Source of the DNA: Spirosoma fluviale
Lineage (GTDB): Bacteria; Bacteroidota; Bacteroidia; Cytophagales; Spirosomataceae
Assembly (NCBI RefSeq): GCF_900230225.1
Contig: NZ_OCNH01000001.1
Location: 372,001 to 436,000 of the forward strand
DNA: 64,000 bases
Direction of reading: 5' to 3'
Shown: in pieces, positions 1-64,000 of the stretch
How the letters are laid out: every line of letters starts with the position of its first letter
How positions within the stretch are numbered: the first letter of the stretch is position 1
The notes under the pieces: generated by a model
Database searches by the model: none
Told to the model about the DNA's origin: nothing
The model's input: the letters and a program-made list of their open reading frames with translations, nothing else
Position numbers and translations under genes: made by a program

Positions 1-1
1 G

Positions 2-955
2 TTGTTCGAAGAAGGAAAATTCCTGCTCGACGACCCTATTTCGAAGTATATACCAGCCTTCAAAAATCCAAAGGTATTGGACAAGTTCAACGAAAAAGAC
101 TCGTCGTTTACCACTGTTCCAGCAAAGCGTGAAATCACGATCCGGCAATTGCTCACCCACACGTCAGGTATCGGCTACCCGGTTATTGGCTCAAAAGAAG
201 CGGTTGCCATCTATGCTAAAAACAAAATACCCAGTGGAATTGGCACCCCTGGTGGCAGTCTGGCCGACGCGATGAACCGGCTGGGTACTTTGCCATTGCT
301 GCATCAACCCGGCGAAAAATTCACCTATGGGTTGAGTGTCGATGTGGTTGGTTACCTGATCGAAGTACTCTCCGGTCAGTCACTCGACCAGTTTCTTCGT
401 ACCCGACTATTTGATCCGCTAGGAATGAATGACACTTACTTTTATCTGCCCGAGTCTAAAAAGGGCCGCTTAACGATGGTCTTTACCGAGGATTCGGTGA
501 AATCTGTAAAGCCAATAGCAGTCCTCAATGGTCTATCGGGCGACTACCCAAAACAGGCGGGTACGTTTTACTCGGGTGGGGCCGGTTTATCGTCGACCAT
601 GTACGATTACGCTATTTTCCTGCAAATGATGCTGAATGGGGGCGAGTATGGCGGTAAGCGTTTCCTGAGCCCAACAACGGTGCGACTGATTACAACCAAT
701 CAAATTGGCGACTTGGGTGGGGGGGACTTTAAATTTGGTCTGGGTTTCTCCATTACGTCGAACAAAGGTGCATCCCGGTTACCTGTTTCCGAAGGCACAT
801 TCGAATGGGGCGGCTATTTTGGAACAACCTATTGGGCAGATCCCAAAGAAGGCATTGTTGCGCAGATTTATACCCAGAAAACACCCAACAGCTTCGGTGA
901 TCTGACCGATAAATTCAAGGTACTGGTATACCAGGCCATTACGCAGATGAAATAG
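2..955 (+). CDS. Serine hydrolase, beta-lactamase/PBP-like family (5' truncated)
   Basis: The reading frame is open to the left edge, so the N-terminus, including the expected catalytic SxxK motif, lies outside the window. What remains matches class C beta-lactamase-related serine hydrolases: an ITIRQLLTHTSGI segment, a PGEKFTYG segment where the Tyr of the YxN motif sits (here YGL rather than YSN), and a WGGYFGTTYWADP segment in the position of the KTG/HxG motif. These proteins are usually periplasmic esterases or peptidases rather than true beta-lactamases, and the altered YxN and HxG motifs suggest a non-beta-lactamase substrate. The gene ends at a hairpin shared with the converging thioesterase gene. 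The family call is firm; the substrate is unknown. Confidence 0.85.
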   Translation: MFEEGKFLLDDPISKYIPAFKNPKVLDKFNEKDSSFTTVPAKREITIRQLLTHTSGIGYPVIGSKEAVAIYAKNKIPSGIGTPGGSLADAMNRLGTLPLLHQPGEKFTYGLSVDVVGYLIEVLSGQSLDQFLRTRLFDPLGMNDTYFYLPESKKGRLTMVFTEDSVKSVKPIAVLNGLSGDYPKQAGTFYSGGAGLSSTMYDYAIFLQMMLNGGEYGGKRFLSPTTVRLITTNQIGDLGGGDFKFGLGFSITSNKGASRLPVSEGTFEWGGYFGTTYWADPKEGIVAQIYTQKTPNSFGDLTDKFKVLVYQAITQMK

Positions 956-959
956 TCAG

Positions 960-986
960 AACCGCACGGGCCGCCCGTGCGGTTTA
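960..986. terminator. Bidirectional hairpin terminator between convergent genes
   Basis: A perfect 11-bp stem (960-970 with 974-984, GC-rich, 3-nt loop) lies 5 nt after the serine hydrolase stop and overlaps the stop codon of the converging thioesterase gene. It is followed by TTT on the plus side and AA(C)T on the minus side, so the trailing T-run is weak. Confidence 0.6.
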
Positions 987-1499
987 AACTTTCAAAAACT
1001 CCCTCAGTTCCGTAGCGTCCTGTGCATTCATGCGTCCGGCTAATACGAGACGCAGTTGTCGTCGGCGCAGAGCACTGGCGTAGCGGTCTTTTTCATCGTC
1101 GGTTTCGGGAATAACGGCGGGTACTTCAATGGGCCTGCCGCTTTGATCGACTGCAACGAACGTATAATAAGCGCTGTTTGTGCTGACCCGGATACCGGCC
1201 GGAATATCTTCGGCCCACACTTCAATAAACACCTCCATCGAAGAACTGAACGCACGGGTTACCTGGGCTTTCATGGTAACGATGTTACCCAGCCGGATGG
1301 GCTCAGAAAAAGAGACATTGTCGACCGAGGCCGTCACAACAATGCGGTTGGAGTGTTTTTGAGCCGCAATGGCTGCGGCAATATCCATGAAGTGAAGCAG
1401 TCGCCCACCCATCAGATTGTTGAGGGTATTGGTATCGTTGGGAAGTACCATCTCGGTCATTACCGTAATGGAATCGCGGGCGTGTTTGGGTTGGGGCAT
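984..1499 (-). CDS. Acyl-CoA thioesterase, hotdog fold (YciA/BACH-like)
   Basis: The 171-residue protein has the features of hotdog acyl-CoA hydrolases: an N-terminal strand with the MVLPNDTNTLNNLMGG segment, where the conserved Asn/Asp and the GG(R/Q)LLHFMD helix form the active-site region, then SVDNVSFSEPIRLGNIV and SSMEVFIEVWAED, which fit the central strands. The expected reaction is hydrolysis of acyl-CoA to free fatty acid and CoA in the cytoplasm. The C-terminal 25 residues are basic, as in the BACH/YciA group. It converges on the serine hydrolase and is divergent from the hydroxylase gene at 1705. The family is secure; chain-length preference cannot be read. Confidence 0.9.
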   Translation of the reverse strand: MPQPKHARDSITVMTEMVLPNDTNTLNNLMGGRLLHFMDIAAAIAAQKHSNRIVVTASVDNVSFSEPIRLGNIVTMKAQVTRAFSSSMEVFIEVWAEDIPAGIRVSTNSAYYTFVAVDQSGRPIEVPAVIPETDDEKDRYASALRRRQLRLVLAGRMNAQDATELREFLKV

Positions 1500-1665
1500 T
1501 CGTTGGGTAGTCTTGTCAATGAGTGGTTAGCCGATGGGGAGCAGTCCTGTGGATGCTCCTTACGGTTCACAAACCAACGACCGAAAAAGCAGACTGGCAA
1601 ACAAAGGAATAATTTTGCTGATTTTTTGCCAGGTGACAGGCTTATTAAATCGCACTATTTCGTTG

Positions 1666-1673
1666 TAGATTTG
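1666..1673 (+). promoter_or_regulatory. Possible Bacteroidota -7 box (TAGATTTG)
   Basis: TAGATTTG matches the Bacteroidota -7 consensus TAnnTTTG and lies 31 nt before the ATG of the hydroxylase gene. No convincing -33 TTTG is seen at the usual spacing, so this is a weak candidate. Confidence 0.3.
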
Positions 1674-1704
1674 TATAATAACAACATAAAACTAGATACT
1701 GACT

Positions 1705-2565
1705 ATGGAGCGGTTAGTTAATTATTTTGAACATATTCCATCGTCGCATCGGGCGTTGATTTTGGTTGGGGGAATTGCTGCTTTTTGGATCATCGAAAGT
1801 GCCTTGCCTTTGTTTCGATTCTCTTATCGGAAAGTACAACATGCCGGAATCAACCTGTTCTTTACCCTAACTACCATTGTTGTCAACTTTGTGCTGGCCT
1901 TTATTCTGCTCAGAACCAGCGATTGGGCGGTCAACCATCAAATAGGTCTTTTGCCGTGGCTCGATTTGCCGCTTTGGGCCGAAACCATCGTTGGGTTGCT
2001 GGTCCTGGATCTGGTTGGTGCCTGGCTGGCACACTGGACGGAGCATAAGGTCACTTTCCTGTGGCGCTTTCACCTCATTCATCATACGGATACCTACGTC
2101 GATACAACGACTGCCAACCGTCATCACCCTGGCGAGAGCGTTATTCGGTTTGCTTTTACGACCCTGGCGGTGCTGATTGCGGGGGCACCTATGTGGCTGG
2201 TTTTCTTATACCAGGCGTTGTCTGTCGTTCTTTCGCAGTTCAACCATGCCAATATCGAGTTACCCCGCTGGGCCGACCGGTTACTGGGCTTACTTGTTGT
2301 AACGCCCAATATGCACCATGTGCATCATCATTATGTGTTGCCAGTGACCAATACCAACTACGGTAATATTTTCCCCTACTGGGATCGAATTTTCGGCACT
2401 TATCATGAAATGCCGGGCAAAGCTATCCACTACGGCATTGATACGCATGGCGAACCGAATGAACATTCGCACATCGGCAACCTGCTGAAAATACCTTTCC
2501 AGAAATACCGTCCGCCAGTAGGAGAGAAGTTGACTGAAACCCAAAAAACGCTGTCAGACGTTTAA
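1705..2565 (+). CDS. Sterol desaturase/fatty acid hydroxylase family membrane protein
   Basis: A 286-residue integral membrane di-iron enzyme candidate. It begins with four hydrophobic segments (about residues 17-110), followed by the His boxes of the fatty acid hydroxylase superfamily: HWTEH, then FHLIHHTD and NRHHP, and near the C-terminus MHHVHHHY. The segment NTNYGNIFPYWDRIFGTY is the usual ending of the catalytic domain. Known relatives use O2 to hydroxylate or desaturate sterols, carotenoids or fatty acids at the inner membrane. All His clusters are present, so it should be active. The stop codon directly abuts that of the converging lipoprotein gene. The substrate cannot be assigned. 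Confidence 0.9.
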   Translation: MERLVNYFEHIPSSHRALILVGGIAAFWIIESALPLFRFSYRKVQHAGINLFFTLTTIVVNFVLAFILLRTSDWAVNHQIGLLPWLDLPLWAETIVGLLVLDLVGAWLAHWTEHKVTFLWRFHLIHHTDTYVDTTTANRHHPGESVIRFAFTTLAVLIAGAPMWLVFLYQALSVVLSQFNHANIELPRWADRLLGLLVVTPNMHHVHHHYVLPVTNTNYGNIFPYWDRIFGTYHEMPGKAIHYGIDTHGEPNEHSHIGNLLKIPFQKYRPPVGEKLTETQKTLSDV

Positions 2566-3030
2566 TTACGGGCAAGTGGTTTTTATGAGTACGTATCGGT
2601 AGCCACTCTTCGGCTCTTTCAAGACCCATTTTCCGGCTTTTTCCACGCGCTCCCCTTCGTACCAGGAAATAGTGTCGCCGTTCATCTTGAAGTCGAGCGG
2701 GTAAATCTGCGTTGTGCCCTCACCCGAACGCTGCCAGTCGGCCTGGATGGTGTTGTTGTTGATTGTGCCCTGAAAGCCACCCCCTGCCCGGTCTTTTTCG
2801 AAGGGCTTGTTGTCCAGATACCCCGTGGCCAGATTGTTGTTGATAACCAACTGTAGGCTGGTGGTATCGCGGTTTATGACCTGTTGAAAACAAAGGGTAT
2901 CGGGAGCCATTGATGTGGTTGTTTGCTCATCAGGCCGGGTCTGTGAGGATTCATTGGTCGATTGTTCTGAAGGACGGCTTTGGCAACTTGCCAACAGAAG
3001 TAGTGTAGTAAGAGTCAGATAGGTAGACAT
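2566..3030 (-). CDS. Small lipoprotein of unknown function
   Basis: A 154-residue protein with a short hydrophobic signal ending in a lipobox (LLLASC, Cys16), so it is probably a lipoprotein. A low-complexity Ser/Thr/Gln/Glu linker follows (about residues 17-45). The rest resembles a small beta-rich domain with a GYLDNKPFEKDRAGGGFQG segment and a C-terminal WYEGERVEKAGKWVLKEP segment, a pattern I associate only loosely with Bacteroidota lipoproteins of no assigned role. It is convergent with the hydroxylase gene with zero spacing. No catalytic motif was seen. Confidence 0.75.
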   Translation of the reverse strand: MSTYLTLTTLLLLASCQSRPSEQSTNESSQTRPDEQTTTSMAPDTLCFQQVINRDTTSLQLVINNNLATGYLDNKPFEKDRAGGGFQGTINNNTIQADWQRSGEGTTQIYPLDFKMNGDTISWYEGERVEKAGKWVLKEPKSGYRYVLIKTTCP

Positions 3031-3201
3031 GAGGGAAACTGAGAATTTTTAGACTAACCCGTTTGCTTGTCAATAGTTTAATCATCAGGCTAGTGAGCGC
3101 TAAGGAACGGTCAGTAAATATTAATGAACATTACGGGTAGATTGTTGTTGTTTGCAAAGCGGACAACCCGTTCCACTCAAATCCCCCATCTATAATCACC
3201 C

Positions 3202-4194
3202 ATGTTAGCTAATCGTAATCCGTTCGCAGGACGGAAACTATCGTTACTTGTCGCCTTACTGGTCTCTTTAGCCGTTTCTTTCTCCGCTTGTAATGAAGTA
3301 GATAAAAACACACCTACGTTCCCAACCATCGGCGAGATCGTCAACACTGGCAGTAGGTTCACCTTATTAAAAGAGGCTCTCATTCGTGCCGGACTCGATG
3401 GTGTAGTGGCCCAGCCCGGTACTTACACAGTATTTGCCCCAACGGACGATGCCTTTAAGGCATTTGGCTATGTGGATGCTGCCGCCATTAAGGCGGCTCC
3501 TGTCGATTTACTGAAAACGGTGTTGCAATATCACGTTCTGGGCGCTCGGGTGGCTGCGTCGGATATACCTACGGCGATCAATACATCCCAGCCGACGCTG
3601 GCAGGTTTACCCCTATATATATCGAAAGTTGCGTCGGGTACCGGAACCGCATCGGTTGTGTCGATTAATGGTGCCCGTGTTCTGCAAGCCGACGGACAGG
3701 CAAGCAATGGCGTTATTCACGCGATTGACCGGGTACTGCTGCCCCCTGTTTTTGGCAATGTAGCCGTTACGATTCAGAGTATTCCCCTGCTGTATCCAGC
3801 TGCTTCGTTCAAGCTCCTGCTGGCGGCAGTGACGAAAGCTGGTATTGGGGGGGCGCTGACAGGGACGGGACCGCTGACCGTGTTTGCTCCAACCGATGCG
3901 GCTTTTAAAGCAGTAGGTATCGACTCCACCGTTATTGCCAATACATCGTCAACGGCCTTGACTGGAATTCTTACCTATCACGTGCTTAACAGCCGTACCT
4001 ACAGCCCGCTCGTTACGAATGGTGCCAGCCTGTCGACCCTCCAGGGGGGAACGATCACGGCGGGTACAAGCACAACGGGTATCACGGTTTCAGGTAAAGG
4101 AAATTCAGGGATCGCTTCGAACATAACTGGTCCTGATATTACAGCTACGAATGGTGTTGTACACATCATTGACCGTGTTTTACTGCCCCAATAG
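3202..4194 (+). CDS. Fasciclin (FAS1) repeat lipoprotein
   Basis: The 330-residue protein has a hydrophobic signal ending in a lipobox-like FSAC (Cys about residue 30), followed by two FAS1 domains (about residues 45-185 and 190-330). Each carries the FAS1 signatures: TVFAPTDDAFKAFG and TVFAPTDAAFKAVG (H1-type box), YHVL, and the closing NGVIHAIDRVLLPP / NGVVHIIDRVLLPQ (H2-type box). FAS1 domains act in adhesion at the cell surface. The gene stands alone, with a long hairpin downstream at 4217-4282. Domain assignment is secure; the ligand is unknown. Confidence 0.93.
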   Translation: MLANRNPFAGRKLSLLVALLVSLAVSFSACNEVDKNTPTFPTIGEIVNTGSRFTLLKEALIRAGLDGVVAQPGTYTVFAPTDDAFKAFGYVDAAAIKAAPVDLLKTVLQYHVLGARVAASDIPTAINTSQPTLAGLPLYISKVASGTGTASVVSINGARVLQADGQASNGVIHAIDRVLLPPVFGNVAVTIQSIPLLYPAASFKLLLAAVTKAGIGGALTGTGPLTVFAPTDAAFKAVGIDSTVIANTSSTALTGILTYHVLNSRTYSPLVTNGASLSTLQGGTITAGTSTTGITVSGKGNSGIASNITGPDITATNGVVHIIDRVLLPQ

Positions 4195-4216
4195 ACTTAC
4201 ATCAACTGACAGGAAT

Positions 4217-4282
4217 GCCAGAAGGCGCAAAGGTCGCAAAGGAGATGAGCCTCATTCCTTTGCGACCTTTGCGCCTTTTGGC
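4217..4282. repeat. Long imperfect inverted repeat (CGCAAAGGTCGCAAAGG type)
   Basis: Two arms of about 33 bp pair across this segment with only a few mismatches: the left arm contains GGCGCAAAGGTCGCAAAGG and the right arm its complement CCTTTGCGACCTTTGCGCC. It sits downstream of the fasciclin gene and could fold as a terminator-like hairpin, but both arms are themselves internally repetitive. I recall this type of motif as a dispersed intergenic repeat in Bacteroidota. Compare the related layout at 25701-25772. Confidence 0.8.
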
Positions 4283-4329
4283 GTTTAAAACAGCCTGCCA
4301 GGCTACCGGTTCAGCCGGAATCAAAACCC

Positions 4330-4361
4330 TTGCCTAACTGTTCTGTTTACGTATAGCTTTG
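4330..4361 (+). promoter_or_regulatory. Candidate Bacteroidota promoter for polA
   Basis: TTG at 4330-4332 and TAGCTTTG at 4354-4361 are separated by 21 bp, which fits the Bacteroidota -33 (TTTG) / -7 (TAnnTTTG) arrangement. The -7 box lies about 90 nt before the polA ATG, implying a medium-length leader. Confidence 0.45.
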
Positions 4362-4451
4362 TGCATACCTCTTCTGAATTTGTCGGGCCAAAAGCGCGTG
4401 ATTGTCCGTAAGACTTTCGACCTTTGAGCTATTGACAGCTACCTTTATAGA

Positions 4452-7400
4452 ATGGCCAAACCAACCAAAAAACTGTTTTTATTAGACGCGCTGGCGCTTA
4501 TCTACCGCGCTCATTTTGCTTTTAGTAAATCGCCCCGTATCTCATCGAGGGGCATCAATACATCGGCCGTGTTCGGGTTTATGAACGCCATGATCGAGGT
4601 GTTGACGAAAGAGAAGCCCACCCACATTGGCGTTGCCTTCGACTCGGCAAAGAAGACATTCCGGCACGAGTCGTTCCCGATGTATAAGGCCAATCGGCAG
4701 TCGCAGCCCGAAGATATTAGTGTGGCTATGCCGTACATCAAGCAGATTGTGGAGGCCATGCACATTCCCATGCTGATTCTGGATGGGTACGAAGCCGACG
4801 ATATTATTGGAACGATCGCCAAAAAAGCTGCTCTGGCTGATTTTGAGGTCTATATGATGACGCCCGACAAAGATTACGGGCAATTGGTGGAAGAGCATAT
4901 TCATATTTATAAGCCCGCTTTCATGGGCAAACCCGCCGAAAAACTGGGCGTGAAAGAGGTTCTGGAACGCTGGAATATTGAGCGCATCGACCAGGTGACG
5001 GATATGCTCGGGTTAATGGGCGATTCAGTCGATAACATTCCGGGTATTCCCGGCATTGGCGAAAAAACGGCGCAGAAACTCGTTGCCGACTTTGGATCGG
5101 TCGAAAACCTTATTGCCCGCGCCGATGAGCTGAAAGGAAAACTTAAGGAAAACGTTGTCAATTTCGCCCAGCAGGGCCTGTTGTCGAAAGAGCTGGCCAC
5201 CATTCATCTGGATGTGCCGGTGCCTTTCGATGAAGAACACCTGCGCCACACCGAATACGACAAACCCCGGTTAGCCGCCTTGCTGGACGAACTGGAGTTT
5301 CGGCAGATGAAGACTCGTTTGCTGGGTGGTACGTACGACGAAAAACCGTTGCCATCGGCGTTCCAGGCCCCCGGTTCCGCCCAGATGAATCTATTCGATT
5401 CGCCGGGTGGCGACACGCCAGCATTCCTGCCGTTTCCGAATATGGGGGCGTCCAATCCATCCGGGGCCAGTGATCTGCCGTTTGATTTCGGGAATGAGAC
5501 GACTCCGGCAGCCGCACCCACTGAGAAGCCCAAAGGCAAACGTACCGCCGTTAAAGTGCCGGTTGCCTCGGGTTCTGAAGCAACCCCAACGGGTGTGACC
5601 GATACCATCACGACAGATGACAAGCCGGGTTCGGAGGTGAGCGAAACGAACGGAACACCCGCTTACCTGGATGTCTATCCCGACTACGAAATCGACGAGA
5701 ATCAGCCCGAACGGCGCAAGACGATACTATCCGTCAAGCACGACTATCGGTTGGTGGATACGCCCGAACTCCGGGCCAGTCTGGTTCATTATATGAGCCT
5801 TCAGGAGAGCCTTTGCTTCGATTCGGAAACGACCGCCATCGACCCCGTTGAGGCCGATCTGGTTGGCCTGTCCTTCGCGTACCGAACGGGCGAAGCGTTC
5901 TACGTGCCCGTTCCCGCCGACCGAGAAGAGGCTCAAGCCATTGTTGACCAGTTCAAGCCTGTTTTCGAGAATCCAGCCATCGAAAAAATCGGGCAGAACC
6001 TGAAATACGACCTGCTGATGCTAAAAAAGTACGGCGTGGAGGTTCAGGGCAAACTGTTCGACACCATGATTGCCCATTACCTGATTGAGCCCGAAATGCG
6101 CCACAATATGGACATGATGGCCATGACCTACCTGAACTACAGCCCGGTCGAGATTGAAGCCCTGATTGGCAAAAAAGGGAAAGGGCAGTTGACCATGCGT
6201 GATGTGGACATTCAGAAAGTGGTCGATTATGCGGGTGAAGATGCCGACATTACCCTGCAACTGAAACACGCCTTTGCTCCCCGGCTCGAAAAAGACAACC
6301 TGCACAAACTCTTCGATCAGGTAGAAATGCCCCTCGTTCAGGTGCTGACGGATCTGGAACTTGAAGGGATTAAGATCGATACCAACGCGCTGGCTGAACT
6401 CTCCGCCACGCTGGAAGTGGATATGCGGCAGGTGCAGCAGGAGATTTTCGAGATTGCCGGTGAGACGTTCAATATCGGCTCGCCGAAGCAGTTGGGCGAA
6501 GTGCTGTTCGACCGGCTCAAGCTCGATAAGAACGCTAAAAAGACCAAAACCGGGCAGTATGCCACGGGCGAGGAGATTCTGTCGAAGCTGGAAGTCGAAC
6601 ATGAAATAGCCCGGAAAATTCTCGATTACCGGGAGTTGATCAAGTTAAAGAACACGTACGTCGATGCGCTGCCGCTGCTGATCAGCAAGCGCACCGGCCG
6701 GATTCATACGTCCTTCAACCAAGCCGTTGCGGCCACCGGGCGATTGTCGTCAACAAACCCGAACCTGCAAAACATTCCGATTCGGACGCCACGCGGACAG
6801 GAAATCCGCAAGGCTTTCGTACCACGCGGGCCGGAGTTCGTGATCATGTCGGCCGATTATTCGCAAATCGAATTGCGCATCATGGCGGCTTTCAGTGGTG
6901 ACCAAACCATGCTGGACGCGTTCAATAATGGCGTCGATATTCACACCCAAACGGCCAGCAAGGTATTCCACGTGGGTCTGGACGAAGTAACCACCGACAT
7001 GCGCCGGAAGGCCAAAACCATCAATTTTGGCATCATTTACGGCATCTCGTCCTTTGGTCTGGCGCAGCGGCTCAAGATTCCACGCAAGGAAGCGGGGCAG
7101 ATCATCGAAGAGTATTTCGCCGGTTTCCCGGCCGTAAAAGGCTATATCGATCAGTGCATCGAAAAAGCGCGCGGCTTTGGCTATGCCGAAACGATTCTGG
7201 GTCGGCGTCGGTATTTGCGTGACATCAATTCCCGCAACCAGACTGACCGGATGTTCGCCGAGCGCAACGCCGTAAATGCCCCCATTCAGGGAAGTGCCGC
7301 CGACATGCTCAAGATTGCCATGATTCAGATTCACGAGTTCATGCAGTCCGAGCGGTTAAAGTCAAAAATGATCCTGACTGTACATGACGAACTCGTCTTC

Positions 7401-7529
7401 GACGCCCACCGCGATGAAATCGACCTGCTCCGCGTGCGTGTCGATGAGATCATGAAAAATGCCATCCCGATGGGCGTGAAGATGGAAACCGGCATCGGCA
7501 CCGGCGAAAACTGGTTGCTGGCGCACTGA
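4452..7529 (+). CDS. polA: DNA polymerase I
   Basis: A 1025-residue family A polymerase with all three domains. Residues 1-290 form the 5'-3' exonuclease (EADDIIGT, TPDKDYGQLV, GDSVDNIPGIPGIGEKTA). A Pro/Gly/Ser/Thr-rich linker of about 110 residues (300-410) follows and accounts for the extra length over the roughly 930-residue E. coli enzyme. The 3'-5' exonuclease keeps its DxE motif (FDSET, Asp457 and Glu459), so proofreading looks intact. The polymerase domain has RLSSTNPNLQNIP, motif A DYSQIELR (Asp about 802), motif B RRKAKTINFGIIYG and motif C VHDELVFD (Asp979). It acts in repair and Okazaki fragment maturation. xisH starts 10 nt after its stop, suggesting possible co-transcription. 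Confidence 0.98.
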   Translation: MAKPTKKLFLLDALALIYRAHFAFSKSPRISSRGINTSAVFGFMNAMIEVLTKEKPTHIGVAFDSAKKTFRHESFPMYKANRQSQPEDISVAMPYIKQIVEAMHIPMLILDGYEADDIIGTIAKKAALADFEVYMMTPDKDYGQLVEEHIHIYKPAFMGKPAEKLGVKEVLERWNIERIDQVTDMLGLMGDSVDNIPGIPGIGEKTAQKLVADFGSVENLIARADELKGKLKENVVNFAQQGLLSKELATIHLDVPVPFDEEHLRHTEYDKPRLAALLDELEFRQMKTRLLGGTYDEKPLPSAFQAPGSAQMNLFDSPGGDTPAFLPFPNMGASNPSGASDLPFDFGNETTPAAAPTEKPKGKRTAVKVPVASGSEATPTGVTDTITTDDKPGSEVSETNGTPAYLDVYPDYEIDENQPERRKTILSVKHDYRLVDTPELRASLVHYMSLQESLCFDSETTAIDPVEADLVGLSFAYRTGEAFYVPVPADREEAQAIVDQFKPVFENPAIEKIGQNLKYDLLMLKKYGVEVQGKLFDTMIAHYLIEPEMRHNMDMMAMTYLNYSPVEIEALIGKKGKGQLTMRDVDIQKVVDYAGEDADITLQLKHAFAPRLEKDNLHKLFDQVEMPLVQVLTDLELEGIKIDTNALAELSATLEVDMRQVQQEIFEIAGETFNIGSPKQLGEVLFDRLKLDKNAKKTKTGQYATGEEILSKLEVEHEIARKILDYRELIKLKNTYVDALPLLISKRTGRIHTSFNQAVAATGRLSSTNPNLQNIPIRTPRGQEIRKAFVPRGPEFVIMSADYSQIELRIMAAFSGDQTMLDAFNNGVDIHTQTASKVFHVGLDEVTTDMRRKAKTINFGIIYGISSFGLAQRLKIPRKEAGQIIEEYFAGFPAVKGYIDQCIEKARGFGYAETILGRRRYLRDINSRNQTDRMFAERNAVNAPIQGSAADMLKIAMIQIHEFMQSERLKSKMILTVHDELVFDAHRDEIDLLRVRVDEIMKNAIPMGVKMETGIGTGENWLLAH

Positions 7530-7539
7530 TAAGAGCAAT

Positions 7540-7956
7540 ATGGCAAGAGATATTTTTCACCCCGTAGTTCGTGAGGTTCTTCTGAATGACGGCTGGGTAA
7601 TCACGCACGATCCATATTTTATTAATGCTATGGATCGGAACTATGAGGTTGATTTAGCGGCCGAACAACTTGTTGGCGCTCAGAAGGGCTTAGATAAAAT
7701 AGCTGTAGAGGTGAAGAGTTTTCTGTCACCGTCATTCACGTATGAATTTCATACTATACTAGGGCAGTACCTCAATTATCACACATTTATGGGTATTCAG
7801 GAGCCAGATAGGGTCCTTTATCTCGCTGTGCCTCGTGGAATTTACGATACGTTCTTTACAGATGCCGCAACACAACTAATATTGACTAAATTTGGTATGA
7901 ATGTACTTGTGTATGATGTTGAAGCTAAACTTATCGAGCAATGGATAAAAAAATAG
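7540..7956 (+). CDS. xisH: XisH family protein (fdxN element excision controlling factor), endonuclease-like fold
   Basis: A 138-residue protein matching the XisH family first described in heterocystous cyanobacteria, where XisH and XisI are needed with the recombinase XisF to excise the fdxN element. The N-terminal half carries a likely PD-(D/E)xK nuclease core: Asp38 in YEVDLAAE and Glu57-Val-Lys59 in IAVEVKSF, then the conserved SYEFHTILGQYLNY-like helix (here FTYEFHTILGQYLNY). It starts 10 nt after polA and overlaps xisI by 16 nt, so the pair is translationally coupled. Base composition is clearly more AT-rich than polA, which suggests acquisition by transfer. No xisF-like recombinase or nif element is near, so the role here is unknown. 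Confidence 0.88.
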   Translation: MARDIFHPVVREVLLNDGWVITHDPYFINAMDRNYEVDLAAEQLVGAQKGLDKIAVEVKSFLSPSFTYEFHTILGQYLNYHTFMGIQEPDRVLYLAVPRGIYDTFFTDAATQLILTKFGMNVLVYDVEAKLIEQWIKK

Positions 7957-8282
7957 CCACATACGCGACTATTCTGACTGAATGTCTTGACACATTCGTG
8001 AACCGCCGGAATAGGGGCAGCGAAATCGAGTATGAGCTAATCGCTGATGATAAGCATCGTCATTATCAAGTGATTCGAACGGGATGGCGCAAAGATGTAT
8101 TTGAGTATAACGTTGTATTTCATTTTCACATTAAGCCAACAGGTAAAGTTTGGCTTCTGGTCAACAATACCGATATTTTGGTGACCGACGACCTGATTGA
8201 ACGTGGTATTCCTGCATCTGATATTGTTATCGGTTTTCTGCCCGAGTTCATGCGGACTTACTCCGGGTTTGCGGTAGCTTAG
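7941..8282 (+). CDS. xisI: XisI family protein, partner of XisH
   Basis: The 113-residue protein matches XisI: an N-terminal helix (YATILTECLDTF), the DDKHRHYQVIRTGWRKD segment with the conserved Gly-Trp, a WLLVNNTDILVTDDLIERGIP segment, and the family's C-terminal DIVIGFLPEFMRTYSGFAVA. Its start lies inside the 3' end of xisH (16-nt overlap), the usual organisation of the pair. XisI is thought to act with XisH, but its biochemical activity has not been established to my knowledge. A hairpin terminator follows at 8363. Confidence 0.9.
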   Translation: MDKKIATYATILTECLDTFVNRRNRGSEIEYELIADDKHRHYQVIRTGWRKDVFEYNVVFHFHIKPTGKVWLLVNNTDILVTDDLIERGIPASDIVIGFLPEFMRTYSGFAVA

Positions 8283-8362
8283 AAATGTATTAATATGGTT
8301 CAAGCTGGCGCGGGCATTGGCCCGTGCCTTCTCATATAAGCGAGCATTCGCTCGCCCAACAC

Positions 8363-8403
8363 AAACCCCATCCTGACGCTACTACTCAGGATGGGGTTTT
8401 TTC
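8363..8403 (+). terminator. Rho-independent terminator after xisHI
   Basis: A perfect 14-bp stem (8363-8376 with 8386-8399, AAACCCCATCCTGA type) with a 9-nt loop is followed by a run of T. It closes the polA-xisH-xisI direction. Confidence 0.85.
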
Positions 8404-8509
8404 GGCCACTTATCCGGGCTATAAACCGACAAATCATTTTTCGTAAGGCTAAGGAATAGAAAGTGGTAATCTTGGCGGACAATCACCTATCACTTTCCCA
8501 TCTTCTCTT

Positions 8510-10252
8510 ATGAAAAAAGTACGTGTCCTTCACCGGCTTAGCCTATGGGTGGTCGTTTCGCTGCTGCTAACGGGCGCGGCCTTCGCCCAAACCAAATCCG
8601 CCAAAATTGATGCTCTTATTCAGCAATACGTGGCCAATCGGCAGTTCAACGGTTCGGTGCTGGTGGCCGATAAAGGGCAGGTGATTTTCAAGAAAGGCTA
8701 CGGCCTGGCCAATATGGAATGGAATATCCCGAATGCGCCGGATACCAAGTTTCGGCTGGGTTCCATTACCAAGCAGTTTACGGCCATGCTCATCATGCAG
8801 CTGGTGGAAAAAAAGAAGCTCAGTTTAACCGGAAAAATAACCGATTACCTGCCCGACTATCCAAAAGCAACGGGCGATAAAATCACGATTCACCACCTGC
8901 TTACCCATACCTCGGGCATCCCAAACTATACCAACTTTCCGAAGTTCTTCGAGACACTCAGCCGCGACCCGGTTACGCCCGAATCCTTCACAAAGGAGTT
9001 TTCTGGCAAGCCGCTGGACTTCGAACCGGGGACTAAATTCTCCTACAGCAATTCCGGGTATTTCCTGCTGGGGACCATCATTGAGAAAGTGACGGGGAAA
9101 TCGTATGCCGATGTGCTGACCGAGAACATCCTAAAACCCGCTCAGATGGCCAATACGGGTTATGATCTGTTCAGTCCAATTCTACCCAAACGGGCAACGG
9201 GTTATGAAAAGAAGGGGAGCACTTACGTAAACTCTCCTTACCTCGATATGTCAATTCCGTATGCGGCCGGTTCCATGTACTCGACGGTCGAGGATTTGTA
9301 CCGCTGGGATCAGGTGCTGTACACAGATAAACTACTATCGGCTAGCGGAAAAGCGACCATGTACACCCCGTTCATTGATGGATATGCCTACGGATGGGGC
9401 GTTGGCAAATCAAAGGTTGGTCAGGTAAAAGACAGTCTGGCCATACTAGAGCATGGTGGCGGAATCAACGGCTTCAATACCATTATCAGCCGCTTACCGA
9501 AGGATAAGCAACTGGTTGTTTTACTGAACAATACCGGCGGGGCTCCCCTCAACGACATTCGCAAAAACATCCTGCGAATCTTATATGACCAGCCGGTTGA
9601 AGCCCCTAAAATGCCTATTGCTGACCTGCTTCGCCAATCGGTGCTGAGCGACCCGCTGGAGAAAACGAAGCAGAAGTTCACAGCCTGGAAGGCCGACAAA
9701 GCTTATTCGGTGAATGAAAACGAGATCAATGCGCTGGGGTACGAATTGATGCGGGAAGGTAAAGACAAAGAAGCATTAGCAGTTTTCAACCTAAATACCG
9801 ATGCCTTTCCCGAATCGTATAATGTCTATGACAGCCGGGGTGAGATCTACATGAAAATGGCCAATAAAGCTGCCGCTATACAGGACTACAAGCGGTCGGT
9901 GGCGCTCAACCCGCGTAATACTAATGGGTTTGCTATGTTGAAGGAATTAGGCGAGACAGTCGAAGTACCCAAACAGGAAGGGGTGGTTGTTGACAAAGCC
10001 ACGCTGGAGTCCTACGTTGGCGACTACCAGTTGGCACCGGGTTTTTCCATTGTCATTACCCGCGAAGGCGATAAACTGTACGGGCAAGCTACCGGACAGG
10101 GGCGGTTTGAGCTGTTCCCCGAGTCCAAAACCAAGTTTTACCTCAAAGTCGTTGAGGCTCAGGTGTCGTTTGTAAGTAACGACAAGGGCGAAGTAGAGCA
10201 ACTTATCCTGCACCAGAACGGGCAGAATATGCCCGGTAAGCGACTTCGGTGA
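8510..10252 (+). CDS. Secreted serine hydrolase (beta-lactamase family) with TPR and C-terminal beta domain
   Basis: A 580-residue exported enzyme. Residues 1-26 are a signal peptide ending in AFAQ. The catalytic domain (about 30-365) has all three class C-type motifs: S85-I-T-K88 (GSITKQF), Y179-S-N181 (FSYSNSGY) and LEHGGGINGF in the HxG position. Such enzymes usually act as D-aminopeptidases, esterases or PBP-like peptidases. A TPR-like helical section follows (about 400-490; ALAVFNLNTDAFPESYNVYDSRGE), then a C-terminal lipocalin-like/DUF3471-type barrel (LESYVGDYQLAPGFSIVITREGDKLYGQATGQ). The gene stands alone. The hydrolase call is firm; the substrate is unknown. Confidence 0.93.
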   Translation: MKKVRVLHRLSLWVVVSLLLTGAAFAQTKSAKIDALIQQYVANRQFNGSVLVADKGQVIFKKGYGLANMEWNIPNAPDTKFRLGSITKQFTAMLIMQLVEKKKLSLTGKITDYLPDYPKATGDKITIHHLLTHTSGIPNYTNFPKFFETLSRDPVTPESFTKEFSGKPLDFEPGTKFSYSNSGYFLLGTIIEKVTGKSYADVLTENILKPAQMANTGYDLFSPILPKRATGYEKKGSTYVNSPYLDMSIPYAAGSMYSTVEDLYRWDQVLYTDKLLSASGKATMYTPFIDGYAYGWGVGKSKVGQVKDSLAILEHGGGINGFNTIISRLPKDKQLVVLLNNTGGAPLNDIRKNILRILYDQPVEAPKMPIADLLRQSVLSDPLEKTKQKFTAWKADKAYSVNENEINALGYELMREGKDKEALAVFNLNTDAFPESYNVYDSRGEIYMKMANKAAAIQDYKRSVALNPRNTNGFAMLKELGETVEVPKQEGVVVDKATLESYVGDYQLAPGFSIVITREGDKLYGQATGQGRFELFPESKTKFYLKVVEAQVSFVSNDKGEVEQLILHQNGQNMPGKRLR

Positions 10253-10609
10253 TTGTTTAGTTAATTGAATAATTCTAAGGTAACGGTGGATGCTATTTAA
10301 TATTAATAGTACCCGCCGTTATTTTTTTTGTTATCAATAATGAGTTTAGCCTGGTTCTCCACCACTATTTTTTTTGCCAATTTAAACGTTTAAACATGGC
10401 GTGTAACCAACGGGTGCGTGTTGCCAGGCTAATGATGGGCTATAAATTGTACCGGCTGGCTAATAAATTAGAACATTTATAGAACAGGGAACATTTTTGC
10501 ACTTTTTCTATTTGCATGATAGAGTAAGCCACGCTAGTTAGTGACTTACGGTGAACCACTATTAATGTAAACCTATAAGGTTTCAAAAACTTTATAGGTT
10601 TGTCTGCAA
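10253..10609. other. Intergenic region with palindrome next to the MFS start
   Basis: This 357-bp AT-rich spacer has no credible gene. It holds the inverted repeat at 10569-10601, annotated separately, and several T/A tracts. No clear promoter with correct spacing was found. Confidence 0.6.
10569..10601 (+). repeat. 33-bp inverted repeat directly upstream of the MFS gene
   Basis: Two 15-nt arms (10569-10583 and 10587-10601; AAACCTATAAGGTTT type) pair with one G-T mismatch around a 3-nt loop. The repeat ends 8 nt before the ATG at 10610, so as RNA it would fold over the translation start region. It could be regulatory or a dispersed intergenic palindrome. Confidence 0.7.
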
Positions 10610-11809
10610 ATGAAAAAAAGTCTGTTACCTCTTGCCATTGGGGGCTTCGGTATCGGCATGACCGAGTTCGTCATCATGGGCATATTGCCCGATGTTGCCA
10701 GTTCCCTCCAAATCTCCATTCCTGTTGCTGGTCACCTCATCTCGTCCTATGCGCTGGGTGTCGTGCTGGGTGCTCCACTGCTGGTGGGCATTGCCGGGAA
10801 TTATCCGCCTAAGAAAATTCTGCTGGGCCTGATGGCCCTGTTTACGTTTTGTAATGCACTGTCGTCGTTTGCGCCTAATTACGAAATCATGATGATTACC
10901 CGGCTGTTGTCGGGCTTGCCGCATGGCGCGTTCTTTGGCGTTGGGGCTGTGGTGGCTAGTCGGTTGGCCGGTAAAGGAAAAGAGGCTCAGGCCATTTCCA
11001 TGATGTTTGCCGGACTTACCGTTGCCAACATCATTGGCGTCCCGCTGGGCACCTACATTGGTCATACCATGAGCTGGCGGATAACATTTATTATCATCGC
11101 CGTGGTGGGTCTGGCCACCATGTTCTGCATTCAGAAACTGTTGCCGGTAATGCCGGTGGTGGGGGAGTCCAGTCTACGAAAAGATCTGAAATTATTTACG
11201 CGGGTAGAACCCTGGCTTATTCTGGGTATTACGGCCATCGGTACGGGTGGTTTGTTCGCCTGGTTCAGCTATATCGCCCCGCTGCTGACCGAAGTCGCTC
11301 ATTTTGGGAGCAACCAGATTACGTGGATACTCATTCTGGCAGGTTTAGGTATGGCAACCGGTAACCTGATTTCTGGCCGTACCGCCGATCTGATCTCGCC
11401 TAGTAAGGCAACCGCCTTGTTTTTACTACTTATGACGGTAAGTCTGATCGGCGTTTATTTTGTGGCTGAGTATCAAATACCGCTATTGATTATGACCTTC
11501 ATTACCGGGGCTATTGCGTTCTCGCTGGGGGCGCCCATCCAGATTCTAATGATTCGGGCGGCCAACGGCTCCGAAATGCTGGCTTCGTCGGTAAGTCAGG
11601 CCGGGTTTAACATGGGCAACGCGTTGGGTGCTTACCTGGGCGGATTGCCCATTGCCGCTGGTCTGGGTTATGCCTCGCCCGAGTGGGTGGGTGCAGCACT
11701 GGCATTTGCCGGTTTTCTGCTGGCTATGGTCGTCTACTTCCGGCAGCGAGAAAAAGGCGTCAAAGATCCCGAAGAAGTTTCCAGCTACGAACTGGTGGCT
11801 GGGCATTAG
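10610..11809 (+). CDS. MFS transporter, AraJ/sugar-drug efflux type
   Basis: A 399-residue protein with twelve predicted membrane helices in two six-helix halves separated by a polar loop around residues 180-200. The start MKKSLLPLAIGGFGIGMTEFVIMGILPDVA is typical of AraJ/YdhP-like major facilitator efflux proteins, with the conserved GMTEF segment in helix 1, the helix 2 exit region (GNYPPKKILLG) and RLLSGLPHGAFFGVGAVVA in helix 4. It should be a proton-driven exporter in the inner membrane; the substrate (sugar, amino acid or drug) cannot be read. The ATG at 10610 fits the family N-terminus. Confidence 0.93.
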   Translation: MKKSLLPLAIGGFGIGMTEFVIMGILPDVASSLQISIPVAGHLISSYALGVVLGAPLLVGIAGNYPPKKILLGLMALFTFCNALSSFAPNYEIMMITRLLSGLPHGAFFGVGAVVASRLAGKGKEAQAISMMFAGLTVANIIGVPLGTYIGHTMSWRITFIIIAVVGLATMFCIQKLLPVMPVVGESSLRKDLKLFTRVEPWLILGITAIGTGGLFAWFSYIAPLLTEVAHFGSNQITWILILAGLGMATGNLISGRTADLISPSKATALFLLLMTVSLIGVYFVAEYQIPLLIMTFITGAIAFSLGAPIQILMIRAANGSEMLASSVSQAGFNMGNALGAYLGGLPIAAGLGYASPEWVGAALAFAGFLLAMVVYFRQREKGVKDPEEVSSYELVAGH

Positions 11810-11899
11810 GAGAGTTAGTGGAGTAGTGGAATGAGTGAAGTGGGTGGAGTAAGTGAAGTAAGTTCAGCTCATTTCACCTACTCCACTAACTCCACCACA
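11809..11899. repeat. Imperfect inverted repeat rich in GTGGAGTTAGTGGAG motifs
   Basis: The left side (11809-11836) and the right side (about 11868-11899) are imperfect reverse complements of about 28 bp; the shared core is TTAGTGGAGTAG. The left side also repeats GTGGAGTA-like units. It separates the MFS gene from the SPFH gene and is non-coding in my reading, although a frame open through it would extend the SPFH protein N-terminally. Confidence 0.55.
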
Positions 11900-11932
11900 T
11901 ACCACTTTAACAATTTATTACCTTCCTTATCA

Positions 11933-11968
11933 ACGGATTCCGTACTTTACGCGGAATCCGTTTTTTGT
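11933..11968 (+). terminator. Rho-independent terminator after the MFS gene
   Basis: A perfect 10-bp stem (ACGGATTCCG, 11933-11942, with 11952-11961) is followed by TTTTTTGTT. It lies between the MFS stop and the SPFH start, so the SPFH gene should have its own promoter or rely on read-through. It also argues against the longer SPFH start at 11831. Confidence 0.8.
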
Positions 11969-11986
11969 TACAAACCAATTGACCTT

Positions 11987-12952
11987 ATGAATTTTTTATT
12001 ACTGCTCTTGGGGCTAGCGATAGTCCTTATCTTTCTCTCGGTTGTCATTGTCCAACAGGGTACAGTTGCCGTCATCACGGTATTTGGTAAGTACGCCCGC
12101 GTTCTCCGGCCGGGGCTAAACTTCAAGATTCCCTTCATCGAAGTTATTTACCGACGGATTTCGATTCAGAACCGCTCCGTCGAACTGGCGTTTCAGGCCA
12201 TCACGGCCGATCAGGCCAATGTCAATTTCAAAGCCATGCTGGTGTATTCGGTGCTGAATCAGGAAGAAGAGACCGTTAAAAATGTGGCGTTCAAGTTCAT
12301 CGACGAAGCCTCCTTCATGCAGGCATTGATTCGAACCATCGAAGGGTCTATTCGTAGCTTTGTAGCCACCAAACGACAGTCCGAAATCCTGGCTCTCCGC
12401 TCCGAAATCATCGAACACGTCAAATCACAACTCGATACGCTGCTCGAAAGCTGGGGCTATCACCTTACCGATTTGCAACTTAACGACATCGCTTTCGATG
12501 AGGTCATTATGCGCTCGATGGCGCAGGTGGTGGCGTCGTCGAACCTGAAAGCGGCTGCCGAAAACGAAGGCCAGGCGCTGCTAATCACCAAAACTAAAGC
12601 TGCCGAAGCCGAAGGAAACGCCATTCAGATTTCGGCCGAAGCCGAGAAAAAAGCGTCGCAGCTGCGCGGGCAGGGCGTGGCGTTGTTCCGGGAGGAAGTC
12701 GCCAAGGGTATGGCTGAATCGGCCAAGGTTATGAACGAAGCCAAGCTGGATGCTTCGCTGATTCTGTTCTCCATCTGGACCGAAGCGATCAAGCATTTTG
12801 CCGAGAACGGGCAGGGAAATATTATTTTCCTCGATGGCTCGACCGATGGCATGGATAAAACGATGAAGCAATTACTGGCTGTTCAAACACTGAACAGCAG
12901 CATCGAGTCGAGCGGTATAATTACCCCGCCACCGATATCCGGTAAACGGTAG
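11987..12952 (+). CDS. SPFH/Band 7 (stomatin/prohibitin-like) membrane protein
   Basis: From the ATG at 11987 the protein is 321 residues: one N-terminal membrane helix (FLLLLLGLAIVLIFLSVVIV), the SPFH domain (about 23-200; GTVAVITVFGKYARVLRPGLNFKIPF and SIQNRSVELAFQAITADQ), then an Ala/Glu-rich coiled coil (about 200-265; AAENEGQALLITKTKAAEAEGNAIQISAEAEKK split by short turns). SPFH proteins form large oligomeric cages at membrane microdomains and often recruit proteases. A longer frame from 11831 reads through an inverted repeat and a terminator and is rejected. There is no partner NfeD-like gene next to it. The family is secure. Confidence 0.92.
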   Translation: MNFLLLLLGLAIVLIFLSVVIVQQGTVAVITVFGKYARVLRPGLNFKIPFIEVIYRRISIQNRSVELAFQAITADQANVNFKAMLVYSVLNQEEETVKNVAFKFIDEASFMQALIRTIEGSIRSFVATKRQSEILALRSEIIEHVKSQLDTLLESWGYHLTDLQLNDIAFDEVIMRSMAQVVASSNLKAAAENEGQALLITKTKAAEAEGNAIQISAEAEKKASQLRGQGVALFREEVAKGMAESAKVMNEAKLDASLILFSIWTEAIKHFAENGQGNIIFLDGSTDGMDKTMKQLLAVQTLNSSIESSGIITPPPISGKR

Positions 12953-13029
12953 GTGAGTAAAATTCGAAAAAATATTGGGAACGTTACGACTTTCATTTGT
13001 TGATTCTATCAAACCTGATTCACGCACAA

Positions 13030-13758
13030 ATGACAAACCTGCTTTTTCCTACCGATTTTTCGAATTATACATCAGCCGCTTTAGATTGGGTTCGCCTGTT
13101 TGCCCGTAAAACGGGGGCTACCGTCACGCTGTTGCATATGTACCAGCCCATGTTGCCCGATACCACGCTGCCAACCGTTGGCGATCCGGGTCTGGGCGTA
13201 ATGGCATCCATGGAAATTGAGAATATTAGCCGGAAGCGGCTCGATGAACTTGCCACCCAGCTTCAGGCCGAGGGGTTATCTGTAACGGTTGAATGGCGTA
13301 TTGGTGCAGTCGACGATGGCATACTGGATGTGGCCCGCGAACGCTCTGCCGATCTGATCATCATGGGGCGCAGCGACCTGAGCACGTTCTTCGACCGTTT
13401 GGCAGGTAGTGCCGTGACGGATGTTGCCGATGAAGCCGTCTGTCCGGTGCTGATTGTACCCACCACGCCCGAAGGGCAGTCCATTCGTCCGGCGCAGGTG
13501 CATACCATCGCGTATGCCATGCAGGCGCAAACGACACAATCCATCGTAACGGCCCAGACAGAATCGCTGGTCGATGCGTTCGATGCGAAGCTGGAAGTGC
13601 TGACGGAAGACAAACTCGAACACACCCACGCCGACCTGATCGTTATGCAGCTATCGCCCAAGGCCGGTTTTCTGGACAATCTGTTTCACCCGAATCACAC
13701 GACGGCCCTGATTACGAAGTCCGATGTGCCCGTGCTGGTGTATCACGAGAAGAAGTAG
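13030..13758 (+). CDS. Tandem universal stress protein (UspA family)
   Basis: From the ATG at 13030 the protein is 242 residues. The first UspA domain (about 1-148) starts NLLFPTDFSNYTSAALDWV and ends with the nucleotide-binding loop GRSDLSTFFDRLAGSAVTDVADEAVCPVLIVP (a GxxG-like loop with Ser/Thr). The second (about 150-242) is shorter and lacks a clear ATP loop; it ends ITKSDVPVLVYHEKK. Bacteroidota commonly carry such two-domain Usp proteins. They are cytoplasmic and act in stress responses by unclear means. An upstream TTG at 12997 would add 11 residues but is less likely. A strong shared terminator follows. Confidence 0.9.
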   Translation: MTNLLFPTDFSNYTSAALDWVRLFARKTGATVTLLHMYQPMLPDTTLPTVGDPGLGVMASMEIENISRKRLDELATQLQAEGLSVTVEWRIGAVDDGILDVARERSADLIIMGRSDLSTFFDRLAGSAVTDVADEAVCPVLIVPTTPEGQSIRPAQVHTIAYAMQAQTTQSIVTAQTESLVDAFDAKLEVLTEDKLEHTHADLIVMQLSPKAGFLDNLFHPNHTTALITKSDVPVLVYHEKK

Positions 13759-13799
13759 CCTTCGTTGTTTAGCGATAGCGACTAAGGATAATTTCAAAA

Positions 13800-13846
13800 C
13801 AGTAAGAACCCAAATCCATTGTCTGGATTTGGGTTCTTACTGTTTA
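13800..13846. terminator. Strong bidirectional terminator
   Basis: A perfect 19-bp stem (13800-13818 with 13824-13842; CAGTAAGAACCCAAATCCA type) with a 5-nt loop lies between the converging Usp and DUF1684 genes. It is preceded by AAAA on the minus exit and followed by TTTAT on the plus exit. Confidence 0.8.
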
Positions 13847-13943
13847 TACGATTGATTTCTTGCCTCAAAAAACCATTGTTCACGTTGGTTTATTTAAACT
13901 ATTGCTCTTAAAGCTTGAGAGTCGGTGTGTTCCGATTGCCCGG

Positions 13944-14819
13944 TTAATGATCGCCGTACCGCTTTTCACCCGCCGGGATGGCTACTGCCAGTCGGTTGTC
14001 TTTGGGGGGCGTGGGGCAGGTAGCGTAGGGCGTGAACGCACAGGGTGGATTGGTAGCTTTATTGAAATCAAGGTAGGTATACCCTTCTGCATCAGGGCCG
14101 GGAGCATCTAAAAACCGGCCACCGCCATAGGTATCGTGCTTATTGGTCTGATCGGCAAAAACGAAGTGCAGATGCTTGAGGGTTCCGGTCGCGTCGAGCC
14201 CATATTCTTTCCCATTTACCGTAAACAGCAACCGCCCCGGCGACTCCTGATCACTTACCCGCCCCGTTATATCGGTAATCGAAATTTTTTTGCCCGGCGT
14301 TGGGACAAACTTCGCTTTCAGGCGCCAGTTGGTACTGATCGGATAGGTGTCGATCCCCTTAAACTCTTTTACTGAGGGACTTTCCAGATCACGGAGCCGG
14401 ATGGCATATTTGTCGCCCCGCTGAATCACGAACCACCGCAGCGACTTGTGTCGCAGTACGATCGGTTTAGTGGTGTACGGGAAGATGTCGAGTTTCGTAA
14501 CTAGCGTATCGCCTTCGAAAACCTGAGCATCGGGCGTGGTTTCGACCGTTACCCGGCCGTTTTTCAGGACAATTTTACCCAGTTGCGCATTGCTGTGGTC
14601 GGCCGGGAACACAATGATATTTTTATCACTCCCGCCAAAGGTATTGACCCCTTCGTTCAGCCAGAACAAACCGGCCAGATTCAGCCAGCCATCTTCTTTT
14701 TTCAGGGCTTCTTCGCGTTGCTGGTGCCATTGCCGGATTTCCTCTTCGTACGATAGATCGGTTGTGAAGGCCAGCAGCAGGAGTGGCAGTAAGAGCAGCC
14801 AGTTGGTTTGTTTTTTCAT
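13944..14819 (-). CDS. DUF1684 family secreted protein
   Basis: A 291-residue protein with a hydrophobic signal (WLLLLPLLLLAFTTD) followed by the DUF1684 domain. Diagnostic pieces are EIRQWHQQREEALKKEDGWLNLAGLFWL near the N-terminus and, at the C-terminus, GGGRFLDA with LDFNKATNPPCAF and TPYATCPTPPKDNRLAVAI. The Cys-containing NPPCAFTPYATCP segment is the hallmark of the family. Function is unknown. It lies 33 nt after the TPR gene in the same direction and is the last gene of the SusC-SusD-TPR unit, so it may act on the imported compound. Confidence 0.88.
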   Translation of the reverse strand: MKKQTNWLLLLPLLLLAFTTDLSYEEEIRQWHQQREEALKKEDGWLNLAGLFWLNEGVNTFGGSDKNIIVFPADHSNAQLGKIVLKNGRVTVETTPDAQVFEGDTLVTKLDIFPYTTKPIVLRHKSLRWFVIQRGDKYAIRLRDLESPSVKEFKGIDTYPISTNWRLKAKFVPTPGKKISITDITGRVSDQESPGRLLFTVNGKEYGLDATGTLKHLHFVFADQTNKHDTYGGGRFLDAPGPDAEGYTYLDFNKATNPPCAFTPYATCPTPPKDNRLAVAIPAGEKRYGDH

Positions 14820-14852
14820 GGTTAAAAGCGATTTGAGTTGATAAATAATTGA

Positions 14853-16574
14853 TTATAAAGGAAATAGCGACTGGTCGCCAAACGCTGCCGTGTGCTTCAG
14901 ATGGGTAGCATATTCGTTGGCTTTGGCACTGTCGCCGTTTTGGTTATGGACTTTGTAAAGCCCCCAGTAAGCGTTGGCCGAGTTGGGGTGCCGTTCCAAT
15001 AGTTGCGTGTACGCAGTAATGGCTTTGTCATACTGCTTTGCTTTCAGATGTACTTCGGCCAGGCTGATCAAAACGGGGCGGGCATAGGAGGGGGGCTCAC
15101 TATACCCTAGGTCATCTTCTTTCTTTCTGGCATTCTCCAGCAAAGCAACAGCCTCTTTGTATTTATTCTCAGCGCTTTTGATAACACCCTGTAACTCCCG
15201 CGAGGCCACATTCAGGTCGTTGAGCCGACGAACGGTAATCACGTCGGTGGGCGTGAGCTGGTTCGCGTTGCGCCAGAGCGATGCATCGAGGGCATCGGCA
15301 AATCGACGGGCTTCGTCGAGCCGGTTATTTTTTGCCGCATCCATGCCCGATGCAAAATAATACAACCCGTCTTTGTAGGCCATCGCTTTGGTGGAGTAGA
15401 GGCTGTCTTTGTCGAGTTTGATGGCTGCCAACCGGTCGGCGGCTTTCCGGTAAAAGCCGAAGCACAGTTCCATTTTAGCGGGCGCAATAATGCCCTGGTA
15501 GAAAAAACGCCCCTCGTATTTCTGCTTCCGCTCTTTGGTGGCGGGCATATTTTTCAATTTCTCCGCGTAATGGAGCGCCGTTGCATAACGCCCGTCTTCG
15601 GCGCAGTTGGCCAGCAGGTAATTGATGTTGTGGATGTAGTTCCAGGCATCAACCTCGGGGATGTGCTGGGTTTTCATGTAGGCCGAATCTGCCGCCAGCG
15701 AAGCGGCAAAGGCATCGTACGCCATTTTGTAATCGCCTATTTTGTAATAAATGTGGCCCGGCATGTGGACCATATGGCCCGATGCGGGGGCTAGTTTCGG
15801 CAACAGGACGGCACTTTCAACGGCCTGCTCGGCGCAGCAGTTTTCCATCAGGTGTATCCAGTAATGGTGAACGGCCGCGTTGTTGGGATGCGTTTTCAGT
15901 AAATCGCGGAGTAGGTATTCGGCGTAGAGCTGCCCCTCTCTCGGGTTCATGTCCGTGTCGTAGCCACCCATTTTACTCAGGGCCAGAAACAGCTTCGCAT
16001 CCACATCGTCGGGGTATTTGTGAACAATGATCTCCAGCTTTTTCTGGTATTCCCGTTTGCCATTTTCTGCGTCGGTATCGCGGGCCAGAATCCCGTCGGC
16101 ATAAAGTTTTTCGTGTTCCGATGCCGACCCTTTCAGGGCTTTGAGTTTGTTGACGGCCAGCTTTTTGTCGGCGGTAAAGTCGGTGCCTTCAATGGCTCCA
16201 ATGGCGCTGTACAGGCCCCAGTAGGGCATAATGGCCGTGGAGTCGTGCCGGATGGCTTCTTTAAAGGCGCGGTAGGCTTCGAAATCCCAGAAACAATGCA
16301 GCAGCGCAACCCCCTGGCTATAGAAAAATTGCGTCTGCTGCGATTTGGTACTTATTTTCAGGTCTGACGTGCCAATGCCGCTCAGCCGTTCCGGGGCGGG
16401 CAGATTGTGTACGAATACCGTCTCTTTGCGGTAATCCTGAATATGAGCCAGGTGGCTATGGTTGAGGTCGTGGCTGTCTCCGTCGTGTACATCGTGCTGG
16501 TGCTCGGCCTGGCGAACCCGCTGGCCTACAGCTCCGTATGTGAGCAGACAGAAGAGGAGAAGATAAACGTTCAT
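14853..16574 (-). CDS. Periplasmic TPR repeat protein with His-rich N-terminus
   Basis: The 573-residue protein starts with a signal peptide (MNVYLLLFCLLTYGAVGQ) followed by a His/Asp-rich stretch (HQHDVHDGDSHDLNHSHLAH) that could bind metal. The rest is helical with TPR-like repeats, from FWDFEAYRAFKEAIRHDSTAIMPYWG to YDKAITAYTQLLERHPNSANAYWGLYKVH at the C-terminus. It starts 6 nt after the SusD stop and ends 33 nt before the DUF1684 gene, so it belongs to that operon. TPR proteins scaffold other proteins; the exact role is unknown. The family resembles periplasmic TPR proteins often annotated only as tetratricopeptide proteins. Confidence 0.85.
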   Translation of the reverse strand: MNVYLLLFCLLTYGAVGQRVRQAEHQHDVHDGDSHDLNHSHLAHIQDYRKETVFVHNLPAPERLSGIGTSDLKISTKSQQTQFFYSQGVALLHCFWDFEAYRAFKEAIRHDSTAIMPYWGLYSAIGAIEGTDFTADKKLAVNKLKALKGSASEHEKLYADGILARDTDAENGKREYQKKLEIIVHKYPDDVDAKLFLALSKMGGYDTDMNPREGQLYAEYLLRDLLKTHPNNAAVHHYWIHLMENCCAEQAVESAVLLPKLAPASGHMVHMPGHIYYKIGDYKMAYDAFAASLAADSAYMKTQHIPEVDAWNYIHNINYLLANCAEDGRYATALHYAEKLKNMPATKERKQKYEGRFFYQGIIAPAKMELCFGFYRKAADRLAAIKLDKDSLYSTKAMAYKDGLYYFASGMDAAKNNRLDEARRFADALDASLWRNANQLTPTDVITVRRLNDLNVASRELQGVIKSAENKYKEAVALLENARKKEDDLGYSEPPSYARPVLISLAEVHLKAKQYDKAITAYTQLLERHPNSANAYWGLYKVHNQNGDSAKANEYATHLKHTAAFGDQSLFPL

Positions 16575-16580
16575 AAAGAG

Positions 16581-18041
16581 TTAGCTCAGCAGTAATTTGT
16601 TGGTTGTAATCTCTATGTTGGGCAGGGGCAAGATGTAGTTGCTCTGCGAGGGCAGCACCGCCGGAGCACTGTTCGAACTGCTCGACTTAGCCGGAAGCGG
16701 CAACAGATTCCTGAGTAAATCGTTGGAACGAAACCCTTCACCCAGCAACTCGATCCGCCGTTCTTTCAGAATGGTGTTGACCAGCGCATCCTGCGTGCCA
16801 ACGGCATTGGCCGGAAACACATAGCTGGCATCGGAGCGATTCCGGACGGCTTTCAGCAGGTTGGTCGCCGTGGTCAGATCGCCGGTTCGGGCTGCGGCTT
16901 CGGCGTAGTTAAGCAGCACTTCCGAATAGCGAATGATAGGCAGATAATCCAGGAAAGGCGAGGGTTTGCTGTATTTGGTCAGAAACTGCACTCCCGATGC
17001 CGTACGGGCAAAGCTTCGCCGGGCATCCGTCGATTTCCACTCGGTATCGCCCCAGATGCCGCTCGGATTCAGGTTGTACTCGGCATTGGCGTTAAAAACG
17101 TAGGGGAACGACGACTGGCCGGTCACGTTATCCGTTTCGGTCATGGGTACCGACAAAATGGACTCCGTGCTGGTGTAGTTCGTGGTGAAAATCTCGACGA
17201 TATTCTGGAGTCTGTGCGTAACCCCCGTAGCCGCCGAATACGGGGCGCTGGCCGACACAATTTTCTTTGCTTCTTCAATGACCTTGGGCCAGTTGCCGCT
17301 GTTCAGGTAAACGCGCGTTTTGAGGGCAATGGCGGTGTTTCGGTGCGCCCTGGTGGTATTGAGCAGGGCCGTCGAGTAGGTAAGCGGCAGGTCGGCTTCG
17401 GCTTCATCCAGGTCTTTCAGAATCTGGGCGTAGACTTCGGCTACCGAGCTGCGTTTCAGATCGTTGTTGGCCGTAGTTGTCTCGGCCTGTAACCGCAGGG
17501 GCAAACCGGGCGAGGTGCCTTTGTTCTCGTTGTGCGGCCGGGCGTAGAGTGTTACCAGGCTGTAATAGCTCAGCGCCCGCAGGAATTTGGCTTCGGCGGT
17601 GTACTGCTTACCGAGGGTGGCACTTATACGAGTTGGATTGTCGGCAATCCCTTTTATAAGGATATTGGCGTTGTTAATCGCCGTATACCCCGCCGACCAG
17701 AAAGCCGCGACAAAGTTTGAGCCTGCATTTAACGTCTGGTTCCAGGCTTCGTAGGCCGTAAACGTATTGCTGGTGCGGTTAATGAATTCTTCGCCACGGG
17801 CTTCCTGATAAATGAGGTAGTTGCCGCCGTAAAAACTTCCGCTTTTAACGGATTTGTAAATGCCGTTCACCAGCCCCAGAATCCGATCGGGGGTATCGAA
17901 GGCATTGGCACCACTGATAGCTGTGGCCGGAACAGGATTGAGTAGCTCCGAGTCGTTGCAGGCCGTGATTGACAAGAGTAGTCCGATGCTTAGGAAGCTG
18001 CCGAAGCGACGAATTTGCGGAATGGTTATGTATGTTTTCAT
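16581..18041 (-). CDS. SusD/RagB family outer-membrane nutrient-binding lipoprotein
   Basis: A 486-residue lipoprotein; the signal ends LLLSITACNDSE with lipobox Cys about residue 28. SusD features follow: the N-terminal ISGANAFDTPDRILGLVNGIY, a TPR-like helical core (YTAEAKFLRALSYYSLVTLYARPH, where the conserved FLRAL helix sits) and the C-terminal RYSEVLLNYAEAAARTGDLTTATNLLKAVRNRS plus KERRIELLGEGFRSNDLLR. It caps the SusC barrel and binds the substrate at the cell surface. The gap to susC is 35 nt. No carbohydrate-degrading enzyme is encoded beside it, so the ligand could be sugar, peptide or something else. Confidence 0.95.
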   Translation of the reverse strand: MKTYITIPQIRRFGSFLSIGLLLSITACNDSELLNPVPATAISGANAFDTPDRILGLVNGIYKSVKSGSFYGGNYLIYQEARGEEFINRTSNTFTAYEAWNQTLNAGSNFVAAFWSAGYTAINNANILIKGIADNPTRISATLGKQYTAEAKFLRALSYYSLVTLYARPHNENKGTSPGLPLRLQAETTTANNDLKRSSVAEVYAQILKDLDEAEADLPLTYSTALLNTTRAHRNTAIALKTRVYLNSGNWPKVIEEAKKIVSASAPYSAATGVTHRLQNIVEIFTTNYTSTESILSVPMTETDNVTGQSSFPYVFNANAEYNLNPSGIWGDTEWKSTDARRSFARTASGVQFLTKYSKPSPFLDYLPIIRYSEVLLNYAEAAARTGDLTTATNLLKAVRNRSDASYVFPANAVGTQDALVNTILKERRIELLGEGFRSNDLLRNLLPLPAKSSSSNSAPAVLPSQSNYILPLPNIEITTNKLLLS

Positions 18042-18076
18042 ACTGATCAGTAATTGGCGTGAGCAGTGGCTGTTGT

Positions 18077-21000
18077 TTAAAATCCTACGTTAAGACCAAA
18101 GGTGAAGGTGCGTGCCTGACCAATGGAATTCTTCTCCACGCCGGGCGTGGTGTTGGAATTTCCATTCGATGACGATTCCGGATCGGCCCCTTTGTAAGGA
18201 GTCAGCAGAAACAGGTTTGACCCCTGCGCATACACCCGTACCGAACTGATACCCACTTTATTCAGCAGTGTAGCTGGCAGGCGGTAGCCGATAGCCGCGT
18301 TCTGCAAGCGCAGGAAATCACCTTTCTGGGCGTTGGTCGATACCGGAAACGACGAACCCGTTGAGGTCTGGTCGTTATACACCAGCCGGGGCACATCGGT
18401 AATGTCGCCGGGTTTCTGCCAGCGCGTGAGGACCTCGGTCGAGTTGTTGTACGCCCGCTGGTCGAGGAGTGTGGCGCGGGTTCCGTTCATGATCAGGTTA
18501 CCGCCCGAAAACGTCAGGTTGAGGTTCGCGTCGAAGTTCTTGTACTTGACCGTATTGGAGAAGCCGCCGTACCACTTGGGCAGTGCATTGCCAATCAGGT
18601 AGTAATCGGCCCCGGTAATGGCCGCTGCTGTCCGGCCGTCCAGGTACGTCCACTGGCTTTCGCCCGGTGCCACCACCTGACTGTACTGAACCTGTTCGCC
18701 CTTGCCGTTGATGAAAATGCGACGGCCATTGTCGGGGTTGACGCCCGCCGTTTTCGCCCCGTACAAACTCCCCACGGAATAGCCTACGCGGGTGATGTTG
18801 GTGGTTTCGTAGGCCACCATCGTTGTCCCAATAATGTCTGTATTGCCCTCCGACAGGGCCGTTACCTTGTTGCGGAGGTTGGTATAATTGAACCCCGCGC
18901 TCCAGGAGAAATCCCCTTTGCGGATGATAGTTCCGGTAATGCCCAACTCAATGCCCCGGTTGTACATAGCCCCCACGTTGCCCAGTATGGCATTGCCCGG
19001 TATGCCTTTCGAAACGGCTTGCGGAGCGCTCAGAATAAGTCCGTTGACATTATTGTTAAAGAACGTGATGTCGGCCTGAACCCGGTCGTTGAAAAAGCCC
19101 AGATCCGCCCCGATGTTGGTCTGATCGCTGGTTTCCCAACCCAGATTCGGGTTGCCCGCCTGCGATATGGCCCAGGTAGCTACGTTACCGTACAGGGAGC
19201 CGCTATACAGTTCCTGCGAGTTAAAGGCATTGGCCAGATTGCCATTACCTACCCGGCCCCAACTGGCGCGTAGTTTGACGTTGCTGAGTGTAGAAGCCAG
19301 CCGGGAGTTCTTGTAGAACCCTTCTTCAGACAAGGCCCAGCCGCCGGAAACACCCCCGAAGTTGCCGTATTTCTTATCCGTTCCCAGTGCCGAATTACCA
19401 TCCCGACGGAAGTTGACAGTCAGAAAATACCGCTTGTTGAAATCGTAGGTCAGCCGGGAAAAGACCGACAGATAAGCCCGTTCGCTGATGTCGTTGCCGG
19501 AAGGTGCAATAACCCCCCAGTTACCCTGATAATCTTGAAAGAACGGATCGGACGTCTGGGTTCGGGTGGCGCCCCATGCCGAATTGTCGAATTTCTGAAC
19601 GTCGTACCCGGCCAGCAGCGATACCGCATGTTTACCGCCAAATGTCTCGTTATAGGTGAGCGTGCTCGCCCAGTCCCAGTTATCGCGCAGGGCCGTTACA
19701 TTCGTGACGGCCCCCCGGCTCGAAAAGCCATTTCCCTGAAGGGGGCTGTCGAAACTGACGTTGTCGGTCCGGAGCCGGTCGATGGAGTAGGTTGTCGTGA
19801 AGTCCAGCCCTTTCAGCAGCTTTGCCGTGGCCCCCAGACTACCGATAATGCGGTCATTGACGGACGAATACCGGTTCAGGTCGAGCAGTGCCACCGGGTT
19901 GCCGAAGTTACTGACAAACTGGTTGTTACCGACGCCAATCGTATTCGGGCTGGCCGGGTTGATGTTGTAACTGCCATCGGCATTATAAGCCGCCACGTTA
20001 GGCGGGAGGGCAATGGCCAGTCGCGCGGCCGAGACGAGCAGAAAGGTGGTGTTGGGCGTCGAGCCGGAATACGGCGACAGGTTGTTGCTCGTATTGTACG
20101 AAATACTGCCTCTCAGTTTCAGCCAGCTCGTTACTTCCTGGTCGATGTTGAAACGGGCGGCTTTCCGGGCAAACTCATTGCCTTTCAGGATGCCGTTTTG
20201 TTTGGTGTAATTGGCCGAGAAGTAATAGGTGGTTGTGGGTGTGCCACCCGATACGCTGATGTTATGACTTTGCGATACCCCCGTTCGGTAGATGTAATCG
20301 TACCAGCGCGTATCCACCGGCGACCCATCGGCGTTGTAGTTCGGGAAGAACAGCGCCGAGGCAACATTGTCATTCCAGGCATTACCACCCAGAATTTTGG
20401 CGTTCAGCACAGCTTCGTTCTTGATCGCGATGAACTGTTCGGCGTTTAGGAGTTCCGGTAACCGCACCGCGTCGGAAACCCCCGCCCAGGTTTCGTAGGT
20501 GATGCGGGGCTTGCCCGCTTTTCCGCGTTTGGTGGTAATGAGCAATACACCGGCCGCTGCTCTGGACCCGTAAATGGACGTCGAAGCGGCATCTTTCAGT
20601 ACATCGATCGACTCAATATCCGCCGGATTTATATCGCCCAGTGGGTTATTGGGTACGGCCGTACTCGCCGATACGTTGCCGGTGTTGATGGGAATACCGT
20701 CGACAACGACCAGCGGGTATGAACTCAGCGAAATGGAATTTACCCCCCGGATTCGGATAACAGGTGGGTTGTTGAGTACCCCATTCGGCTGGGCAATATT
20801 GACCCCGGCCGCCCGGCCCTGCAACGCCTGATCGAAGCTCTGAACGGGTTGTTCCTTAATGGCATCGCCATTGACCCGCACCGCCGAACCCGTAAACTCC
20901 GCTTTCGTCTGTGTGCCGTACCCGACCACCATCACCTCGCTGAGCAGTTTGGTATCGGCACTCAGGTCGATGTTGATGACGGATCGGTTCTGCACAGGCT

Positions 21001-21268
21001 GCTCGATGGAGGTGTAGCCGATGAACGAGAAAATAAGCGTGGCACCCGGCGAAACGGCTAGCTTGAACTTGCCGTCCTGATCAGACGTGGTACCCGCATT
21101 GGAGCCTTTGACCACGACCGATACGCCCGGTAATGTTTCGCCCGTTTGTTTGTCCTTGATAGTGCCCGAAACCGTCTGGCCCTGTGCATAGACGCGACCC
21201 GTTAGAAGCAGGGTAATGAATAGCAAGCCCATTGGTTTGAATAACCGACGTAAAATTCTGTTTAGCAT
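18077..21268 (-). CDS. SusC/RagA family TonB-dependent outer-membrane transporter
   Basis: From the ATG at 21268 the protein is 1063 residues; an upstream ATG at 21304 would add 12 residues before the signal peptide and is less likely. A signal peptide (FKPMGLLFITLLLTGRVYAQ) is followed by a carboxypeptidase-regulatory-like domain (VSGTIKDKQTGETLPGVSVVVKG, GKFKLAV), a TonB-box region (SEVMVVGYGTQ), the plug domain with the SusC signature (INPADIESIDVLKDAASTSIYG, SRAAAGVLLITTKRGK) and a 22-strand-type barrel ending TFGLNVGF. It imports a large nutrient with the SusD partner, powered by TonB. It is the first gene of the unit. Confidence 0.96.
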   Translation of the reverse strand: MLNRILRRLFKPMGLLFITLLLTGRVYAQGQTVSGTIKDKQTGETLPGVSVVVKGSNAGTTSDQDGKFKLAVSPGATLIFSFIGYTSIEQPVQNRSVINIDLSADTKLLSEVMVVGYGTQTKAEFTGSAVRVNGDAIKEQPVQSFDQALQGRAAGVNIAQPNGVLNNPPVIRIRGVNSISLSSYPLVVVDGIPINTGNVSASTAVPNNPLGDINPADIESIDVLKDAASTSIYGSRAAAGVLLITTKRGKAGKPRITYETWAGVSDAVRLPELLNAEQFIAIKNEAVLNAKILGGNAWNDNVASALFFPNYNADGSPVDTRWYDYIYRTGVSQSHNISVSGGTPTTTYYFSANYTKQNGILKGNEFARKAARFNIDQEVTSWLKLRGSISYNTSNNLSPYSGSTPNTTFLLVSAARLAIALPPNVAAYNADGSYNINPASPNTIGVGNNQFVSNFGNPVALLDLNRYSSVNDRIIGSLGATAKLLKGLDFTTTYSIDRLRTDNVSFDSPLQGNGFSSRGAVTNVTALRDNWDWASTLTYNETFGGKHAVSLLAGYDVQKFDNSAWGATRTQTSDPFFQDYQGNWGVIAPSGNDISERAYLSVFSRLTYDFNKRYFLTVNFRRDGNSALGTDKKYGNFGGVSGGWALSEEGFYKNSRLASTLSNVKLRASWGRVGNGNLANAFNSQELYSGSLYGNVATWAISQAGNPNLGWETSDQTNIGADLGFFNDRVQADITFFNNNVNGLILSAPQAVSKGIPGNAILGNVGAMYNRGIELGITGTIIRKGDFSWSAGFNYTNLRNKVTALSEGNTDIIGTTMVAYETTNITRVGYSVGSLYGAKTAGVNPDNGRRIFINGKGEQVQYSQVVAPGESQWTYLDGRTAAAITGADYYLIGNALPKWYGGFSNTVKYKNFDANLNLTFSGGNLIMNGTRATLLDQRAYNNSTEVLTRWQKPGDITDVPRLVYNDQTSTGSSFPVSTNAQKGDFLRLQNAAIGYRLPATLLNKVGISSVRVYAQGSNLFLLTPYKGADPESSSNGNSNTTPGVEKNSIGQARTFTFGLNVGF

Positions 21269-22565
21269 GGTTGTATATTGTTTAGTAGATGGTTGATCAG
21301 GCATCCCACTTATTTATGGCAGATTCATCGCCAAAGCCATGGTTCAGTCTACTAGCTATTGGCTAACGTTTTACCATATACGTCATAAGTGGTAATTCCG
21401 TCTTTGGGGAAAAATTATTAATTAACTTATCCTATAGAATATATAGAATAATAGATTGAACCATAGGTTAAAACCACAAAGCCCTATGAAGTGACCGTTA
21501 TGTCAAATCGTATGGATACCTTCCGTTAGCGACAACAACGGGTAGTTCGGACTTGCGTATGCAGACAGTTCTGTCTGAAATCGGGACAGTGTAACGAAGT
21601 ATGAGTCATCATGGTAGTCCGCCGGGGCGGTTGTAAATTTATAGTTCCTAGTTAAAATTAGGCAGGTTAGCACTAACGCCGACTGGCAAGTTGCTAAGGG
21701 TTCGGTGAGCCTGTCTCTCCCCCTTTCTTTATAAATCCACAGCTACTTTGCAGCCGGGCTGCCGGAGCAGTAGTAAGTGTAAGATGCTGTAAAGGTAAAG
21801 CGGCTGTTTTTACATTTCCAAACTTGTTCTATGAATTTGATAGGAAAAAGAAATTTGATAAATTAAAGACAATAATTACTGAAATTAATCTAATAAAAAG
21901 ACGCCTATTAACTATATATCCCTATAGACTAAACTGTAAATATCTAACAGTCAGCCGGTTAATTTTAGCTTAATGTCTCTTAAAGTAACCGCTTTGCGCT
22001 GGCGTTTGACGAACTACCTGCAACCACTGACCTGACGAGGAGTTCAATGCACTGGTCAGCGAGAAGGCGGTTATTCAGCAGGCTTAACAAAACAAACTAT
22101 ATTAATATATTGAACAGTGCTGATATTTAATTAGCTTTTCCCCCGAATTTACGCAGCATTATAAGGGCAAAAGTGACGATAAATCGCCCACGACGACGCC
22201 TGAAACTAGCTTCATTTTGCTGACCAACGCTTTATTTTAACGTGAATAATAGGGTTAAGTGTGGGGTTAACCCCAGGATGCATACACTTCTTTTTCTTAC
22301 AGAACAGCCCTGTCAGGGGCGACTTATCAATAGAAAAGTGAGGGGAGTTCCGTTTAAAGCGCCGTAGGTGCGACCTGATCAGGTCTTTTAAGGTTGCACC
22401 TACGGCGCTTCAGATAAGTCCGAAGCCATATCAACTAATAACAGGCTGCCCTGACAGGGCTAATTGGCTTATGGCAACGCTGTATATACTCGCTTCAATC
22501 TGACACCAGCCACCGAACAGGTATTGAAGAGCTTGATTGCCAAATGGTATATCCCATTATTCACG
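21269..22565. other. Long gene-free region upstream of susC
   Basis: About 1.3 kb without a convincing reading frame on either strand. It should contain the minus-strand susC promoter and the end of the flavoprotein transcript. The left two thirds are AT-rich with scattered TATA-like runs (for example around 21430-21460 and 21880-21960). The palindrome GGGGTTAACCCC lies at about 22263-22274, and the nested palindromic element at 22306-22461 is annotated separately. No RNA gene was recognised. Confidence 0.55.
22306..22461. repeat. Nested palindromic element
   Basis: Outer arms AGCCCTGTCAGGG (22306-22318) and CCCTGACAGGGCT (22449-22461) are perfect inverted copies. Inside them, 20-bp arms at 22357-22376 and 22391-22410 (AAGCGCCGTAGGTGCGACCT type) pair with one mismatch around a 14-nt loop. 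No coding sequence is present. The layout resembles a small non-autonomous or structural repeat element; whether it is dispersed in the genome cannot be seen here. Confidence 0.7.
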
Positions 22566-23198
22566 TTATTTTGGACCAGACAGATAAGCCGGTAACGGAA
22601 CGTCTTTATCACCTTCTTTGGGTATGGGCGTCAGCCGAACTGTTTGCAACGGAATGACACCCGCCCAGGTAGGTAAGTGCTCATCTTCGGGATCGTCGCC
22701 GGGGCCGCCGGTTCGTACTTTGGCCGAGGATTCGGCCAGCGAAAATGCCAACACGGTGGTTTTTCGCATTTCGCTGTCCGTCGTTGGGCGCAGGTCGTCC
22801 CAGCGGTTGGGTATGAGGTGATCGGTAATCAGGGCCAGAGCTTCCATGCGTTCGGCTTCGTCGGTTACTTTTTCGGCTGAGGCAAAAATGACGACCGAAC
22901 GATAATTGACCGAGTGGTGAAACGCCGACTTTGCCAGCACTAGCCCATCGGCCAGCATCACCGAAATACAGACCGGATTTCCCTGCTCGATAGACCGGAT
23001 AAAATGACTGCCCACCGACCCGTGAATGTAGAGCTTATCGCCCTTCCGGGCAAAGGCAGTTGGAATGGCCATCGGTTGCCCATCCAGTACGTAACTGACC
23101 GTGCAAAAAAGGGCTTCATCCAGGATGGGATGGATGGTTTCGGCGTCGTAATGGGCGCGTTTCGCTAAACGGCTGGGGGTAGTGCGAGTGGTTTGCAT
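22566..23198 (-). CDS. Pyridoxamine 5'-phosphate oxidase-family FMN-binding split-barrel protein
   Basis: A 210-residue cytoplasmic protein of the Pyridox_ox_2 type: HPILDEALFCTVSYVLDGQPMAIPTAFARKGD gives the first strands of the split barrel, DKLYIHGSVGSHFIRSIEQ the FMN phosphate-binding region, and NYRSVVIFASAEKV the following strands. Relatives include 5-nitroimidazole-resistance-like and PNPOx-like flavoproteins; the exact reaction is not predictable. It is transcribed divergently from the MocR regulator, with about 86 bp between the ATGs if the regulator starts at 23285, which suggests that the regulator controls it. Confidence 0.9.
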   Translation of the reverse strand: MQTTRTTPSRLAKRAHYDAETIHPILDEALFCTVSYVLDGQPMAIPTAFARKGDKLYIHGSVGSHFIRSIEQGNPVCISVMLADGLVLAKSAFHHSVNYRSVVIFASAEKVTDEAERMEALALITDHLIPNRWDDLRPTTDSEMRKTTVLAFSLAESSAKVRTGGPGDDPEDEHLPTWAGVIPLQTVRLTPIPKEGDKDVPLPAYLSGPK

Positions 23199-23284
23199 TG
23201 GAATACTTGCTTTTGATGCACCAAATGTCTTGTTTTATCGGTCTATGCAAATCGTCCGGTTTGGATAAATCAGCTAGTCCGGTT

Positions 23285-24859
23285 ATGGTCCCCTTTAAGT
23301 CATTAATTCAGGTTGACAAGACATTGTCTACGCCCGTTTTTGTTCAGCTGAGTAACCAGCTTGGTCACCTCATCCGGCAGGGAACACTCGCGCCGGGGCA
23401 ACGGCTGCCAGGTACCCGCCAACTTGCTGAACTACTGGAGCTGAATCGGCAAACCATCGTGTCGGCCTACGAAGAAGGACTGGCGCAGGGATGGCTCGAA
23501 AGTCGGTCGGGCAGCGGAACCTATGTCGCCGATCATTTTCCGGATATAAAACCGCAGGGATTAGAGGTCACAAGTGCTGGTCAATCAGCAATAAATAGCC
23601 TGTCCAGCGGAAGCAGGCCCGCGAATGAGCAGCCGGGTTACGCGTTTGAATCGGTGGATTTTCTGGTCCGGCCGGTATTGACGAATCAGGCCGGGTTGCG
23701 CCTGGACGATGGTTTTCCGGATATTCGACTGGCTCCGATGGAGGAACTGAGCCGGGCGTATCGGTCGTATTTTCGGTGGGGCAACCCCCAGCAACATTTT
23801 GGCTACAGCGACACCAAAGGCCACTCGTTACTCCGGGAGCAGTTGTCGACTTACCTGAATGAAACCCGTGGCCTGCAAACTACGCCGGACAATGTGTTGA
23901 TTACCCGAGGGAGTATCATGGGCCTTCATCTGGCCAGTCAGGTTCTGTTGCGACCGGGCGACGTAGTTGTGGTGGGCGAAACAACCTGGGCGGGGGCTAC
24001 CATGAACTTTAGAAAAACGGGCGCAACGGTGCTGACCGTACCCGTCGACCAGTATGGGTTGCAGGTGGATGCGCTGGAGGCAATTTGCCAGACGCAGCGC
24101 ATCCGGATGGTGTTCGTGACGCCCCACCATCATTACCCTACCACCGTAACCCTCCGCGCCGACCGGCGTATCAAACTGCTGCAACTGGCTGAACAATATG
24201 GTTTTGCTATCCTGGAAGATGATTACGATTATGATTTTCACTACCTCAGCCGCCCCATTCTGCCCCTCGCCAGCGCCGACCGGCGAGGGATGGTCGTTTA
24301 CGTCGGATCGCTGACAAAATCTGTGGCACCTGCGTTTCGGGTGGGGTACGTGGTGGCTCCTGTAGCCCTGATCGACGAACTGGCCCGCCACCGGCGCATC
24401 ATTGACCGGCAGGGCGACCCGATGCTCGAATTTGCCATTGGGCAGCTGTTCAAAACGGGAGATATGAAACGACATTTCCGCAAGACGCTGCGAGCTTACC
24501 ACGCCCGACGCGATCACTTCTGCGACCTGCTGGCGAGTGAATTACCTGGCGTTATTCAATTCAATAAACCCGACGGCGGACTGGCGGTCTGGGCTTCTTT
24601 CGATCCGGCAATTGATATGGAGTTGCTGGCCCAACGGGCGGGGCACAATGGACTGTATCTGTCAAATGGCTTATTTCATAACCCACCCGGACAGCGGCTT
24701 AACAGCACCCGCCTGGGCTTTGCGTCGAGTTCAGAAGAGGAGCTGGAACGGAGTGTGGCAGTGCTGAAAAAGGTGATACAACAGGCTTATCTGGTTAGCC
24801 CACCCAGTAATGCAGAGACTACCCAGAAACCGAGTAATAAAAGTAACGAGCGTAAATAG
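23285..24859 (+). CDS. MocR/PdxR-family transcriptional regulator (GntR HTH fused to aminotransferase)
   Basis: From the ATG at 23285 the protein is 524 residues. Residues about 10-80 are a GntR winged helix (PVFVQLSNQLGHLIRQGTLAPG, LPGTRQLAELLELNRQTIVSAYEEG). Residues 130-500 are a fold-type I aminotransferase domain with NVLITRGSIMGLHLASQVLLRPGD, the VTPHHHYPT segment, AILEDDYDYDF and the PLP lysine in VYVGSLTKSVAPAFRVGYV. MocR regulators sense PLP or amino acids. An earlier start at 23198 would overlap the divergent gene's ATG and adds unconserved residues. Its 3' end overlaps the converging membrane-protein gene by 73 bp. Confidence 0.92.
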   Translation: MVPFKSLIQVDKTLSTPVFVQLSNQLGHLIRQGTLAPGQRLPGTRQLAELLELNRQTIVSAYEEGLAQGWLESRSGSGTYVADHFPDIKPQGLEVTSAGQSAINSLSSGSRPANEQPGYAFESVDFLVRPVLTNQAGLRLDDGFPDIRLAPMEELSRAYRSYFRWGNPQQHFGYSDTKGHSLLREQLSTYLNETRGLQTTPDNVLITRGSIMGLHLASQVLLRPGDVVVVGETTWAGATMNFRKTGATVLTVPVDQYGLQVDALEAICQTQRIRMVFVTPHHHYPTTVTLRADRRIKLLQLAEQYGFAILEDDYDYDFHYLSRPILPLASADRRGMVVYVGSLTKSVAPAFRVGYVVAPVALIDELARHRRIIDRQGDPMLEFAIGQLFKTGDMKRHFRKTLRAYHARRDHFCDLLASELPGVIQFNKPDGGLAVWASFDPAIDMELLAQRAGHNGLYLSNGLFHNPPGQRLNSTRLGFASSSEEELERSVAVLKKVIQQAYLVSPPSNAETTQKPSNKSNERK

Positions 24860-25542
24860 ACCCGACCCCGTTCACGCCGGGTCATTAGCCTCCAGGGCTT
24901 GATGACCTTATCGAAAGCGCGGCTCAACAGCAGGAAGCTGCCGAGGAATATACCACCTCCCAAAAGGCCCGCCAGGAACGCCAGGGCTCCGTTACTGGCG
25001 CAAGCCAGTGTACAGGCTAGTGCAACTGCGTAAGAACTCAGTAGAATACCCAGCAGGAACAGCAGTATAAACCCAATCCGCTTACCGGTCTGATCTTTAA
25101 TAGGTTGTTCCTGTACCGAAATTGGGGCCTCATAAAAGGCCGGGTTAGTTGCTTTTAGGTTCGGCGATGGCACTAATGTATCGGACCGCACTTCTATTCG
25201 CCGATTGCCCCAGGCTGTTTGGCTAAACGTTGGCTGTTGTAAGTTGGTAGCCCAAAAGCCGCCTAGCAGGGTAAATAGCAGATAATTGGTCATAAACGCT
25301 CCGAAAAGCCAACGTCTGCTAACCCAATACGATTGCCTGGCGATGCGAGCCGATTGTGTTTGTATGAATAATGCCCCTGCGGCAAGTACCAAAATCAACA
25401 GAATCAAATAGCCTGCGGACCAGCTTTCCAGCAAATTCATACCCAGCAGCAGTCCATTGGCTGCGTTACTGACTTCGCAGAGAATAAGTAATGCAATCGC
25501 TGCTCGACTGTGTTGGCTGGCCCAACGGGAAAGGTTTTTCAT
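24787..25542 (-). CDS. Integral membrane protein of unknown function
   Basis: From the ATG at 25542 the protein is 251 residues with about six membrane helices: two near the N-terminus (IALLILCEVSNAANGLLLGM and AGYLILLILVLAAGALFI), one at GAFMTNYLLFTLLGGFWA, then a polar periplasmic or cytoplasmic loop of roughly 60 residues, and three more (IGFILLFLLGILLSSYAVAL, NGALAFLAGLLGGGIFLGSF, SLLLLLGFWVVSALLGG). No family was recognised. The ORF could begin at 25575, adding 11 residues. Its 3' end overlaps the MocR gene by 73 bp on the opposite strand. Confidence 0.72.
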   Translation of the reverse strand: MKNLSRWASQHSRAAIALLILCEVSNAANGLLLGMNLLESWSAGYLILLILVLAAGALFIQTQSARIARQSYWVSRRWLFGAFMTNYLLFTLLGGFWATNLQQPTFSQTAWGNRRIEVRSDTLVPSPNLKATNPAFYEAPISVQEQPIKDQTGKRIGFILLFLLGILLSSYAVALACTLACASNGALAFLAGLLGGGIFLGSFLLLSRAFDKVIKPWRLMTRRERGRVYLRSLLLLLGFWVVSALLGGLTR

Positions 25543-25700
25543 AAAAAACTTAGGTGGGATAAGACGGATAGTCATCCGTTCATTCTGTCAAGTTTATTGT
25601 AAAAAATGACAGTAGCAAGTATTATTGATTTGCCTGCTTCCAGACCTTGTATTCGCCTGGCATACAGCGGGTGCAGAGCCGATACAGGTCCTTATTGTAT

Positions 25701-25772
25701 TATAGAGATACATAGAGGAGAACAGTAATAAAAATCTCTGTGAATCTCTGTTTTCTCCGTGCATCTCTGTGA
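25701..25772. repeat. Imperfect inverted repeat of CACAGAGATGCACGGAG type
   Basis: The left arm (25701-25725, TATAGAGATACATAGAGGAG...) pairs imperfectly with the right arm (25745-25771, containing CTCCGTGCATCTCTGTG). The right side is internally repetitive (AATCTCTGTG.., CATCTCTGTG). It lies between the membrane protein and Ada-like genes and is similar in style to the repeat at 4217-4282; I recall such CACAGAG-type repeats as common intergenic elements in Bacteroidota. Confidence 0.6.
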
Positions 25773-25780
25773 CAAAAACC

Positions 25781-26632
25781 CTAAGGCTCAACTCGCGCTG
25801 CTTCCCAGCCGAGCATGGCCTGTTTGCGCTCAACACCCCAGCGGTACCCCCCAAAGAGCCCTGTCTTTTTGATAACCCGGTGGCACGGAATCAGGTACCC
25901 CACAGGGTTCGACCCGATAGCGGTACCCACGGCCCGCGAGGCCGTGGGCTGACCAATGGCATGGGCAATCTGGTCGTAACTCGCCAGGCCACCTTCGGGT
26001 ATTTTCAGCAGTGCTTCCCACACCTTGAGCTGAAAAGCAGAGCCGCGCATCAGCACCGACAGGACAGGCTTACTGCCTTCGTGTTCAACAGCAATTGGGT
26101 TGAAAATCTGATCGGTCAGTGGTTGCAGGGTAACGGGGTCAGGCCGGAGTGAAGCTTCGGGCCAGGCGGTTGTTAAAATGATTTCGGGGACGTCGCCCTC
26201 GTTCAGGAAGTGAAGCAGCGCTATTTTGTCGTTTATAGCCCCTAATAAATACGTCCCGAACGGACTGGCAAAAATGCCGTAGGTGAGCACCAAGCCCGAA
26301 CCGCCCTGTTTGAACTGTCCCGGCGTGATGCCTTCAATGGTCACGAACAAATCGTGCAGCCGACCGGTACCGGACAGCCCGGCGGCATCCGCAGCATCGG
26401 CCAGGGGCGCGCCGTTCCGCAGTCTGGATTTGGCGTGTTCGAGGGTCAGGTACTGGCTGAATTTTTTGGGACTCACCCCCGCCCATTCCGTAAAAAGCCG
26501 CTGAAAGTGAAACTCGCTCAGGTTGGCTTTTTCGGCCAGTTCGCCCAGCGACGGCTGTTCCCGGTAATGGGTGGTCAGGTGCTCGATGGCGCGGGCAATT
26601 TGCTGGTACGTGTGCGGATTATTTGTGTTCAT
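25781..26632 (-). CDS. Ada-like methylated-DNA-protein cysteine methyltransferase with AraC HTH
   Basis: A 283-residue two-domain protein. Residues about 8-105 form an AraC-type helix-turn-helix (LGELAEKANLSEFHFQRLFTEW, AADAAGLSGTGRLHDLF). Residues 120-283 are the O6-alkylguanine transferase domain, with SAFQLKVWEALLKIP, the active-site motif PCHRVI (Cys250) and FGGYRWGVERKQAML. It transfers alkyl groups from O6-guanine to Cys250 and probably regulates transcription. The Zn-binding phosphotriester-repair domain of E. coli Ada is absent, so it should not respond to methylphosphotriesters in the classical way. It stands alone. Confidence 0.95.
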   Translation of the reverse strand: MNTNNPHTYQQIARAIEHLTTHYREQPSLGELAEKANLSEFHFQRLFTEWAGVSPKKFSQYLTLEHAKSRLRNGAPLADAADAAGLSGTGRLHDLFVTIEGITPGQFKQGGSGLVLTYGIFASPFGTYLLGAINDKIALLHFLNEGDVPEIILTTAWPEASLRPDPVTLQPLTDQIFNPIAVEHEGSKPVLSVLMRGSAFQLKVWEALLKIPEGGLASYDQIAHAIGQPTASRAVGTAIGSNPVGYLIPCHRVIKKTGLFGGYRWGVERKQAMLGWEAARVEP

Positions 26633-26838
26633 TGTCGTTGTTGTTCTGGTTGTGATGTCGATGCCCCGGTTCGTTTACTTAGACAAAGGTCGCTCGAAAA
26701 GCCGCCCGGATAAACCCGATTCTTGCGGAGTTTTAGGCGCGAAACAGGCTGTCGGTTAATGCAGGCGATTCGGTATCTTTGATAAAAATTGGGAACTTGC
26801 TGCCTGATCGTTTACCATCGGCAGATCCACATCTACGT

Positions 26839-29800
26839 ATGAAAAAAGGGTTACTGCTCTGCTTGTTTCTAGTCAATGCACTGGTGCTGAATGGACAAAG
26901 TCGATTCGGGAATGAATGGATACGGCCGGGTCAGAAGTACCTCAAATTTACCGTGAATCAGGCGGGTATTTACCGGGTTGGGTACGAGGATATTAAAGCG
27001 GCTGATGCGTCTTTTTTGCAAACCAACCCCGCCAGCTGGCAACTGTTTTTCAGGGGGCAAGAGGTTGCCATTCGGGTAGCTGGACAACAGGATGGCGTTT
27101 TTGATGCCCAGGATTATGTTGAGTTCTACGGAATTGGTAACGATGGGGCATTGGATTCGCTGGTCTATCGTCCACAAAAGCGACTCCATCCCTACCAGAC
27201 GCTCTTTTCCGACAAAACGGCTTTCTTCCTGACCACTAACCCGACGCTGACCGGCAAACGAATGCCCGAACTAAAGCCGTCGGCGCAGGGGTTAACGCCC
27301 GAGCCGTTTCATGTTGAAGAGACCGTTCAGGCGTTCACGAGCGAGTACACGTTCAACAACCTGAAAGGACTGGAACCGTACTTGCAGCAAAGCTATTTTG
27401 AGCCGGGCGAGGGTTGGTCCGGCCGCCAGCTTACCGCCGATTCAGTTGGGGTTGTCCAACTGAAACTGCCGGGCCGAACGTCGGCAAATTGGCCCGTTAC
27501 GCTGGAAGGCATGGTCAACGGGCGCGACAATTCGTACCACCAACTTCAGCTTCAACTCGACGCCACTACCACCGCACCCCTGGCCGTAGAGCCCTTTAAT
27601 GGATTTTCAAGCCAGACATTCCAGTCCACGATTACGCCCACAACGATTCAGAATGACCAGCTTACCCTACGCTTCCGGGTCGAAAAAAGCGGCTTTACCA
27701 CCAATTATTCAATTACGTATGTCAAGGTAACGTATCCGCAGGCGCTGGATATGTTTGGGCAAACCACTAAGGTATTTCGTATTCCCGCCAACGCCCGTCT
27801 GGCCGCGCAGCTGGCGGTCAAAAACGTGCCAGCTGCATCGCTGGCGTACGATATCACCGACATGGCCAACATCCGGCTACTGACCACCCAAACCACCGGC
27901 GATCAAACGCAGCTTGTGGTAAACGAGACCGCACAGAGCCGGGCCGTGTTGATCACCAATAAGATCAATAAACCGCTGGCTATCCAGCCAATCCGGTTTG
28001 AGACGATGGTGCCCAAAACGGCAGACTACGTTATTGTCACGCACGCATCGCTCCGGCAGTCGGCTGCTACGTATGCCGGTTACCGGTCGTCGGTGGCGGG
28101 TGGGAGTTATAAGCCATTTATTGTCGAGTCCGATTCCCTGTACGACCAGTTCAATTATGGCGAGAAAAGCCCGTTGGCACTTCGACGTTTTGCCGATTAT
28201 CTGGTGGCGAATACGGCCGTTAAAAACCTGCTGCTCCTGGGCCGGGCAAATAGTTACCCGTATACCACCAAAACGGCCACCGATGATTTAGTCCCGACAA
28301 TGGGCTACCCCGGTTCCGATATTCTACTCTCGGCCGGACTGGCGGGCTTTCCGCCGAATACCCCGGCCATCCCGACCGGACGCATCAACGCGACCACCAA
28401 CGAGCAGGTGCTTACCTATCTCGACAAAGTGAAGCAGATGGAAAGCGCCACCTATAACGGAATTTGGCGGAAACACATCGTTCACATCAGCGGGGGCAAG
28501 TCGGCGGGTGAAGTAGCCAGTCTGCGGGAAGCCCTCAATGGCGTTGGTCGTATCTATACCAACGGCCTGTTAGGCGGGCAGGTGACGGCCTTCAGTAAGA
28601 ACACCACCGCCGAAGTGGAGCAGATCAACATTGCTCCGCTGGTCAACGACGGCGTTAGTCTGGTAACGTTTTTTGGCCATGCCGGACCGGCCATCACCGA
28701 CATGAATTTCGGGTTTGCCTCTCCACCCGAAAACGGGTTCCGCAATCAATATTACCCGTTCATGATCTTCAACGGCTGTGGTGTCGGCGAAATCTTTTCC
28801 AGCTTCAAAACCCTGTCGACAGATTGGCTGCTGGCTCCCCAAAAGGGCGCGGGTATGGTGCTGGCGCACTCCTACTACAGTTATGAACAGCCCACAACGC
28901 GGTACCTGAACCGGCTCTATACCAGCTTGTACGCCGATGCCAGCACATTGGGGTTACCCTTTGGCAAGGTACAGCAGCAGGTTAACCTGGCGCTGGAAAA
29001 AGAAGGTGTGGATGGGTACGACATTTCCGTGATCCTGCAAATGCTCCTGCAGGGCGACCCCGCCCTGAGTCTGTACCCGCTACCAAACCCTGACTTTTCT
29101 GTCGAGGCAAAGGGCATGTACATTCAGGGGAAAGTAGTGGGTAGTTCGCTTCAGAACAGCGATTCGCTGCGCGTCGTCGTTCCGGTAACGAACCTTGGCA
29201 AGTTCGTGGCCGGACAGTCGGTTGCGGTAGCGTTGACAAAAACGAGTAACGGCAGTGCAGCCACTACTACGCTCCGGTTTCCGGCATTTCGGTACCGCGA
29301 CACGCTGGTATACACGTTCGCCAAAGACGATAGGCTACAGAAGCTGGAGGTGACGATTGATCCCGAGAATCAGCTTGTCGAGTTAAATAAATCGAATAAT
29401 AAAGCCAGTCTGGACATCGACTGGGCCCAGGCGAAGACAAGCACCAGTTACCCGCCTAATCGATTCCCTGATCGCGTCGATCCGGAAATCAGCGTATTTC
29501 TGGACGGGAGAGTCAGGGAGAATAAAGCCATTGTTGGCGTAAACCCACGCCTGGAGGTGTTTATTCTCGATGAAAACCCGCTCTCTTCAGGTGATACAAG
29601 TGCCGTTGAGGTCTACCTGAAAAGTTGCGCCAGTTGTTCGCCCAACAAACTGCCGTCGACTCAGTTCACCGTATCGTCGGTTTCGGCCAACCAGCTTCGG
29701 GTAGCGGCAACCGTAGCGCTTCAGGCGGGGGGGAGCTATCAACTTATTGTTTTCGGGAAAGATGCCGCCGGGAATCGTACGCAGTCGCCCTACGTCCTCG

Positions 29801-30099
29801 ATATTGGCGTTGTGGCCAAGGATGAGCCCGTTACCGTAATGGCCTACCCAAACCCGGCGACTTCCTACGTGAAGTTTGACCTGAATCTGAATCTGACCGA
29901 ATTGCCCACCGAATCCCGGCTGTTAATTTATAACCAGTCGGGTGTGCTGGTGTATGCCGATACCCTGTTGGTAACCACCGGCAAAAACACCTGGTTGTGG
30001 CAGGGAACCGCAGCGGGCATTTACCCGTATTCGTTTCGGTTAACGTACAAAGACGGCCGCACCGAAACCCATACCGGCAAGGTGGTCTGGCAGCATTAA
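26839..30099 (+). CDS. Gingipain-family (C25) cysteine peptidase with T9SS C-terminal sorting domain
   Basis: From the ATG at 26839 (MKKGLLLCLFLVNALVLNGQ signal peptide) the protein is 1086 residues. An N-terminal beta region is followed by the C25 catalytic domain (about 395-760), with the His motif VTFFGHAGP (His614) and the Cys motif MIFNGCGVGEIF (Cys647). A beta-sandwich region (PVTNLGKFVAG, NQLVELNKSNNKASLDI; CARDB-like) comes next, and the C-terminus (about 1000-1086; AYPNPATSYVKFDL ... GIYPYSFRLTYKDG) is a type A T9SS sorting domain. It should be secreted across the outer membrane. The T9SS sortase PorU belongs to the same family; I cannot decide whether this is PorU or another C25 peptidase. 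Its stop overlaps the next, converging gene by 4 nt. Confidence 0.88.
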   Translation: MKKGLLLCLFLVNALVLNGQSRFGNEWIRPGQKYLKFTVNQAGIYRVGYEDIKAADASFLQTNPASWQLFFRGQEVAIRVAGQQDGVFDAQDYVEFYGIGNDGALDSLVYRPQKRLHPYQTLFSDKTAFFLTTNPTLTGKRMPELKPSAQGLTPEPFHVEETVQAFTSEYTFNNLKGLEPYLQQSYFEPGEGWSGRQLTADSVGVVQLKLPGRTSANWPVTLEGMVNGRDNSYHQLQLQLDATTTAPLAVEPFNGFSSQTFQSTITPTTIQNDQLTLRFRVEKSGFTTNYSITYVKVTYPQALDMFGQTTKVFRIPANARLAAQLAVKNVPAASLAYDITDMANIRLLTTQTTGDQTQLVVNETAQSRAVLITNKINKPLAIQPIRFETMVPKTADYVIVTHASLRQSAATYAGYRSSVAGGSYKPFIVESDSLYDQFNYGEKSPLALRRFADYLVANTAVKNLLLLGRANSYPYTTKTATDDLVPTMGYPGSDILLSAGLAGFPPNTPAIPTGRINATTNEQVLTYLDKVKQMESATYNGIWRKHIVHISGGKSAGEVASLREALNGVGRIYTNGLLGGQVTAFSKNTTAEVEQINIAPLVNDGVSLVTFFGHAGPAITDMNFGFASPPENGFRNQYYPFMIFNGCGVGEIFSSFKTLSTDWLLAPQKGAGMVLAHSYYSYEQPTTRYLNRLYTSLYADASTLGLPFGKVQQQVNLALEKEGVDGYDISVILQMLLQGDPALSLYPLPNPDFSVEAKGMYIQGKVVGSSLQNSDSLRVVVPVTNLGKFVAGQSVAVALTKTSNGSAATTTLRFPAFRYRDTLVYTFAKDDRLQKLEVTIDPENQLVELNKSNNKASLDIDWAQAKTSTSYPPNRFPDRVDPEISVFLDGRVRENKAIVGVNPRLEVFILDENPLSSGDTSAVEVYLKSCASCSPNKLPSTQFTVSSVSANQLRVAATVALQAGGSYQLIVFGKDAAGNRTQSPYVLDIGVVAKDEPVTVMAYPNPATSYVKFDLNLNLTELPTESRLLIYNQSGVLVYADTLLVTTGKNTWLWQGTAAGIYPYSFRLTYKDGRTETHTGKVVWQH

Positions 30100-30797
30100 G
30101 GTAGTCGATTGCTGGACAGTAACGTCCATTTCTGGCGGCTTCCCGATGTAATAGTCCCCTTGCCAATACAGTCGGGTGTGGACTGGCAGTAGGCGAGAGC
30201 GGTATTTTCTCGGTAAACTAGCCCCACGTTTGGTGCGTACATTCGAACGTATTTATTTAGTCCGATCAGCGTCGAGTCGTTCGGACCTACTACGGAAACG
30301 ACGTTGTCGAACGACCGTTTATTCAGCGTAATGGATTGGCTGCCGGTTTGATAGCGAAGGAGTGTATCCGGGCGGGCGTTGTAGGTGTTCACATTCCAGC
30401 TGGTAGCCGCCGAAATTGGGAAAGTCAGACTCACCGTTGGGACATTGTTTTCCTGGCTGACAACTTCCGAAAGCGTTCTGTAAACGGTCCAAATGGCGTT
30501 TACTTTCCAGTCGGACTGTTCCGAATTTCTGGCCGATTCTTCGACCTGATACACCAGTTGACCATTGCGGCTGAATGAACTACTAATTTTCTGCTGAACC
30601 TGAAACGCCCGCGTTGTGGCCGGGCTCGTGATTGAATATGTTTCCTGGGTAACCTGATAAATCCAGTAATCGCCCGTTTGCAGCGGGAAATAGGCCGAAT
30701 CGTCCGGGAGTAAGTCAGTTTCGGGCTGGCAACCTCCCAGCAGATTGAGTACAATCAGGAAAACAAGAGAGGTATATAGTCGGCGAATTTTCAGCAT
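30096..30797 (-). CDS. Lipoprotein of unknown function
   Basis: A 233-residue protein with signal and lipobox (LIVLNLLGGCQPE, Cys23). After a short linker, the domain starts YFPLQTGDYWIYQVTQETY, a beginning seen in many Bacteroidota lipoproteins annotated only as hypothetical. The rest is predicted beta-rich, with two Cys near the C-terminus (YCQSTPDCIG) that could form a disulfide. Its stop codon overlaps that of the converging C25 peptidase gene by 4 nt. No function can be assigned. Confidence 0.78.
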   Translation of the reverse strand: MLKIRRLYTSLVFLIVLNLLGGCQPETDLLPDDSAYFPLQTGDYWIYQVTQETYSITSPATTRAFQVQQKISSSFSRNGQLVYQVEESARNSEQSDWKVNAIWTVYRTLSEVVSQENNVPTVSLTFPISAATSWNVNTYNARPDTLLRYQTGSQSITLNKRSFDNVVSVVGPNDSTLIGLNKYVRMYAPNVGLVYRENTALAYCQSTPDCIGKGTITSGSRQKWTLLSSNRLP

Positions 30798-30961
30798 ATT
30801 TCAACGGTAAAGCAGGTATCCGGCGGCAGGAGCCAGGGGTGGTTAACCTTGCCGGATGCGGCTACGAATGTACAAAAGATACCCATGTAAAGCCCTTTTG
30901 CCCATAAATTGGGTAGTTTTAGCGACTATAGATAACGTAACTACTGTGTTTATTCAAGCGT

Positions 30962-32905
30962 ATGGGCGGAATTGCGGGAATGATTCGATTTGATGGGCAA
31001 CAGGTAACCGACATAGATCGAAGCCGGATAACTGAGTTGCTCAAGCACCGGGGCCAGGTTGCCAGTCAGGTAGTAGAGGGAGGGTTGCTGCTGGCGTTCG
31101 GTGCTAAGCTCGATACTGCCGGTTCGACGTATGCAACCGCCGATGTAGACGCCCACAGCGGATCATTCAACTCTTCGCTTCTGGAAACGTATAGGCAGTC
31201 CGGTTCCCGTTCGTTCAACGACCTGACGGCCGATTTTGCCCTGGCTATCTGGGACCAACCCCGGCAAACGCTCGTCTTCGCCCGCGACATCATGGGCGTA
31301 AAACCGTTGTATTACGTCCATCAGCCCGGTCGCTTTGCCGCCTTTGCGTCCGAAATAAAAGCGTTGCTGGCCCTGAAGGAAGTAACCATCCGACCGAATG
31401 AACATAAATTTCGGGAGTACCTGACCTGGACCACTGAGTATGTCCCCTACGGCGCTGAAACTTTTTATGAGGGTATTTTTAGCGTGTTGCCCGGTCATTC
31501 TGTTGAGGTGAATGCCCGGAGCGTCGATGTGCGACCCTACTGGAAAATTGACCTAAACCGGTTTGCGAATTTGTCCCGTGCCGACGAGTATTCAGCCTTA
31601 TTTCAAACTGGTTTTACGGAGTCCGTTAACCGACGGATGGCCGGTAAGAAACTCGTTGGAGCGCACTTGAGCGGAGGACTCGATTCATCGTCGGTGAGTT
31701 GCGTGGCGCAGGCTTTGCTACAACAACAGCAACGCCCGGCCCTGCATACCTTCAACATCGACACCGAACAACCCGCTGCCGATGAGCAGGTTTTTGTGCA
31801 GGCCGTAATTGACCAATGGCATCCTCACCACCACACGGTTCATCCCGTACCTGATGTGCTGGAATCGGTGCAGAAAATCAGTCAGTTATTCGACCGACCG
31901 GAGCATTTTATTATCCCATCCAGCTTTCACCTGAGTGTGTCGCTGGCTACGCAGCAGATCGGCTGCGATAGCCTGCTAACCGGTCACGACGGCGATAGTG
32001 TTGTAACAACGGGTTTTGACTTTCTGGAGCAGCTCGTAGATGCCGCCGACTGGGTGAATCTAAAAACGGCTTGTCGGCAGGTGATTGGCTTGCCAGGCCG
32101 CACTCTGACGCACATTGATGCAAATTGGGCGAACTTATCCGAGCAGGTAAAATTTGAGCGATACGCGCTGGCCGTCATTGGAAGCAACCTGAAAAAACGG
32201 TTTCGGGAGGAGTCGATTCCTAGCTTTCTAACCGTGTTTCGGGCGCAAAAGGCCGCACTTGGGCTGTCGTCGTCGGCCTTTATCACACACCTGTCGAAGC
32301 GATTGCTGATCCGACTGAAGGCAACGGCACCGCTTGCCAGCCCACTAAGTGATGCATTCAATCTTAGGGTGCCGCTTCGGGCGCAGCAAACCACGGAGGG
32401 GCTGGCGGCTAGTCGGGTGGGGGGCCAGCAGATGCCACTCAACCAGGTGGTAAACACGACCAACATCATTTGTAACGAGCAAATGAACCACATTGGCGAA
32501 TACTACGGGCATAGCTATTCGTTTCCTTTCTTCGACAAAAATGTTATTGAGTTGTGCCTGGCAACCCCCCTTTCGGTCCACTTCGACCAGGGGCGGGGGA
32601 GGGGACTCATTCGGAATGGCTTAGCAACTGTGTTGCCACCTGCCGTTGCCAACCGACTCACCAAAGCCAATTTTGTGGAATACAGCACACTCTCCGCTCA
32701 GCAACTTCATCAGGCCACCCGTGCGCTTTTTTCGTCGCCTACCCATGCCATCTGGACGGTGGTTGATCCGGAAAAGTTTGCTCAGCTTGTGAAAACAGTC
32801 TTCGATGAGCAAGTGCCCGTGATTCGAAAGTCCCGCTTCAACTGGATGTTGTGCCGGGTTATTTACCTGGCACTGTGGCTGGACACCTTGCCCCAAACGC
32901 CCTGA
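30962..32905 (+). CDS. Lasso peptide cyclase-like asparagine synthetase homolog (C protein), glutaminase-dead
   Basis: A 647-residue asparagine synthetase homolog. The N-terminal class II glutamine amidotransferase-like domain (1-190) starts MGGIAGMIRFDGQ: the catalytic Cys2 of true AsnB is Gly, so ammonia release from glutamine should not occur. The synthetase domain has an intact ATP pyrophosphatase loop, LSGGLDSSSVS (Ser237-Ser243), and FPFFDKNVIELCLATP near residue 525. This is what is expected of lasso cyclases, which adenylate an Asp/Glu side chain and join it to the peptide N-terminus. It converges on the nucleotidyltransferase-B2-PqqD genes with a 6-nt gap, and the precursor lies at 35035-35175. 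The role is inferred from this context. Confidence 0.85.
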   Translation: MGGIAGMIRFDGQQVTDIDRSRITELLKHRGQVASQVVEGGLLLAFGAKLDTAGSTYATADVDAHSGSFNSSLLETYRQSGSRSFNDLTADFALAIWDQPRQTLVFARDIMGVKPLYYVHQPGRFAAFASEIKALLALKEVTIRPNEHKFREYLTWTTEYVPYGAETFYEGIFSVLPGHSVEVNARSVDVRPYWKIDLNRFANLSRADEYSALFQTGFTESVNRRMAGKKLVGAHLSGGLDSSSVSCVAQALLQQQQRPALHTFNIDTEQPAADEQVFVQAVIDQWHPHHHTVHPVPDVLESVQKISQLFDRPEHFIIPSSFHLSVSLATQQIGCDSLLTGHDGDSVVTTGFDFLEQLVDAADWVNLKTACRQVIGLPGRTLTHIDANWANLSEQVKFERYALAVIGSNLKKRFREESIPSFLTVFRAQKAALGLSSSAFITHLSKRLLIRLKATAPLASPLSDAFNLRVPLRAQQTTEGLAASRVGGQQMPLNQVVNTTNIICNEQMNHIGEYYGHSYSFPFFDKNVIELCLATPLSVHFDQGRGRGLIRNGLATVLPPAVANRLTKANFVEYSTLSAQQLHQATRALFSSPTHAIWTVVDPEKFAQLVKTVFDEQVPVIRKSRFNWMLCRVIYLALWLDTLPQTP

Positions 32906-32911
32906 AATCGG

Positions 32912-34084
32912 CTAGCGACGCGTTGGTAAAAAGCGCGTCAGGGACTGGCCCGCACGAACGAACAGGGTGATAAGTCCCAGTTCTTTGGGTACGTAAACAA
33001 ACCGGTTTCCAACTTTGAAAATGCTGTACCTGAAAATTCGACTACTCAGAAACGTACCGCAAACGGTTAGCTGTTTGCCTATTCGCGTCTGAGCATTCAG
33101 CAGCAGGGTTGCCTGTTTAACGATCAATTTACTGTATTTGCTGGGTTCGTCGGCTTCCCAGTTTTCAGCGTACCGATCGGCTAACGAGCGAAGCCGGGAC
33201 GAATTTACCAGCGACTCAACGGCCTTCGGAAGGGGTAACTCCCAAATGTGTACGCACCAGTACAGGCCTGCCAGAAAGACCTCCTCAATCCCGTATCGGC
33301 GCAGTTCCTCAAGCAGCCAGTTCCAGTTGATATCCCGATTATGGAGTGAGAAGTACAAATCGTTTATGTAGTAAAGCTGCTGCCAGACATTGTTGACGCC
33401 ATGATGAACGATCAGAAGAACAATCTCCCGTTCGGCAGAAACGTTTGGTTGCGCACGAACGTAATTCAGGTCGAAGCGGGCGTAATGCCGGTTAAAGCAC
33501 AGGATTTGCCAGTGCAGGTCAATATCAAAATGGCTGTTGTTAAAGAACGGCTTGAATAAACTGACTTCATGTAAATCGTCCAGAATTACCTCTTCGCCCT
33601 GTTGCCAGTGAAGTCGTTGCTGATTATTTAATTCATAATCATTGGCTTGTAACAGGCGAATAGCCCTGAACCCATCGTCCCGTCGAACCAGTATGTCAAT
33701 ATCGCCACTAATGCGTAGGCTACTGTCCGGATAGAAATGTTCGGCCAGGTACACACCTTTAAGGGGCAGATGGTCGATGTTATTTTCGGTTAGCAGAGCC
33801 GCCAGCTGGTGGTAGTGGTGCAGTTTCAGCAGGTTATCCGTGGCCGCTGTTCGGCATTCTTCCTGAAGCGTACGGATAAATGACGCCGGAACAGCCGGAA
33901 TCTGGTAAAGCGAACGGTATAAAAACGGGGTGAGCCGATGCCGAACGGCCAGGGTATACACGCGATCCCAGTTGACGGCATGCTGACCCAGAAAATCAGT
34001 CAACCTGTTCTGTTTCTCAGGTGACAGCGAAACAGAACAGGCCATCAACAGTAACTTAACTTCGGGCGAAAAACTAACCACCAT
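32912..34084 (-). CDS. Nucleotidyltransferase-family protein (PF14907-like) of the lasso cluster
   Basis: A 390-residue protein resembling the uncharacterised nucleotidyltransferase family often found in RiPP clusters. The key segment (about residues 105-150) has LLTENNIDHLPLKGVYLAEHF and SLRISGDIDILVRRDD, where DIDILV supplies the DxD metal-binding pair of the NTase fold, followed by DIDLHWQILCF. In the paeninodin lasso cluster of Paenibacillus a gene of this type accompanies B1, B2 and a kinase. Here no kinase is nearby, so the modification, if any, is unknown. It lies 58 nt downstream of B2 in the same direction. Confidence 0.82.
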   Translation of the reverse strand: MVVSFSPEVKLLLMACSVSLSPEKQNRLTDFLGQHAVNWDRVYTLAVRHRLTPFLYRSLYQIPAVPASFIRTLQEECRTAATDNLLKLHHYHQLAALLTENNIDHLPLKGVYLAEHFYPDSSLRISGDIDILVRRDDGFRAIRLLQANDYELNNQQRLHWQQGEEVILDDLHEVSLFKPFFNNSHFDIDLHWQILCFNRHYARFDLNYVRAQPNVSAEREIVLLIVHHGVNNVWQQLYYINDLYFSLHNRDINWNWLLEELRRYGIEEVFLAGLYWCVHIWELPLPKAVESLVNSSRLRSLADRYAENWEADEPSKYSKLIVKQATLLLNAQTRIGKQLTVCGTFLSSRIFRYSIFKVGNRFVYVPKELGLITLFVRAGQSLTRFLPTRR

Positions 34085-34142
34085 GGAGAAACGGATGCGA
34101 ACGACTCGCGGAGAGATGTGAAAACGGATGCGCCATTGAAGC

Positions 34143-34580
34143 TTAATTCCAGTTCAAAATAGGTTTGAACACTTGGTTTAGCTGTTCGCCCAGAATCGTT
34201 TTGTCCTTATAGACGATCCAGGCATGAGCCGCAAATTGCTGGCTCTCCGTTTTCTGAACACCGATATAAATACGGATGGTCGGATGGTTTTTCAGCAGCC
34301 ATTTAGCACTAAGGGCCTGAACCAGGCAGGTGAACCCCAGCGGTAACCGGGCGCTAAGTACCTGAATGGCCCAGATTACCCGACGAAGTTTTTCTTCCGA
34401 AAGCGCTTCGCCAGCCTCAATCCGACTCCGGGAGCTTAGAAATGTGCGAAACGGAACAACCAGCAGCAAGCATTTATAGGCGAACAATACCGCAAAGACA
34501 CGTACTAAAAGTACCTTCTCCGACCAGCTTAACACGCTGAGTTTTGCCAGACTATACCTTTGTTTCGATAAGCTTTTCAC
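34143..34580 (-). CDS. Lasso peptide B2 leader peptidase (transglutaminase-like)
   Basis: A 145-residue protein of the lasso B2 family. An N-terminal hydrophobic stretch (VLLVRVFAVLFAYKCLLLVV) precedes the transglutaminase-like core, with Cys85 in LPLGFTCLVQALSAKWLL, His119 in AAHAWIVYKDK and a nearby Asp126, forming the cysteine-protease triad. It should cut the precursor leader after the conserved Thr-x pair. The frame begins at a GTG (34580) that lies inside the PqqD gene (29-nt overlap), so translational coupling is expected. The short length matches stand-alone B2 proteins. Confidence 0.9.
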   Translation of the reverse strand: MKSLSKQRYSLAKLSVLSWSEKVLLVRVFAVLFAYKCLLLVVPFRTFLSSRSRIEAGEALSEEKLRRVIWAIQVLSARLPLGFTCLVQALSAKWLLKNHPTIRIYIGVQKTESQQFAAHAWIVYKDKTILGEQLNQVFKPILNWN

Positions 34581-34839
34581 GGGATAGGGTATCTAGAAAC
34601 AACATCAACTCTTCCTGACACACAGATGGTTCTACATCAAATTCTGCCAAAAGTTCGTCCTGAATATCCTGAACCAGCATCGTTCTTTTTTCCTGCAACA
34701 GTGCCCAGATAAACCCGCCAACCTCATTCAACTCGTAATAATTACCCGCTTTATAGTCGAGGAGGATAGTTTCGTTGCCAATAACCGATGACGATTGATT
34801 GGAGACTAATTCGATGCGGGTGTTAAGCGTAATAGCCAT
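34552..34839 (-). CDS. PqqD-family protein (RiPP recognition element, lasso B1)
   Basis: From the ATG at 34839 the protein is 95 residues, a typical PqqD/RRE size. It has the winged-helix pattern: TILLDYKAGNYYELNEVGGFIWALLQEKRT (the beta hairpin and first helix, with the conserved LNEVGGFIW) and a C-terminal helix DVEPSVCQEELMLFLDTLSREKLIE. Such proteins bind the YxxP leader motif of lasso precursors and present it to B2. An alternative TTG start at 34845 adds two residues. It overlaps B2 by 29 nt and lies 195 nt downstream of the precursor, beyond a strong hairpin. Confidence 0.92.
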   Translation of the reverse strand: MAITLNTRIELVSNQSSSVIGNETILLDYKAGNYYELNEVGGFIWALLQEKRTMLVQDIQDELLAEFDVEPSVCQEELMLFLDTLSREKLIETKV

Positions 34840-34960
34840 GAACAAAGGTGGAAATAGACTGGAAGGTACTAAAAAGAGCTTGATTCACCAACTTAACATG
34901 CGCTAGCCGGGTAGTTGCTCCTACCCCCGCTGTAACAACAGAACCAACCCTGATTTAACA

Positions 34961-35001
34961 CAGTAGCCTGCTTTGCTCACCAAGAGCAAAGCAGGCTACT
35001 G
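34961..35001. terminator. Perfect 18-bp hairpin between lasso precursor and enzyme genes
   Basis: Arms 34961-34978 and 34984-35001 (CAGTAGCCTGCTTTGCTC type) are exact complements around a 5-nt loop. On the minus strand it follows the precursor stop by 33 nt and is not followed by a good T-run, so partial termination or transcript stabilisation is more likely than full termination. On the plus strand it is followed by ACTTTTT. Confidence 0.75.
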
Positions 35002-35034
35002 ACTTTTTAATTGCGACTGTCGGGAGGCTCGGTA

Positions 35035-35175
35035 TTAACCGAACGTACCAAAACCGTCGACGCTGGAGCCTGTTTTTAAGGTTATTTTTTTGACGTTACC
35101 CAGCGCCTTCAGTGTTGGAGTACGGTACGCTTTTTTACGCAGGGGAGTCGATATATCTTTTTTAGTCGATTTCAT
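35035..35175 (-). CDS. Lasso-type RiPP precursor peptide
   Basis: A 46-residue ORF (ATG at 35173-35175, TAA at 35035-35037). The leader carries Tyr17, Pro20, Leu22, Gly26 and Thr32, an exact match in order and spacing to the lasso leader motif YxxPxLxxxGxxxxxT. With Thr at -2, cleavage would fall after Leu33, leaving the 13-residue core KTGSSVDGFGTFG; Asp at core position 7 would close a seven-residue Lys1-Asp7 macrolactam ring with tail GFGTFG. Lys at position 1 is unusual, so cleavage one or more residues away cannot be excluded. It lies upstream of PqqD and B2 on the same strand and 42 nt downstream of a T9SS-exported protein gene. Confidence 0.85.
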   Translation of the reverse strand: MKSTKKDISTPLRKKAYRTPTLKALGNVKKITLKTGSSVDGFGTFG

Positions 35176-35217
35176 TGGTCGGGGTAATTAACGAGTTGAA
35201 TAATTAAAAGAAAGGGG

Positions 35218-36261
35218 TTATTCGACAACTACACGATGCGTACGCGTTTGGGCGCGTTCTTTAACGGTAATGAGGTAGATACCGGTTGTGAGTTTACGGG
35301 TTGACTTGAGCATAAGAAGACCCTCATCGGTACCTGTCTTTTGTATTGGAATCAACCGGCCATCCGAACTATACAAGGCTACTTCGGCTGTTTGAGGCTC
35401 ATCCAGACGTAACACAAACTTATTGTCGATAACTGGGTTTGGGAATATGCCGTACGAATCGCTGCGGAGTATCACCGAGGCTGTCCGAAGAAGAGCACTT
35501 GTGCCGTTTAGATCGGTTTGCTTCAGACGGTAATAGCTGGTGCCAAAATAAGGGTGTTCATCGACAAAATCATACGTATTTCCCTGAGTACCTTCTTTGG
35601 CTTTTACACGCCCAACGGTCTCGAATTGAACCAGGTCTTTGCTGCGTTCAACGACAAAGTAGTCGTTATCACGCTCCATAGAGGTAACCCAGTTGAGCTG
35701 TACCGCTTTGCCACTAACAGCCTTTGCCGTAAAGGCTGTCAAACTTACTGGTAATGGAGCGCATTGAGTACCCGCAAAAAACTCATACAACAGTCGTGTC
35801 TGGGTAGTCTGCGTATTTATATTGATGTACGTTACTTTAACACTCGTTATTGGCTGCGTAGACGTAAGTTCAAAGAAACTAAAACCACTGGCTGTCTTGG
35901 TCGTTACGGTGACGTTAGGCGATACGATCAACGTTGCGCCATTATACACGTCAATTGTTACACCGGCTAGATCGTTGGCCTTCAGATACAGCAACGTATT
36001 TGCCGGAACTGTCTCGTTCAACTCTGTGGTAATGGACATCGTAACAGACTGCCCAGGCGTGAGGGTGGATGTTAGAATCGCCGGTGTGTTAATATCCCCG
36101 TCAACAATATTGGCTGCATTATTCACTTGATTGGTACCAGTGCCATTACTATTGACGGACGTGCTGGCAGAGGTGTAATATTTTGTAGGGCACTGCGCAA
36201 AGCTACTTTGGTATGAGAAAAGTGCCAGGCAGGCAATCAAGCCATGTAAATATTTCTTCAT
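35218..36261 (-). CDS. T9SS-exported surface protein of unknown function
   Basis: A 347-residue protein: signal peptide (HGLIACLALFSYQSSFAQ), a beta-rich domain of about 145 residues with Thr/Asn/Val-rich strands, two Cys near each end of it (CPTKYY, TQCAP), then a fibronectin-like module common in Bacteroidota (PVSLTAFTAKAVSGKAVQLNW, NDYFVVERSKDLVQFETVG, YYRLKQTDLNG) and a C-terminal type A sorting domain (YGIFPNPVIDNKFVLRL ... GIYLITVKERAQTRTHRVVVE). It should be secreted and attached to the surface. It is directly upstream of the lasso precursor (42 nt) in the same direction, so it may share its transcript; a functional link is unproven. Confidence 0.87.
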   Translation of the reverse strand: MKKYLHGLIACLALFSYQSSFAQCPTKYYTSASTSVNSNGTGTNQVNNAANIVDGDINTPAILTSTLTPGQSVTMSITTELNETVPANTLLYLKANDLAGVTIDVYNGATLIVSPNVTVTTKTASGFSFFELTSTQPITSVKVTYININTQTTQTRLLYEFFAGTQCAPLPVSLTAFTAKAVSGKAVQLNWVTSMERDNDYFVVERSKDLVQFETVGRVKAKEGTQGNTYDFVDEHPYFGTSYYRLKQTDLNGTSALLRTASVILRSDSYGIFPNPVIDNKFVLRLDEPQTAEVALYSSDGRLIPIQKTGTDEGLLMLKSTRKLTTGIYLITVKERAQTRTHRVVVE

Positions 36262-36590
36262 GTGTTCAACGGGTTAGTATATAAAAGGAATTGGTAAAAT
36301 AATTAAGAGTTTAATAACCTAAATAGTAAATATGGGTCCTAAATTATTAACTATTGGGTCATGTTGTTTGTAAGTGTAAACAAGGTATGTATATGTTGGA
36401 TTTGTGAATAAGTAAGAGGTGTTCTTTATTACTGAATGGTATAAAATAGGGCGATATTTAGTAAGTGGTAGTGAATTAAGGGCGTACGATTTCTGAAAAT
36501 CAGCCAGCGGGATTCTGGTTCAATCGTAATTTCTAAACCATTTGGCTGGTCGGGCGTTTAGTCTTGTAATACTCAACATAAATAGAGCGC
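36262..36590. other. AT-rich divergent intergenic region
   Basis: 329 bp between the divergent T9SS protein and the small coiled-coil gene. It is AT-rich and must hold promoters for both sides, including probably the one driving the lasso precursor. A TACCTTG on the minus strand (about 36381-36387) is one T short of the -7 consensus; no matching -33 box was seen. Confidence 0.4.
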
Positions 36591-36893
36591 ATGGATAAGT
36601 TGCAGAAGTTTGAGCTGATGAATAAAATTGTTCGTGAACTCGAAGATTTACAGAATAGCCAAACGGCCCTGATCGCTAAGATTGGCAAGATTGAAGTCGA
36701 CAACATGAATGGTCTAAACGATTCCTATCTGGAGCAGAACTTAGGAACCATGCATGAAAAAATCGCCGAAAACGTGGATTCCATCACCGAAATTTTCGCG
36801 CATTTTGAAACGCAACGTGACGAATATGGTGAGAAGAACAGTGCTGCCATCGCAGCCGCTGAAGCGGCCGCAGCCCTTGAGGCATTGAAATAG
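36591..36893 (+). CDS. Small coiled-coil protein of unknown function
   Basis: A 100-residue acidic helical protein with heptad-like patterns (MNKIVRELEDLQNSQTALIAKIGKIE, EKIAENVDSITEIFAHFE) and an Ala-rich C-terminal helix (SAAIAAAEAAAALEALK). No signal peptide or membrane segment. No family recognised. It has its own strong terminator at 36911-36964, which supports a real, independently expressed gene. Confidence 0.7.
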   Translation: MDKLQKFELMNKIVRELEDLQNSQTALIAKIGKIEVDNMNGLNDSYLEQNLGTMHEKIAENVDSITEIFAHFETQRDEYGEKNSAAIAAAEAAAALEALK

Positions 36894-36910
36894 TACGTCA
36901 GATGATTTTC

Positions 36911-36964
36911 CACGCACATAGAAAAAGCCGGACGAGCAATCATCCGGCTTTTTCTATGTGCGTG
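36911..36964. terminator. Strong hairpin terminator
   Basis: Perfect 22-bp arms (36911-36932 with 36943-36964; CACGCACATAGAAAAAGCCGGA type) around a 10-nt loop, with an internal T-run in the descending arm. It serves the coiled-coil gene and the converging DUF3817 gene. Confidence 0.85.
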
Positions 36965-36973
36965 TATCTGGCA

Positions 36974-37285
36974 TTAGTCAGGATTTGCCGGTAAGTGTCG
37001 GAAGAAGGTATGATCGGCGTAGAACGTGCCACCGGGGAGGATGGAAGCCACTAAAGCCATGGCCAGTTTACCCAGCGACCAGCCGTACTCGATTTTGGCC
37101 TGAATGACGATCAGTACATACAGAATAAATAGGAGTCCATGAATTGGGCCGAGTACCTCCACCGCTTCCGGATAACCACCCAGCCGTTTTAACGGAACCG
37201 CAATGAATAACAGGAGTAAATAGGAAACCCCTTCGGCAAGGCCAATAACGCGCAGTCGGGTTTTGAGAGAACTGAAAAAAGTCAT
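36974..37285 (-). CDS. DUF3817 family small membrane protein
   Basis: From the ATG at 37285 the protein is 103 residues with three membrane helices: RLRVIGLAEGVSYLLLLFIAVPLK, HGLLFILYVLIVIQAKIEY and LAMALVASILPGGTFYAD. The motifs EGVSYLLLLFIAVPLKRLGGYPE, GPIHGLLFILYV and SILPGGTFYAD are diagnostic of DUF3817 (YdzA/integral membrane protein family). Function is unknown. An in-frame ATG at 37333 would add 16 polar residues and is less likely. Confidence 0.9.
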   Translation of the reverse strand: MTFFSSLKTRLRVIGLAEGVSYLLLLFIAVPLKRLGGYPEAVEVLGPIHGLLFILYVLIVIQAKIEYGWSLGKLAMALVASILPGGTFYADHTFFRHLPANPD

Positions 37286-37357
37286 GTGAGATAAGTTTAA
37301 TTCAGGTGAAAAAACGGATGTAACACCGACCATCCCGGTTGGAACAATGTCGAAGCT

Positions 37358-39967
37358 TTAAAATACCAGCTTGCTGGCCCGAAACGGGCCATCGGCCGCC
37401 TGGAGTAGCTTGGCCCGCAACCGGGTATTATACCTCGGTCGGTCGACCAGAAACTTGCGGACTAGTTGAGCCGTTTCGGGCGTCTGGTAGTTGGATAATG
37501 TTGACCGAAGCCACGATTCCGGAAAGAAAATATCGCCGGTGCGCTGGATTTCTTCCAGTAAATCTAGGCTTTGGGGAAGGTATTTTGCCGAAGTTTCGGC
37601 CCGTAGCGGATGGTGTAGATACCCCAGCGACGAGGTTACCCAGGCTTCATGCTCGCGGTTGGTTGCAGACGCCAGCGAGGTAAAAAAAGCGTCGCGCTCG
37701 GCTACGTTCGACGATAGGGCCGGTATCATAAATTCCAGACGATTCCGGCGGTCCGGGTTTTTGATTCGAGCCAGTTGCCGGGTCAGAATACCATCGGCCG
37801 GATAATCCCGAACAGCCAGCGCGAGTGCCAGTGAGGTGTAATCATCTTCGGTAAGGGTAACGCCCGCCGGTGCTTTCTGCTCGTTCCAGATGGCATAAAG
37901 CCGCTGGCGCGCTTCGGTGCTGAAGGCAACACCCTGGTAAAGTCGGAACAGCAGTTTCTTTTTGCCGGGAGCCTTCTCAGCCTCCATTGCCCGCCAGGCA
38001 TCCTGCTCTACCGAAGCCGCCAGGACTGGCCGCTTATCGGAACGTGTCAATGTCCAGACAACATCCGACAATTGAGTGGTTAGTAGCCGAAGATTCAGCT
38101 CTTCGGGCTCGTTGCTGAGTAACGTCTGGTACGTAGCGGCCAGCTGTGCCGGACTCACGGTCTGCCCAGCCAGCATGTTTTCGTACAGGTTAATGTAGGC
38201 TGCGGCCCGCGTAACCGGGTTTTTGAGCATTGCCAACTGCGAGATCATGGCTTCATCGACCGGAAACAGCCCGTATCCCTGCCCCGATGAGTTGAACACC
38301 ATGAACAGGGGTGCCGCTTTGCCAGCGGCTGCCGGTAGCGTAACTTCGGCTTTAGTCATGTCGACGGGGAGCTCATCAACGTGGTCGGCGTAGACCAGCG
38401 CGATGGTAAACCGCTGCGGCCACAGGCGATTTGTACCGTCTTCGCCCTTTTGCGAAAGAGTCAGGCGACGGATGGTGCCGTTTTGCTGATCGAGCTGGTA
38501 CGTGAATTTCGGACGTCCCGTTTCGGTCACCCAAACGCGGTTCCAGGCTTGCAGATCGGCCGGGGTGTGCGTGTCCAGAATAGCGATCAGCTCGCGCCAG
38601 CTGGCATTGGCGGAGGTATATTTTTTCAGGTATTCCCGAAGTCCATTGCGCAGGGCGTCTTTTCCCATCAGCTGCTCCAGCTGCCGCATCATGATTGGCG
38701 CTTTGTGGTAGATAATGCCCCCGTAAAGTGATCCGGCTTCCTGCAAATTAGCCAGTGGCTGGCCGATGGGGTTGGCTCCTTCGGTACGATCGACCCCATA
38801 AGCCGCCGGGTAATGGTCGACCACAAACTGAAGGTCGTAGTTGGCGTCGGGCGTGGAGACTTCCATAATCTTATCGGCAATAAAATTGGCGAAGACTTCT
38901 TTCAGCCACACATCGTCGAACCAGCGCATGGTCACGAGGTCGCCAAACCACATGTGCGCTGTCTCGTGGGCAATTACATGAGCGCGGGACAGACGCTGGT
39001 CGCGGGTGGCGCCATTGTCCAGAAACAGGGCCGATGAGCGATAGTCGATGGCTCCCACGTGCTCCATACCGCCGTACTGGAAGTCGGGCACGGCCACGAA
39101 GTCAAACTTTTGAAACGGGTACTTGATCTGGGTAAAGTCTTCCAGAAACGTTAACGCATCGGCATGAAGTGAAAACAGCAGGTCGGTACTAAGCCGCAGC
39201 TTGGTCGAGTCCGTTTCGCGGTGGAGCAGCGTCATGGAACGGCCCTTCAGCGTGCGCGTAACGGGCGTGAATTTTCCGGCCACAAACGAGAACAAATAGG
39301 TAGGGATGAGGTTCGACGTGCGGAAACGAACGGTCTTGCGATCACCTGCCGGGGTTGAACCCTCCACGGGCGAATTGGTCATGGTCTCCCAACCGGCGGG
39401 AACGGTCAGCGACACCTGAAAGGTGGCCTTTAAATCGGGCTGATCGAAGCAGGGGAAAACCGTTCGGGTGCGGTCGGGAACGAGCAGGGTGTACAGGTAA
39501 TCATCATTCCGGTTAAGGGATAGATTACCGGCAGTAAATTCAATGGAAATTACATTGTTTTTGGGCTTTAGCAGAGCAGTAGAAATCAACAGATGTTCGC
39601 TCTCAAAGACAACCGGAACACGGGTGCCATTAACCGAAACCGTCTGCAAATGAGCCCGTTCTTCCTTAAAGTCGAGCGGAAGCTGGCGAGCCGACGCGTC
39701 TTTGGGCCAGCGGGAAGCAGCCCAGTCGAATGTAATTGTTTCAGTAGATAAAATTGGCTGGTTTTTCTGCCCCGGAATATCGAACTTTAGTGCATATGCC
39801 AGTTGACTGATTGCCTGCTTTCTGGCCCTGGCCAGGGTTTGCGATACGCCCGGTTCCAGCATAGCAGCATGAGTGGGTAAAGCCTGGCTGTTCAAAGACA
39901 GGACAAGTGCGAACGAAGTAACCAGCGTGGTGCCGTAACGAGTAATTTTTGGGAAGTTCCAGACCAT
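37358..39967 (-). CDS. M1 family zinc aminopeptidase, exported
   Basis: An 869-residue aminopeptidase N-like enzyme with a signal peptide (about 1-35). The N-terminal beta domain is followed by the thermolysin-like catalytic domain: substrate-binding GGMEH (in place of the usual GAMEN), zinc motif HETAHMWFGDLVTMRWFDDVWLKE split over His-Glu-xx-His and the third ligand Glu 18 residues later, then FANF. A long helical C-terminal domain (ERAP1_C-like) follows. It removes N-terminal residues from peptides in the periplasm. The GGMEH variant keeps the Glu that binds the free amine. No operon partner is visible. Confidence 0.95.
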   Translation of the reverse strand: MVWNFPKITRYGTTLVTSFALVLSLNSQALPTHAAMLEPGVSQTLARARKQAISQLAYALKFDIPGQKNQPILSTETITFDWAASRWPKDASARQLPLDFKEERAHLQTVSVNGTRVPVVFESEHLLISTALLKPKNNVISIEFTAGNLSLNRNDDYLYTLLVPDRTRTVFPCFDQPDLKATFQVSLTVPAGWETMTNSPVEGSTPAGDRKTVRFRTSNLIPTYLFSFVAGKFTPVTRTLKGRSMTLLHRETDSTKLRLSTDLLFSLHADALTFLEDFTQIKYPFQKFDFVAVPDFQYGGMEHVGAIDYRSSALFLDNGATRDQRLSRAHVIAHETAHMWFGDLVTMRWFDDVWLKEVFANFIADKIMEVSTPDANYDLQFVVDHYPAAYGVDRTEGANPIGQPLANLQEAGSLYGGIIYHKAPIMMRQLEQLMGKDALRNGLREYLKKYTSANASWRELIAILDTHTPADLQAWNRVWVTETGRPKFTYQLDQQNGTIRRLTLSQKGEDGTNRLWPQRFTIALVYADHVDELPVDMTKAEVTLPAAAGKAAPLFMVFNSSGQGYGLFPVDEAMISQLAMLKNPVTRAAAYINLYENMLAGQTVSPAQLAATYQTLLSNEPEELNLRLLTTQLSDVVWTLTRSDKRPVLAASVEQDAWRAMEAEKAPGKKKLLFRLYQGVAFSTEARQRLYAIWNEQKAPAGVTLTEDDYTSLALALAVRDYPADGILTRQLARIKNPDRRNRLEFMIPALSSNVAERDAFFTSLASATNREHEAWVTSSLGYLHHPLRAETSAKYLPQSLDLLEEIQRTGDIFFPESWLRSTLSNYQTPETAQLVRKFLVDRPRYNTRLRAKLLQAADGPFRASKLVF

Positions 39968-40018
39968 GGGTCGGTTTGGGAATGGGTTTGCAACAGTGGG
40001 TCAAAAATAATGCTCTCT

Positions 40019-41287
40019 ATGAAACAGCGCCTATGTTTTCTGTTATTACTGGCAATTAGTAGCTGGGCTGCACCGGGCTGGGCCAATTCAATCCTCATTC
40101 CGATGGACAATCAGCAGGCCAATCACTTAAAAGCGTATGGCATTGCTTACAAAGCGTTGAAAGACGACCTGGACGTGGATTGGCTGCTCAATTACCGGGG
40201 CGGCAGCTTTATGCTCAAGCAAGTTCCGTCCATTGAAGCGGAATGCCGTATCCGGGGCGTTTCGGTAGAAGTTATCTCCGATGCCAGAGCCGCTTCCATC
40301 CGGCAGCAACTTTCCGACCCCGATGTGAACATGAATGTGGTGACGCTCCAGAAAGCGGCCAAGATCATCGTGTATTCACCCATCAAGGTGAGCCCCGCCG
40401 AGTTCGAAAATACCGATGCGGTTCTGTTGGTGCTCACCTACGCCGAAATTCCCTACGAAGTCGTTTACGATGAGGAAGTGCTGAAGGGGGACTTACCCAA
40501 ATATGACTGGCTGCACCTGCACCACGAGGATTTTACGGGGCAGTATGGCCGTAACATGCACCGGCAATCCATGACCGATATTAAGGTGCAGGAGGATATT
40601 GCCCGTAAATACGGATTCTCGAAAGTGTCGCAGATGAAACTTGCGGTGGCCAAAGGAATTAAAGCGTTTTGTGCGGGTGGTGGCTATCTGTTTGCCATGT
40701 GCTCGGCCGCCGAAACGCTCGATATTGCCCTGGCTGCCGATGGTGTCGATATTGTGGGCAGCAGCTACGACGGCGACGATGTAGACCCCAATGCCCAGTC
40801 GAAACTCGATTTCAGCAAAACATTCGCGTTTGGCAACTTTACCCTCGAAGGAGATAACGGTTACCGTGGGTTCTCCACATTCTCGGACATTAACTCGGCC
40901 GGGGGGCGCGGCTTCGATCAGGCGGGAGGCTTCTTCGAACTATTCAATTTCTCGGCTAAGTGGGATGTCATTCCGGCCATGCTCACTCAGAACCATGAAT
41001 CGATCATTAAAGAATTTTTCGGACAAACGACTGCCTTCCGGAAAGGTGCCGTTAAACCCAGTTCGCTGGTGATGGGGGAGGGCAAAACATCCGACCGTTA
41101 CATCTATGGTGAGTCCGGGAAAGGGCAGTGGACGTTCTACGGGGGGCACGACCCCGAAGGCCTGCGCGGTGGGGGTGGGTTCAGAAACCCCACCGATCTG
41201 AATTTACACCCGCATTCGCCAGGCTACCGGCTCATCCTGAACAACGTTCTGTTTCCATCTGCCCGCAAGAAGAAGCGGAAAACGTAG
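40019..41287 (+). CDS. Conserved Bacteroidota periplasmic protein (not asparagine synthetase)
   Basis: From the ATG at 40019 the protein is 422 residues, with a signal peptide (LCFLLLLAISSWAAPGWA). The mature part begins SILIPMDNQQANHLKAYGIAYKAL and contains VDWLLNYRGGSFMLKQ, YDWLHLHHEDFTGQYG and FCAGGGYLFAMCSAAETLDIALAA. The last segment resembles a class I glutamine amidotransferase-like nucleophile elbow, with Cys in AMCSA. Relatives are often labelled asparagine synthetase B in databases as I recall, but there is no PP-loop (SGGxDS) and no N-terminal Cys, so that name is not justified. Function unknown. Confidence 0.75.
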   Translation: MKQRLCFLLLLAISSWAAPGWANSILIPMDNQQANHLKAYGIAYKALKDDLDVDWLLNYRGGSFMLKQVPSIEAECRIRGVSVEVISDARAASIRQQLSDPDVNMNVVTLQKAAKIIVYSPIKVSPAEFENTDAVLLVLTYAEIPYEVVYDEEVLKGDLPKYDWLHLHHEDFTGQYGRNMHRQSMTDIKVQEDIARKYGFSKVSQMKLAVAKGIKAFCAGGGYLFAMCSAAETLDIALAADGVDIVGSSYDGDDVDPNAQSKLDFSKTFAFGNFTLEGDNGYRGFSTFSDINSAGGRGFDQAGGFFELFNFSAKWDVIPAMLTQNHESIIKEFFGQTTAFRKGAVKPSSLVMGEGKTSDRYIYGESGKGQWTFYGGHDPEGLRGGGGFRNPTDLNLHPHSPGYRLILNNVLFPSARKKKRKT

Positions 41288-41323
41288 TTATGGGTCAGGC
41301 CTATCGTTGGAGGCAGTTACGGC

Positions 41324-41938
41324 TTATCCGGGTAAGAGATGAAAGTTGCCCGTTGCCGGGTCGTAGTCGTACTGGCGCGGAATACCGGTTGCCAGTTCGA
41401 CTTTCTCAATGTCTTCGGGGTTGATGTGTTCCAGATCCATTAATAAAGCCCGAAGGCTATTTCCATGCGCAACTACCAGCACCGGCTGGCCGGTCTGTAA
41501 GTGAGGCAGAATGGATTGGTTGAAATAGGGAATTACCCTGGCTCGGGTGTCGGCTAAACTCTCGCCGTGGGGCGGTCTATCGGCATAACCGCGACGCCAC
41601 CGGAAAACCTGATCAGCCCCAAAGCGCTCTTCGGCTTCGTGCTTATTCATGCCCTGCAAATCGCCGTACATGCGCTCATTGAGGGCTTCATTCCGTTCAA
41701 CGGGTAAATCTGGCTGACCTATCTGATCCAGAATGATGGCCATTGTATCGATAGCCCGTTGCAGAACCGACGTAAAACCAATGGCAAAGTTGGGCGGCTG
41801 TTTTGCCCTTAGCAGCGCACCGGCCTCCAGGGCTTCGTGTCGGCCAAGGTCGGTTAATGGCGTGTTGGTTGCACCGGTAAAACGGTTTTCGGCATTCCAT
41901 TGTGACTGGCCATGCCTGACAATAACGAAGAGGGACAT
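41324..41938 (-). CDS. gpmA: 2,3-bisphosphoglycerate-dependent phosphoglycerate mutase
   Basis: A 204-residue histidine phosphatase-superfamily enzyme. The phospho-acceptor is His9 in FVIVRHGQSQWN; the family-specific NRFTGATNTPLTDLGR, TSVLQRAIDT, NEALNERMYGDLQGMNK and the second catalytic His in VLVVAHGNSLRALLMDLE are all present. It interconverts 3- and 2-phosphoglycerate in glycolysis. The sequence is shorter than the roughly 250-residue E. coli enzyme but contains the ERMYGDLQG and GNSLRAL motifs that separate mutases from plain phosphatases. Confidence 0.93.
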   Translation of the reverse strand: MSLFVIVRHGQSQWNAENRFTGATNTPLTDLGRHEALEAGALLRAKQPPNFAIGFTSVLQRAIDTMAIILDQIGQPDLPVERNEALNERMYGDLQGMNKHEAEERFGADQVFRWRRGYADRPPHGESLADTRARVIPYFNQSILPHLQTGQPVLVVAHGNSLRALLMDLEHINPEDIEKVELATGIPRQYDYDPATGNFHLLPG

Positions 41939-42042
41939 AAACGGGCTATGCGAGCAGTAGCCTTATTACCCGTAAATCACCGAAAATGTTCAGGAGGAAG
42001 TGGGTACTGCGCCGGGTTTATACTGGGCGCAGACCGAACAAC

Positions 42043-42405
42043 CTAGGGTAGGTTGATAACTTCCGCGACAACATTCGTTTCAACGAGTACTTCTTTCGCG
42101 TACGACCGATGCCCCCTGGGCGACATCAGGAAAAGCTTGCCTCCTTTTACGGCAGCTAGTTGACTCAGTAATTTTAATTTGGACAAAAGATGTCTTGCTT
42201 CGGCAGCATCCGATTTTAGAATAACCTCGAAGTAAGATTCCTGATCGAATTGTTTTCCCGTCACATCGGGAATAAACTGTTCGCTGTCCTGCTGACGGCC
42301 ATACGTGATTGGGGTTTGATACCCTTCGGCATTGGCTCTAATGTCATTGTAGCCGTGTTTTTGTACCCACTCAACTACTTTCAGGATATGCGCTTGTTTG
42401 CTCAT
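42043..42405 (-). CDS. Conserved protein of unknown function
   Basis: A 120-residue soluble protein. The N-terminal half has a helix (HILKVVEWVQKHGYNDIRANAEGY) and a segment with FIPDVTGKQFDQESYFEVILKSDAA. The Asp in IPDVTG and the following Glu/Lys in FEVILK loosely recall a degenerate restriction-endonuclease-like core, but the spacing is not the standard (D/E)xK. The C-terminal half has SKLKLLSQLAAVKGGKLFLMSP. No family was firmly recognised. Confidence 0.7.
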   Translation of the reverse strand: MSKQAHILKVVEWVQKHGYNDIRANAEGYQTPITYGRQQDSEQFIPDVTGKQFDQESYFEVILKSDAAEARHLLSKLKLLSQLAAVKGGKLFLMSPRGHRSYAKEVLVETNVVAEVINLP

Positions 42406-42903
42406 GAATAAGGTAATTTAATTATCAAAAGATGGCTGTGGGTCGTTGAGTTAATCAACTGGCCAACAGTATTATTATTTAAGTGAAGTAATAAGAAGTC
42501 GACAAACAGAAATAGTTGACTTAATGACTATTTCAGAACTAACTCCAATAAAAAAAACGCTAAAATGCAGGCAGGCAGTCTATTGGCAAAAGGTAAGTCT
42601 GCCAGTAATAGAGCTACCAAACTGGCAGTAAAGGAGATTTATGTACAAAAAGCGGATAGGCTTCACCGCTTATTTATATAAACGAAGCGCAAGTTACGAA
42701 AGTATCCTGATACAGACGGTCAGTCTGCTTAAAACGGCACTTAGGAATTGACGATAGTAAGCGTTGTTTTAAAACTATAGTTATTCTACTAATCTTATAT
42801 CGAATTAGCTTTTGTTTATAAATCCGCCAAATAGTAAATTTAGTTCATATGATGAATTTGGGTTAAGTATTTTTGTAGTGTTTTTACACCGTAAGATCTT
42901 AAT
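42406..42903. other. AT-rich intergenic region without genes
   Basis: About 500 bp with no credible ORF on either strand (one minus-strand frame entering at 42840 is antisense to the zinc-ribbon gene and lacks protein-like composition). It contains several short imperfect palindromes, for example around GACGGTCAGTCTG near 42715. Nothing else was recognised. Confidence 0.5.
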
Positions 42904-43137
42904 ATGAAGTCATCTTTAACAGAATCAGAATTATTGGCCGACGACGCCCGCCAGTCGGGCAAAGCTGGCAACAAAGCCAGGTGGTTTACCTTTGAGCGCG
43001 GGTGCCCTTCGTGTGGTAAATCATACGCGCTGGAGCGTGTACCACGTTCCTTTGTATTTAAATACATACTACCCTTCATCCCAACGCGTGCTTTCTACTG
43101 TTATAGCTGTCATCATTCCTTTATTAGAATCAGCTGA
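42904..43137 (+). CDS. Small zinc-ribbon-like protein
   Basis: A 77-residue protein with two Cys pairs: CPSC (GCPSCGKSYALERVPRS) and CYSC with a following His (FYCYSCHHSF), spaced about 30 residues apart, fitting a zinc ribbon. The region between is hydrophobic (FVFKYILPF) and ends IPTRAFYC. No further domain. Such small proteins occur in Cytophagales without assigned function. A terminator lies about 140 nt downstream. Confidence 0.75.
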   Translation: MKSSLTESELLADDARQSGKAGNKARWFTFERGCPSCGKSYALERVPRSFVFKYILPFIPTRAFYCYSCHHSFIRIS

Positions 43138-43277
43138 ACTTAAGGATATTTCGACTTTGAGTATTTGTACTTATTTGGCTTTAAGGGATTTAACTCTGGA
43201 TTGATCAATATAAGGATAAAATTAGGTACCTTCTTAGCAAAACAGGTGGCCAATAATCCAAAATAGAGATGAACCAG

Positions 43278-43325
43278 GAGGGCAGGCAACAGAAAACAGA
43301 GCTATAGTCTGCCCTCTTATTTTTT
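43278..43325 (+). terminator. Hairpin terminator downstream of the zinc-ribbon gene
   Basis: Stem GAGGGCAG (43278-43285) with CTGCCCTC (43309-43316) around a long loop, followed by TTATTTTTTAC. Confidence 0.65.
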
Positions 43326-43421
43326 ACAATTGAGTCTTACCGTATTCTGCGCATGTAGCTCATTAAAAAAGGAAATGCGTAGGTCTGTGCGCAGCTACGG
43401 GATAAATGCGAAATTTGCCGG

Positions 43422-43964
43422 ATGAAAAACGCATTTAGCCTACTGCTGATCGCCAGCCTGCTTGTTGCCTGTGGACGCTCCGACAAGAAAGACGACACCG
43501 CCACCCAATCGTCAACGACCCAATCGGCGGCTGATTCCGCGCTGACAACAGCGCCCAAATCTAAAGATTGCCGGTCGGTGGTGGAGGCTGACAAACTGGG
43601 TAAATCCGATGTGTTTCAGGAGTCGGCTAAACCGATAACCGTAACGCTCACACTGGCCCAGGACACCAGTGCTACACAAACCGCCGATGGCTGTTATTTC
43701 AACAATACGATTACGGTACTGGCCGCAAAAAAATCGGGCAGCCAGGTCTTTAAACGGACACTGCTTAAGGATGACCTGCTCTATTTCATAAAAAGTGATG
43801 ACATCGTAGAGCGGTCCGTTTTGCAGCAGGTTGTCTACAAACCCACTTTCAACGCCCAGCGATACATTACATTGTCCATGCAACTGCTTGAGCCGGTCAG
43901 CAAAAAAAAGGCCGATTACACCGTTACGATGAACTACTTTGGCGAAATCATTAAGGTCAGGTAA
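43422..43964 (+). CDS. Lipoprotein of unknown function
   Basis: A 180-residue protein with a signal and lipobox (LLIASLLVACG, Cys17), a Lys/Asp/Thr/Ser-rich linker (18-50) and a folded domain from KDCRSVVEADKLGKSDVF onward. The domain has paired Cys (CRSVV and DGCYF) that could form a disulfide, and ends YTVTMNYFGEIIKVR. No family recognised. The stop is 14 nt from that of the converging phage-like gene. Confidence 0.75.
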   Translation: MKNAFSLLLIASLLVACGRSDKKDDTATQSSTTQSAADSALTTAPKSKDCRSVVEADKLGKSDVFQESAKPITVTLTLAQDTSATQTADGCYFNNTITVLAAKKSGSQVFKRTLLKDDLLYFIKSDDIVERSVLQQVVYKPTFNAQRYITLSMQLLEPVSKKKADYTVTMNYFGEIIKVR

Positions 43965-43978
43965 GAGCCCGGAGTGAA

Positions 43979-44584
43979 TTACTTCCGAAACGTTGTAATG
44001 GCTTCTTCGTAAATGCGTACTCCGGGGATATCCCGGACACCATTGGCAATATCAGCTTTTATGGCTCCCTCGTCGATAATCCAATAGCCGTTGGGGACCT
44101 GGTTTGGGTCGACAATGGCGTATGTCCATTTCATCTGTACGCCTTTTGGCTTCGCTACCAGGGCCACGTCGGGCATCAGCCAGGTTGTTTCGCCGGAATG
44201 GGTGATGGGTGTTTGGCTGGCCGCCTGGGCCTGCTGGTGTTCACGTACTCGTAATACTTCCCGATTGTAGTGCTCAACGGCATCTTTGAGCGGTTGCATG
44301 GCGGCCAGAATCGGCGCGGTCATCTCCTTCTCTATCTCCATCCAATCGTGCTTTTGTTTGTCGAGCTGGCGGGTGATCTTGAGCCGTTCGGCCGCAACGA
44401 GTTTAATTAACTCATGGCCCTGCGCAACGTGCTTAATAAGGGCTTCCTGTTGCTCGGGTGTGCCGCAAACCGCCGGTTGCCGACGAAGAAAGGCGACGTA
44501 GTCCGATAACGAAGATTGAAGCAGTTCGCGCCCGTTCGAGTCGGTTAGAGATAGGTCAGTGGTTGGTTTAGTTTCGGTATCCAT
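43979..44584 (-). CDS. Phage-like protein of unknown function
   Basis: A 201-residue soluble protein with a long coiled coil (about 60-130; VAAERLKITRQLDKQKHDWMEIEKEM) and a C-terminal domain MKWTYAIVDPNQVPNGYWIID, EGAIKADIANGVRDIPGVRIYEE. The WxYxIVDxxxVPxxYxxIDExxIKxxIxxGxRxIPGxRI pattern is familiar from phage and prophage proteins of unassigned role. There are no other phage genes next to it, so it may be an isolated remnant or a domesticated gene. Confidence in the phage link is moderate. Confidence 0.7.
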   Translation of the reverse strand: MDTETKPTTDLSLTDSNGRELLQSSLSDYVAFLRRQPAVCGTPEQQEALIKHVAQGHELIKLVAAERLKITRQLDKQKHDWMEIEKEMTAPILAAMQPLKDAVEHYNREVLRVREHQQAQAASQTPITHSGETTWLMPDVALVAKPKGVQMKWTYAIVDPNQVPNGYWIIDEGAIKADIANGVRDIPGVRIYEEAITTFRK

Positions 44585-44652
44585 ACCCCTAAAAGCATTT
44601 AGGCGGTATAAATGTTGTCTAAATCATGTTTAGAGCAGGTATTTTTGGTTGT

Positions 44653-46278
44653 TTATTTCGCCTGAATGAGTAAGTGTGTGATCTCACCTTTAGCCAGGCG
44701 AATAGGGTAGCCAGCCAGTAGAGCCCGACCCCTTACCGTGACGGTTTTCTGTGTTTTCGTATTGGTGAGTTTGTAGGCCTTGTTTTCGTCAATTGGATAC
44801 CATTCCTGAAACTGATTGATTCGCGGGTAATTGATCGGCAAGCGCATGAACTCCCGGTGAAAGGCTGGCGAAAAACGAAGTTTACCAGACCAGGCTTCGT
44901 TGGCTTGTACGCTGATATACAGGAAGTTTTCGTTTTTTGCAGCTCCAATGGTAACGGATTCCTGCCAGTTGGAGAGCCAGGTTCCGGACGTTTTCCAGAG
45001 ACAGTACATCAGCGTTGTGCGGGCAAAATTACCGTCGCCGTGCCAGCCTTCAATAATGCCCGACGGTTTCTGCTTGGCCCACATTACCTGCATCTCACTG
45101 TCAATCCATTCAGCCGCTGCGGGGCTTTTTTCGCGGAGGATTAAATTCAATGCTCCTTCAATGGAATCGGCATAGCCATCGCTGCTTTGCCCTTCCCAGG
45201 CATAGTTTTTATAGTGTTTATTCAGCGATTGCAGGGCCTTGAGCACCGCATCCCGGTAGGCAACATGCCCATCGGTGAGGTAAACCGTGTAACAGGCATT
45301 GAGCAGGTAACCCCAGGTGTCGGCCAGGGCCGGGTCCAGTAGTTGACCCGTCGATGGATTGATTTCATTGTAAAACAGCCCGTCGGCATTACGGCCTTTG
45401 TCGAGAATAAGGTCGAGCAGTTCGGTCATGTACGGTTGCCATTGTTTCTTTTTGGCCGGATTCAGTACGTGCATGGTGGCGTACACTTCTGACAGACCGG
45501 CAATAATCTCGCAGCCGTGGTCGCGCATCCGCAGGCGGGTGGAGGACCGGGTCAGGAGCCGTTTGTCGTTCAGGTAGTAATCGCCCAGCGCAACGGCTAC
45601 GTCGAGGTACTTCTGCTTCCGAGTAATCCAGTACATTCGGTTAAGTACCTGAAGCATATCGCCGTTCACTTCCACATCGGCGCTGTTGCCGTAGAAATTG
45701 CCCGTCAAATGGATGGGGATAGAAACAACGGGCAGCAGATCGTCGAGTATGCCTTCCATGCGCCGGAACCAGGGGGTGTTGGGGCCGAGCCATTCGGTGA
45801 GCGGAACAAGGCCATCTTTCATGTATTCGGCACTCCCGAAAATAACCTGACTGCTGTCGACCGGTTCTTTCAGAAACCCTTTTTTTGTGAATGAATACGT
45901 ATCGGGCAATCGGCCAATGCGCGAAGTCAGGCGTTGCTCGGTCTGCAACATGGTTTGCATTTTTCCGCTGAACAGGTCGTGGCGCAGTAACGACGCGGTC
46001 ATGACCATAAACGGGTAATTGTCTGCGGCTGCATCGTAGGCATTCCAGAAATGACGGCTATCGGTCAGGTTTCGCGGGATAAGACCCGTGCCGGAATCGG
46101 CTTCGGCCAGCCAGCCGTTGAGGTAATGCGCACACCGCCGGAAGCCGGTGTTGGCCAGACGCCCATTGACGGATGCCTGCTCAAAAAATGAATTTGGCGA
46201 TTGGGCAACTACGGGACTCGCCAGCAGGAGCGTCAGGAACAAAACCAAATAGGGGCGGGCGGTACGGCGGTACATCAT
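44653..46278 (-). CDS. Secreted alpha/alpha-barrel protein, glycosidase-like
   Basis: A 541-residue exported protein (signal peptide ending LLLASPVVAQ). The mature region is a helical toroid-like fold of the six-hairpin glycosidase type: WNAYDAAADNYPFMVMTASLL, NGDMLQVLNRMYWITRKQKYLDVAVALGDYY, MRDHGCEIIAGLSEVYAT, DTWGYLLNACYTVYLTDG and DGYADSIEGALNLI. The last about 100 residues form a beta domain (YKLTNTKTQKTVTVRG). No classical catalytic signature could be named. It is divergent from the sulfatase pseudogene; together they may once have formed a polysaccharide-degradation locus. Confidence 0.72.
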   Translation of the reverse strand: MMYRRTARPYLVLFLTLLLASPVVAQSPNSFFEQASVNGRLANTGFRRCAHYLNGWLAEADSGTGLIPRNLTDSRHFWNAYDAAADNYPFMVMTASLLRHDLFSGKMQTMLQTEQRLTSRIGRLPDTYSFTKKGFLKEPVDSSQVIFGSAEYMKDGLVPLTEWLGPNTPWFRRMEGILDDLLPVVSIPIHLTGNFYGNSADVEVNGDMLQVLNRMYWITRKQKYLDVAVALGDYYLNDKRLLTRSSTRLRMRDHGCEIIAGLSEVYATMHVLNPAKKKQWQPYMTELLDLILDKGRNADGLFYNEINPSTGQLLDPALADTWGYLLNACYTVYLTDGHVAYRDAVLKALQSLNKHYKNYAWEGQSSDGYADSIEGALNLILREKSPAAAEWIDSEMQVMWAKQKPSGIIEGWHGDGNFARTTLMYCLWKTSGTWLSNWQESVTIGAAKNENFLYISVQANEAWSGKLRFSPAFHREFMRLPINYPRINQFQEWYPIDENKAYKLTNTKTQKTVTVRGRALLAGYPIRLAKGEITHLLIQAK

Positions 46279-46425
46279 GATGGGTTCATTTCTTACCTAA
46301 AACCAGGTAGCTACCGGTTGCCTACTCATTTGTCCGGAAAGTTGGGGCGGTGCGCAAAGTAGCGATCGAGTAGCGTCTGCTTTTTTCGGTATTACCCTGT
46401 AGAATAAGCAAAAAGGCTACCCCAA

Positions 46426-47183
46426 ATGATAAATCTACGTAACCTGGTCCGGGTACCGCACTGGCTCGCTGTTGGATTGGTTCTTGTTGGTTTTCCTGTC
46501 ATTGGTGCGCCCAAGCCGCCCCCTAACATTATCATTTTTCTGGTCGATGATATGGGCTGGCAGGATACGTCCGTACCCTTCTGAAACCAGTTTACGGATC
46601 TAAACCGGCGTTATCACACACCCAATATGGAACAGCTGGCCAAAGAAGGGATGAAATTCACCGATGCGTACGCCACGCCCTTATGTACGCCCACGCGGAT
46701 TAGCTTGATGACAGGACTCAATGCTGCCCATCACCGCGTAACCAACTGGACTTCGCCCAACCTGAACACCAGCACCGATTATCCTGATACGCTGTTGAAC
46801 CTGGTAGCGTCGAATATCAACGGGCTTAGTCCGGTGGCGGGGGTGGAACGAACCATGCGGGCAACGCCCCTGCCTGCGTTGCTCCGTCAGCAGCAGTATT
46901 ACACGATTCATGCTGGGAGAGCACATTTCGGCCCGGCCGGAACCCCTGGTGCTGACCCTAAAAACCTCGGGTTTATGGTAAACATTGCCGGGAGTGAAAT
47001 TGGGCATCCTGCCAGTTATTTAGGGCAGGAAAATTACGATCATCCTGTGAAGGGGAAACCGAACCGAAATGCGGTACCTGGTCTGGAAGGCTACCACGGC
47101 AGCGAAGTTTTTTTGACCGAAGCCCTTACCCGCGAAGCCCTGAAAGCACTTGACCTGCCCGAGCAGAAAAAGCAGCGTTTAAC
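46426..47183 (+). pseudogene. Sulfatase, N-terminal part (in-frame stop, truncated)
   Basis: The reading frame starts MINLRNLVRVPHWLAVG with a signal peptide and continues PPNIIIFLVDDMGWQDTSVPF, the metal-binding start of sulfatases (Asp-Asp). At codon 53 (46582-46584) a TGA stands where the frame continues [22 protein letters not shown]. The formylglycine motif CTPTR (Cys87) is intact and is followed by [18 protein letters not shown]. The sulfatase match stops at about 47183, exactly where repeat copy A begins; the frame then runs on through unrelated sequence to 47307. About 88 C-terminal residues of a sulfatase reappear at 54724. The gene is therefore doubly inactivated. Confidence 0.88.
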
Positions 47184-47229
47184 TGGACGATCAATTTTAA
47201 TAACCCTCCAATATAATCCATCGCATACG
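47184..47229. repeat. Island repeat copy A
   Basis: A 46-bp sequence starting TGGACGATCAATTTTAATAA and ending CATACG, repeated at 51247 (about 78 percent identical over 46 positions by eye) and 54140. It begins at the exact point where sulfatase similarity ends. Confidence 0.8.
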
Positions 47230-47251
47230 GTACGCCTAGCAACTACTTGTA

Positions 47252-48646
47252 TCAGGCTTGCAGCTCAGGCGGGATTGGCCCACGAAAAGCGTCTTTTTTT
47301 TCAATGAGCGGTAGTTTGACGGGCCGATTCTGCCGGGCTGATTGATAAATCGCTTCCATGATCCGCTGATCCTGCAAGCCTTCCTCACCACTTGAATAGG
47401 GCGCCCGATTGTCCTGAACACACTGAGAAAAATAGTCCATCTCGGCCGCAAATTGGTTTTTGGGAACGATGCTGACCGTTTCCTGCCGAACAATTTCCCC
47501 ATCTGCCCTTGAGGTGGTCAATTTCTGACCCGTATAGGCATAGGCATTGTCCAACTCGTACCAGCCTCGCTCGGTCATGACCCGATACTTGCGGGAGTCA
47601 TGAACGTTGTAGTGGGTAGCACAGTTAACCATTACCCCACTGGGAAACTTCATTTGCCAGGAGCAGACTTCTTCTACTTCACTGAATAAGGGGTTCTCGG
47701 GATCGCTGTAGACGTAGGCTGACACTTCGATGGGTTCCTCACCCAACAGAAAGCGGGTCGTGTTCAGGCAATACAAACCAATGTCGGGCAGTGCTCCTCC
47801 ACCGGCCAGTGCTTTGATGTGCCGCCAGTGCCTGGGGTTGGCCGACGATTGGCAGTTGAAGGCGTCAACAAATTTAGGTTTTCCGTACTCGTTGGCCTGT
47901 ATTTTCTTCCGAATGTACTGGTTGAAGGGTTCATAGTGGATGCGGTAGGCAATCATCAATTTCCGATTCGCCTTTTGGCAGGCATCAATCATGGCCTGAC
48001 ATTCGGCGCTGGAGTTGGCCATCGGCTTTTCGCAGAGAATGTGTTTGCCCGCCTGCGCTCCCCGGATGGTATACTCGGCGTGCATGGAGTTGGGCAGTAC
48101 GATGTAAATAATCTGCACCTCCGGATTGTCCTTTAGCTGATCGTAGGTTTGATAGGTATAACAACTGCTTTCCTTGACCCCGTATTGCTGAGCGACCTTG
48201 CGCATCTTATCGACATTGCCGCTGACGAGTGCAGCCACTCGGGAGCGTTTACAACTGCTTAGGGCGGGCAGGATTTCGTCCAGCGAGAGATGGCCCAGAC
48301 CAACCACAGCATAGCCGATGCGCTGATTGAGGGGCAAGGGGGTGGGCGTGGGGGCTGACTTGCGATCAACATCTGATTTCCAGACTTCCAGTTCGATGGG
48401 CTGGCTGACATCGGTGGGGACTTCTGCGGGAGGAGAATAGGGGGGTGAGGTCGAAATTTTCTGACCCGTTGGGGTGTCGAAGCTGCTTCTTGTAGGCACT
48501 GGGTAAGAAGGGGATTGTCCGGTTGATTGACAAGCAGCTGTTACGCCACTAACCGCCCCTACTGTGAGAAGGCTAGCCGCCTTCAAAAACTGTTTGCGAC
48601 TAATAAACTCCTTGGTCGACAGATGATTCTCTTGCGATGCATTCAT
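47252..48646 (-). CDS. Gfo/Idh/MocA family NAD(P)-dependent oxidoreductase, exported
   Basis: From the ATG at 48646 the protein is 464 residues. The N-terminus has a Tat-like [24 protein letters not shown] with a possible lipobox Cys, then a Pro/Ser-rich linker (about 45-105). The Rossmann domain starts [21 protein letters not shown] (G-x-G-x-x) and includes the dinucleotide-side [11 protein letters not shown] motif (Glu-Lys-Pro); the C-terminal catalytic domain has [21 protein letters not shown], with the Asp-x-x-x-Tyr typical of glucose-fructose oxidoreductase-like enzymes. It is a periplasmic sugar oxidoreductase candidate and the first gene inside the sulfatase-interrupting island. Confidence 0.88.
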
Positions 48647-48895
48647 TTCGTTGAGCAGGTTATTCACTTGGTTTACCTGGCAGTATAACCCGGCGGATAA
48701 AATGGTTGTTAATAGAATTTTTAATAAAATTTTAATCCTATTCCACTTAAGATAGTCTGGTTTGGTTGGGTAACCTACGTGGGGGTCAAGCTTCACGATC
48801 AAATTGGCTCAAATCATCTAGTAGCGAAAGTGAGTAAGGGTTTGAGAAGGCAAAGTTTACCCACGTCAAATACGTGAGATAGATACTACTATATC

Positions 48896-49217
48896 ATGAA
48901 GTTAGGCTACGCCCGTGTCTCTGCCGCACGGCTGCGGCCGACCGTCGGCGAACCGGCGGGAAGTAATACGGGAACGAACTTTGGCAGGTTTGGCCTCCGC
49001 CCGTCGACGAGGTCAACTCTTAGGCCGTCGGAAAGGGTTATCAAAAGCCGGTGAGCAGAAAGCCCGCCTTGGTGAACGTCTCTACAAAGAAGCTAAGTAC
49101 CCGGTTGAACAAATCGCCCGCGAGTTACATATCTCTAAAACCACCCTGTATAAGTATCTCCGTCTACGCAGGGTCGAAATTGGTGCTTCAGTTGAAATCC
49201 CGATTGCCACAACTTAG
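48896..49217 (+). pseudogene. Serine recombinase (resolvase/invertase) remnant
   Basis: The start MKLGYARVSA (48896) is the N-terminus of a serine resolvase, including the catalytic Ser in YARVS. The normal catalytic domain is then missing: the frame changes and only the C-terminal part follows from about 48960 (VIRERTLAGLASARRRGQLLGRRKG, then the helix-turn-helix YPVEQIARELHISKTTLYKYLR). An internal deletion plus frame change of more than 100 codons is the simplest explanation. It cannot be active. It marks past mobile-element activity inside the island. Confidence 0.8.
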
Positions 49218-49441
49218 AAAATTGTAGCTATAGGTTATCTAACATTTATTAAACGAACATTTGTTAAATGCTTTGCTATAAAGCAGGTTGACATTTATCA
49301 GATGACCATTCAGAAACCCATTTAACACTTACTTTACCTTTCTAACTGCTCTTTTCAAGGCAGGCTGACGCTGGCTGTATTTGCAGGAAAGTGTTAAATT
49401 GACCTACGTATCTTTTGAAATGGCCTAGGCCGACAGTAGCT

Positions 49442-49657
49442 ATGATTTATCAACTGGAAATCGATGATCGCGACGAAACGGGAAGAGCTGTGTTGGCTTT
49501 CATTCGACAAATGGCCGCTACTAACAAAGCTACAAAGCCGCCTGTGGCTCTTAACCAGTCAAAATTGAGTGAACGTCCGTTTGGCACCATGAAGGGGAGT
49601 TTTAAGCTAATTCCCGACTTCAATGAGCCGTTGGACGAGCTGAAAGACTACATGTAA
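49442..49657 (+). CDS. Antitoxin of a VapBC-like pair
   Basis: From the ATG at 49442 the protein is 71 residues. It has an acidic/helical start (YQLEIDDRDETGRAVLAFIRQM) and a C-terminal FGTMKGSFKLIPDFNEPLDELKDYM, the toxin-neutralising tail seen in DUF2281-type antitoxins. Its stop overlaps the start of the PIN toxin (TAATG), typical of toxin-antitoxin operons. No DNA-binding domain is obvious. Confidence 0.85.
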   Translation: MIYQLEIDDRDETGRAVLAFIRQMAATNKATKPPVALNQSKLSERPFGTMKGSFKLIPDFNEPLDELKDYM

Positions 49658-50055
49658 TGCGCTTATGGATTGATACACATATATTGCTGTGGGTGCTGGA
49701 AGCTGATCCCCAGTTATCAGCCCGGGCAGCAGACTTTATCCGTAACACCACCAACGAAGTGTTTGTGAGTGCCGCTTCGCTGCTCGAAATTTCCATCAAG
49801 AAAAAGATTGGCAAACTGGACACCACCCGGTCATCTACTGAGATCTTTCAGGAAATGACCAGTATATTGGCCCTTCAGCTCCTGCCTATCCTGCCCCATC
49901 ATTTAGACGCTTATCAGGCGATCCCGCTTTATGAGGATCATCGCGATCCCTTCGACCGTTTATTAATTGCCACGGCTTTTGCCGACAATCCCACGTTAAT
50001 ATCCGACGATAGCAAATTTGATCGGTATGTGCCTTTGGTAACCTTGATTCGATAG
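49657..50055 (+). CDS. PIN-domain ribonuclease toxin (VapC-like)
   Basis: A 132-residue PIN-domain protein with the four acidic residues of the Mg-dependent RNase: Asp6 in RLWIDTHILLWVL, Glu in SLLEISIKKKIGKL, Asp in DPFDRLLIATA and Asp in LISDDSKFDRY. VapC-type toxins cut tRNA or rRNA; the target here is unknown. It is translationally coupled to the upstream antitoxin. Such pairs stabilise mobile DNA, consistent with the island context. Confidence 0.93.
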   Translation: MRLWIDTHILLWVLEADPQLSARAADFIRNTTNEVFVSAASLLEISIKKKIGKLDTTRSSTEIFQEMTSILALQLLPILPHHLDAYQAIPLYEDHRDPFDRLLIATAFADNPTLISDDSKFDRYVPLVTLIR

Positions 50056-50311
50056 CCTTCGACTTGACTTTTGTTTTCCCGCTTTAAACTAAAATTACCC
50101 TTATACATGACTGCACGATAATTCGTGTCACGAAGTTACAACGGGCGTTCTGGTATTGTGACAAAACAGATGTAGTGGAAAAGGGGATCGAATTTACCCC
50201 CTGAAAGCTGACAGGATGGCAGAGAAAGAAAAATTGGGGAAGCAACCTATACGAAGCAGGCTTCTCAACGAAAGAACCGGTTGAAAACGGCCTGACTGCA
50301 TCAAAAGACAA

Positions 50312-50351
50312 AACACCAAAAAAAACTGAGTGATCAGGGTTTTTTGGTGTT
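50312..50351 (-). terminator. Terminator for the AT-hook-like protein gene
   Basis: AACACCAAAAAAAAC (50312-50326) and GTTTTTTGGTGTT (50339-50351) form a hairpin overlapping the stop codon of the minus-strand gene; read on the minus strand it ends in a T-run. Confidence 0.7.
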
Positions 50352-50829
50352 ACTCAGTCACGGAATTCGATTTGGGCTTTCGTCCTCTTGGTTTACCGCT
50401 ATAGGCAGCGTTGGCAGCCGCTTTTTGAGGAGCGATCTTTAGTTCAAAGGCCGTCGTGCCCTCATATTCGAAAAGACGAATGATAAAGTCGTATTTTGTT
50501 TTGGCGAAATCAACGCCACTTTTGGTCAGGATAAGGGGGAGGGCCAGGGTATAGCTCTTGGCCGCTTTCTCGAAGGTGAAGGTTTCGGCATCGGTATGGT
50601 TGGGTACCAGGTACAGCGATTTAGCTTTGCGCTTTCCCTGGTCCATGCCTACTTTAAAGGACGTATTACCCAGATCGACCCCTAAATGAGCCACCGTTTT
50701 AGCGGGCAAAACGAGTTTTCCGGCGGCAGAAATATAACCGGTTAACACCAACTTAGCTGTTTTTTCGGCCTTAGCCTTAGGCGGTTGATTATCAGTAGGC
50801 GAAAAAAAATGAATCGAAGTGGCTTTCAT
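50350..50829 (-). CDS. Protein of unknown function with basic C-terminal AT-hook-like tail
   Basis: From the ATG at 50829 the protein is 159 residues. After a short N-terminus, a beta-rich domain follows (AKLVLTGYISAAGKLVLPAKTVAHLG, TSFKVGMDQGKRKAKSLYLVP, YTLALPLILTKSGVDFAKTKYDFIIRLFEYEG). The C-terminus is basic with SGKPRGRKPKSNS, resembling an AT-hook (GRP-like). It could bind DNA, but no family was recognised. An upstream start at 50898 would overlap the divergent gene and is rejected. Located inside the island. Confidence 0.7.
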   Translation of the reverse strand: MKATSIHFFSPTDNQPPKAKAEKTAKLVLTGYISAAGKLVLPAKTVAHLGVDLGNTSFKVGMDQGKRKAKSLYLVPNHTDAETFTFEKAAKSYTLALPLILTKSGVDFAKTKYDFIIRLFEYEGTTAFELKIAPQKAAANAAYSGKPRGRKPKSNSVTE

Positions 50830-50883
50830 GCAATTGGTTTTAAGACGTTTACCAAGAAACAAAGGTAGGCAATTTTGTATCGA

Positions 50884-51090
50884 ATGAAGATAGACCATGA
50901 GTTTAAGCAGAACGACTTAGTTATCCTGAGTAACCCGCAGGCGGCTCAAGAGTTGGCAGCGGCTAATCCTGACATTGACTGGCCAGTGCCGGTGATCAGT
51001 CAATATGGTCAGCGGGTGCATTGCTGGAACAGCCAACGGCGCGAATTTACGATCACCCTGAGTGCGACCGAGATCAGGAAAATTGACTGA
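50884..51090 (+). CDS. Small protein of unknown function
   Basis: From the ATG at 50884 a 68-residue acidic protein: MKIDHEFKQNDLVILSNPQA, then PDIDWPVPVISQYGQRVHCWNSQRREFTI. Composition and start context look genuine, and it is divergent from the AT-hook-like gene (54 bp between the ATGs). No family recognised. The function is unknown. Confidence 0.55.
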   Translation: MKIDHEFKQNDLVILSNPQAAQELAAANPDIDWPVPVISQYGQRVHCWNSQRREFTITLSATEIRKID

Positions 51091-51246
51091 TAAGACAGGT
51101 AGGCCAGGATGGGACAGCCAGTAAAAGGCATTCGCTACGGTATATGTCTCCTTTAAAAGAACCGCTTTACAAGTGCTGGCTGGCTTGAAACAACTATCTG
51201 ACTGGTACCTAAGTTATAATAACTGTTCATTCGCTTAGCGTTTCAT

Positions 51247-51293
51247 TGGACGATCAATTTCAATAACTATCCAATGCTATCCGTAGCCTACAG
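51247..51293. repeat. Island repeat copy B
   Basis: A 47-bp sequence starting TGGACGATCAATTTCAATAA and ending GCCTACAG. It is about 78 percent identical to copy A and about 81 percent to copy C by eye, in the same orientation. Confidence 0.8.
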
Positions 51294-51320
51294 ATTTTAT
51301 TATCCTTTTACTGCGATGCG

Positions 51321-51611
51321 ATGGTCGACGATCCTTACGTTCAATTCCGATATGCCGTGGATTATTTTTGTCAATTGCCCAACAACAGCTCGGCCCTTAG
51401 CCTGACACGCGCTTTCCAGGAAGTGCGGTCGGAGATGCATAATCTACTTGACTCGGTAGACGATGATGCTGTCATTCCTTTACAACCAGCCGGACGGCTA
51501 ATTGAATATGTCTGTCAATCCGAATTGGCTTCCTACTTACTCGGTGATGAATCTGCGCTGCCCAGACTGCGAAGAAAGGTGCGTCAGGCAGAGCAATTGT
51601 TGCCTGGCTAA
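51321..51611 (+). CDS. Small protein of unknown function
   Basis: A 96-residue helical protein: QFRYAVDYFCQLPNNSSALSL, EVRSEMHNLLDSVDDDAVIPL, and a basic C-terminal helix PRLRRKVRQAEQLLPG. No signal peptide or membrane segment. No family recognised. It begins 28 nt after repeat copy B. Confidence 0.5.
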   Translation: MVDDPYVQFRYAVDYFCQLPNNSSALSLTRAFQEVRSEMHNLLDSVDDDAVIPLQPAGRLIEYVCQSELASYLLGDESALPRLRRKVRQAEQLLPG

Positions 51612-52055
51612 ATGGTAAATTTCAAGGCCAGAGATTATGTTCTTTTCGTCCGCTACGGAATGAATTGGCGAAGGATTTTAAATTTTCCAGATTGGAATTG
51701 GCCGGTTTTCTGAACGGTTATTGTCCGGAGGGGATAACAAAATTCAATACCGGTTAACAACAATTCGTAGTGTAAGGAAGGTGGGCAAACAAATTTACAG
51801 AATGTTAAAGAGGGATTGGGTAACCCGTATGAATTAACAACTTGTTGCTAACTTTCGCCCGGTAAACCGGTTAAACTATTGTAAAGGCTGCTAGAAAGGA
51901 ATAGGTACAGCAATTTTTGGGTAAATAAGCGCAGCGACCTGACGGTCATCGGGTCTTGTTTCCACCGGCACCATCTGAGGGGCGCTATCCAAAAAATGCC
52001 GGGTTTTGTCAATGTACCCTCTCCGGTGATTCTAGCAGTAGCCAACTTTTTAACG
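51612..52055. other. Intergenic region without recognised genes
   Basis: 444 bp between the small helical-protein gene and the YedI-like gene. It holds AT-rich runs and no convincing ORF. A frame open from 51996 could extend the YedI-like protein, but the added residues are not family-like. Confidence 0.45.
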
Positions 52056-52967
52056 ATGCCTTCAGGACTCTTTGCTTTGTTAGATGATATCTCGGCGTTG
52101 GTAAAAGCCAGTGCCGCCAGTTTAGATGATGTACCGACTCAAGTAGCGAAAACGACCGGAAAAGTGTCGGGCATTGTCATTGATGACACGGCCGTTACAC
52201 CAAAATATGTGGTGGGGCTCGACCCCTCGCGGGAACTGGCTATTATTTATCAGATTGCTAAAAAATCGCTGATCAATAAACTTCTGCTATTAAGTCCAGC
52301 CGCCTTGTTGCTTGGCTATTTTGCCCCTTGGGCTATTACCCCTATTTTAATGGTGGGTGGTGCTTATTTATGTTTTGAGGGTTACGAAAAGGTTCATTCC
52401 CTGTTTAGCCACCCCGAGGGTATCACTGACCGTGAGCAGCTAAAAGAGATTACCCCCGAAGAACTGGAGAAGCAACGAGTGGGAAGCGCGGTTCGCACGG
52501 ATATCATTTTGTCGGCCGAAATTATGGCCATTGCGTATAGCCAGGTAACCGGCCAGGCGATTTTGAACCAGATTATGGTGATGGTGGCGGTGGCCGTTTT
52601 TATCACGGTGGCCGTTTATGGATTTGTTGGCTTGATCGTTAAAGCCGATGACATGGGACTACACCTGGCTAGTGATAAATACCCTCCTGCTATTCAGAAA
52701 GTAGGCCGTAGCCTGGTAAAATTTATGCCTCATTTCTTGAGTTGGCTGGGGTATGTCGGTACAGCGGCCATGCTGTGGGTAGGTGCCGAAATCATAGCGC
52801 ATGGCCTGCCGTTTACGGCTCATTTACTGCATGATTTAGAACAGAGCTTGTCCTCAATGCCAGTAGTCGCCTGGTTTGCCAAAGCCCTGGCCTGCGGAGT
52901 TGCCGGGCTTCTTGTAGGGTTTATCATTGAGAAGCTTGTGGTGTTGGTCAAGAGAACCTTTTTATAA
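52056..52967 (+). CDS. YedI-like DUF808 family membrane protein
   Basis: From the ATG at 52056 the protein is 303 residues, close to E. coli YedI (about 305). The match is strong throughout: SGLFALLDDISALVKASAASLDD at the N-terminus, the conserved GLDPSRELAIIYQIAKKSLINKLLLL, PWAITPILMVGGAYLCFEGYEKV, AVRTDIILSAEIMAIA, VAVYGFVGLIVKADDMGLHLA and a C-terminal helix GLLVGFIIEKLVVLVK. It has about six membrane helices. The function of DUF808 is unknown. Located in the island. Confidence 0.93.
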   Translation: MPSGLFALLDDISALVKASAASLDDVPTQVAKTTGKVSGIVIDDTAVTPKYVVGLDPSRELAIIYQIAKKSLINKLLLLSPAALLLGYFAPWAITPILMVGGAYLCFEGYEKVHSLFSHPEGITDREQLKEITPEELEKQRVGSAVRTDIILSAEIMAIAYSQVTGQAILNQIMVMVAVAVFITVAVYGFVGLIVKADDMGLHLASDKYPPAIQKVGRSLVKFMPHFLSWLGYVGTAAMLWVGAEIIAHGLPFTAHLLHDLEQSLSSMPVVAWFAKALACGVAGLLVGFIIEKLVVLVKRTFL

Positions 52968-53086
52968 CTCAGACGGATGCGTCTGACTGAATTTGACAGT
53001 AATTGAAAGCCAGCATTCACTTATTGGAAGATTTTCGTAAACGATTTTCCGAAGATACCTAAATCATCTGTAACGCATTATAGGAT

Positions 53087-54046
53087 CTAGTGCGCCCAAT
53101 CATCCAAGATTGCCATCGATTGGCTAACGATGGCGTCCAAGGCCTCTTGGGTGAGAAAGGCCTGGTGACCCGTTACCAGCACATTCGGCAAGCTTAACAG
53201 CTCTTCGATTAACGGGTCGGGGGTCTCCGAATTCGACCGGTCCTCAAAGAACAAGCCGTGTTCGTGTTCATAGACGTCGATGCCCAGATAGCCCAATTGA
53301 CCACTGCGCAAGGCCTCCAGCGCATCGGTGGTGTTGAGAGTAGCCCCCCGCCCCGTATTAATTAACATGGCCCCCCGTTTCATGCGATCGAAAGTTTCCC
53401 GCTTGAACAGCCCCTGGGTCTGCTCGGTCAGGGGTAAGTGAAGCGAGATGATATCCGAACGCGTCAGTAAGTCTTCCAGGGAAACCAACTCGATGGGGAC
53501 CTCGGATTCCGCCTGGGCGGCCTCGGGTTTAGCATCATAAGCGAGTAGCTGACAGCCGAAGCCCGTCAAAATACGAGCCAGGGCCTGACCAATGTTGCCG
53601 TAGCCAGCAATGCCCACGGTTTTGCCCCGTAGTTCGAAGCCAACCAACTGCCGGGTGAGCTTGAAGTCGAACTGGCGGGCATTATCGGTGGCCTCTCTTA
53701 AGTGACGGCCCAGCGCCAACATCAACGCGACGGCGTACTCGGCGATGGCACCGGGTGAATAGGCTGGAATGCTTTTGACGTCAATGCCGAGTTCATCGGC
53801 CGTTGCCTGATCAATGTGATCGGTACCGGCTGAGCGAGTCAGTAGATAGCGAATGCCGAGTTGATGGAGCCGGGTGAGCACCGGCCTGGAGGCATCATCG
53901 GTACCAAAGATCAAGACGGCCTCATAGCCCGTGGCTTGATCGACGGTATCCATGCTAAGTTGGTCGGCTACCAGAGTCAGTTCGTGGTTGGTATCTCGCA
54001 GGAGGGGCTCCTCAAAGGAGCCCACGCTAAAAGCAATGGCTTTCAT
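53087..54046 (-). CDS. ldhA: D-lactate dehydrogenase (D-2-hydroxyacid dehydrogenase)
   Basis: A 319-residue NAD-dependent enzyme. The substrate-binding domain (TRSAGTDHIDQATADELGI) frames the Rossmann fold with GIAGYGNIGQALARIL. Catalytic residues are present: Arg in INTGRGATLNTTDAL, Glu in GIDVYEHEHGLFFED and His in VLVTGHQAFLTQEAL. The YEHEHGLFFEDRS segment is characteristic of D-lactate dehydrogenases of the LdhA type. It reduces pyruvate to D-lactate. It lies between repeat copies B and C. Confidence 0.95.
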   Translation of the reverse strand: MKAIAFSVGSFEEPLLRDTNHELTLVADQLSMDTVDQATGYEAVLIFGTDDASRPVLTRLHQLGIRYLLTRSAGTDHIDQATADELGIDVKSIPAYSPGAIAEYAVALMLALGRHLREATDNARQFDFKLTRQLVGFELRGKTVGIAGYGNIGQALARILTGFGCQLLAYDAKPEAAQAESEVPIELVSLEDLLTRSDIISLHLPLTEQTQGLFKRETFDRMKRGAMLINTGRGATLNTTDALEALRSGQLGYLGIDVYEHEHGLFFEDRSNSETPDPLIEELLSLPNVLVTGHQAFLTQEALDAIVSQSMAILDDWAH

Positions 54047-54446
54047 GAGGGTAGCTTAGGTAGGGATTCGTAATAAGTACTGCCTGGGAAGGATAAATGT
54101 TTACCGAATGGCTACGTTAGAAATTTCGAAGCCTTTTGGTGGACACTTAATTTTACTAATTGTCCAATGCTATCCATCGCCTACAGACCAGACCCGTTTA
54201 GAAACCCGTAGACTAAGCATGAAGGTGTAGGAGTGGCAAGATCCCGCCACTTTATGCTTCACCTGAGCCAGAGCCTCCTCTTTGTCTTCCATAGTCTACA
54301 TTAACGACTTTTTACTCAAAATTAGTCAGACCTAAACGTCCACTAAATAACCGGGCTACTTAGCAAACGAAGCCTACCATTTAATAACCCCGTTTGGTAA
54401 GTTGGCAACTTCTGGCGTCCTTGAGCCAAACTTTAACCGTATTACA
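54047..54446. other. Intergenic region with repeat copy C
   Basis: 400 bp between ldhA and the cold-shock gene. It holds repeat copy C (54140-54186). On the minus strand, a frame starting at 54292 (MEDKEEALAQVKHKVAGSC, about 40 codons) is too short and too isolated to call. The right end should contain the promoter and a leader for the cold-shock gene. Confidence 0.45.
54140..54186. repeat. Island repeat copy C
   Basis: A 47-bp sequence starting TGGACACTTAATTTTACTAA and ending GCCTACAG. Its first 27 bp begin TGGACA and end TGTCCA, a short inverted repeat that is less perfect in copies A and B. Confidence 0.8.
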
Positions 54447-54638
54447 ATGCCAACAGGGAGTGTCAAATTTTTCAATGAGAGTAAAGGCTTCGGCTTTATC
54501 AAACCCGACGACGGGGGTGAGGATGTGTTTGTACACATTTCAGCGACCAGCGAAGAACTTCGGGAAAACGACAAAGTAACCTACAATGTCGAGCAAGGCA
54601 AGAAGGGCTTGAATGCGGTCAACGTCAAACGCACCTAA
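54447..54638 (+). CDS. Cold-shock protein (CspA family)
   Basis: From the ATG at 54447 the protein is 63 residues, a single cold-shock domain with RNP1 KGFGFI and RNP2 [33 protein letters not shown]-like segment (GEDVFVHIS) and [19 protein letters not shown]. It binds single-stranded nucleic acids as an RNA chaperone. It has its own terminator at 54671. An upstream start at 54402 would add non-family residues. Confidence 0.97.
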
Positions 54639-54670
54639 GGTCATTGGGCCAATCAGTAGGTAGTAGAGAG

Positions 54671-54701
54671 AGAACAGGCTTGGCGGCCTGTTCTTTTTTT
54701 G
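54671..54701 (+). terminator. Rho-independent terminator after the cold-shock gene
   Basis: Perfect 9-bp stem AGAACAGGC (54671-54679) with GCCTGTTCT (54686-54694), loop of 6 nt, followed by TTTTTTT. Confidence 0.85.
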
Positions 54702-54723
54702 TAGGGATAATTCAGTTAACTGA

Positions 54724-54987
54724 ACTGTACAGGTCGTAAAGCTGAAACAGATTACCGTATCTAAGTTGGTTAAGGGGCATCGAACCAGCGCTCTTGAATT
54801 GTATAATCTACGGAATGATATTGGCGAGCAGCAAAATCTGGCCGGGCAATACCCGAAGCTGCTAAAGAGCCTGGCCGCTTTACTAACCAGTCGGTTAAAG
54901 CAGTGGGACGCACAGATGCCCACGTTTAAAAAGACCGGTCGACCCGTACTTTGGCCGGAAGATGCGCTGACACAGTCTAAACCGTAA
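54724..54987 (+). pseudogene. Sulfatase, C-terminal part
   Basis: An open stretch of about 87 codons between a TGA at 54721 and the TAA at 54985, without a credible start of its own. KLVKGHRTSALELYNLRNDIGEQQNLAGQYPKL, followed by a helix and PTFKKTGRPVLWPEDA, is the usual C-terminal end of arylsulfatases (LYNLRNDIGE is diagnostic). It is the same strand as the N-terminal fragment at 46426 and is most simply the other end of that gene, with 150-200 middle residues lost. Confidence 0.82.
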
Positions 54988-55026
54988 CTAATGTCAGTAA
55001 AAAGCGGTGCCAGCGCCCCGGTTGAT

Positions 55027-55206
55027 CTAGTATTTGTACCTTCCCATCTTTTTTGCCTGACCCGGTGGCATCCCTTTTCCGTTTTTGTACCAGCCTTTAT
55101 GGAGACCGTTGTCATGGCGGGGCGCTGTATTGTATACACTGGGCTGGCGGGTGCAGGCGGTGGTCACAACGGCCATGAATCCCAGAAGAATTAGTAGCTG
55201 CTTCAT
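55027..55206 (-). CDS. Small lipoprotein
   Basis: From the ATG at 55206 the protein is 59 residues: signal with lipobox (LLGFMAVVTTACT, Cys18) and a basic Gly/Lys/Tyr/Pro tail GLHKGWYKNGKGMPPGQAKKM. Small lipoproteins with this GWxKxGxGxPPGQAKK ending are common in Bacteroidota as I recall; function unknown. Upstream in-frame starts as far as 55350 would precede the signal and are rejected. Confidence 0.78.
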   Translation of the reverse strand: MKQLLILLGFMAVVTTACTRQPSVYNTAPRHDNGLHKGWYKNGKGMPPGQAKKMGRYKY

Positions 55207-55523
55207 TCGTATGTAGTGAGTTTCAGAAAACCTGAGCAGACACACCACAAACTTAACCGGAGTCAACATCAGGCAGTAACTAAAACGTGACGCAATTCGC
55301 CCATAGTACGGGTAAGTTATCACACGGGCAAACGTCGACCTTCCATTCATGCCTGGAACGACTCGCCGTCTACAAAAGCCGATGAGGATAATCTGCTACG
55401 GAGACGATAGCAGTCAAGTAGATTCGACGGGTTAATTGGTTTAAACTTTGTTGTCTGTTTATACGCATACGCTCGTAATTCCTGCAACTAATCGTGACCT
55501 ATTGTCGTCAAACAAAATTTTCC
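55207..55523. other. Divergent intergenic region
   Basis: 317 bp between the small lipoprotein and the ThuA gene. No ORF or RNA gene was recognised; it should contain both promoters. Confidence 0.4.
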
Positions 55524-56507
55524 ATGAAACCAATATACGTTCTGGTACTGCTGTTTTGGGCTTTCGCCGGTGAAAACGCATTTGCTCAATCAACTAAAAA
55601 AGGAAATTCGAAAGTCATCCGGACCCTGATCGTGGATGGGCAGAACAACCACGAGCAGTGGCCCAAGATTACCTTCATGATGAAGCGGTACCTGGAAGAA
55701 ACGGGTAAGTTTTCGGTCGATGTACAGCGGTCGTACTATACCTGGAACGGGGGGAAGCTAGTCGACCAATACAAGATTCCGGGCGTTAGAAACACCGTTG
55801 ACCTGCCAAAATCGAAGGCGGACTCCAGCTTTCACCCCGATTTCTCCAAGTACGATCTGGTGATCTGTAATTTCGGATGGAATGCAGCTCCCTGGTCTGA
55901 CGAAACGCAGGCCGATTTTGAGAAGTTTATGAAAAACGGGGGCGGACTCGTCGTTGTCCATGCCGCCGACAACTCGTTTCCGATGTGGCCCGCTTACAAC
56001 AAAATGATCGGTTTGGGCGGCTGGGGCGACCGTACCGAAAAAGATGGTCCCTTTGTGTATTATGATAAAGACGGGAAGCTCATCCGGGACCCACAGCCGG
56101 GCCGGGCGGGTTCGCACGGGGCACAGAACGAATTTCTGATCACGGTTCGGGATACCAAACACCCCATCACGAAGGGTATGCCGCTCACCTGGATGCATAC
56201 CAAAGATGAAATGTACGACCGCCTGCGTGGACCAGCCGAAAACATGACTGTACTGGCAACCGCCTTCTCGTCGAAGGAAAATCGGGGTACAGACCGCAAC
56301 GAACCCATGTTAATGACCATCAACTACGGGAAAGGGCGCATTTTTCACACGCCCCTGGGCCATGTCGACTACTCGGTCGAATGTGTGGGCTTTATCACCT
56401 GCCTACAACGGGGTGCTCAGTGGGCTGCTACGGGTAAAGTCGACATTCCAATTCCGGCCGATTTCCCGACCGAGAGTGCCATCAGCAAACGTAATTTTGT
56501 TGAGTAA
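55524..56507 (+). CDS. ThuA-domain secreted protein (trehalose utilization-like)
   Basis: From the ATG at 55524 (signal VLVLLFWAFAGENAFAQ) the protein is 327 residues with one ThuA-like class I glutamine amidotransferase-fold domain: IRTLIVDGQNNHEQWPKIT (strand 1), YDLVICNFGWNAAPWSDETQADFEKFM, NGGGLVVVHAADNSFPMWP and GKGRIFHTPLGHVDYS, ending in PADFPTESAISKRNFVE. ThuA homologs occur in sugar and osmolyte loci. There is no Cys nucleophile in the usual elbow. It is probably the next remaining gene of the former sulfatase/glycan locus. Confidence 0.9.
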   Translation: MKPIYVLVLLFWAFAGENAFAQSTKKGNSKVIRTLIVDGQNNHEQWPKITFMMKRYLEETGKFSVDVQRSYYTWNGGKLVDQYKIPGVRNTVDLPKSKADSSFHPDFSKYDLVICNFGWNAAPWSDETQADFEKFMKNGGGLVVVHAADNSFPMWPAYNKMIGLGGWGDRTEKDGPFVYYDKDGKLIRDPQPGRAGSHGAQNEFLITVRDTKHPITKGMPLTWMHTKDEMYDRLRGPAENMTVLATAFSSKENRGTDRNEPMLMTINYGKGRIFHTPLGHVDYSVECVGFITCLQRGAQWAATGKVDIPIPADFPTESAISKRNFVE

Positions 56508-56549
56508 CCCATGAGCTGAAGTCTTACCGGTTCTGAGTAAAGGCTAAAG

Positions 56550-56603
56550 AAACAGGGAGTAAGCTGGCCGATGATTCGGTGCAGTTTACTCCCTGTTTGT
56601 TGT
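56550..56603 (+). terminator. Hairpin terminator after the ThuA gene
   Basis: Perfect 13-bp arms AAACAGGGAGTAA (56550-56562) and TTACTCCCTGTTT (56586-56598) around a 23-nt loop, followed by GTTGTTTAG. Confidence 0.7.
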
Positions 56604-56746
56604 TTAGCCGTCTCTGCTCTTTCATCTAAATAATGGTCTTGAAACGGCAAAAAGGGTGATTTCCCCGTTTCATCCCGACTGGACGACTGGTTAATTTGTC
56701 CTGGTAACACCAAACGTCATTGACAACGTTGATTCAACAGGTTTAG

Positions 56747-58822
56747 ATGGATAAAGAGGAAAAACAGGCCAAGGAGAATCTGCTGAAATCTATGCTGGAA
56801 ACAGGCGAACGTATTGTTGAAGGCCTGCGTAAGGATTTGGCTAACAAACCTGGTAATGCAAATCAACGTACCGTACGTGTTTCGGATGTTTTCGATACGG
56901 AAGGGCATCAATATGTTAATCTGGTGCAGGAAGGTGGCGGTGTGCTGGGTATCGCTTTGCTGGGGTACACCTACGTACTGGAATGCATGGGTATCCGTTT
57001 TCTCAAACTGGCCGGTACCAGTGCGGGAGCTATCAATGCGGCCTTAATGGCTGTTGTTCGTCCTGACGATACCAGCGTAAAAAAGTCGCCCATTATCCTG
57101 TATTACCTGACTCAGAAGAACCTGTTCGATTTTGTAGACGGGCACCCCATTGCCAAGTGGCTGCTGAAAAATACCATCAACTATAAAAATTACTTTGAGC
57201 GCCTGGTTAGGTCGGCCCTGTTTACGCTCATCAGTGCCCTGAGTTTGATTGTGTTCAGCAGTATACTTTTGTGGGAAGACCGGAGTATACTTGGCTTATT
57301 GGGCGGTCTGATTTCTGCTTATCTGATAGCGCTGGTAATTTTTAAAAGAGGACTCATCAGCAACGGTATTGTAGCAGAGTACCTGAAAAGCCGTTTTTTT
57401 TTAATCGTCTTTGTGGCTGTTCTTTTAATCCTGGTTGCCTTTTGGGGGTTAACAACCATTCCAGACGATTCAGCTTGTAAGTATCAGATCATTCTGGCCC
57501 TGTTACCCATTGCGTTACTATTGGCTTATTCTCTTTTTCTGGCTACCAGAGGCAGATATCTCCAGTTTATTCAATATGTAGTCTGTGCAATTCTGGGGGT
57601 TGTCCTGCTCAATGGTATTCTCAACCAGTTGTTCCAGATTCAGATCGCTCTCTGGCAATTTCCGTTTAAGAACTCTTACAAGGGAGGTATAAATCCTTAT
57701 CAGTACCTGTCCGTAGCCGGCATCTCGCTGTTTGTCTTTTTTTTATTGCTCCTGGGGACTATTACGCTGTTCTTATACACTCGGTTTAAGGATAGTAAAT
57801 TCGGTATCAACCCTGGTAATGCGTTTGAGGACTGGATTGCCGATCTGATGCAGAATGGCGACGTTAATACGCAGGTCGATCTTTACCCCGGTGGAAAGAT
57901 GGCTATTGTTAACAACAAAAATGGGATAAGTACACTGCGGGATTTAGAGGAGAAATTAATGATTATCCCTAAGCTGGAGTATAAACCGGAAGGCGAGGGC
58001 TACACAACAAACTATAAACTTTCAGACCCTATAGAGCATGTCCTGACGGGCCTTAATACGTACAAACCTGATGAAGACGAGCCGCCCCTTGCCCTGATCA
58101 CTACCGAAATTGTGACCGAGAACAAGATCATCTTTCCGAAGATGTGGCGACTCTTCTACTATGATAAAGACTATACCCTAACCGCCAAATTCGTTCGGGC
58201 TTCCATGTCGATTCCCTTTTTCTTTGAAGCCTATCGGGAGAAAAATATTCCCAAACGATCGTTGAGGGCGAAAGAATGGCTACAGTACCTTAGTTACGAG
58301 GGAAACGAAATTAAAGAGGCCGTATTTGTCGATGGCGGGTCGCTCTCGAACTTCCCAATCAACGTATTCAATCCAACAAGGGCAACAACGCCCCGGCTGC
58401 CCACCTTTGGCGCGCGGCTTCAGGACAGCGATTCGGAGGACTCCCGATCTACCCAGTCGCTGGGAGGCATCGTTTCGTCGATTATCAATACCATGCGGGC
58501 AAATTATGATAAGGATTTCCTGATCACCCACCCGCAGTTTGAAGATTGTCTGGCCTGTATTGATGTCAGGGATGTGAACTGGCTAAATTTTAACCTGCCC
58601 GCCGACCAGCAGATCGACTTGTTTAAGCGCGGTGCTCAGGCCGCTGCCGCTTTTCTGCTGGGCTTTAACTGGGAGCTGTTCAAGGCCAAGCAGGAAGCCT
58701 TGAATCTTGGCGTTTTGGCCGCCGATATACGCGTTGCCGACGATCTGGAAGATGTCGAGAAACTTATCGGAAAAATCAGAGTAAAGCGGGGTATGGATCA
58801 GCCTGCGCCACCAGCCGTTTAA
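56747..58822 (+). CDS. Patatin-like phospholipase with internal membrane region
   Basis: A 691-residue protein. The patatin start is VNLVQEGGGVLGIALLGYTYVLE (the oxyanion Gly-rich loop) and the nucleophile motif is GTSAGA (Gly-x-Ser-x-Gly). Between about residues 155 and 345 a block of roughly seven hydrophobic helices is inserted (LFTLISALSLIVFSSILLW ... SLFVFFLLLLGTITLFLY). The patatin domain resumes with ASMSIPFFFEAY and the catalytic Asp in VFVDGGSLSNFPINVF. It should be a membrane-anchored lipid acyl hydrolase. The gene is 39 nt upstream of the M15 peptidase. Confidence 0.9.
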   Translation: MDKEEKQAKENLLKSMLETGERIVEGLRKDLANKPGNANQRTVRVSDVFDTEGHQYVNLVQEGGGVLGIALLGYTYVLECMGIRFLKLAGTSAGAINAALMAVVRPDDTSVKKSPIILYYLTQKNLFDFVDGHPIAKWLLKNTINYKNYFERLVRSALFTLISALSLIVFSSILLWEDRSILGLLGGLISAYLIALVIFKRGLISNGIVAEYLKSRFFLIVFVAVLLILVAFWGLTTIPDDSACKYQIILALLPIALLLAYSLFLATRGRYLQFIQYVVCAILGVVLLNGILNQLFQIQIALWQFPFKNSYKGGINPYQYLSVAGISLFVFFLLLLGTITLFLYTRFKDSKFGINPGNAFEDWIADLMQNGDVNTQVDLYPGGKMAIVNNKNGISTLRDLEEKLMIIPKLEYKPEGEGYTTNYKLSDPIEHVLTGLNTYKPDEDEPPLALITTEIVTENKIIFPKMWRLFYYDKDYTLTAKFVRASMSIPFFFEAYREKNIPKRSLRAKEWLQYLSYEGNEIKEAVFVDGGSLSNFPINVFNPTRATTPRLPTFGARLQDSDSEDSRSTQSLGGIVSSIINTMRANYDKDFLITHPQFEDCLACIDVRDVNWLNFNLPADQQIDLFKRGAQAAAAFLLGFNWELFKAKQEALNLGVLAADIRVADDLEDVEKLIGKIRVKRGMDQPAPPAV

Positions 58823-58861
58823 CTTGTCAGCAGACCTCTCATTTTTCACCGAAACAAGGTC

Positions 58862-59605
58862 ATGAAATCGCCCTTACTACCCATTGACATTATTTCGATT
58901 TACACGAATAAATTAGGCGATCGCCTTCCGCTGCCTGTGCGGATGGCCAAATGCACGCCCGATACCCACACGGCTATTTTTAACATTGCTACGGAATTGG
59001 CCCAAAAAGGCGGCAAGCTTATTTTAAGCGACCTGTTTCGCAGCTACGACATGCAGTCGCAGTCGCACAATGATTTCGTTTCCGGAAAGAAAAAGGCGTT
59101 TAGCCCCCCGCCGGGCGGTAGTTTCCACGAAGCCGGGCGGGGCTTCGATCTGGATCTGGGGTCGCTTAAAATATCATTAGCCGACTTCTGGAAAATTGCG
59201 GCCGGGCATGGCGTAGTGCCCATTATTAAGCAGCCCAAAGCCAGCCTTTCGGAAGCCTGGCACTTCGACTGCCGGGGTAGCCACCAGCTCGTTTATGAGT
59301 ATTACGAAAGCGGGAAGGGTGATAATTTCAAGCCCTATAAAGCTGCGTCTGCCAGTGGCATTCTATCCATCGGCATACAGGTCGATGATTTCGATGATCA
59401 GCAGCAGGCGGCTATTCAGTCGTGCCTGATTCGACTGGGTAAAGTAATTGGGAATATTGACGGGCACATCGGCAAACGATCGCGTCAGGCGCTGGATGAG
59501 CTAGGCATCCCGGTCGATATGGGCAACATACCGGAAATGCTCCTGCAGGTGGAGGATCTGGTTCAACAGAAATTCCCGACCGAATTCAGAATGCCGCTCC
59601 TGTAA
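58862..59605 (+). CDS. M15-family D-Ala-D-Ala carboxypeptidase-like peptidase
   Basis: A 247-residue protein without an obvious signal peptide. The zinc motif SFHEAGRGFDLDL (SxHxxGxxxD) and the second His in EAWHFDCRG fit the VanY/M15 fold (about 45-150). The C-terminal part (IRLGKVIGNIDGHIGKRSRQALDELGI) resembles a peptidoglycan-binding repeat. It likely trims peptidoglycan peptides or acts as a cell-wall hydrolase. It follows the patatin gene by 39 nt, so the two may be co-expressed; the lack of a signal peptide is odd unless export or lysis delivers it. Confidence 0.85.
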   Translation: MKSPLLPIDIISIYTNKLGDRLPLPVRMAKCTPDTHTAIFNIATELAQKGGKLILSDLFRSYDMQSQSHNDFVSGKKKAFSPPPGGSFHEAGRGFDLDLGSLKISLADFWKIAAGHGVVPIIKQPKASLSEAWHFDCRGSHQLVYEYYESGKGDNFKPYKAASASGILSIGIQVDDFDDQQQAAIQSCLIRLGKVIGNIDGHIGKRSRQALDELGIPVDMGNIPEMLLQVEDLVQQKFPTEFRMPLL

Positions 59606-59750
59606 GCGATGGGCCACTGTACAGACTTTCAGGAGTTGCCCGCATCAAAAAATAGCTGAGAACCTCGTGAGGTAACCAGTACTAGTCTTATCACTCCCGA
59701 AGTAGCAAAGGCATGAATAACTACTTTCGGGATACATACTAACCGTATGC

Positions 59751-59792
59751 AAATAATCCGGCCCGTCTTTTCGTAGACGGGCCGGATTATTT
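59751..59792. terminator. Bidirectional hairpin terminator
   Basis: Perfect 17-bp arms (59751-59767 with 59776-59792; AAATAATCCGGCCCGTC type) between the M15 gene and the converging adhesin gene, with T-run and A-run flanks. Confidence 0.85.
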
Positions 59793-59813
59793 ATGTGGTC
59801 TGAGCAAGATCGA

Positions 59814-62800
59814 CTACCTACGGTCACCGATCCGCACCGCACGCTTGCTCTGCCGAAGCACAAACGGCACACACACATCGGCTGGACAACTACATACCGT
59901 GGGTAGTAACAACACCGTCACATCCGTGTGGCAGCCTGATGCATTGTAAACGCGGATCGTGTAGGCCTGGGCCGTCTGTGGACTTAAGAGGTTGCTGGCA
60001 ATCACACCATCCACTGGAATCGCTTTGGCTAGCCCCGACAGCGAAGCGGCTTCGTTGAAACTGCTACCCAGCGAGTACTGATAGGTGTTGGCCAAATCGA
60101 AGCCACTCAGCACTAGCTTACCGGTGGCTTGTAAAGTGTTGCCCACGCAGGTGACCGGCACAGCCATTACCTTGTAGGTAGGTAGGCTATCTTCCTGCAC
60201 AATAAGGGGGCAGCAGCTAAAATCAGGACATTGACCGGTGGCCTTGTCAACCACCAGCCTGTAGGCTCCCGGTCCCGTTACATCCAGTACATTACTGGTG
60301 TGGCCCGGGATCTCCACATTATCCTTTAACCACTTGTAACTACTGTATCCGTCTGGCGCAGTTAGGCGGAGGGTGTATGAATCACCGACACAGAAGCGAT
60401 AGGGTACGGAGGTGCAAACGGTAGCCGTATCACCGGGGATAGATGCTTTGTTGTAAAGGATGCCTGAGCTATCCGCAATGGCCTGGAACGTGAGCGACAG
60501 ACTCTGTCCCGCGCCGATACTGCCAATTGTCCAGCTACTAGAAGGGCTGCCTTGAGTAAAGGTGGTACCAGTTGGCGCACTGGCCGATCCGGTTACGTAG
60601 CGCAGGCCAGCAGTACTCGAATCATGCACGGTCACATTGGTAGCGGACTCGGTGCTCGTGTTAGTGAGCACGATGGTATAGGTGAGTACATCGCCTACCT
60701 TCGCCACTGTCTTATCAACGAATCTATCCAGATTCAGCACTGGGCTGGTGGCCGAGCAGGCAACAGGTGCCGAATAACTCACTCTGGCTGTTCCACAACC
60801 GGGTAAACTCACCAGCAGATCGTGAATTAGTCCGTCCGAGCTGAGGCCTGTCATAGAGAAGGGCACTGAATTAACCGAGTTAGCCACTGCCACGGTCGTG
60901 CTAATGAACCCATCTGTTAGCGTCAGTATACCGCCGGAACCAACATTAGTCAGGCTGATGGTACCCGTTAGAATGTACGAGTTGGCAGCACTCTGGCAAG
61001 CAGTAGGGGTCGGCGTGGCGGTCAGTGAACAAATTGGGCTCTGGTCAATCTTGAGAATTGGTAAGGTGACGACAACTGAGCAATCTTTGCTATCAGAGAT
61101 TTGTAGACCCGGACTGACACTGGCTACGGCGGTGGGTATTCCTGAGATGACGCCAGTCGTAGCGTTGAGACTCAGTCCGGTCGGCAGGCTTCCACTAGCT
61201 AGATAGAAGCTGTAAGGAGCCGATCCTCCACTGGCCGTCAGCGTTGCGCTATAAGGCTGACCGACGAATCCTATGGGTAAGCTAGCAGTCGTGAGCGTAA
61301 CTGAGCAAGTGGTGCAGCTGGCCGGTGTGGCATAGGTGGTGCTGGCAGTGGCGGAGGCCAGACCAGCGACCACCATACGCACGGCTGAACTGCTGTCCGA
61401 CACCCCTGTGAGCGAGAAGCTGGCGGTGGTTTGACCCGCCGTTACACTCACCACTCCAATGGTCGACCCGTTGTCGGTGATGGTCAGCGAACCGGCTATC
61501 GCATTCGTCAGGCTAACAATACCTGTAGCCGTATAGGTGTTAGTCGCCGAGTTGCAGACGGGTGTGCTTACAACGACCTGCAAATTAACAGGCGTGTAGA
61601 AGCCCACATCCAGAGTGAGGTTGAACTCACCCGCTGCCAGAGTCACCGACTGGGTCCTGCCCGTGATGGGGTCGGCATCACTGTCGAGAGCGTCATTGCT
61701 ACCGGCATTGGCCAGCGTGGCGGTCATACCTGCCGGAGCGGTGAAGCCCACCGAGTAGGCGTTGTCGGTACCAGGGGTTAAGCCGGTGAAGGAGTAGAGC
61801 CCCGAAGCGTTGGTAAGGGTGGTGGCCGATACTACCCCGTGGGTGAATAGGGTCACGGTCACGCCTGCAATCGGGGTGTCTCCCATATTCTGGATACCGT
61901 CCTTGTTGGCATCAAAGAAGACGTAGTCACCCAGCCCGGCTGCATTGTTTTGACAGTTCTGAGTAATGGGTCCAGAACTGGCCGTACAACTGTTGAGGCT
62001 GGCTGTGATGAACAGCGTTTGCGCGGAGGGAACGTCAACCACTGAATAGCCTACAACCGTACCTACATTCACACTTACCGTGGCACCCGCCGTGGCACTA
62101 AAGTTCACCGTATAAGTGGTTAAGCCCACACAGCTCACGCTGGTAACGGCGATTGTAGGCAACGGATTAATCGTCACGGTCGCCGAGGTGGTACTGACAC
62201 AACCGCTGGCGTTGGCTACGGTCACCGAGTAAGTGGTGGTCGTGGCAGGGCTCACCAGCAGAATGCCTGTGGAGTTGACCGTGCCGTTGGAGAAGGTGTA
62301 GCTGGTGCCACCCGTGGCCGTCAGGGTAGCCCCTTGGCCGGGGCAGATGGTGGCGGGCGTCAGGGTGGCCAGCGGTAGGGGGTTAACCGTCACCGTGCCC
62401 GTTGCCGTGGCTGAACAACCGGCCCCGCTGGCCACCGTCACGGCATAGGTGGTGGTGGTGGTGGGACTCACCACGAGAGTGCCCGAGGTGTTGACCGTAC
62501 CATTGGAGAAGGTATACGAGGTACCACCCGTGGCCGTCAGGGTAGCCCCTTGACCGGGGCAGATAGTAGCCGATGTCAGGGTGGCCGTCAGGTTATTGAC
62601 AAGGGTTACCGTCGCTGAGGTAGTACTGACACAGCCGCTGGCGTTAGCCACGGTCACCGAGTAGGTCGTCGTTGTGGCAGGGCTCACCAGCAGAATGCCT
62701 GTGGAGTTGACCGTGCCGTTGGAGAAGGTGTAGCTGGTGCCACCCGTGGCTGTCAGGGTAGCCCCTTGACCGGGGCAGATGGTGGCGGGCGTCAGGGTGG

Positions 62801-64000
62801 CCACCGGTAAGGGGTTGACCGTGACGGTGCCCGTCGCCGTGGCTGAACAACCGGTCCCACTGGCCACCGTCACCGAGTAGGTGGTGGTCGTGGTGGGACT
62901 CACCAGCAGAATGCCTGTGGTATTGACCGTGCCGTTGGCGAAGGTGTAGCTGCTGCCACCCGTGGCTGTCAGGGTAGCTGCTTGACCGGGGCAGATGGTA
63001 GCTGATGTCAGGGTGGCCGTCAGGTTATTGACAAGGGTTACCGTCGCTGAGGTGGTACTGACACAACCGCTGGCGTTGGCCACCGTCACCGAGTAGGTCG
63101 TCGTTGTGGCAGGGCTCACCAGCAGAATGCCCGAGGTGTTGACCGTGCCGTTGGAGAAGGTATATGAGGTACCCCCCGTGGCTGTCAGGGTAGCCCCTTG
63201 ACCGGGGCAGATGGTGGCGGGCGTCAGAGTGGCCACCGGTAAGGGATTGACCGTGACGGTGCCCGTCGCCGTGGCTGAGCAACCCGCCGATGACGTGCCC
63301 GTTACCGAGTAGGGACCCGCCACACTTACTGAGATCGAAGCGGTTGTCGCTCCATTGCTCCATCCATAGGTGTCCGATCCACTGGCCGTCAACCTACCGG
63401 TCTGGCCCTGGCAGATCGTTGCCCAAGCCGGGGTTATTTGCAGGGTAGGCACTGGATGGATCACCAGCACCCGACTTAGGGTGGCCGACTGGCAACTCCC
63501 CAATCCATCGGGATCGGCACTGGTGATCGTCAGGGTCACGCTGCCCGTCTGGGAATCGGCTACCGATGGTTGGTAGCTCACCGTCTGAGCGCCATTGATG
63601 AGGCTCTGGCTAAACACGCCACTGCCACTGCTGGTCAGACTGGCCGATGTAGCCCCGCTTACGGCTACCGTCAGGCTGGCCGCACTACCCGCACAAATCT
63701 GTGGATTAGCCGGTAGCAGTGTCAGACTGGCTGGTGTCTGACAGCTACAGTTCACCCCGATGGACTGAACCGCCGAGCAACTGCTGCCCTGCGTACGGAC
63801 CACAACCGTCGCCGTGGTCGAGGTGGCTGCGCTGAGCGTGAAGCTGCTGGTGGTGGTGAAGGCCCCGCCGTTGAGGCTGTATTCCAGCGTACCCTGACCG
63901 CCGTTGGTGGCCTCGACCGTCAGGCGGATGGTATTGCCCACGCAGGTGCCCTGCAGGATCTGGTCGATCTGGGGTTGACCCGTGACCGTTACGGTCGCTG
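59814..64000 (-). CDS. Giant repetitive surface adhesin-like protein (N-terminus beyond window)
   Basis: The frame is open to the right edge, giving at least 1395 residues. Reading from the edge: Ser/Thr-rich domains with Cys pairs; a set of five 72-residue repeats (about 62170-63260), each with [26 protein letters not shown] and [10 protein letters not shown]; an SdrD_B/Cna-like domain ([29 protein letters not shown]); an Ig-like putative module ([22 protein letters not shown]); a DUF11 domain ([29 protein letters not shown]); and a short C-terminus ending [24 protein letters not shown]. No classical T9SS sorting domain is obvious; the ending with paired Cys could be a variant signal. It is likely a secreted or surface protein. 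Confidence 0.85.
   Translation of the reverse strand, partial: [1394 protein letters not shown]
62168..63262. repeat. Five tandem 216-bp coding repeats with an A-B alternation
   Basis: CCGGGGCAGAT landmarks recur about every 216 bp (near 62336, 62551, 62767, 62984 and 63200). Units alternate between two types, one ending [15 protein letters not shown] and the other [16 protein letters not shown], giving a higher-order period of about 432 bp. Copies are highly similar at the DNA level, which suggests recent expansion or gene conversion. Confidence 0.85.

Follow-up and report, generated by a model that had tools for sequence, protein, structure and literature searches.

As judged from the DNA, the short reading frame behind a type IX secretion system (T9SS) cargo gene of Spirosoma fluviale is a real lasso-type precursor, being conserved, under purifying selection and next to genes for B1, B2 and an asparagine synthase-type cyclase (C), and we give even chances to the view that this maturation locus and its precursor belong to a lasso-type peptide family devoted to a single branch of T9SS (Table 1). 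Among the Spirosoma genomes tested, presence of the precursor goes with presence of a special cargo sorting domain, and absence with absence, and the sequence data suggest that the peptide assists in handling secreted cargos instead of acting as a free antibiotic. Described lasso peptides are for the most part free antibiotics or signals, and in the literature searched no link between a lasso-type peptide and T9SS was found. If true, lasso enzymes would seemingly be harnessed to protein secretion, which would give a RiPP a new task and offer a way into the treatment of T9SS cargo in Bacteroidota outside Porphyromonas.

Table 1. Features of the lasso-type locus and its T9SS partners in the window (the whole stretch of 64,000 nt that was analyzed).
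Feature	Position	Strand	Evidence or remark
PorU2, gingipain-fold T9SS sortase-type protein	26779-30099	+	NF052324 1003.2 bits, cut-off 450
Lipoprotein, 233 aa	30096-30797	-	predicted half-barrel, weakly like LolA/YmcC
C, Asn-synthase-type lasso cyclase	30962-32905	+	PF00733 115 bits, cut-off 21; NF033535
NTP_transf_5 nucleotidyltransferase	32912-34084	-	PF14907 5.2e-41
B2, leader peptidase, transglutaminase-like	34143-34580	-	NF033537 74.9 bits, cut-off 33; PF13471
B1, PqqD-type RiPP recognition protein	34552-34845	-	PF05402 4.9e-18, 65.7 bits, cut-off 23.4
Perfect 18-bp hairpin, terminator-like, after precursor	34961-35001	-	-35.1 kcal/mol, z -8.7
Lasso-type precursor	35035-35175	-	46 aa; ORF, alignment and codon evidence
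Predicted core KTGSSVDGFGTFG	35038-35076	-	13 residues, K1 and D7 by spacing rule
Predicted leader of precursor	35077-35175	-	
T9SS cargo, 347 aa	35218-36261	-	TIGR04183 39.6 bits, cut-off 23; PF18962 32.2, cut-off 27
Constant C-terminal module of cargo	about 35221-35760	-	
Sorting domain of cargo	35221-35457	-	

The precursor frame and its neighboring genes lie where a preliminary description had placed them, and its assignment of B1, B2 and C to lasso maturation is borne out by matches above cut-off to PF05402, NF033537 and PF00733, respectively. Below cut-off are the matches of B1 to the lasso-specific NF033536 (66.1 bits, cut-off 80) and of C to its best NCBIfam model, the lasso cyclase NF033535 (325.7 bits, cut-off 525). 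In the B2 sequence, TCLVQA and AHAW motifs are visible, and C, which starts with MGGIAG (glycine as residue 2) and has the ATP loop SGGLDSS, is without the Cys2 that glutamine-hydrolyzing asparagine synthases carry. The NTP_transf_5 protein, of a type encoded in the vicinity of 18 of the 52 Bacteroidota cyclase loci, is possibly a tailoring enzyme. Contrary to the gene row first proposed, the cyclase gene lies on the plus strand, convergent and outside the operon; the extent first given (30962-36261) omits 26779-30797 with PorU2 and the lipoprotein, here counted as part of the system. Because the hairpin separates the precursor from B1, membership in a B1-B2 operon was set aside; the precursor instead appears to form a unit with the cargo gene, in second position behind it, with 42 bp from the cargo stop codon to the precursor ATG. 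A perfect stem of at least 8 bp is located 3' of 5 of the 17 precursors examined. No ORF with both nucleotide-binding motifs of an ABC transporter was detected in 27 maturation loci, the window included; as a control, the same pattern gave seven matches elsewhere, four of which lie some 8 kb away from Dyadobacter B1/B2 and resemble FtsE on visual inspection. Since the available part of PMC12670498 describes the ABC transporter D as "sometimes present" in lasso clusters, and hence optional, its absence does not exclude lasso membership.

The leader motif YxxPxLxxxGxxxxxTx, recognized earlier in this one frame, recurs when 25 chosen precursors are aligned: Y17, P20, G26, T32, L33, K34, G36, S37 and D40 do not vary, and position 22 is occupied by L, I, V or M. 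With both NCBIfam lasso precursor models, the frame scores just below cut-off (25.2 versus 33 bits for the best-scoring one, the cyanobacterial NF033528, and 17.7 versus 19 bits for the other), so that, as had been anticipated, the gene could well be missed. Among 15 precursors, 64% of the codon differences are synonymous (1079 of 1678 over 24 codons, counted for all pairs, which are not independent), compared with about 26% for random point changes, and K1, G3, S4 and D7 of the core are encoded by varied codons yet kept. By these codon patterns, conservation of the precursor is not due to chance. The 13-residue core with Lys1 and Asp7 foreseen in the preliminary description is supported as a prediction, as 78 of 103 distinct cores, aligned with Thr at -2 as anchor, combine K1 with an acidic residue at position 7, while in 24 of the remaining 25 the acidic residue is at 8 or 9, resulting in 102 of 103 for positions 7 to 9 (cores were collected with profiles built on K1-D7 types, and two further peptides that could not be parsed are left out of the 103). 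The Lys1-Asp7 lactam as well as threading are predicted features, and formation of a macrolactam is likely; the cyclized core would have a calculated [M+H]+ of 1241.580 (mass 1240.572 Da), compared with 1259.590 for the linear core. The seven-residue ring itself had been held to be unusual, a claim that is given up here, as ring sizes of 7, 8 and 9 are already described in the available part of PMC13352647.

In place of the single precursor beside its own enzymes that had been assumed, the S. fluviale genome holds a dispersed family of eight precursors and one B2, which would have to serve all of them. Seven of the eight start 33-59 bp behind a T9SS cargo gene on the same strand, the genome having 58 T9SS tails in total (p about 1e-13 in a rough random-placement model with four tandem precursor copies counted once); the eighth is without a T9SS partner, and among the seven paired cargos one carries a tail of another type. 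Overlooked before were the partners, namely the T9SS cargo and its special sorting domain, the PorU2 paralog and the lipoprotein. The cargo in the window belongs to T9SS type A, with a C-terminal sorting domain scoring over the curated cut-off. Generally, the cargos have differing front halves and share a constant C-terminal module of about 180 residues, which in 12 of 13 compared is 45-56% identical to that of the window cargo and 32% in the other one. The previously suggested search for related precursors in relatives of S. fluviale did reveal homologs. In Dyadobacter, precursors follow the lipoprotein gene instead of a cargo gene and adjoin the cyclase, away from B1/B2; when 30 B2 loci, most of them from this genus, were scanned by regex, three matches resulted, none of them precursor-like. 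As a caution, lasso precursors can be located at a distance from their enzymes.

For assessing co-occurrence, the paired sorting domain was searched genome-wide in 19 Spirosoma genomes, 12 precursor-positive and 7 precursor-negative. The 33 strong matches (at least 95.9 bits, the next one at 46.6) are distributed over all 12 positive genomes, while none of the seven negative genomes has one (best match there 36.1 bits). A precursor is located directly behind 30 of the 33, and these account for 30 of the 50 precursors counted in the 12 genomes; within 5.5 kb of the three unpaired domains, no precursor was found at E ≤1. A second domain type gave 13 strong matches (at least 117 bits, the next one at 65.4), all 13 paired, in five of six precursor-positive and none of six precursor-negative genomes, corresponding to 13 of the 27 precursors in these six positive genomes; eight rows of the query derive from the same places as matches found. 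For both types, pairing was judged by position matching, by eye, and the profiles were built from paired domains, so that weaker relatives may be missed. The totals of 50 and 27 are per-genome totals from the precursor search over 110 genomes, eight of which have only weak best matches (0.02-0.08) that may be due to chance. Among 111 distinct precursor peptides, 65 have a tail protein within 400 bp (the tail model stems from one genome and some loci are incomplete), and K1 is present in all 65 cores. Forty signature tails fetched because of their precursors were excluded as evidence. In one genome (G200), B2 is present yet a precursor is not.

The cyclase is accompanied by both PorU2 and the lipoprotein, in several gene orders, at 37 of 52 Bacteroidota and none of 28 cyanobacterial cyclase loci, with PorU2 missing from 14 of the 52. 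The window PorU2 has the His/Cys dyad, as have 85 of 85 aligned sequences. A PorU2-model match occurs in 219 of 222 genomes of the family, which could make the association trivial; this is countered by phylogeny and copy number. In the tree, PorU2 from cyclase or precursor loci is separate from 18 of 19 PorU2 from other places ("linked" here means that the locus was fetched for its precursor, B2 or cyclase, a few being without a detected cyclase). Moreover, all 27 Spirosoma genomes with precursor have at least three PorU2-model matches, while seven of nine without have two and one precursor-free genome (G199) has three, counts that are approximate because the model probably matches PorU as well. 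The lipoprotein family is widespread, being found in 324 of 390 genomes of the order. In Spirosoma genomes of this order sample, at least two copies are present in 10 of 12 with precursor (one copy each in G189 and G194) and a single copy in six of six without. A Pfam search with 30 lipoprotein homologs returned no families, and a PDB profile search gave three matches at E values of 0.12-0.3.

Taken together, it appears rather probable that the peptide takes part, by whatever mechanism, in sorting or anchoring its paired cargo, whereas covalent attachment to the cargo through the conserved Lys is doubtful. An unlikely but explicit version of the latter takes the peptide as sortase acceptor or anchor, each cargo of the branch being encoded with a peptide copy of its own and the dedicated PorU2 joining the new C terminus of the cargo to the peptide lysine. 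B1 and B2 would cleave off the leader one residue past T(-2), and C would link the amine of residue 1 to the Asp7 side chain; the result would be a macrolactam of 13 residues, threaded as a lasso or not, whose lysine side chain stays free. In the least certain steps, PorU2 at the cell surface would free the cargo of its special sorting domain and use the peptide as acceptor or anchor via the conserved Lys, with the lipoprotein as putative carrier. To our knowledge, such surface-anchoring chemistry with a lasso-type peptide is known nowhere else. The Lys acceptor was rejected as a general rule because Runella cores (G1/A1-D8), having no Lys near the ring, also adjoin PorU2 and the lipoprotein; in the GKLGSxxD8 cores of Dyadobacter, a Lys is retained six positions upstream of the ring Asp.

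These Lys-less cores speak for an unattached peptide regulating the T9SS branch, made together with the cargo and acting on the PorU2 paralog or the sorting domain as a chaperone, an inhibitor or a partner of pro-peptide type. Operon pairing, special sorting domain and PorU2 paralog fit such regulation just as well, and the weak LolA-like fold of the lipoprotein is in its favor, LolA-type folds carrying hydrophobic ligands. Regulation leaves the Lys of all 65 T9SS-paired cores unexplained; we hold it to be fairly improbable. An ordinary secreted lasso peptide, a bacteriocin or signal whose gene merely shares the promoters of expressed surface proteins, is assigned a low probability. Lasso peptides are typically antibacterial, many precursors are without special cargo, and machinery, leader motif and 7/8/9 ring spacing are those of the lasso type. 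However, cores are conserved between genera as well as between paralogs, by sequence unlike a diversifying bacteriocin, precursors pair with discrete sorting-domain subfamilies absent from the precursor-negative genomes tested, and no transporter pattern was found near the enzymes in the 27 loci. Mere synteny, with precursor, cyclase, PorU2 and cargo co-transmitted by descent and without function, might be considered since the precursor-positive genomes of the order sample (46 of 390) all belong to one family. It is very improbable, as the members stay together despite rearranged gene order, precursor-cargo pairs recur at several places within one genome, and the special sorting domain is absent where precursors are.

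Compatible with the T9SS role, and hence not exclusive of it, is an unthreaded macrolactam or other amide, or a linkage through an amine other than that of residue 1, the system being lasso-like in its genes alone. The 13-residue core would leave a tail of six and stands at the bottom of the range of 13-33 residues stated in the available part of PMC13352647, C does not reach the cut-off of the lasso model that it matches best, and Lys1 is not among the first core residues named as observed in the available source text, a list that is not exhaustive. Against this, the spacing of the ring agrees with the lasso rule in different genera, the identity of residue 1 varies with ring size (K1-D7 versus G1/A1-D8), and C is without Cys2 but keeps the ATP loop. 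We consider this chemistry rather improbable.

Compared with known systems, the T(-2) leader motif, the PqqD-type B1, B2, the asparagine synthase-type cyclase and the acidic residue at 7, 8 or 9 are shared with lasso peptides having split B1/B2 and C. In contrast to these, Spirosoma precursors are dispersed and often paired with T9SS cargo, the core is conserved and starts with Lys1, no transporter was found near the enzymes, and PorU2 and the lipoprotein adjoin the cyclase. Xanthomonins are lasso peptides likewise possessing a seven-residue ring, closed there between Gly1 and Glu7 versus the predicted Lys1-Asp7, and we know of no T9SS context for them. Cyanobacterial lasso-type clusters (NF033528, NF033535) provide the best-scoring families for precursor and cyclase, and cyclase relatives were found there; their cores differ, and in 28 of 28 loci PorU2, lipoprotein and T9SS tail are absent. 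In Porphyromonas gingivalis, according to the available part of PMC7468200, PorU cuts the C-terminal domains of cargos and conjugates the new C terminus to A-LPS. A gingipain-family protein and cargos with C-terminal domains are thus common to both, whereas the present system is set apart by its PorU2 paralog, by its special type of sorting domain and by having a peptide gene downstream of the cargo gene. Metanodin, a gammaproteobacterial lasso peptide with Asn1 instead of the predicted Lys1, has been produced and supported by mass spectrometry, as stated in the available part of PMC12670498; there, too, the unusual first ring residue was deduced from the Thr two positions upstream, and the precursor was not annotated by antiSMASH.

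The 46-codon precursor ORF and the neighbours named in the preliminary description are present at the positions claimed there, with the cyclase gene lying convergent with the rest of the locus and a perfect 18-bp hairpin separating precursor and B1. This observation is correct, and the lasso reading attached to it holds in part: the maturation enzymes predict, at the sequence level, a 13-residue macrolactam with a ring between Lys1 and Asp7 (K1-D7) that is possibly threaded. A putative partnership with type IX secretion (T9SS), strongly indicated in sequence by the gene and domain patterns, is a new element beyond that description. NTP_transf_5-type proteins accompany tailoring in other lasso clusters, and in many Spirosoma loci this protein adjoins B2.

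Features of the precursor locus (window positions) with results of Pfam and NCBIfam searches
Feature	Position	Strand	Result
PorU2	26779-30099		1003 bits; His/Cys dyad retained
Lipoprotein	30096-30797		no Pfam family
Cyclase C	30962-32905	+	Asn-synthase-type; nearest model NF033535, under its cut-off (NCBIfam)
NTP_transf_5 protein	32912-34084		NTP_transf_5 (Pfam/NCBIfam)
B2	34143-34580	-	NF033537, 74.9 bits, cut-off 33 (NCBIfam)
B1	34552-34845	-	PqqD (Pfam/NCBIfam)
Precursor	35035-35175	-	slightly under cut-off of both lasso precursor models (NCBIfam)
T9SS cargo	35218-36261	-	

The source genome encodes one B2 versus eight precursors, along with 58 T9SS C-terminal sorting domains (tails). In seven of the eight cases the precursor begins 33-59 bp after a tail gene of the same orientation, with rough random-placement odds of 8e-24, or 1e-13 if the tandem array on contig C8 (L065, G000:C8:1214000-1233900, locus positions 6836-15125) is counted as one event. 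This array comprises four of the seven in four cargo-precursor pairs, the precursors being nearly identical and the cargo front parts different. Ahead of the eighth precursor (C13:319942), no tail gene was found. When 19 whole Spirosoma genomes were searched with a profile built from 16 paired sorting domains, 33 matches scored at least 95.9 bits, separated by a clean gap from the next score of 46.6; all belong to the 12 precursor-positive genomes and none to the seven precursor-negative ones. A precursor directly follows 30 of these 33 domains; none was found within 5.5 kb of those at G188:C1:1720312, G196:C1:817572 and G216:C36:364785. Conversely, the 12 positive genomes hold 50 counted precursors, of which 30 have such a partner, the others being located behind weaker tails or none. 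A second domain type (13 matches of at least 117 bits, next score 65.4) occurs in Persicitalea, Rhabdobacter, Arundinibacter and two further genomes and is followed by a precursor in all 13 cases, accounting for 13 of the 27 precursors there; the precursor-positive genome G131 has no strong domain of this type. Over all extracted loci, a tail protein lies within 400 bp of 65 of 111 distinct precursor peptides, as counted with a tail model built from one genome and on loci partly incomplete in length; among named Bacteroidota loci the proportion is 21/47. In Dyadobacter, a lipoprotein gene, not a T9SS cargo, precedes the precursors.

Domain searches with ten cargos revealed an ice-binding-like front in two and EPTP repeats plus DUF6242 in two (DUF6242 above cut-off in one), with DUF5050 and others under cut-off; the remaining cargos, including that of the window, show the tail alone or no domain. 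About 180 C-terminal residues are common to the cargos; of 13 cargos compared with that of the window, 12 are 45-56% identical to it and one is 32% identical. Because of these varied fronts on a common C-terminal part, the peptide seems, judged from sequence, to associate with the sorting module rather than with one cargo function.

Among the best 80 of 457 named cyclase relatives (52 Bacteroidota, 28 cyanobacterial), PorU2 and the lipoprotein are both encoded in 37/52 Bacteroidota and 0/28 cyanobacterial loci, and gene order varies between several arrangements. In a FastTree phylogeny of 85 PorU2 sequences, 18 of 19 from other genome places form one fully supported clade; those from lasso-type loci fall nearly all outside it and are not themselves one clade. 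At least three PorU2-model matches were obtained in all 27 precursor-positive Spirosoma genomes, compared with two in seven of nine precursor-negative genomes, three in one and one in one. The lipoprotein family is common across the order (324/390 genomes); the AlphaFold2 model of the window protein (pLDDT 90.2) suggests a weak YmcC/LolA likeness (best E 3.4e-5; TM 0.36-0.41 for the top three matches). In Dyadobacter loci, two tandem PorU2 genes adjoin the cyclase (L249, L251, L255, L258, L261, L264, L266, L276, L283, L290, L297, L299 and L300), the second PorU2 forming its own clade.

Precursors were matched in 30/36 Spirosoma genomes (E up to 1) and 110/222 family genomes (E up to 0.1; eight with weak matches only), and all 46 positives among 390 order genomes belong to this one family. 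Related named loci include Dyadobacter, Runella, Arundinibacter, Persicitalea, Rhabdobacter, Fibrisoma, Lacihabitans and Emticicia. Residues Y, P, G, T, L, K, G, S and D are invariant in an alignment of 25 chosen precursors, and of 1678 codon differences summed over all pairs (24 codons, 15 precursors), 1079 are synonymous, versus about 26% of random point changes. Counting from leader Thr at -2, the acidic residue is at position 7 and accompanied by K1 in 78 of 103 distinct cores; at position 8 it accompanies G1 in 16, A1 in four and D1 in one, and at position 9 either L1 or E1 in three; the single misfit has its acidic residue at 10. Known lasso rings comprise 7, 8 or 9 residues according to PMC13352647, and Lys is absent from the observed first residues that PMC12670498 names by way of example. 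Dyadobacter GKLGSxxD cores begin with Gly, yet retain Lys six residues ahead of the ring Asp. Four Runella cores (L192 7630-7800, L219 11570-11797, L168 3938-4105 and L170 3998-4165) have G1 or A1 with Asp8 and are devoid of Lys near the ring start; those of L192 and L219 adjoin PorU2 and lipoprotein genes.

The coupling to a subfamily of sorting domains, together with the PorU2 paralogue, is best explained by a role of the peptide in sorting or anchoring the paired cargos; a regulatory action of the peptide on PorU2 is an almost equally good fit. Porphyromonas gingivalis PorU is implicated (PMC7468200) as a sortase that links A-LPS to the newly formed C terminus of the cargo; by analogy, the free lysine of the peptide could be the cargo acceptor. 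This step is only speculation, since PorU2 also adjoins Runella cores that have no such Lys, and a search of 27 maturation loci for an ABC-transporter pattern found no export route. Among the papers covered by the literature search, neither a link of lasso peptides or RiPPs to type IX secretion nor PorU2 by name was found; matches on type IX secretion and ribosomally made peptides were genome descriptions, and the match on lasso peptides and Spirosoma concerned another peptide class.

In Spirosoma genome G200 (L101, G200:C1:416659-417033), B2 is present and neither a precursor nor the special sorting domain was detected. The precursor frame at L081 9988-10254 (G213) extends beyond the usual core to 88 aa, perhaps because this copy is altered or decayed, and at L069 9906-10064 (G190:C1:4361205) the leader Gly is replaced and the upstream ORF appears transposase-like by eye, possibly representing a decayed or moved copy.
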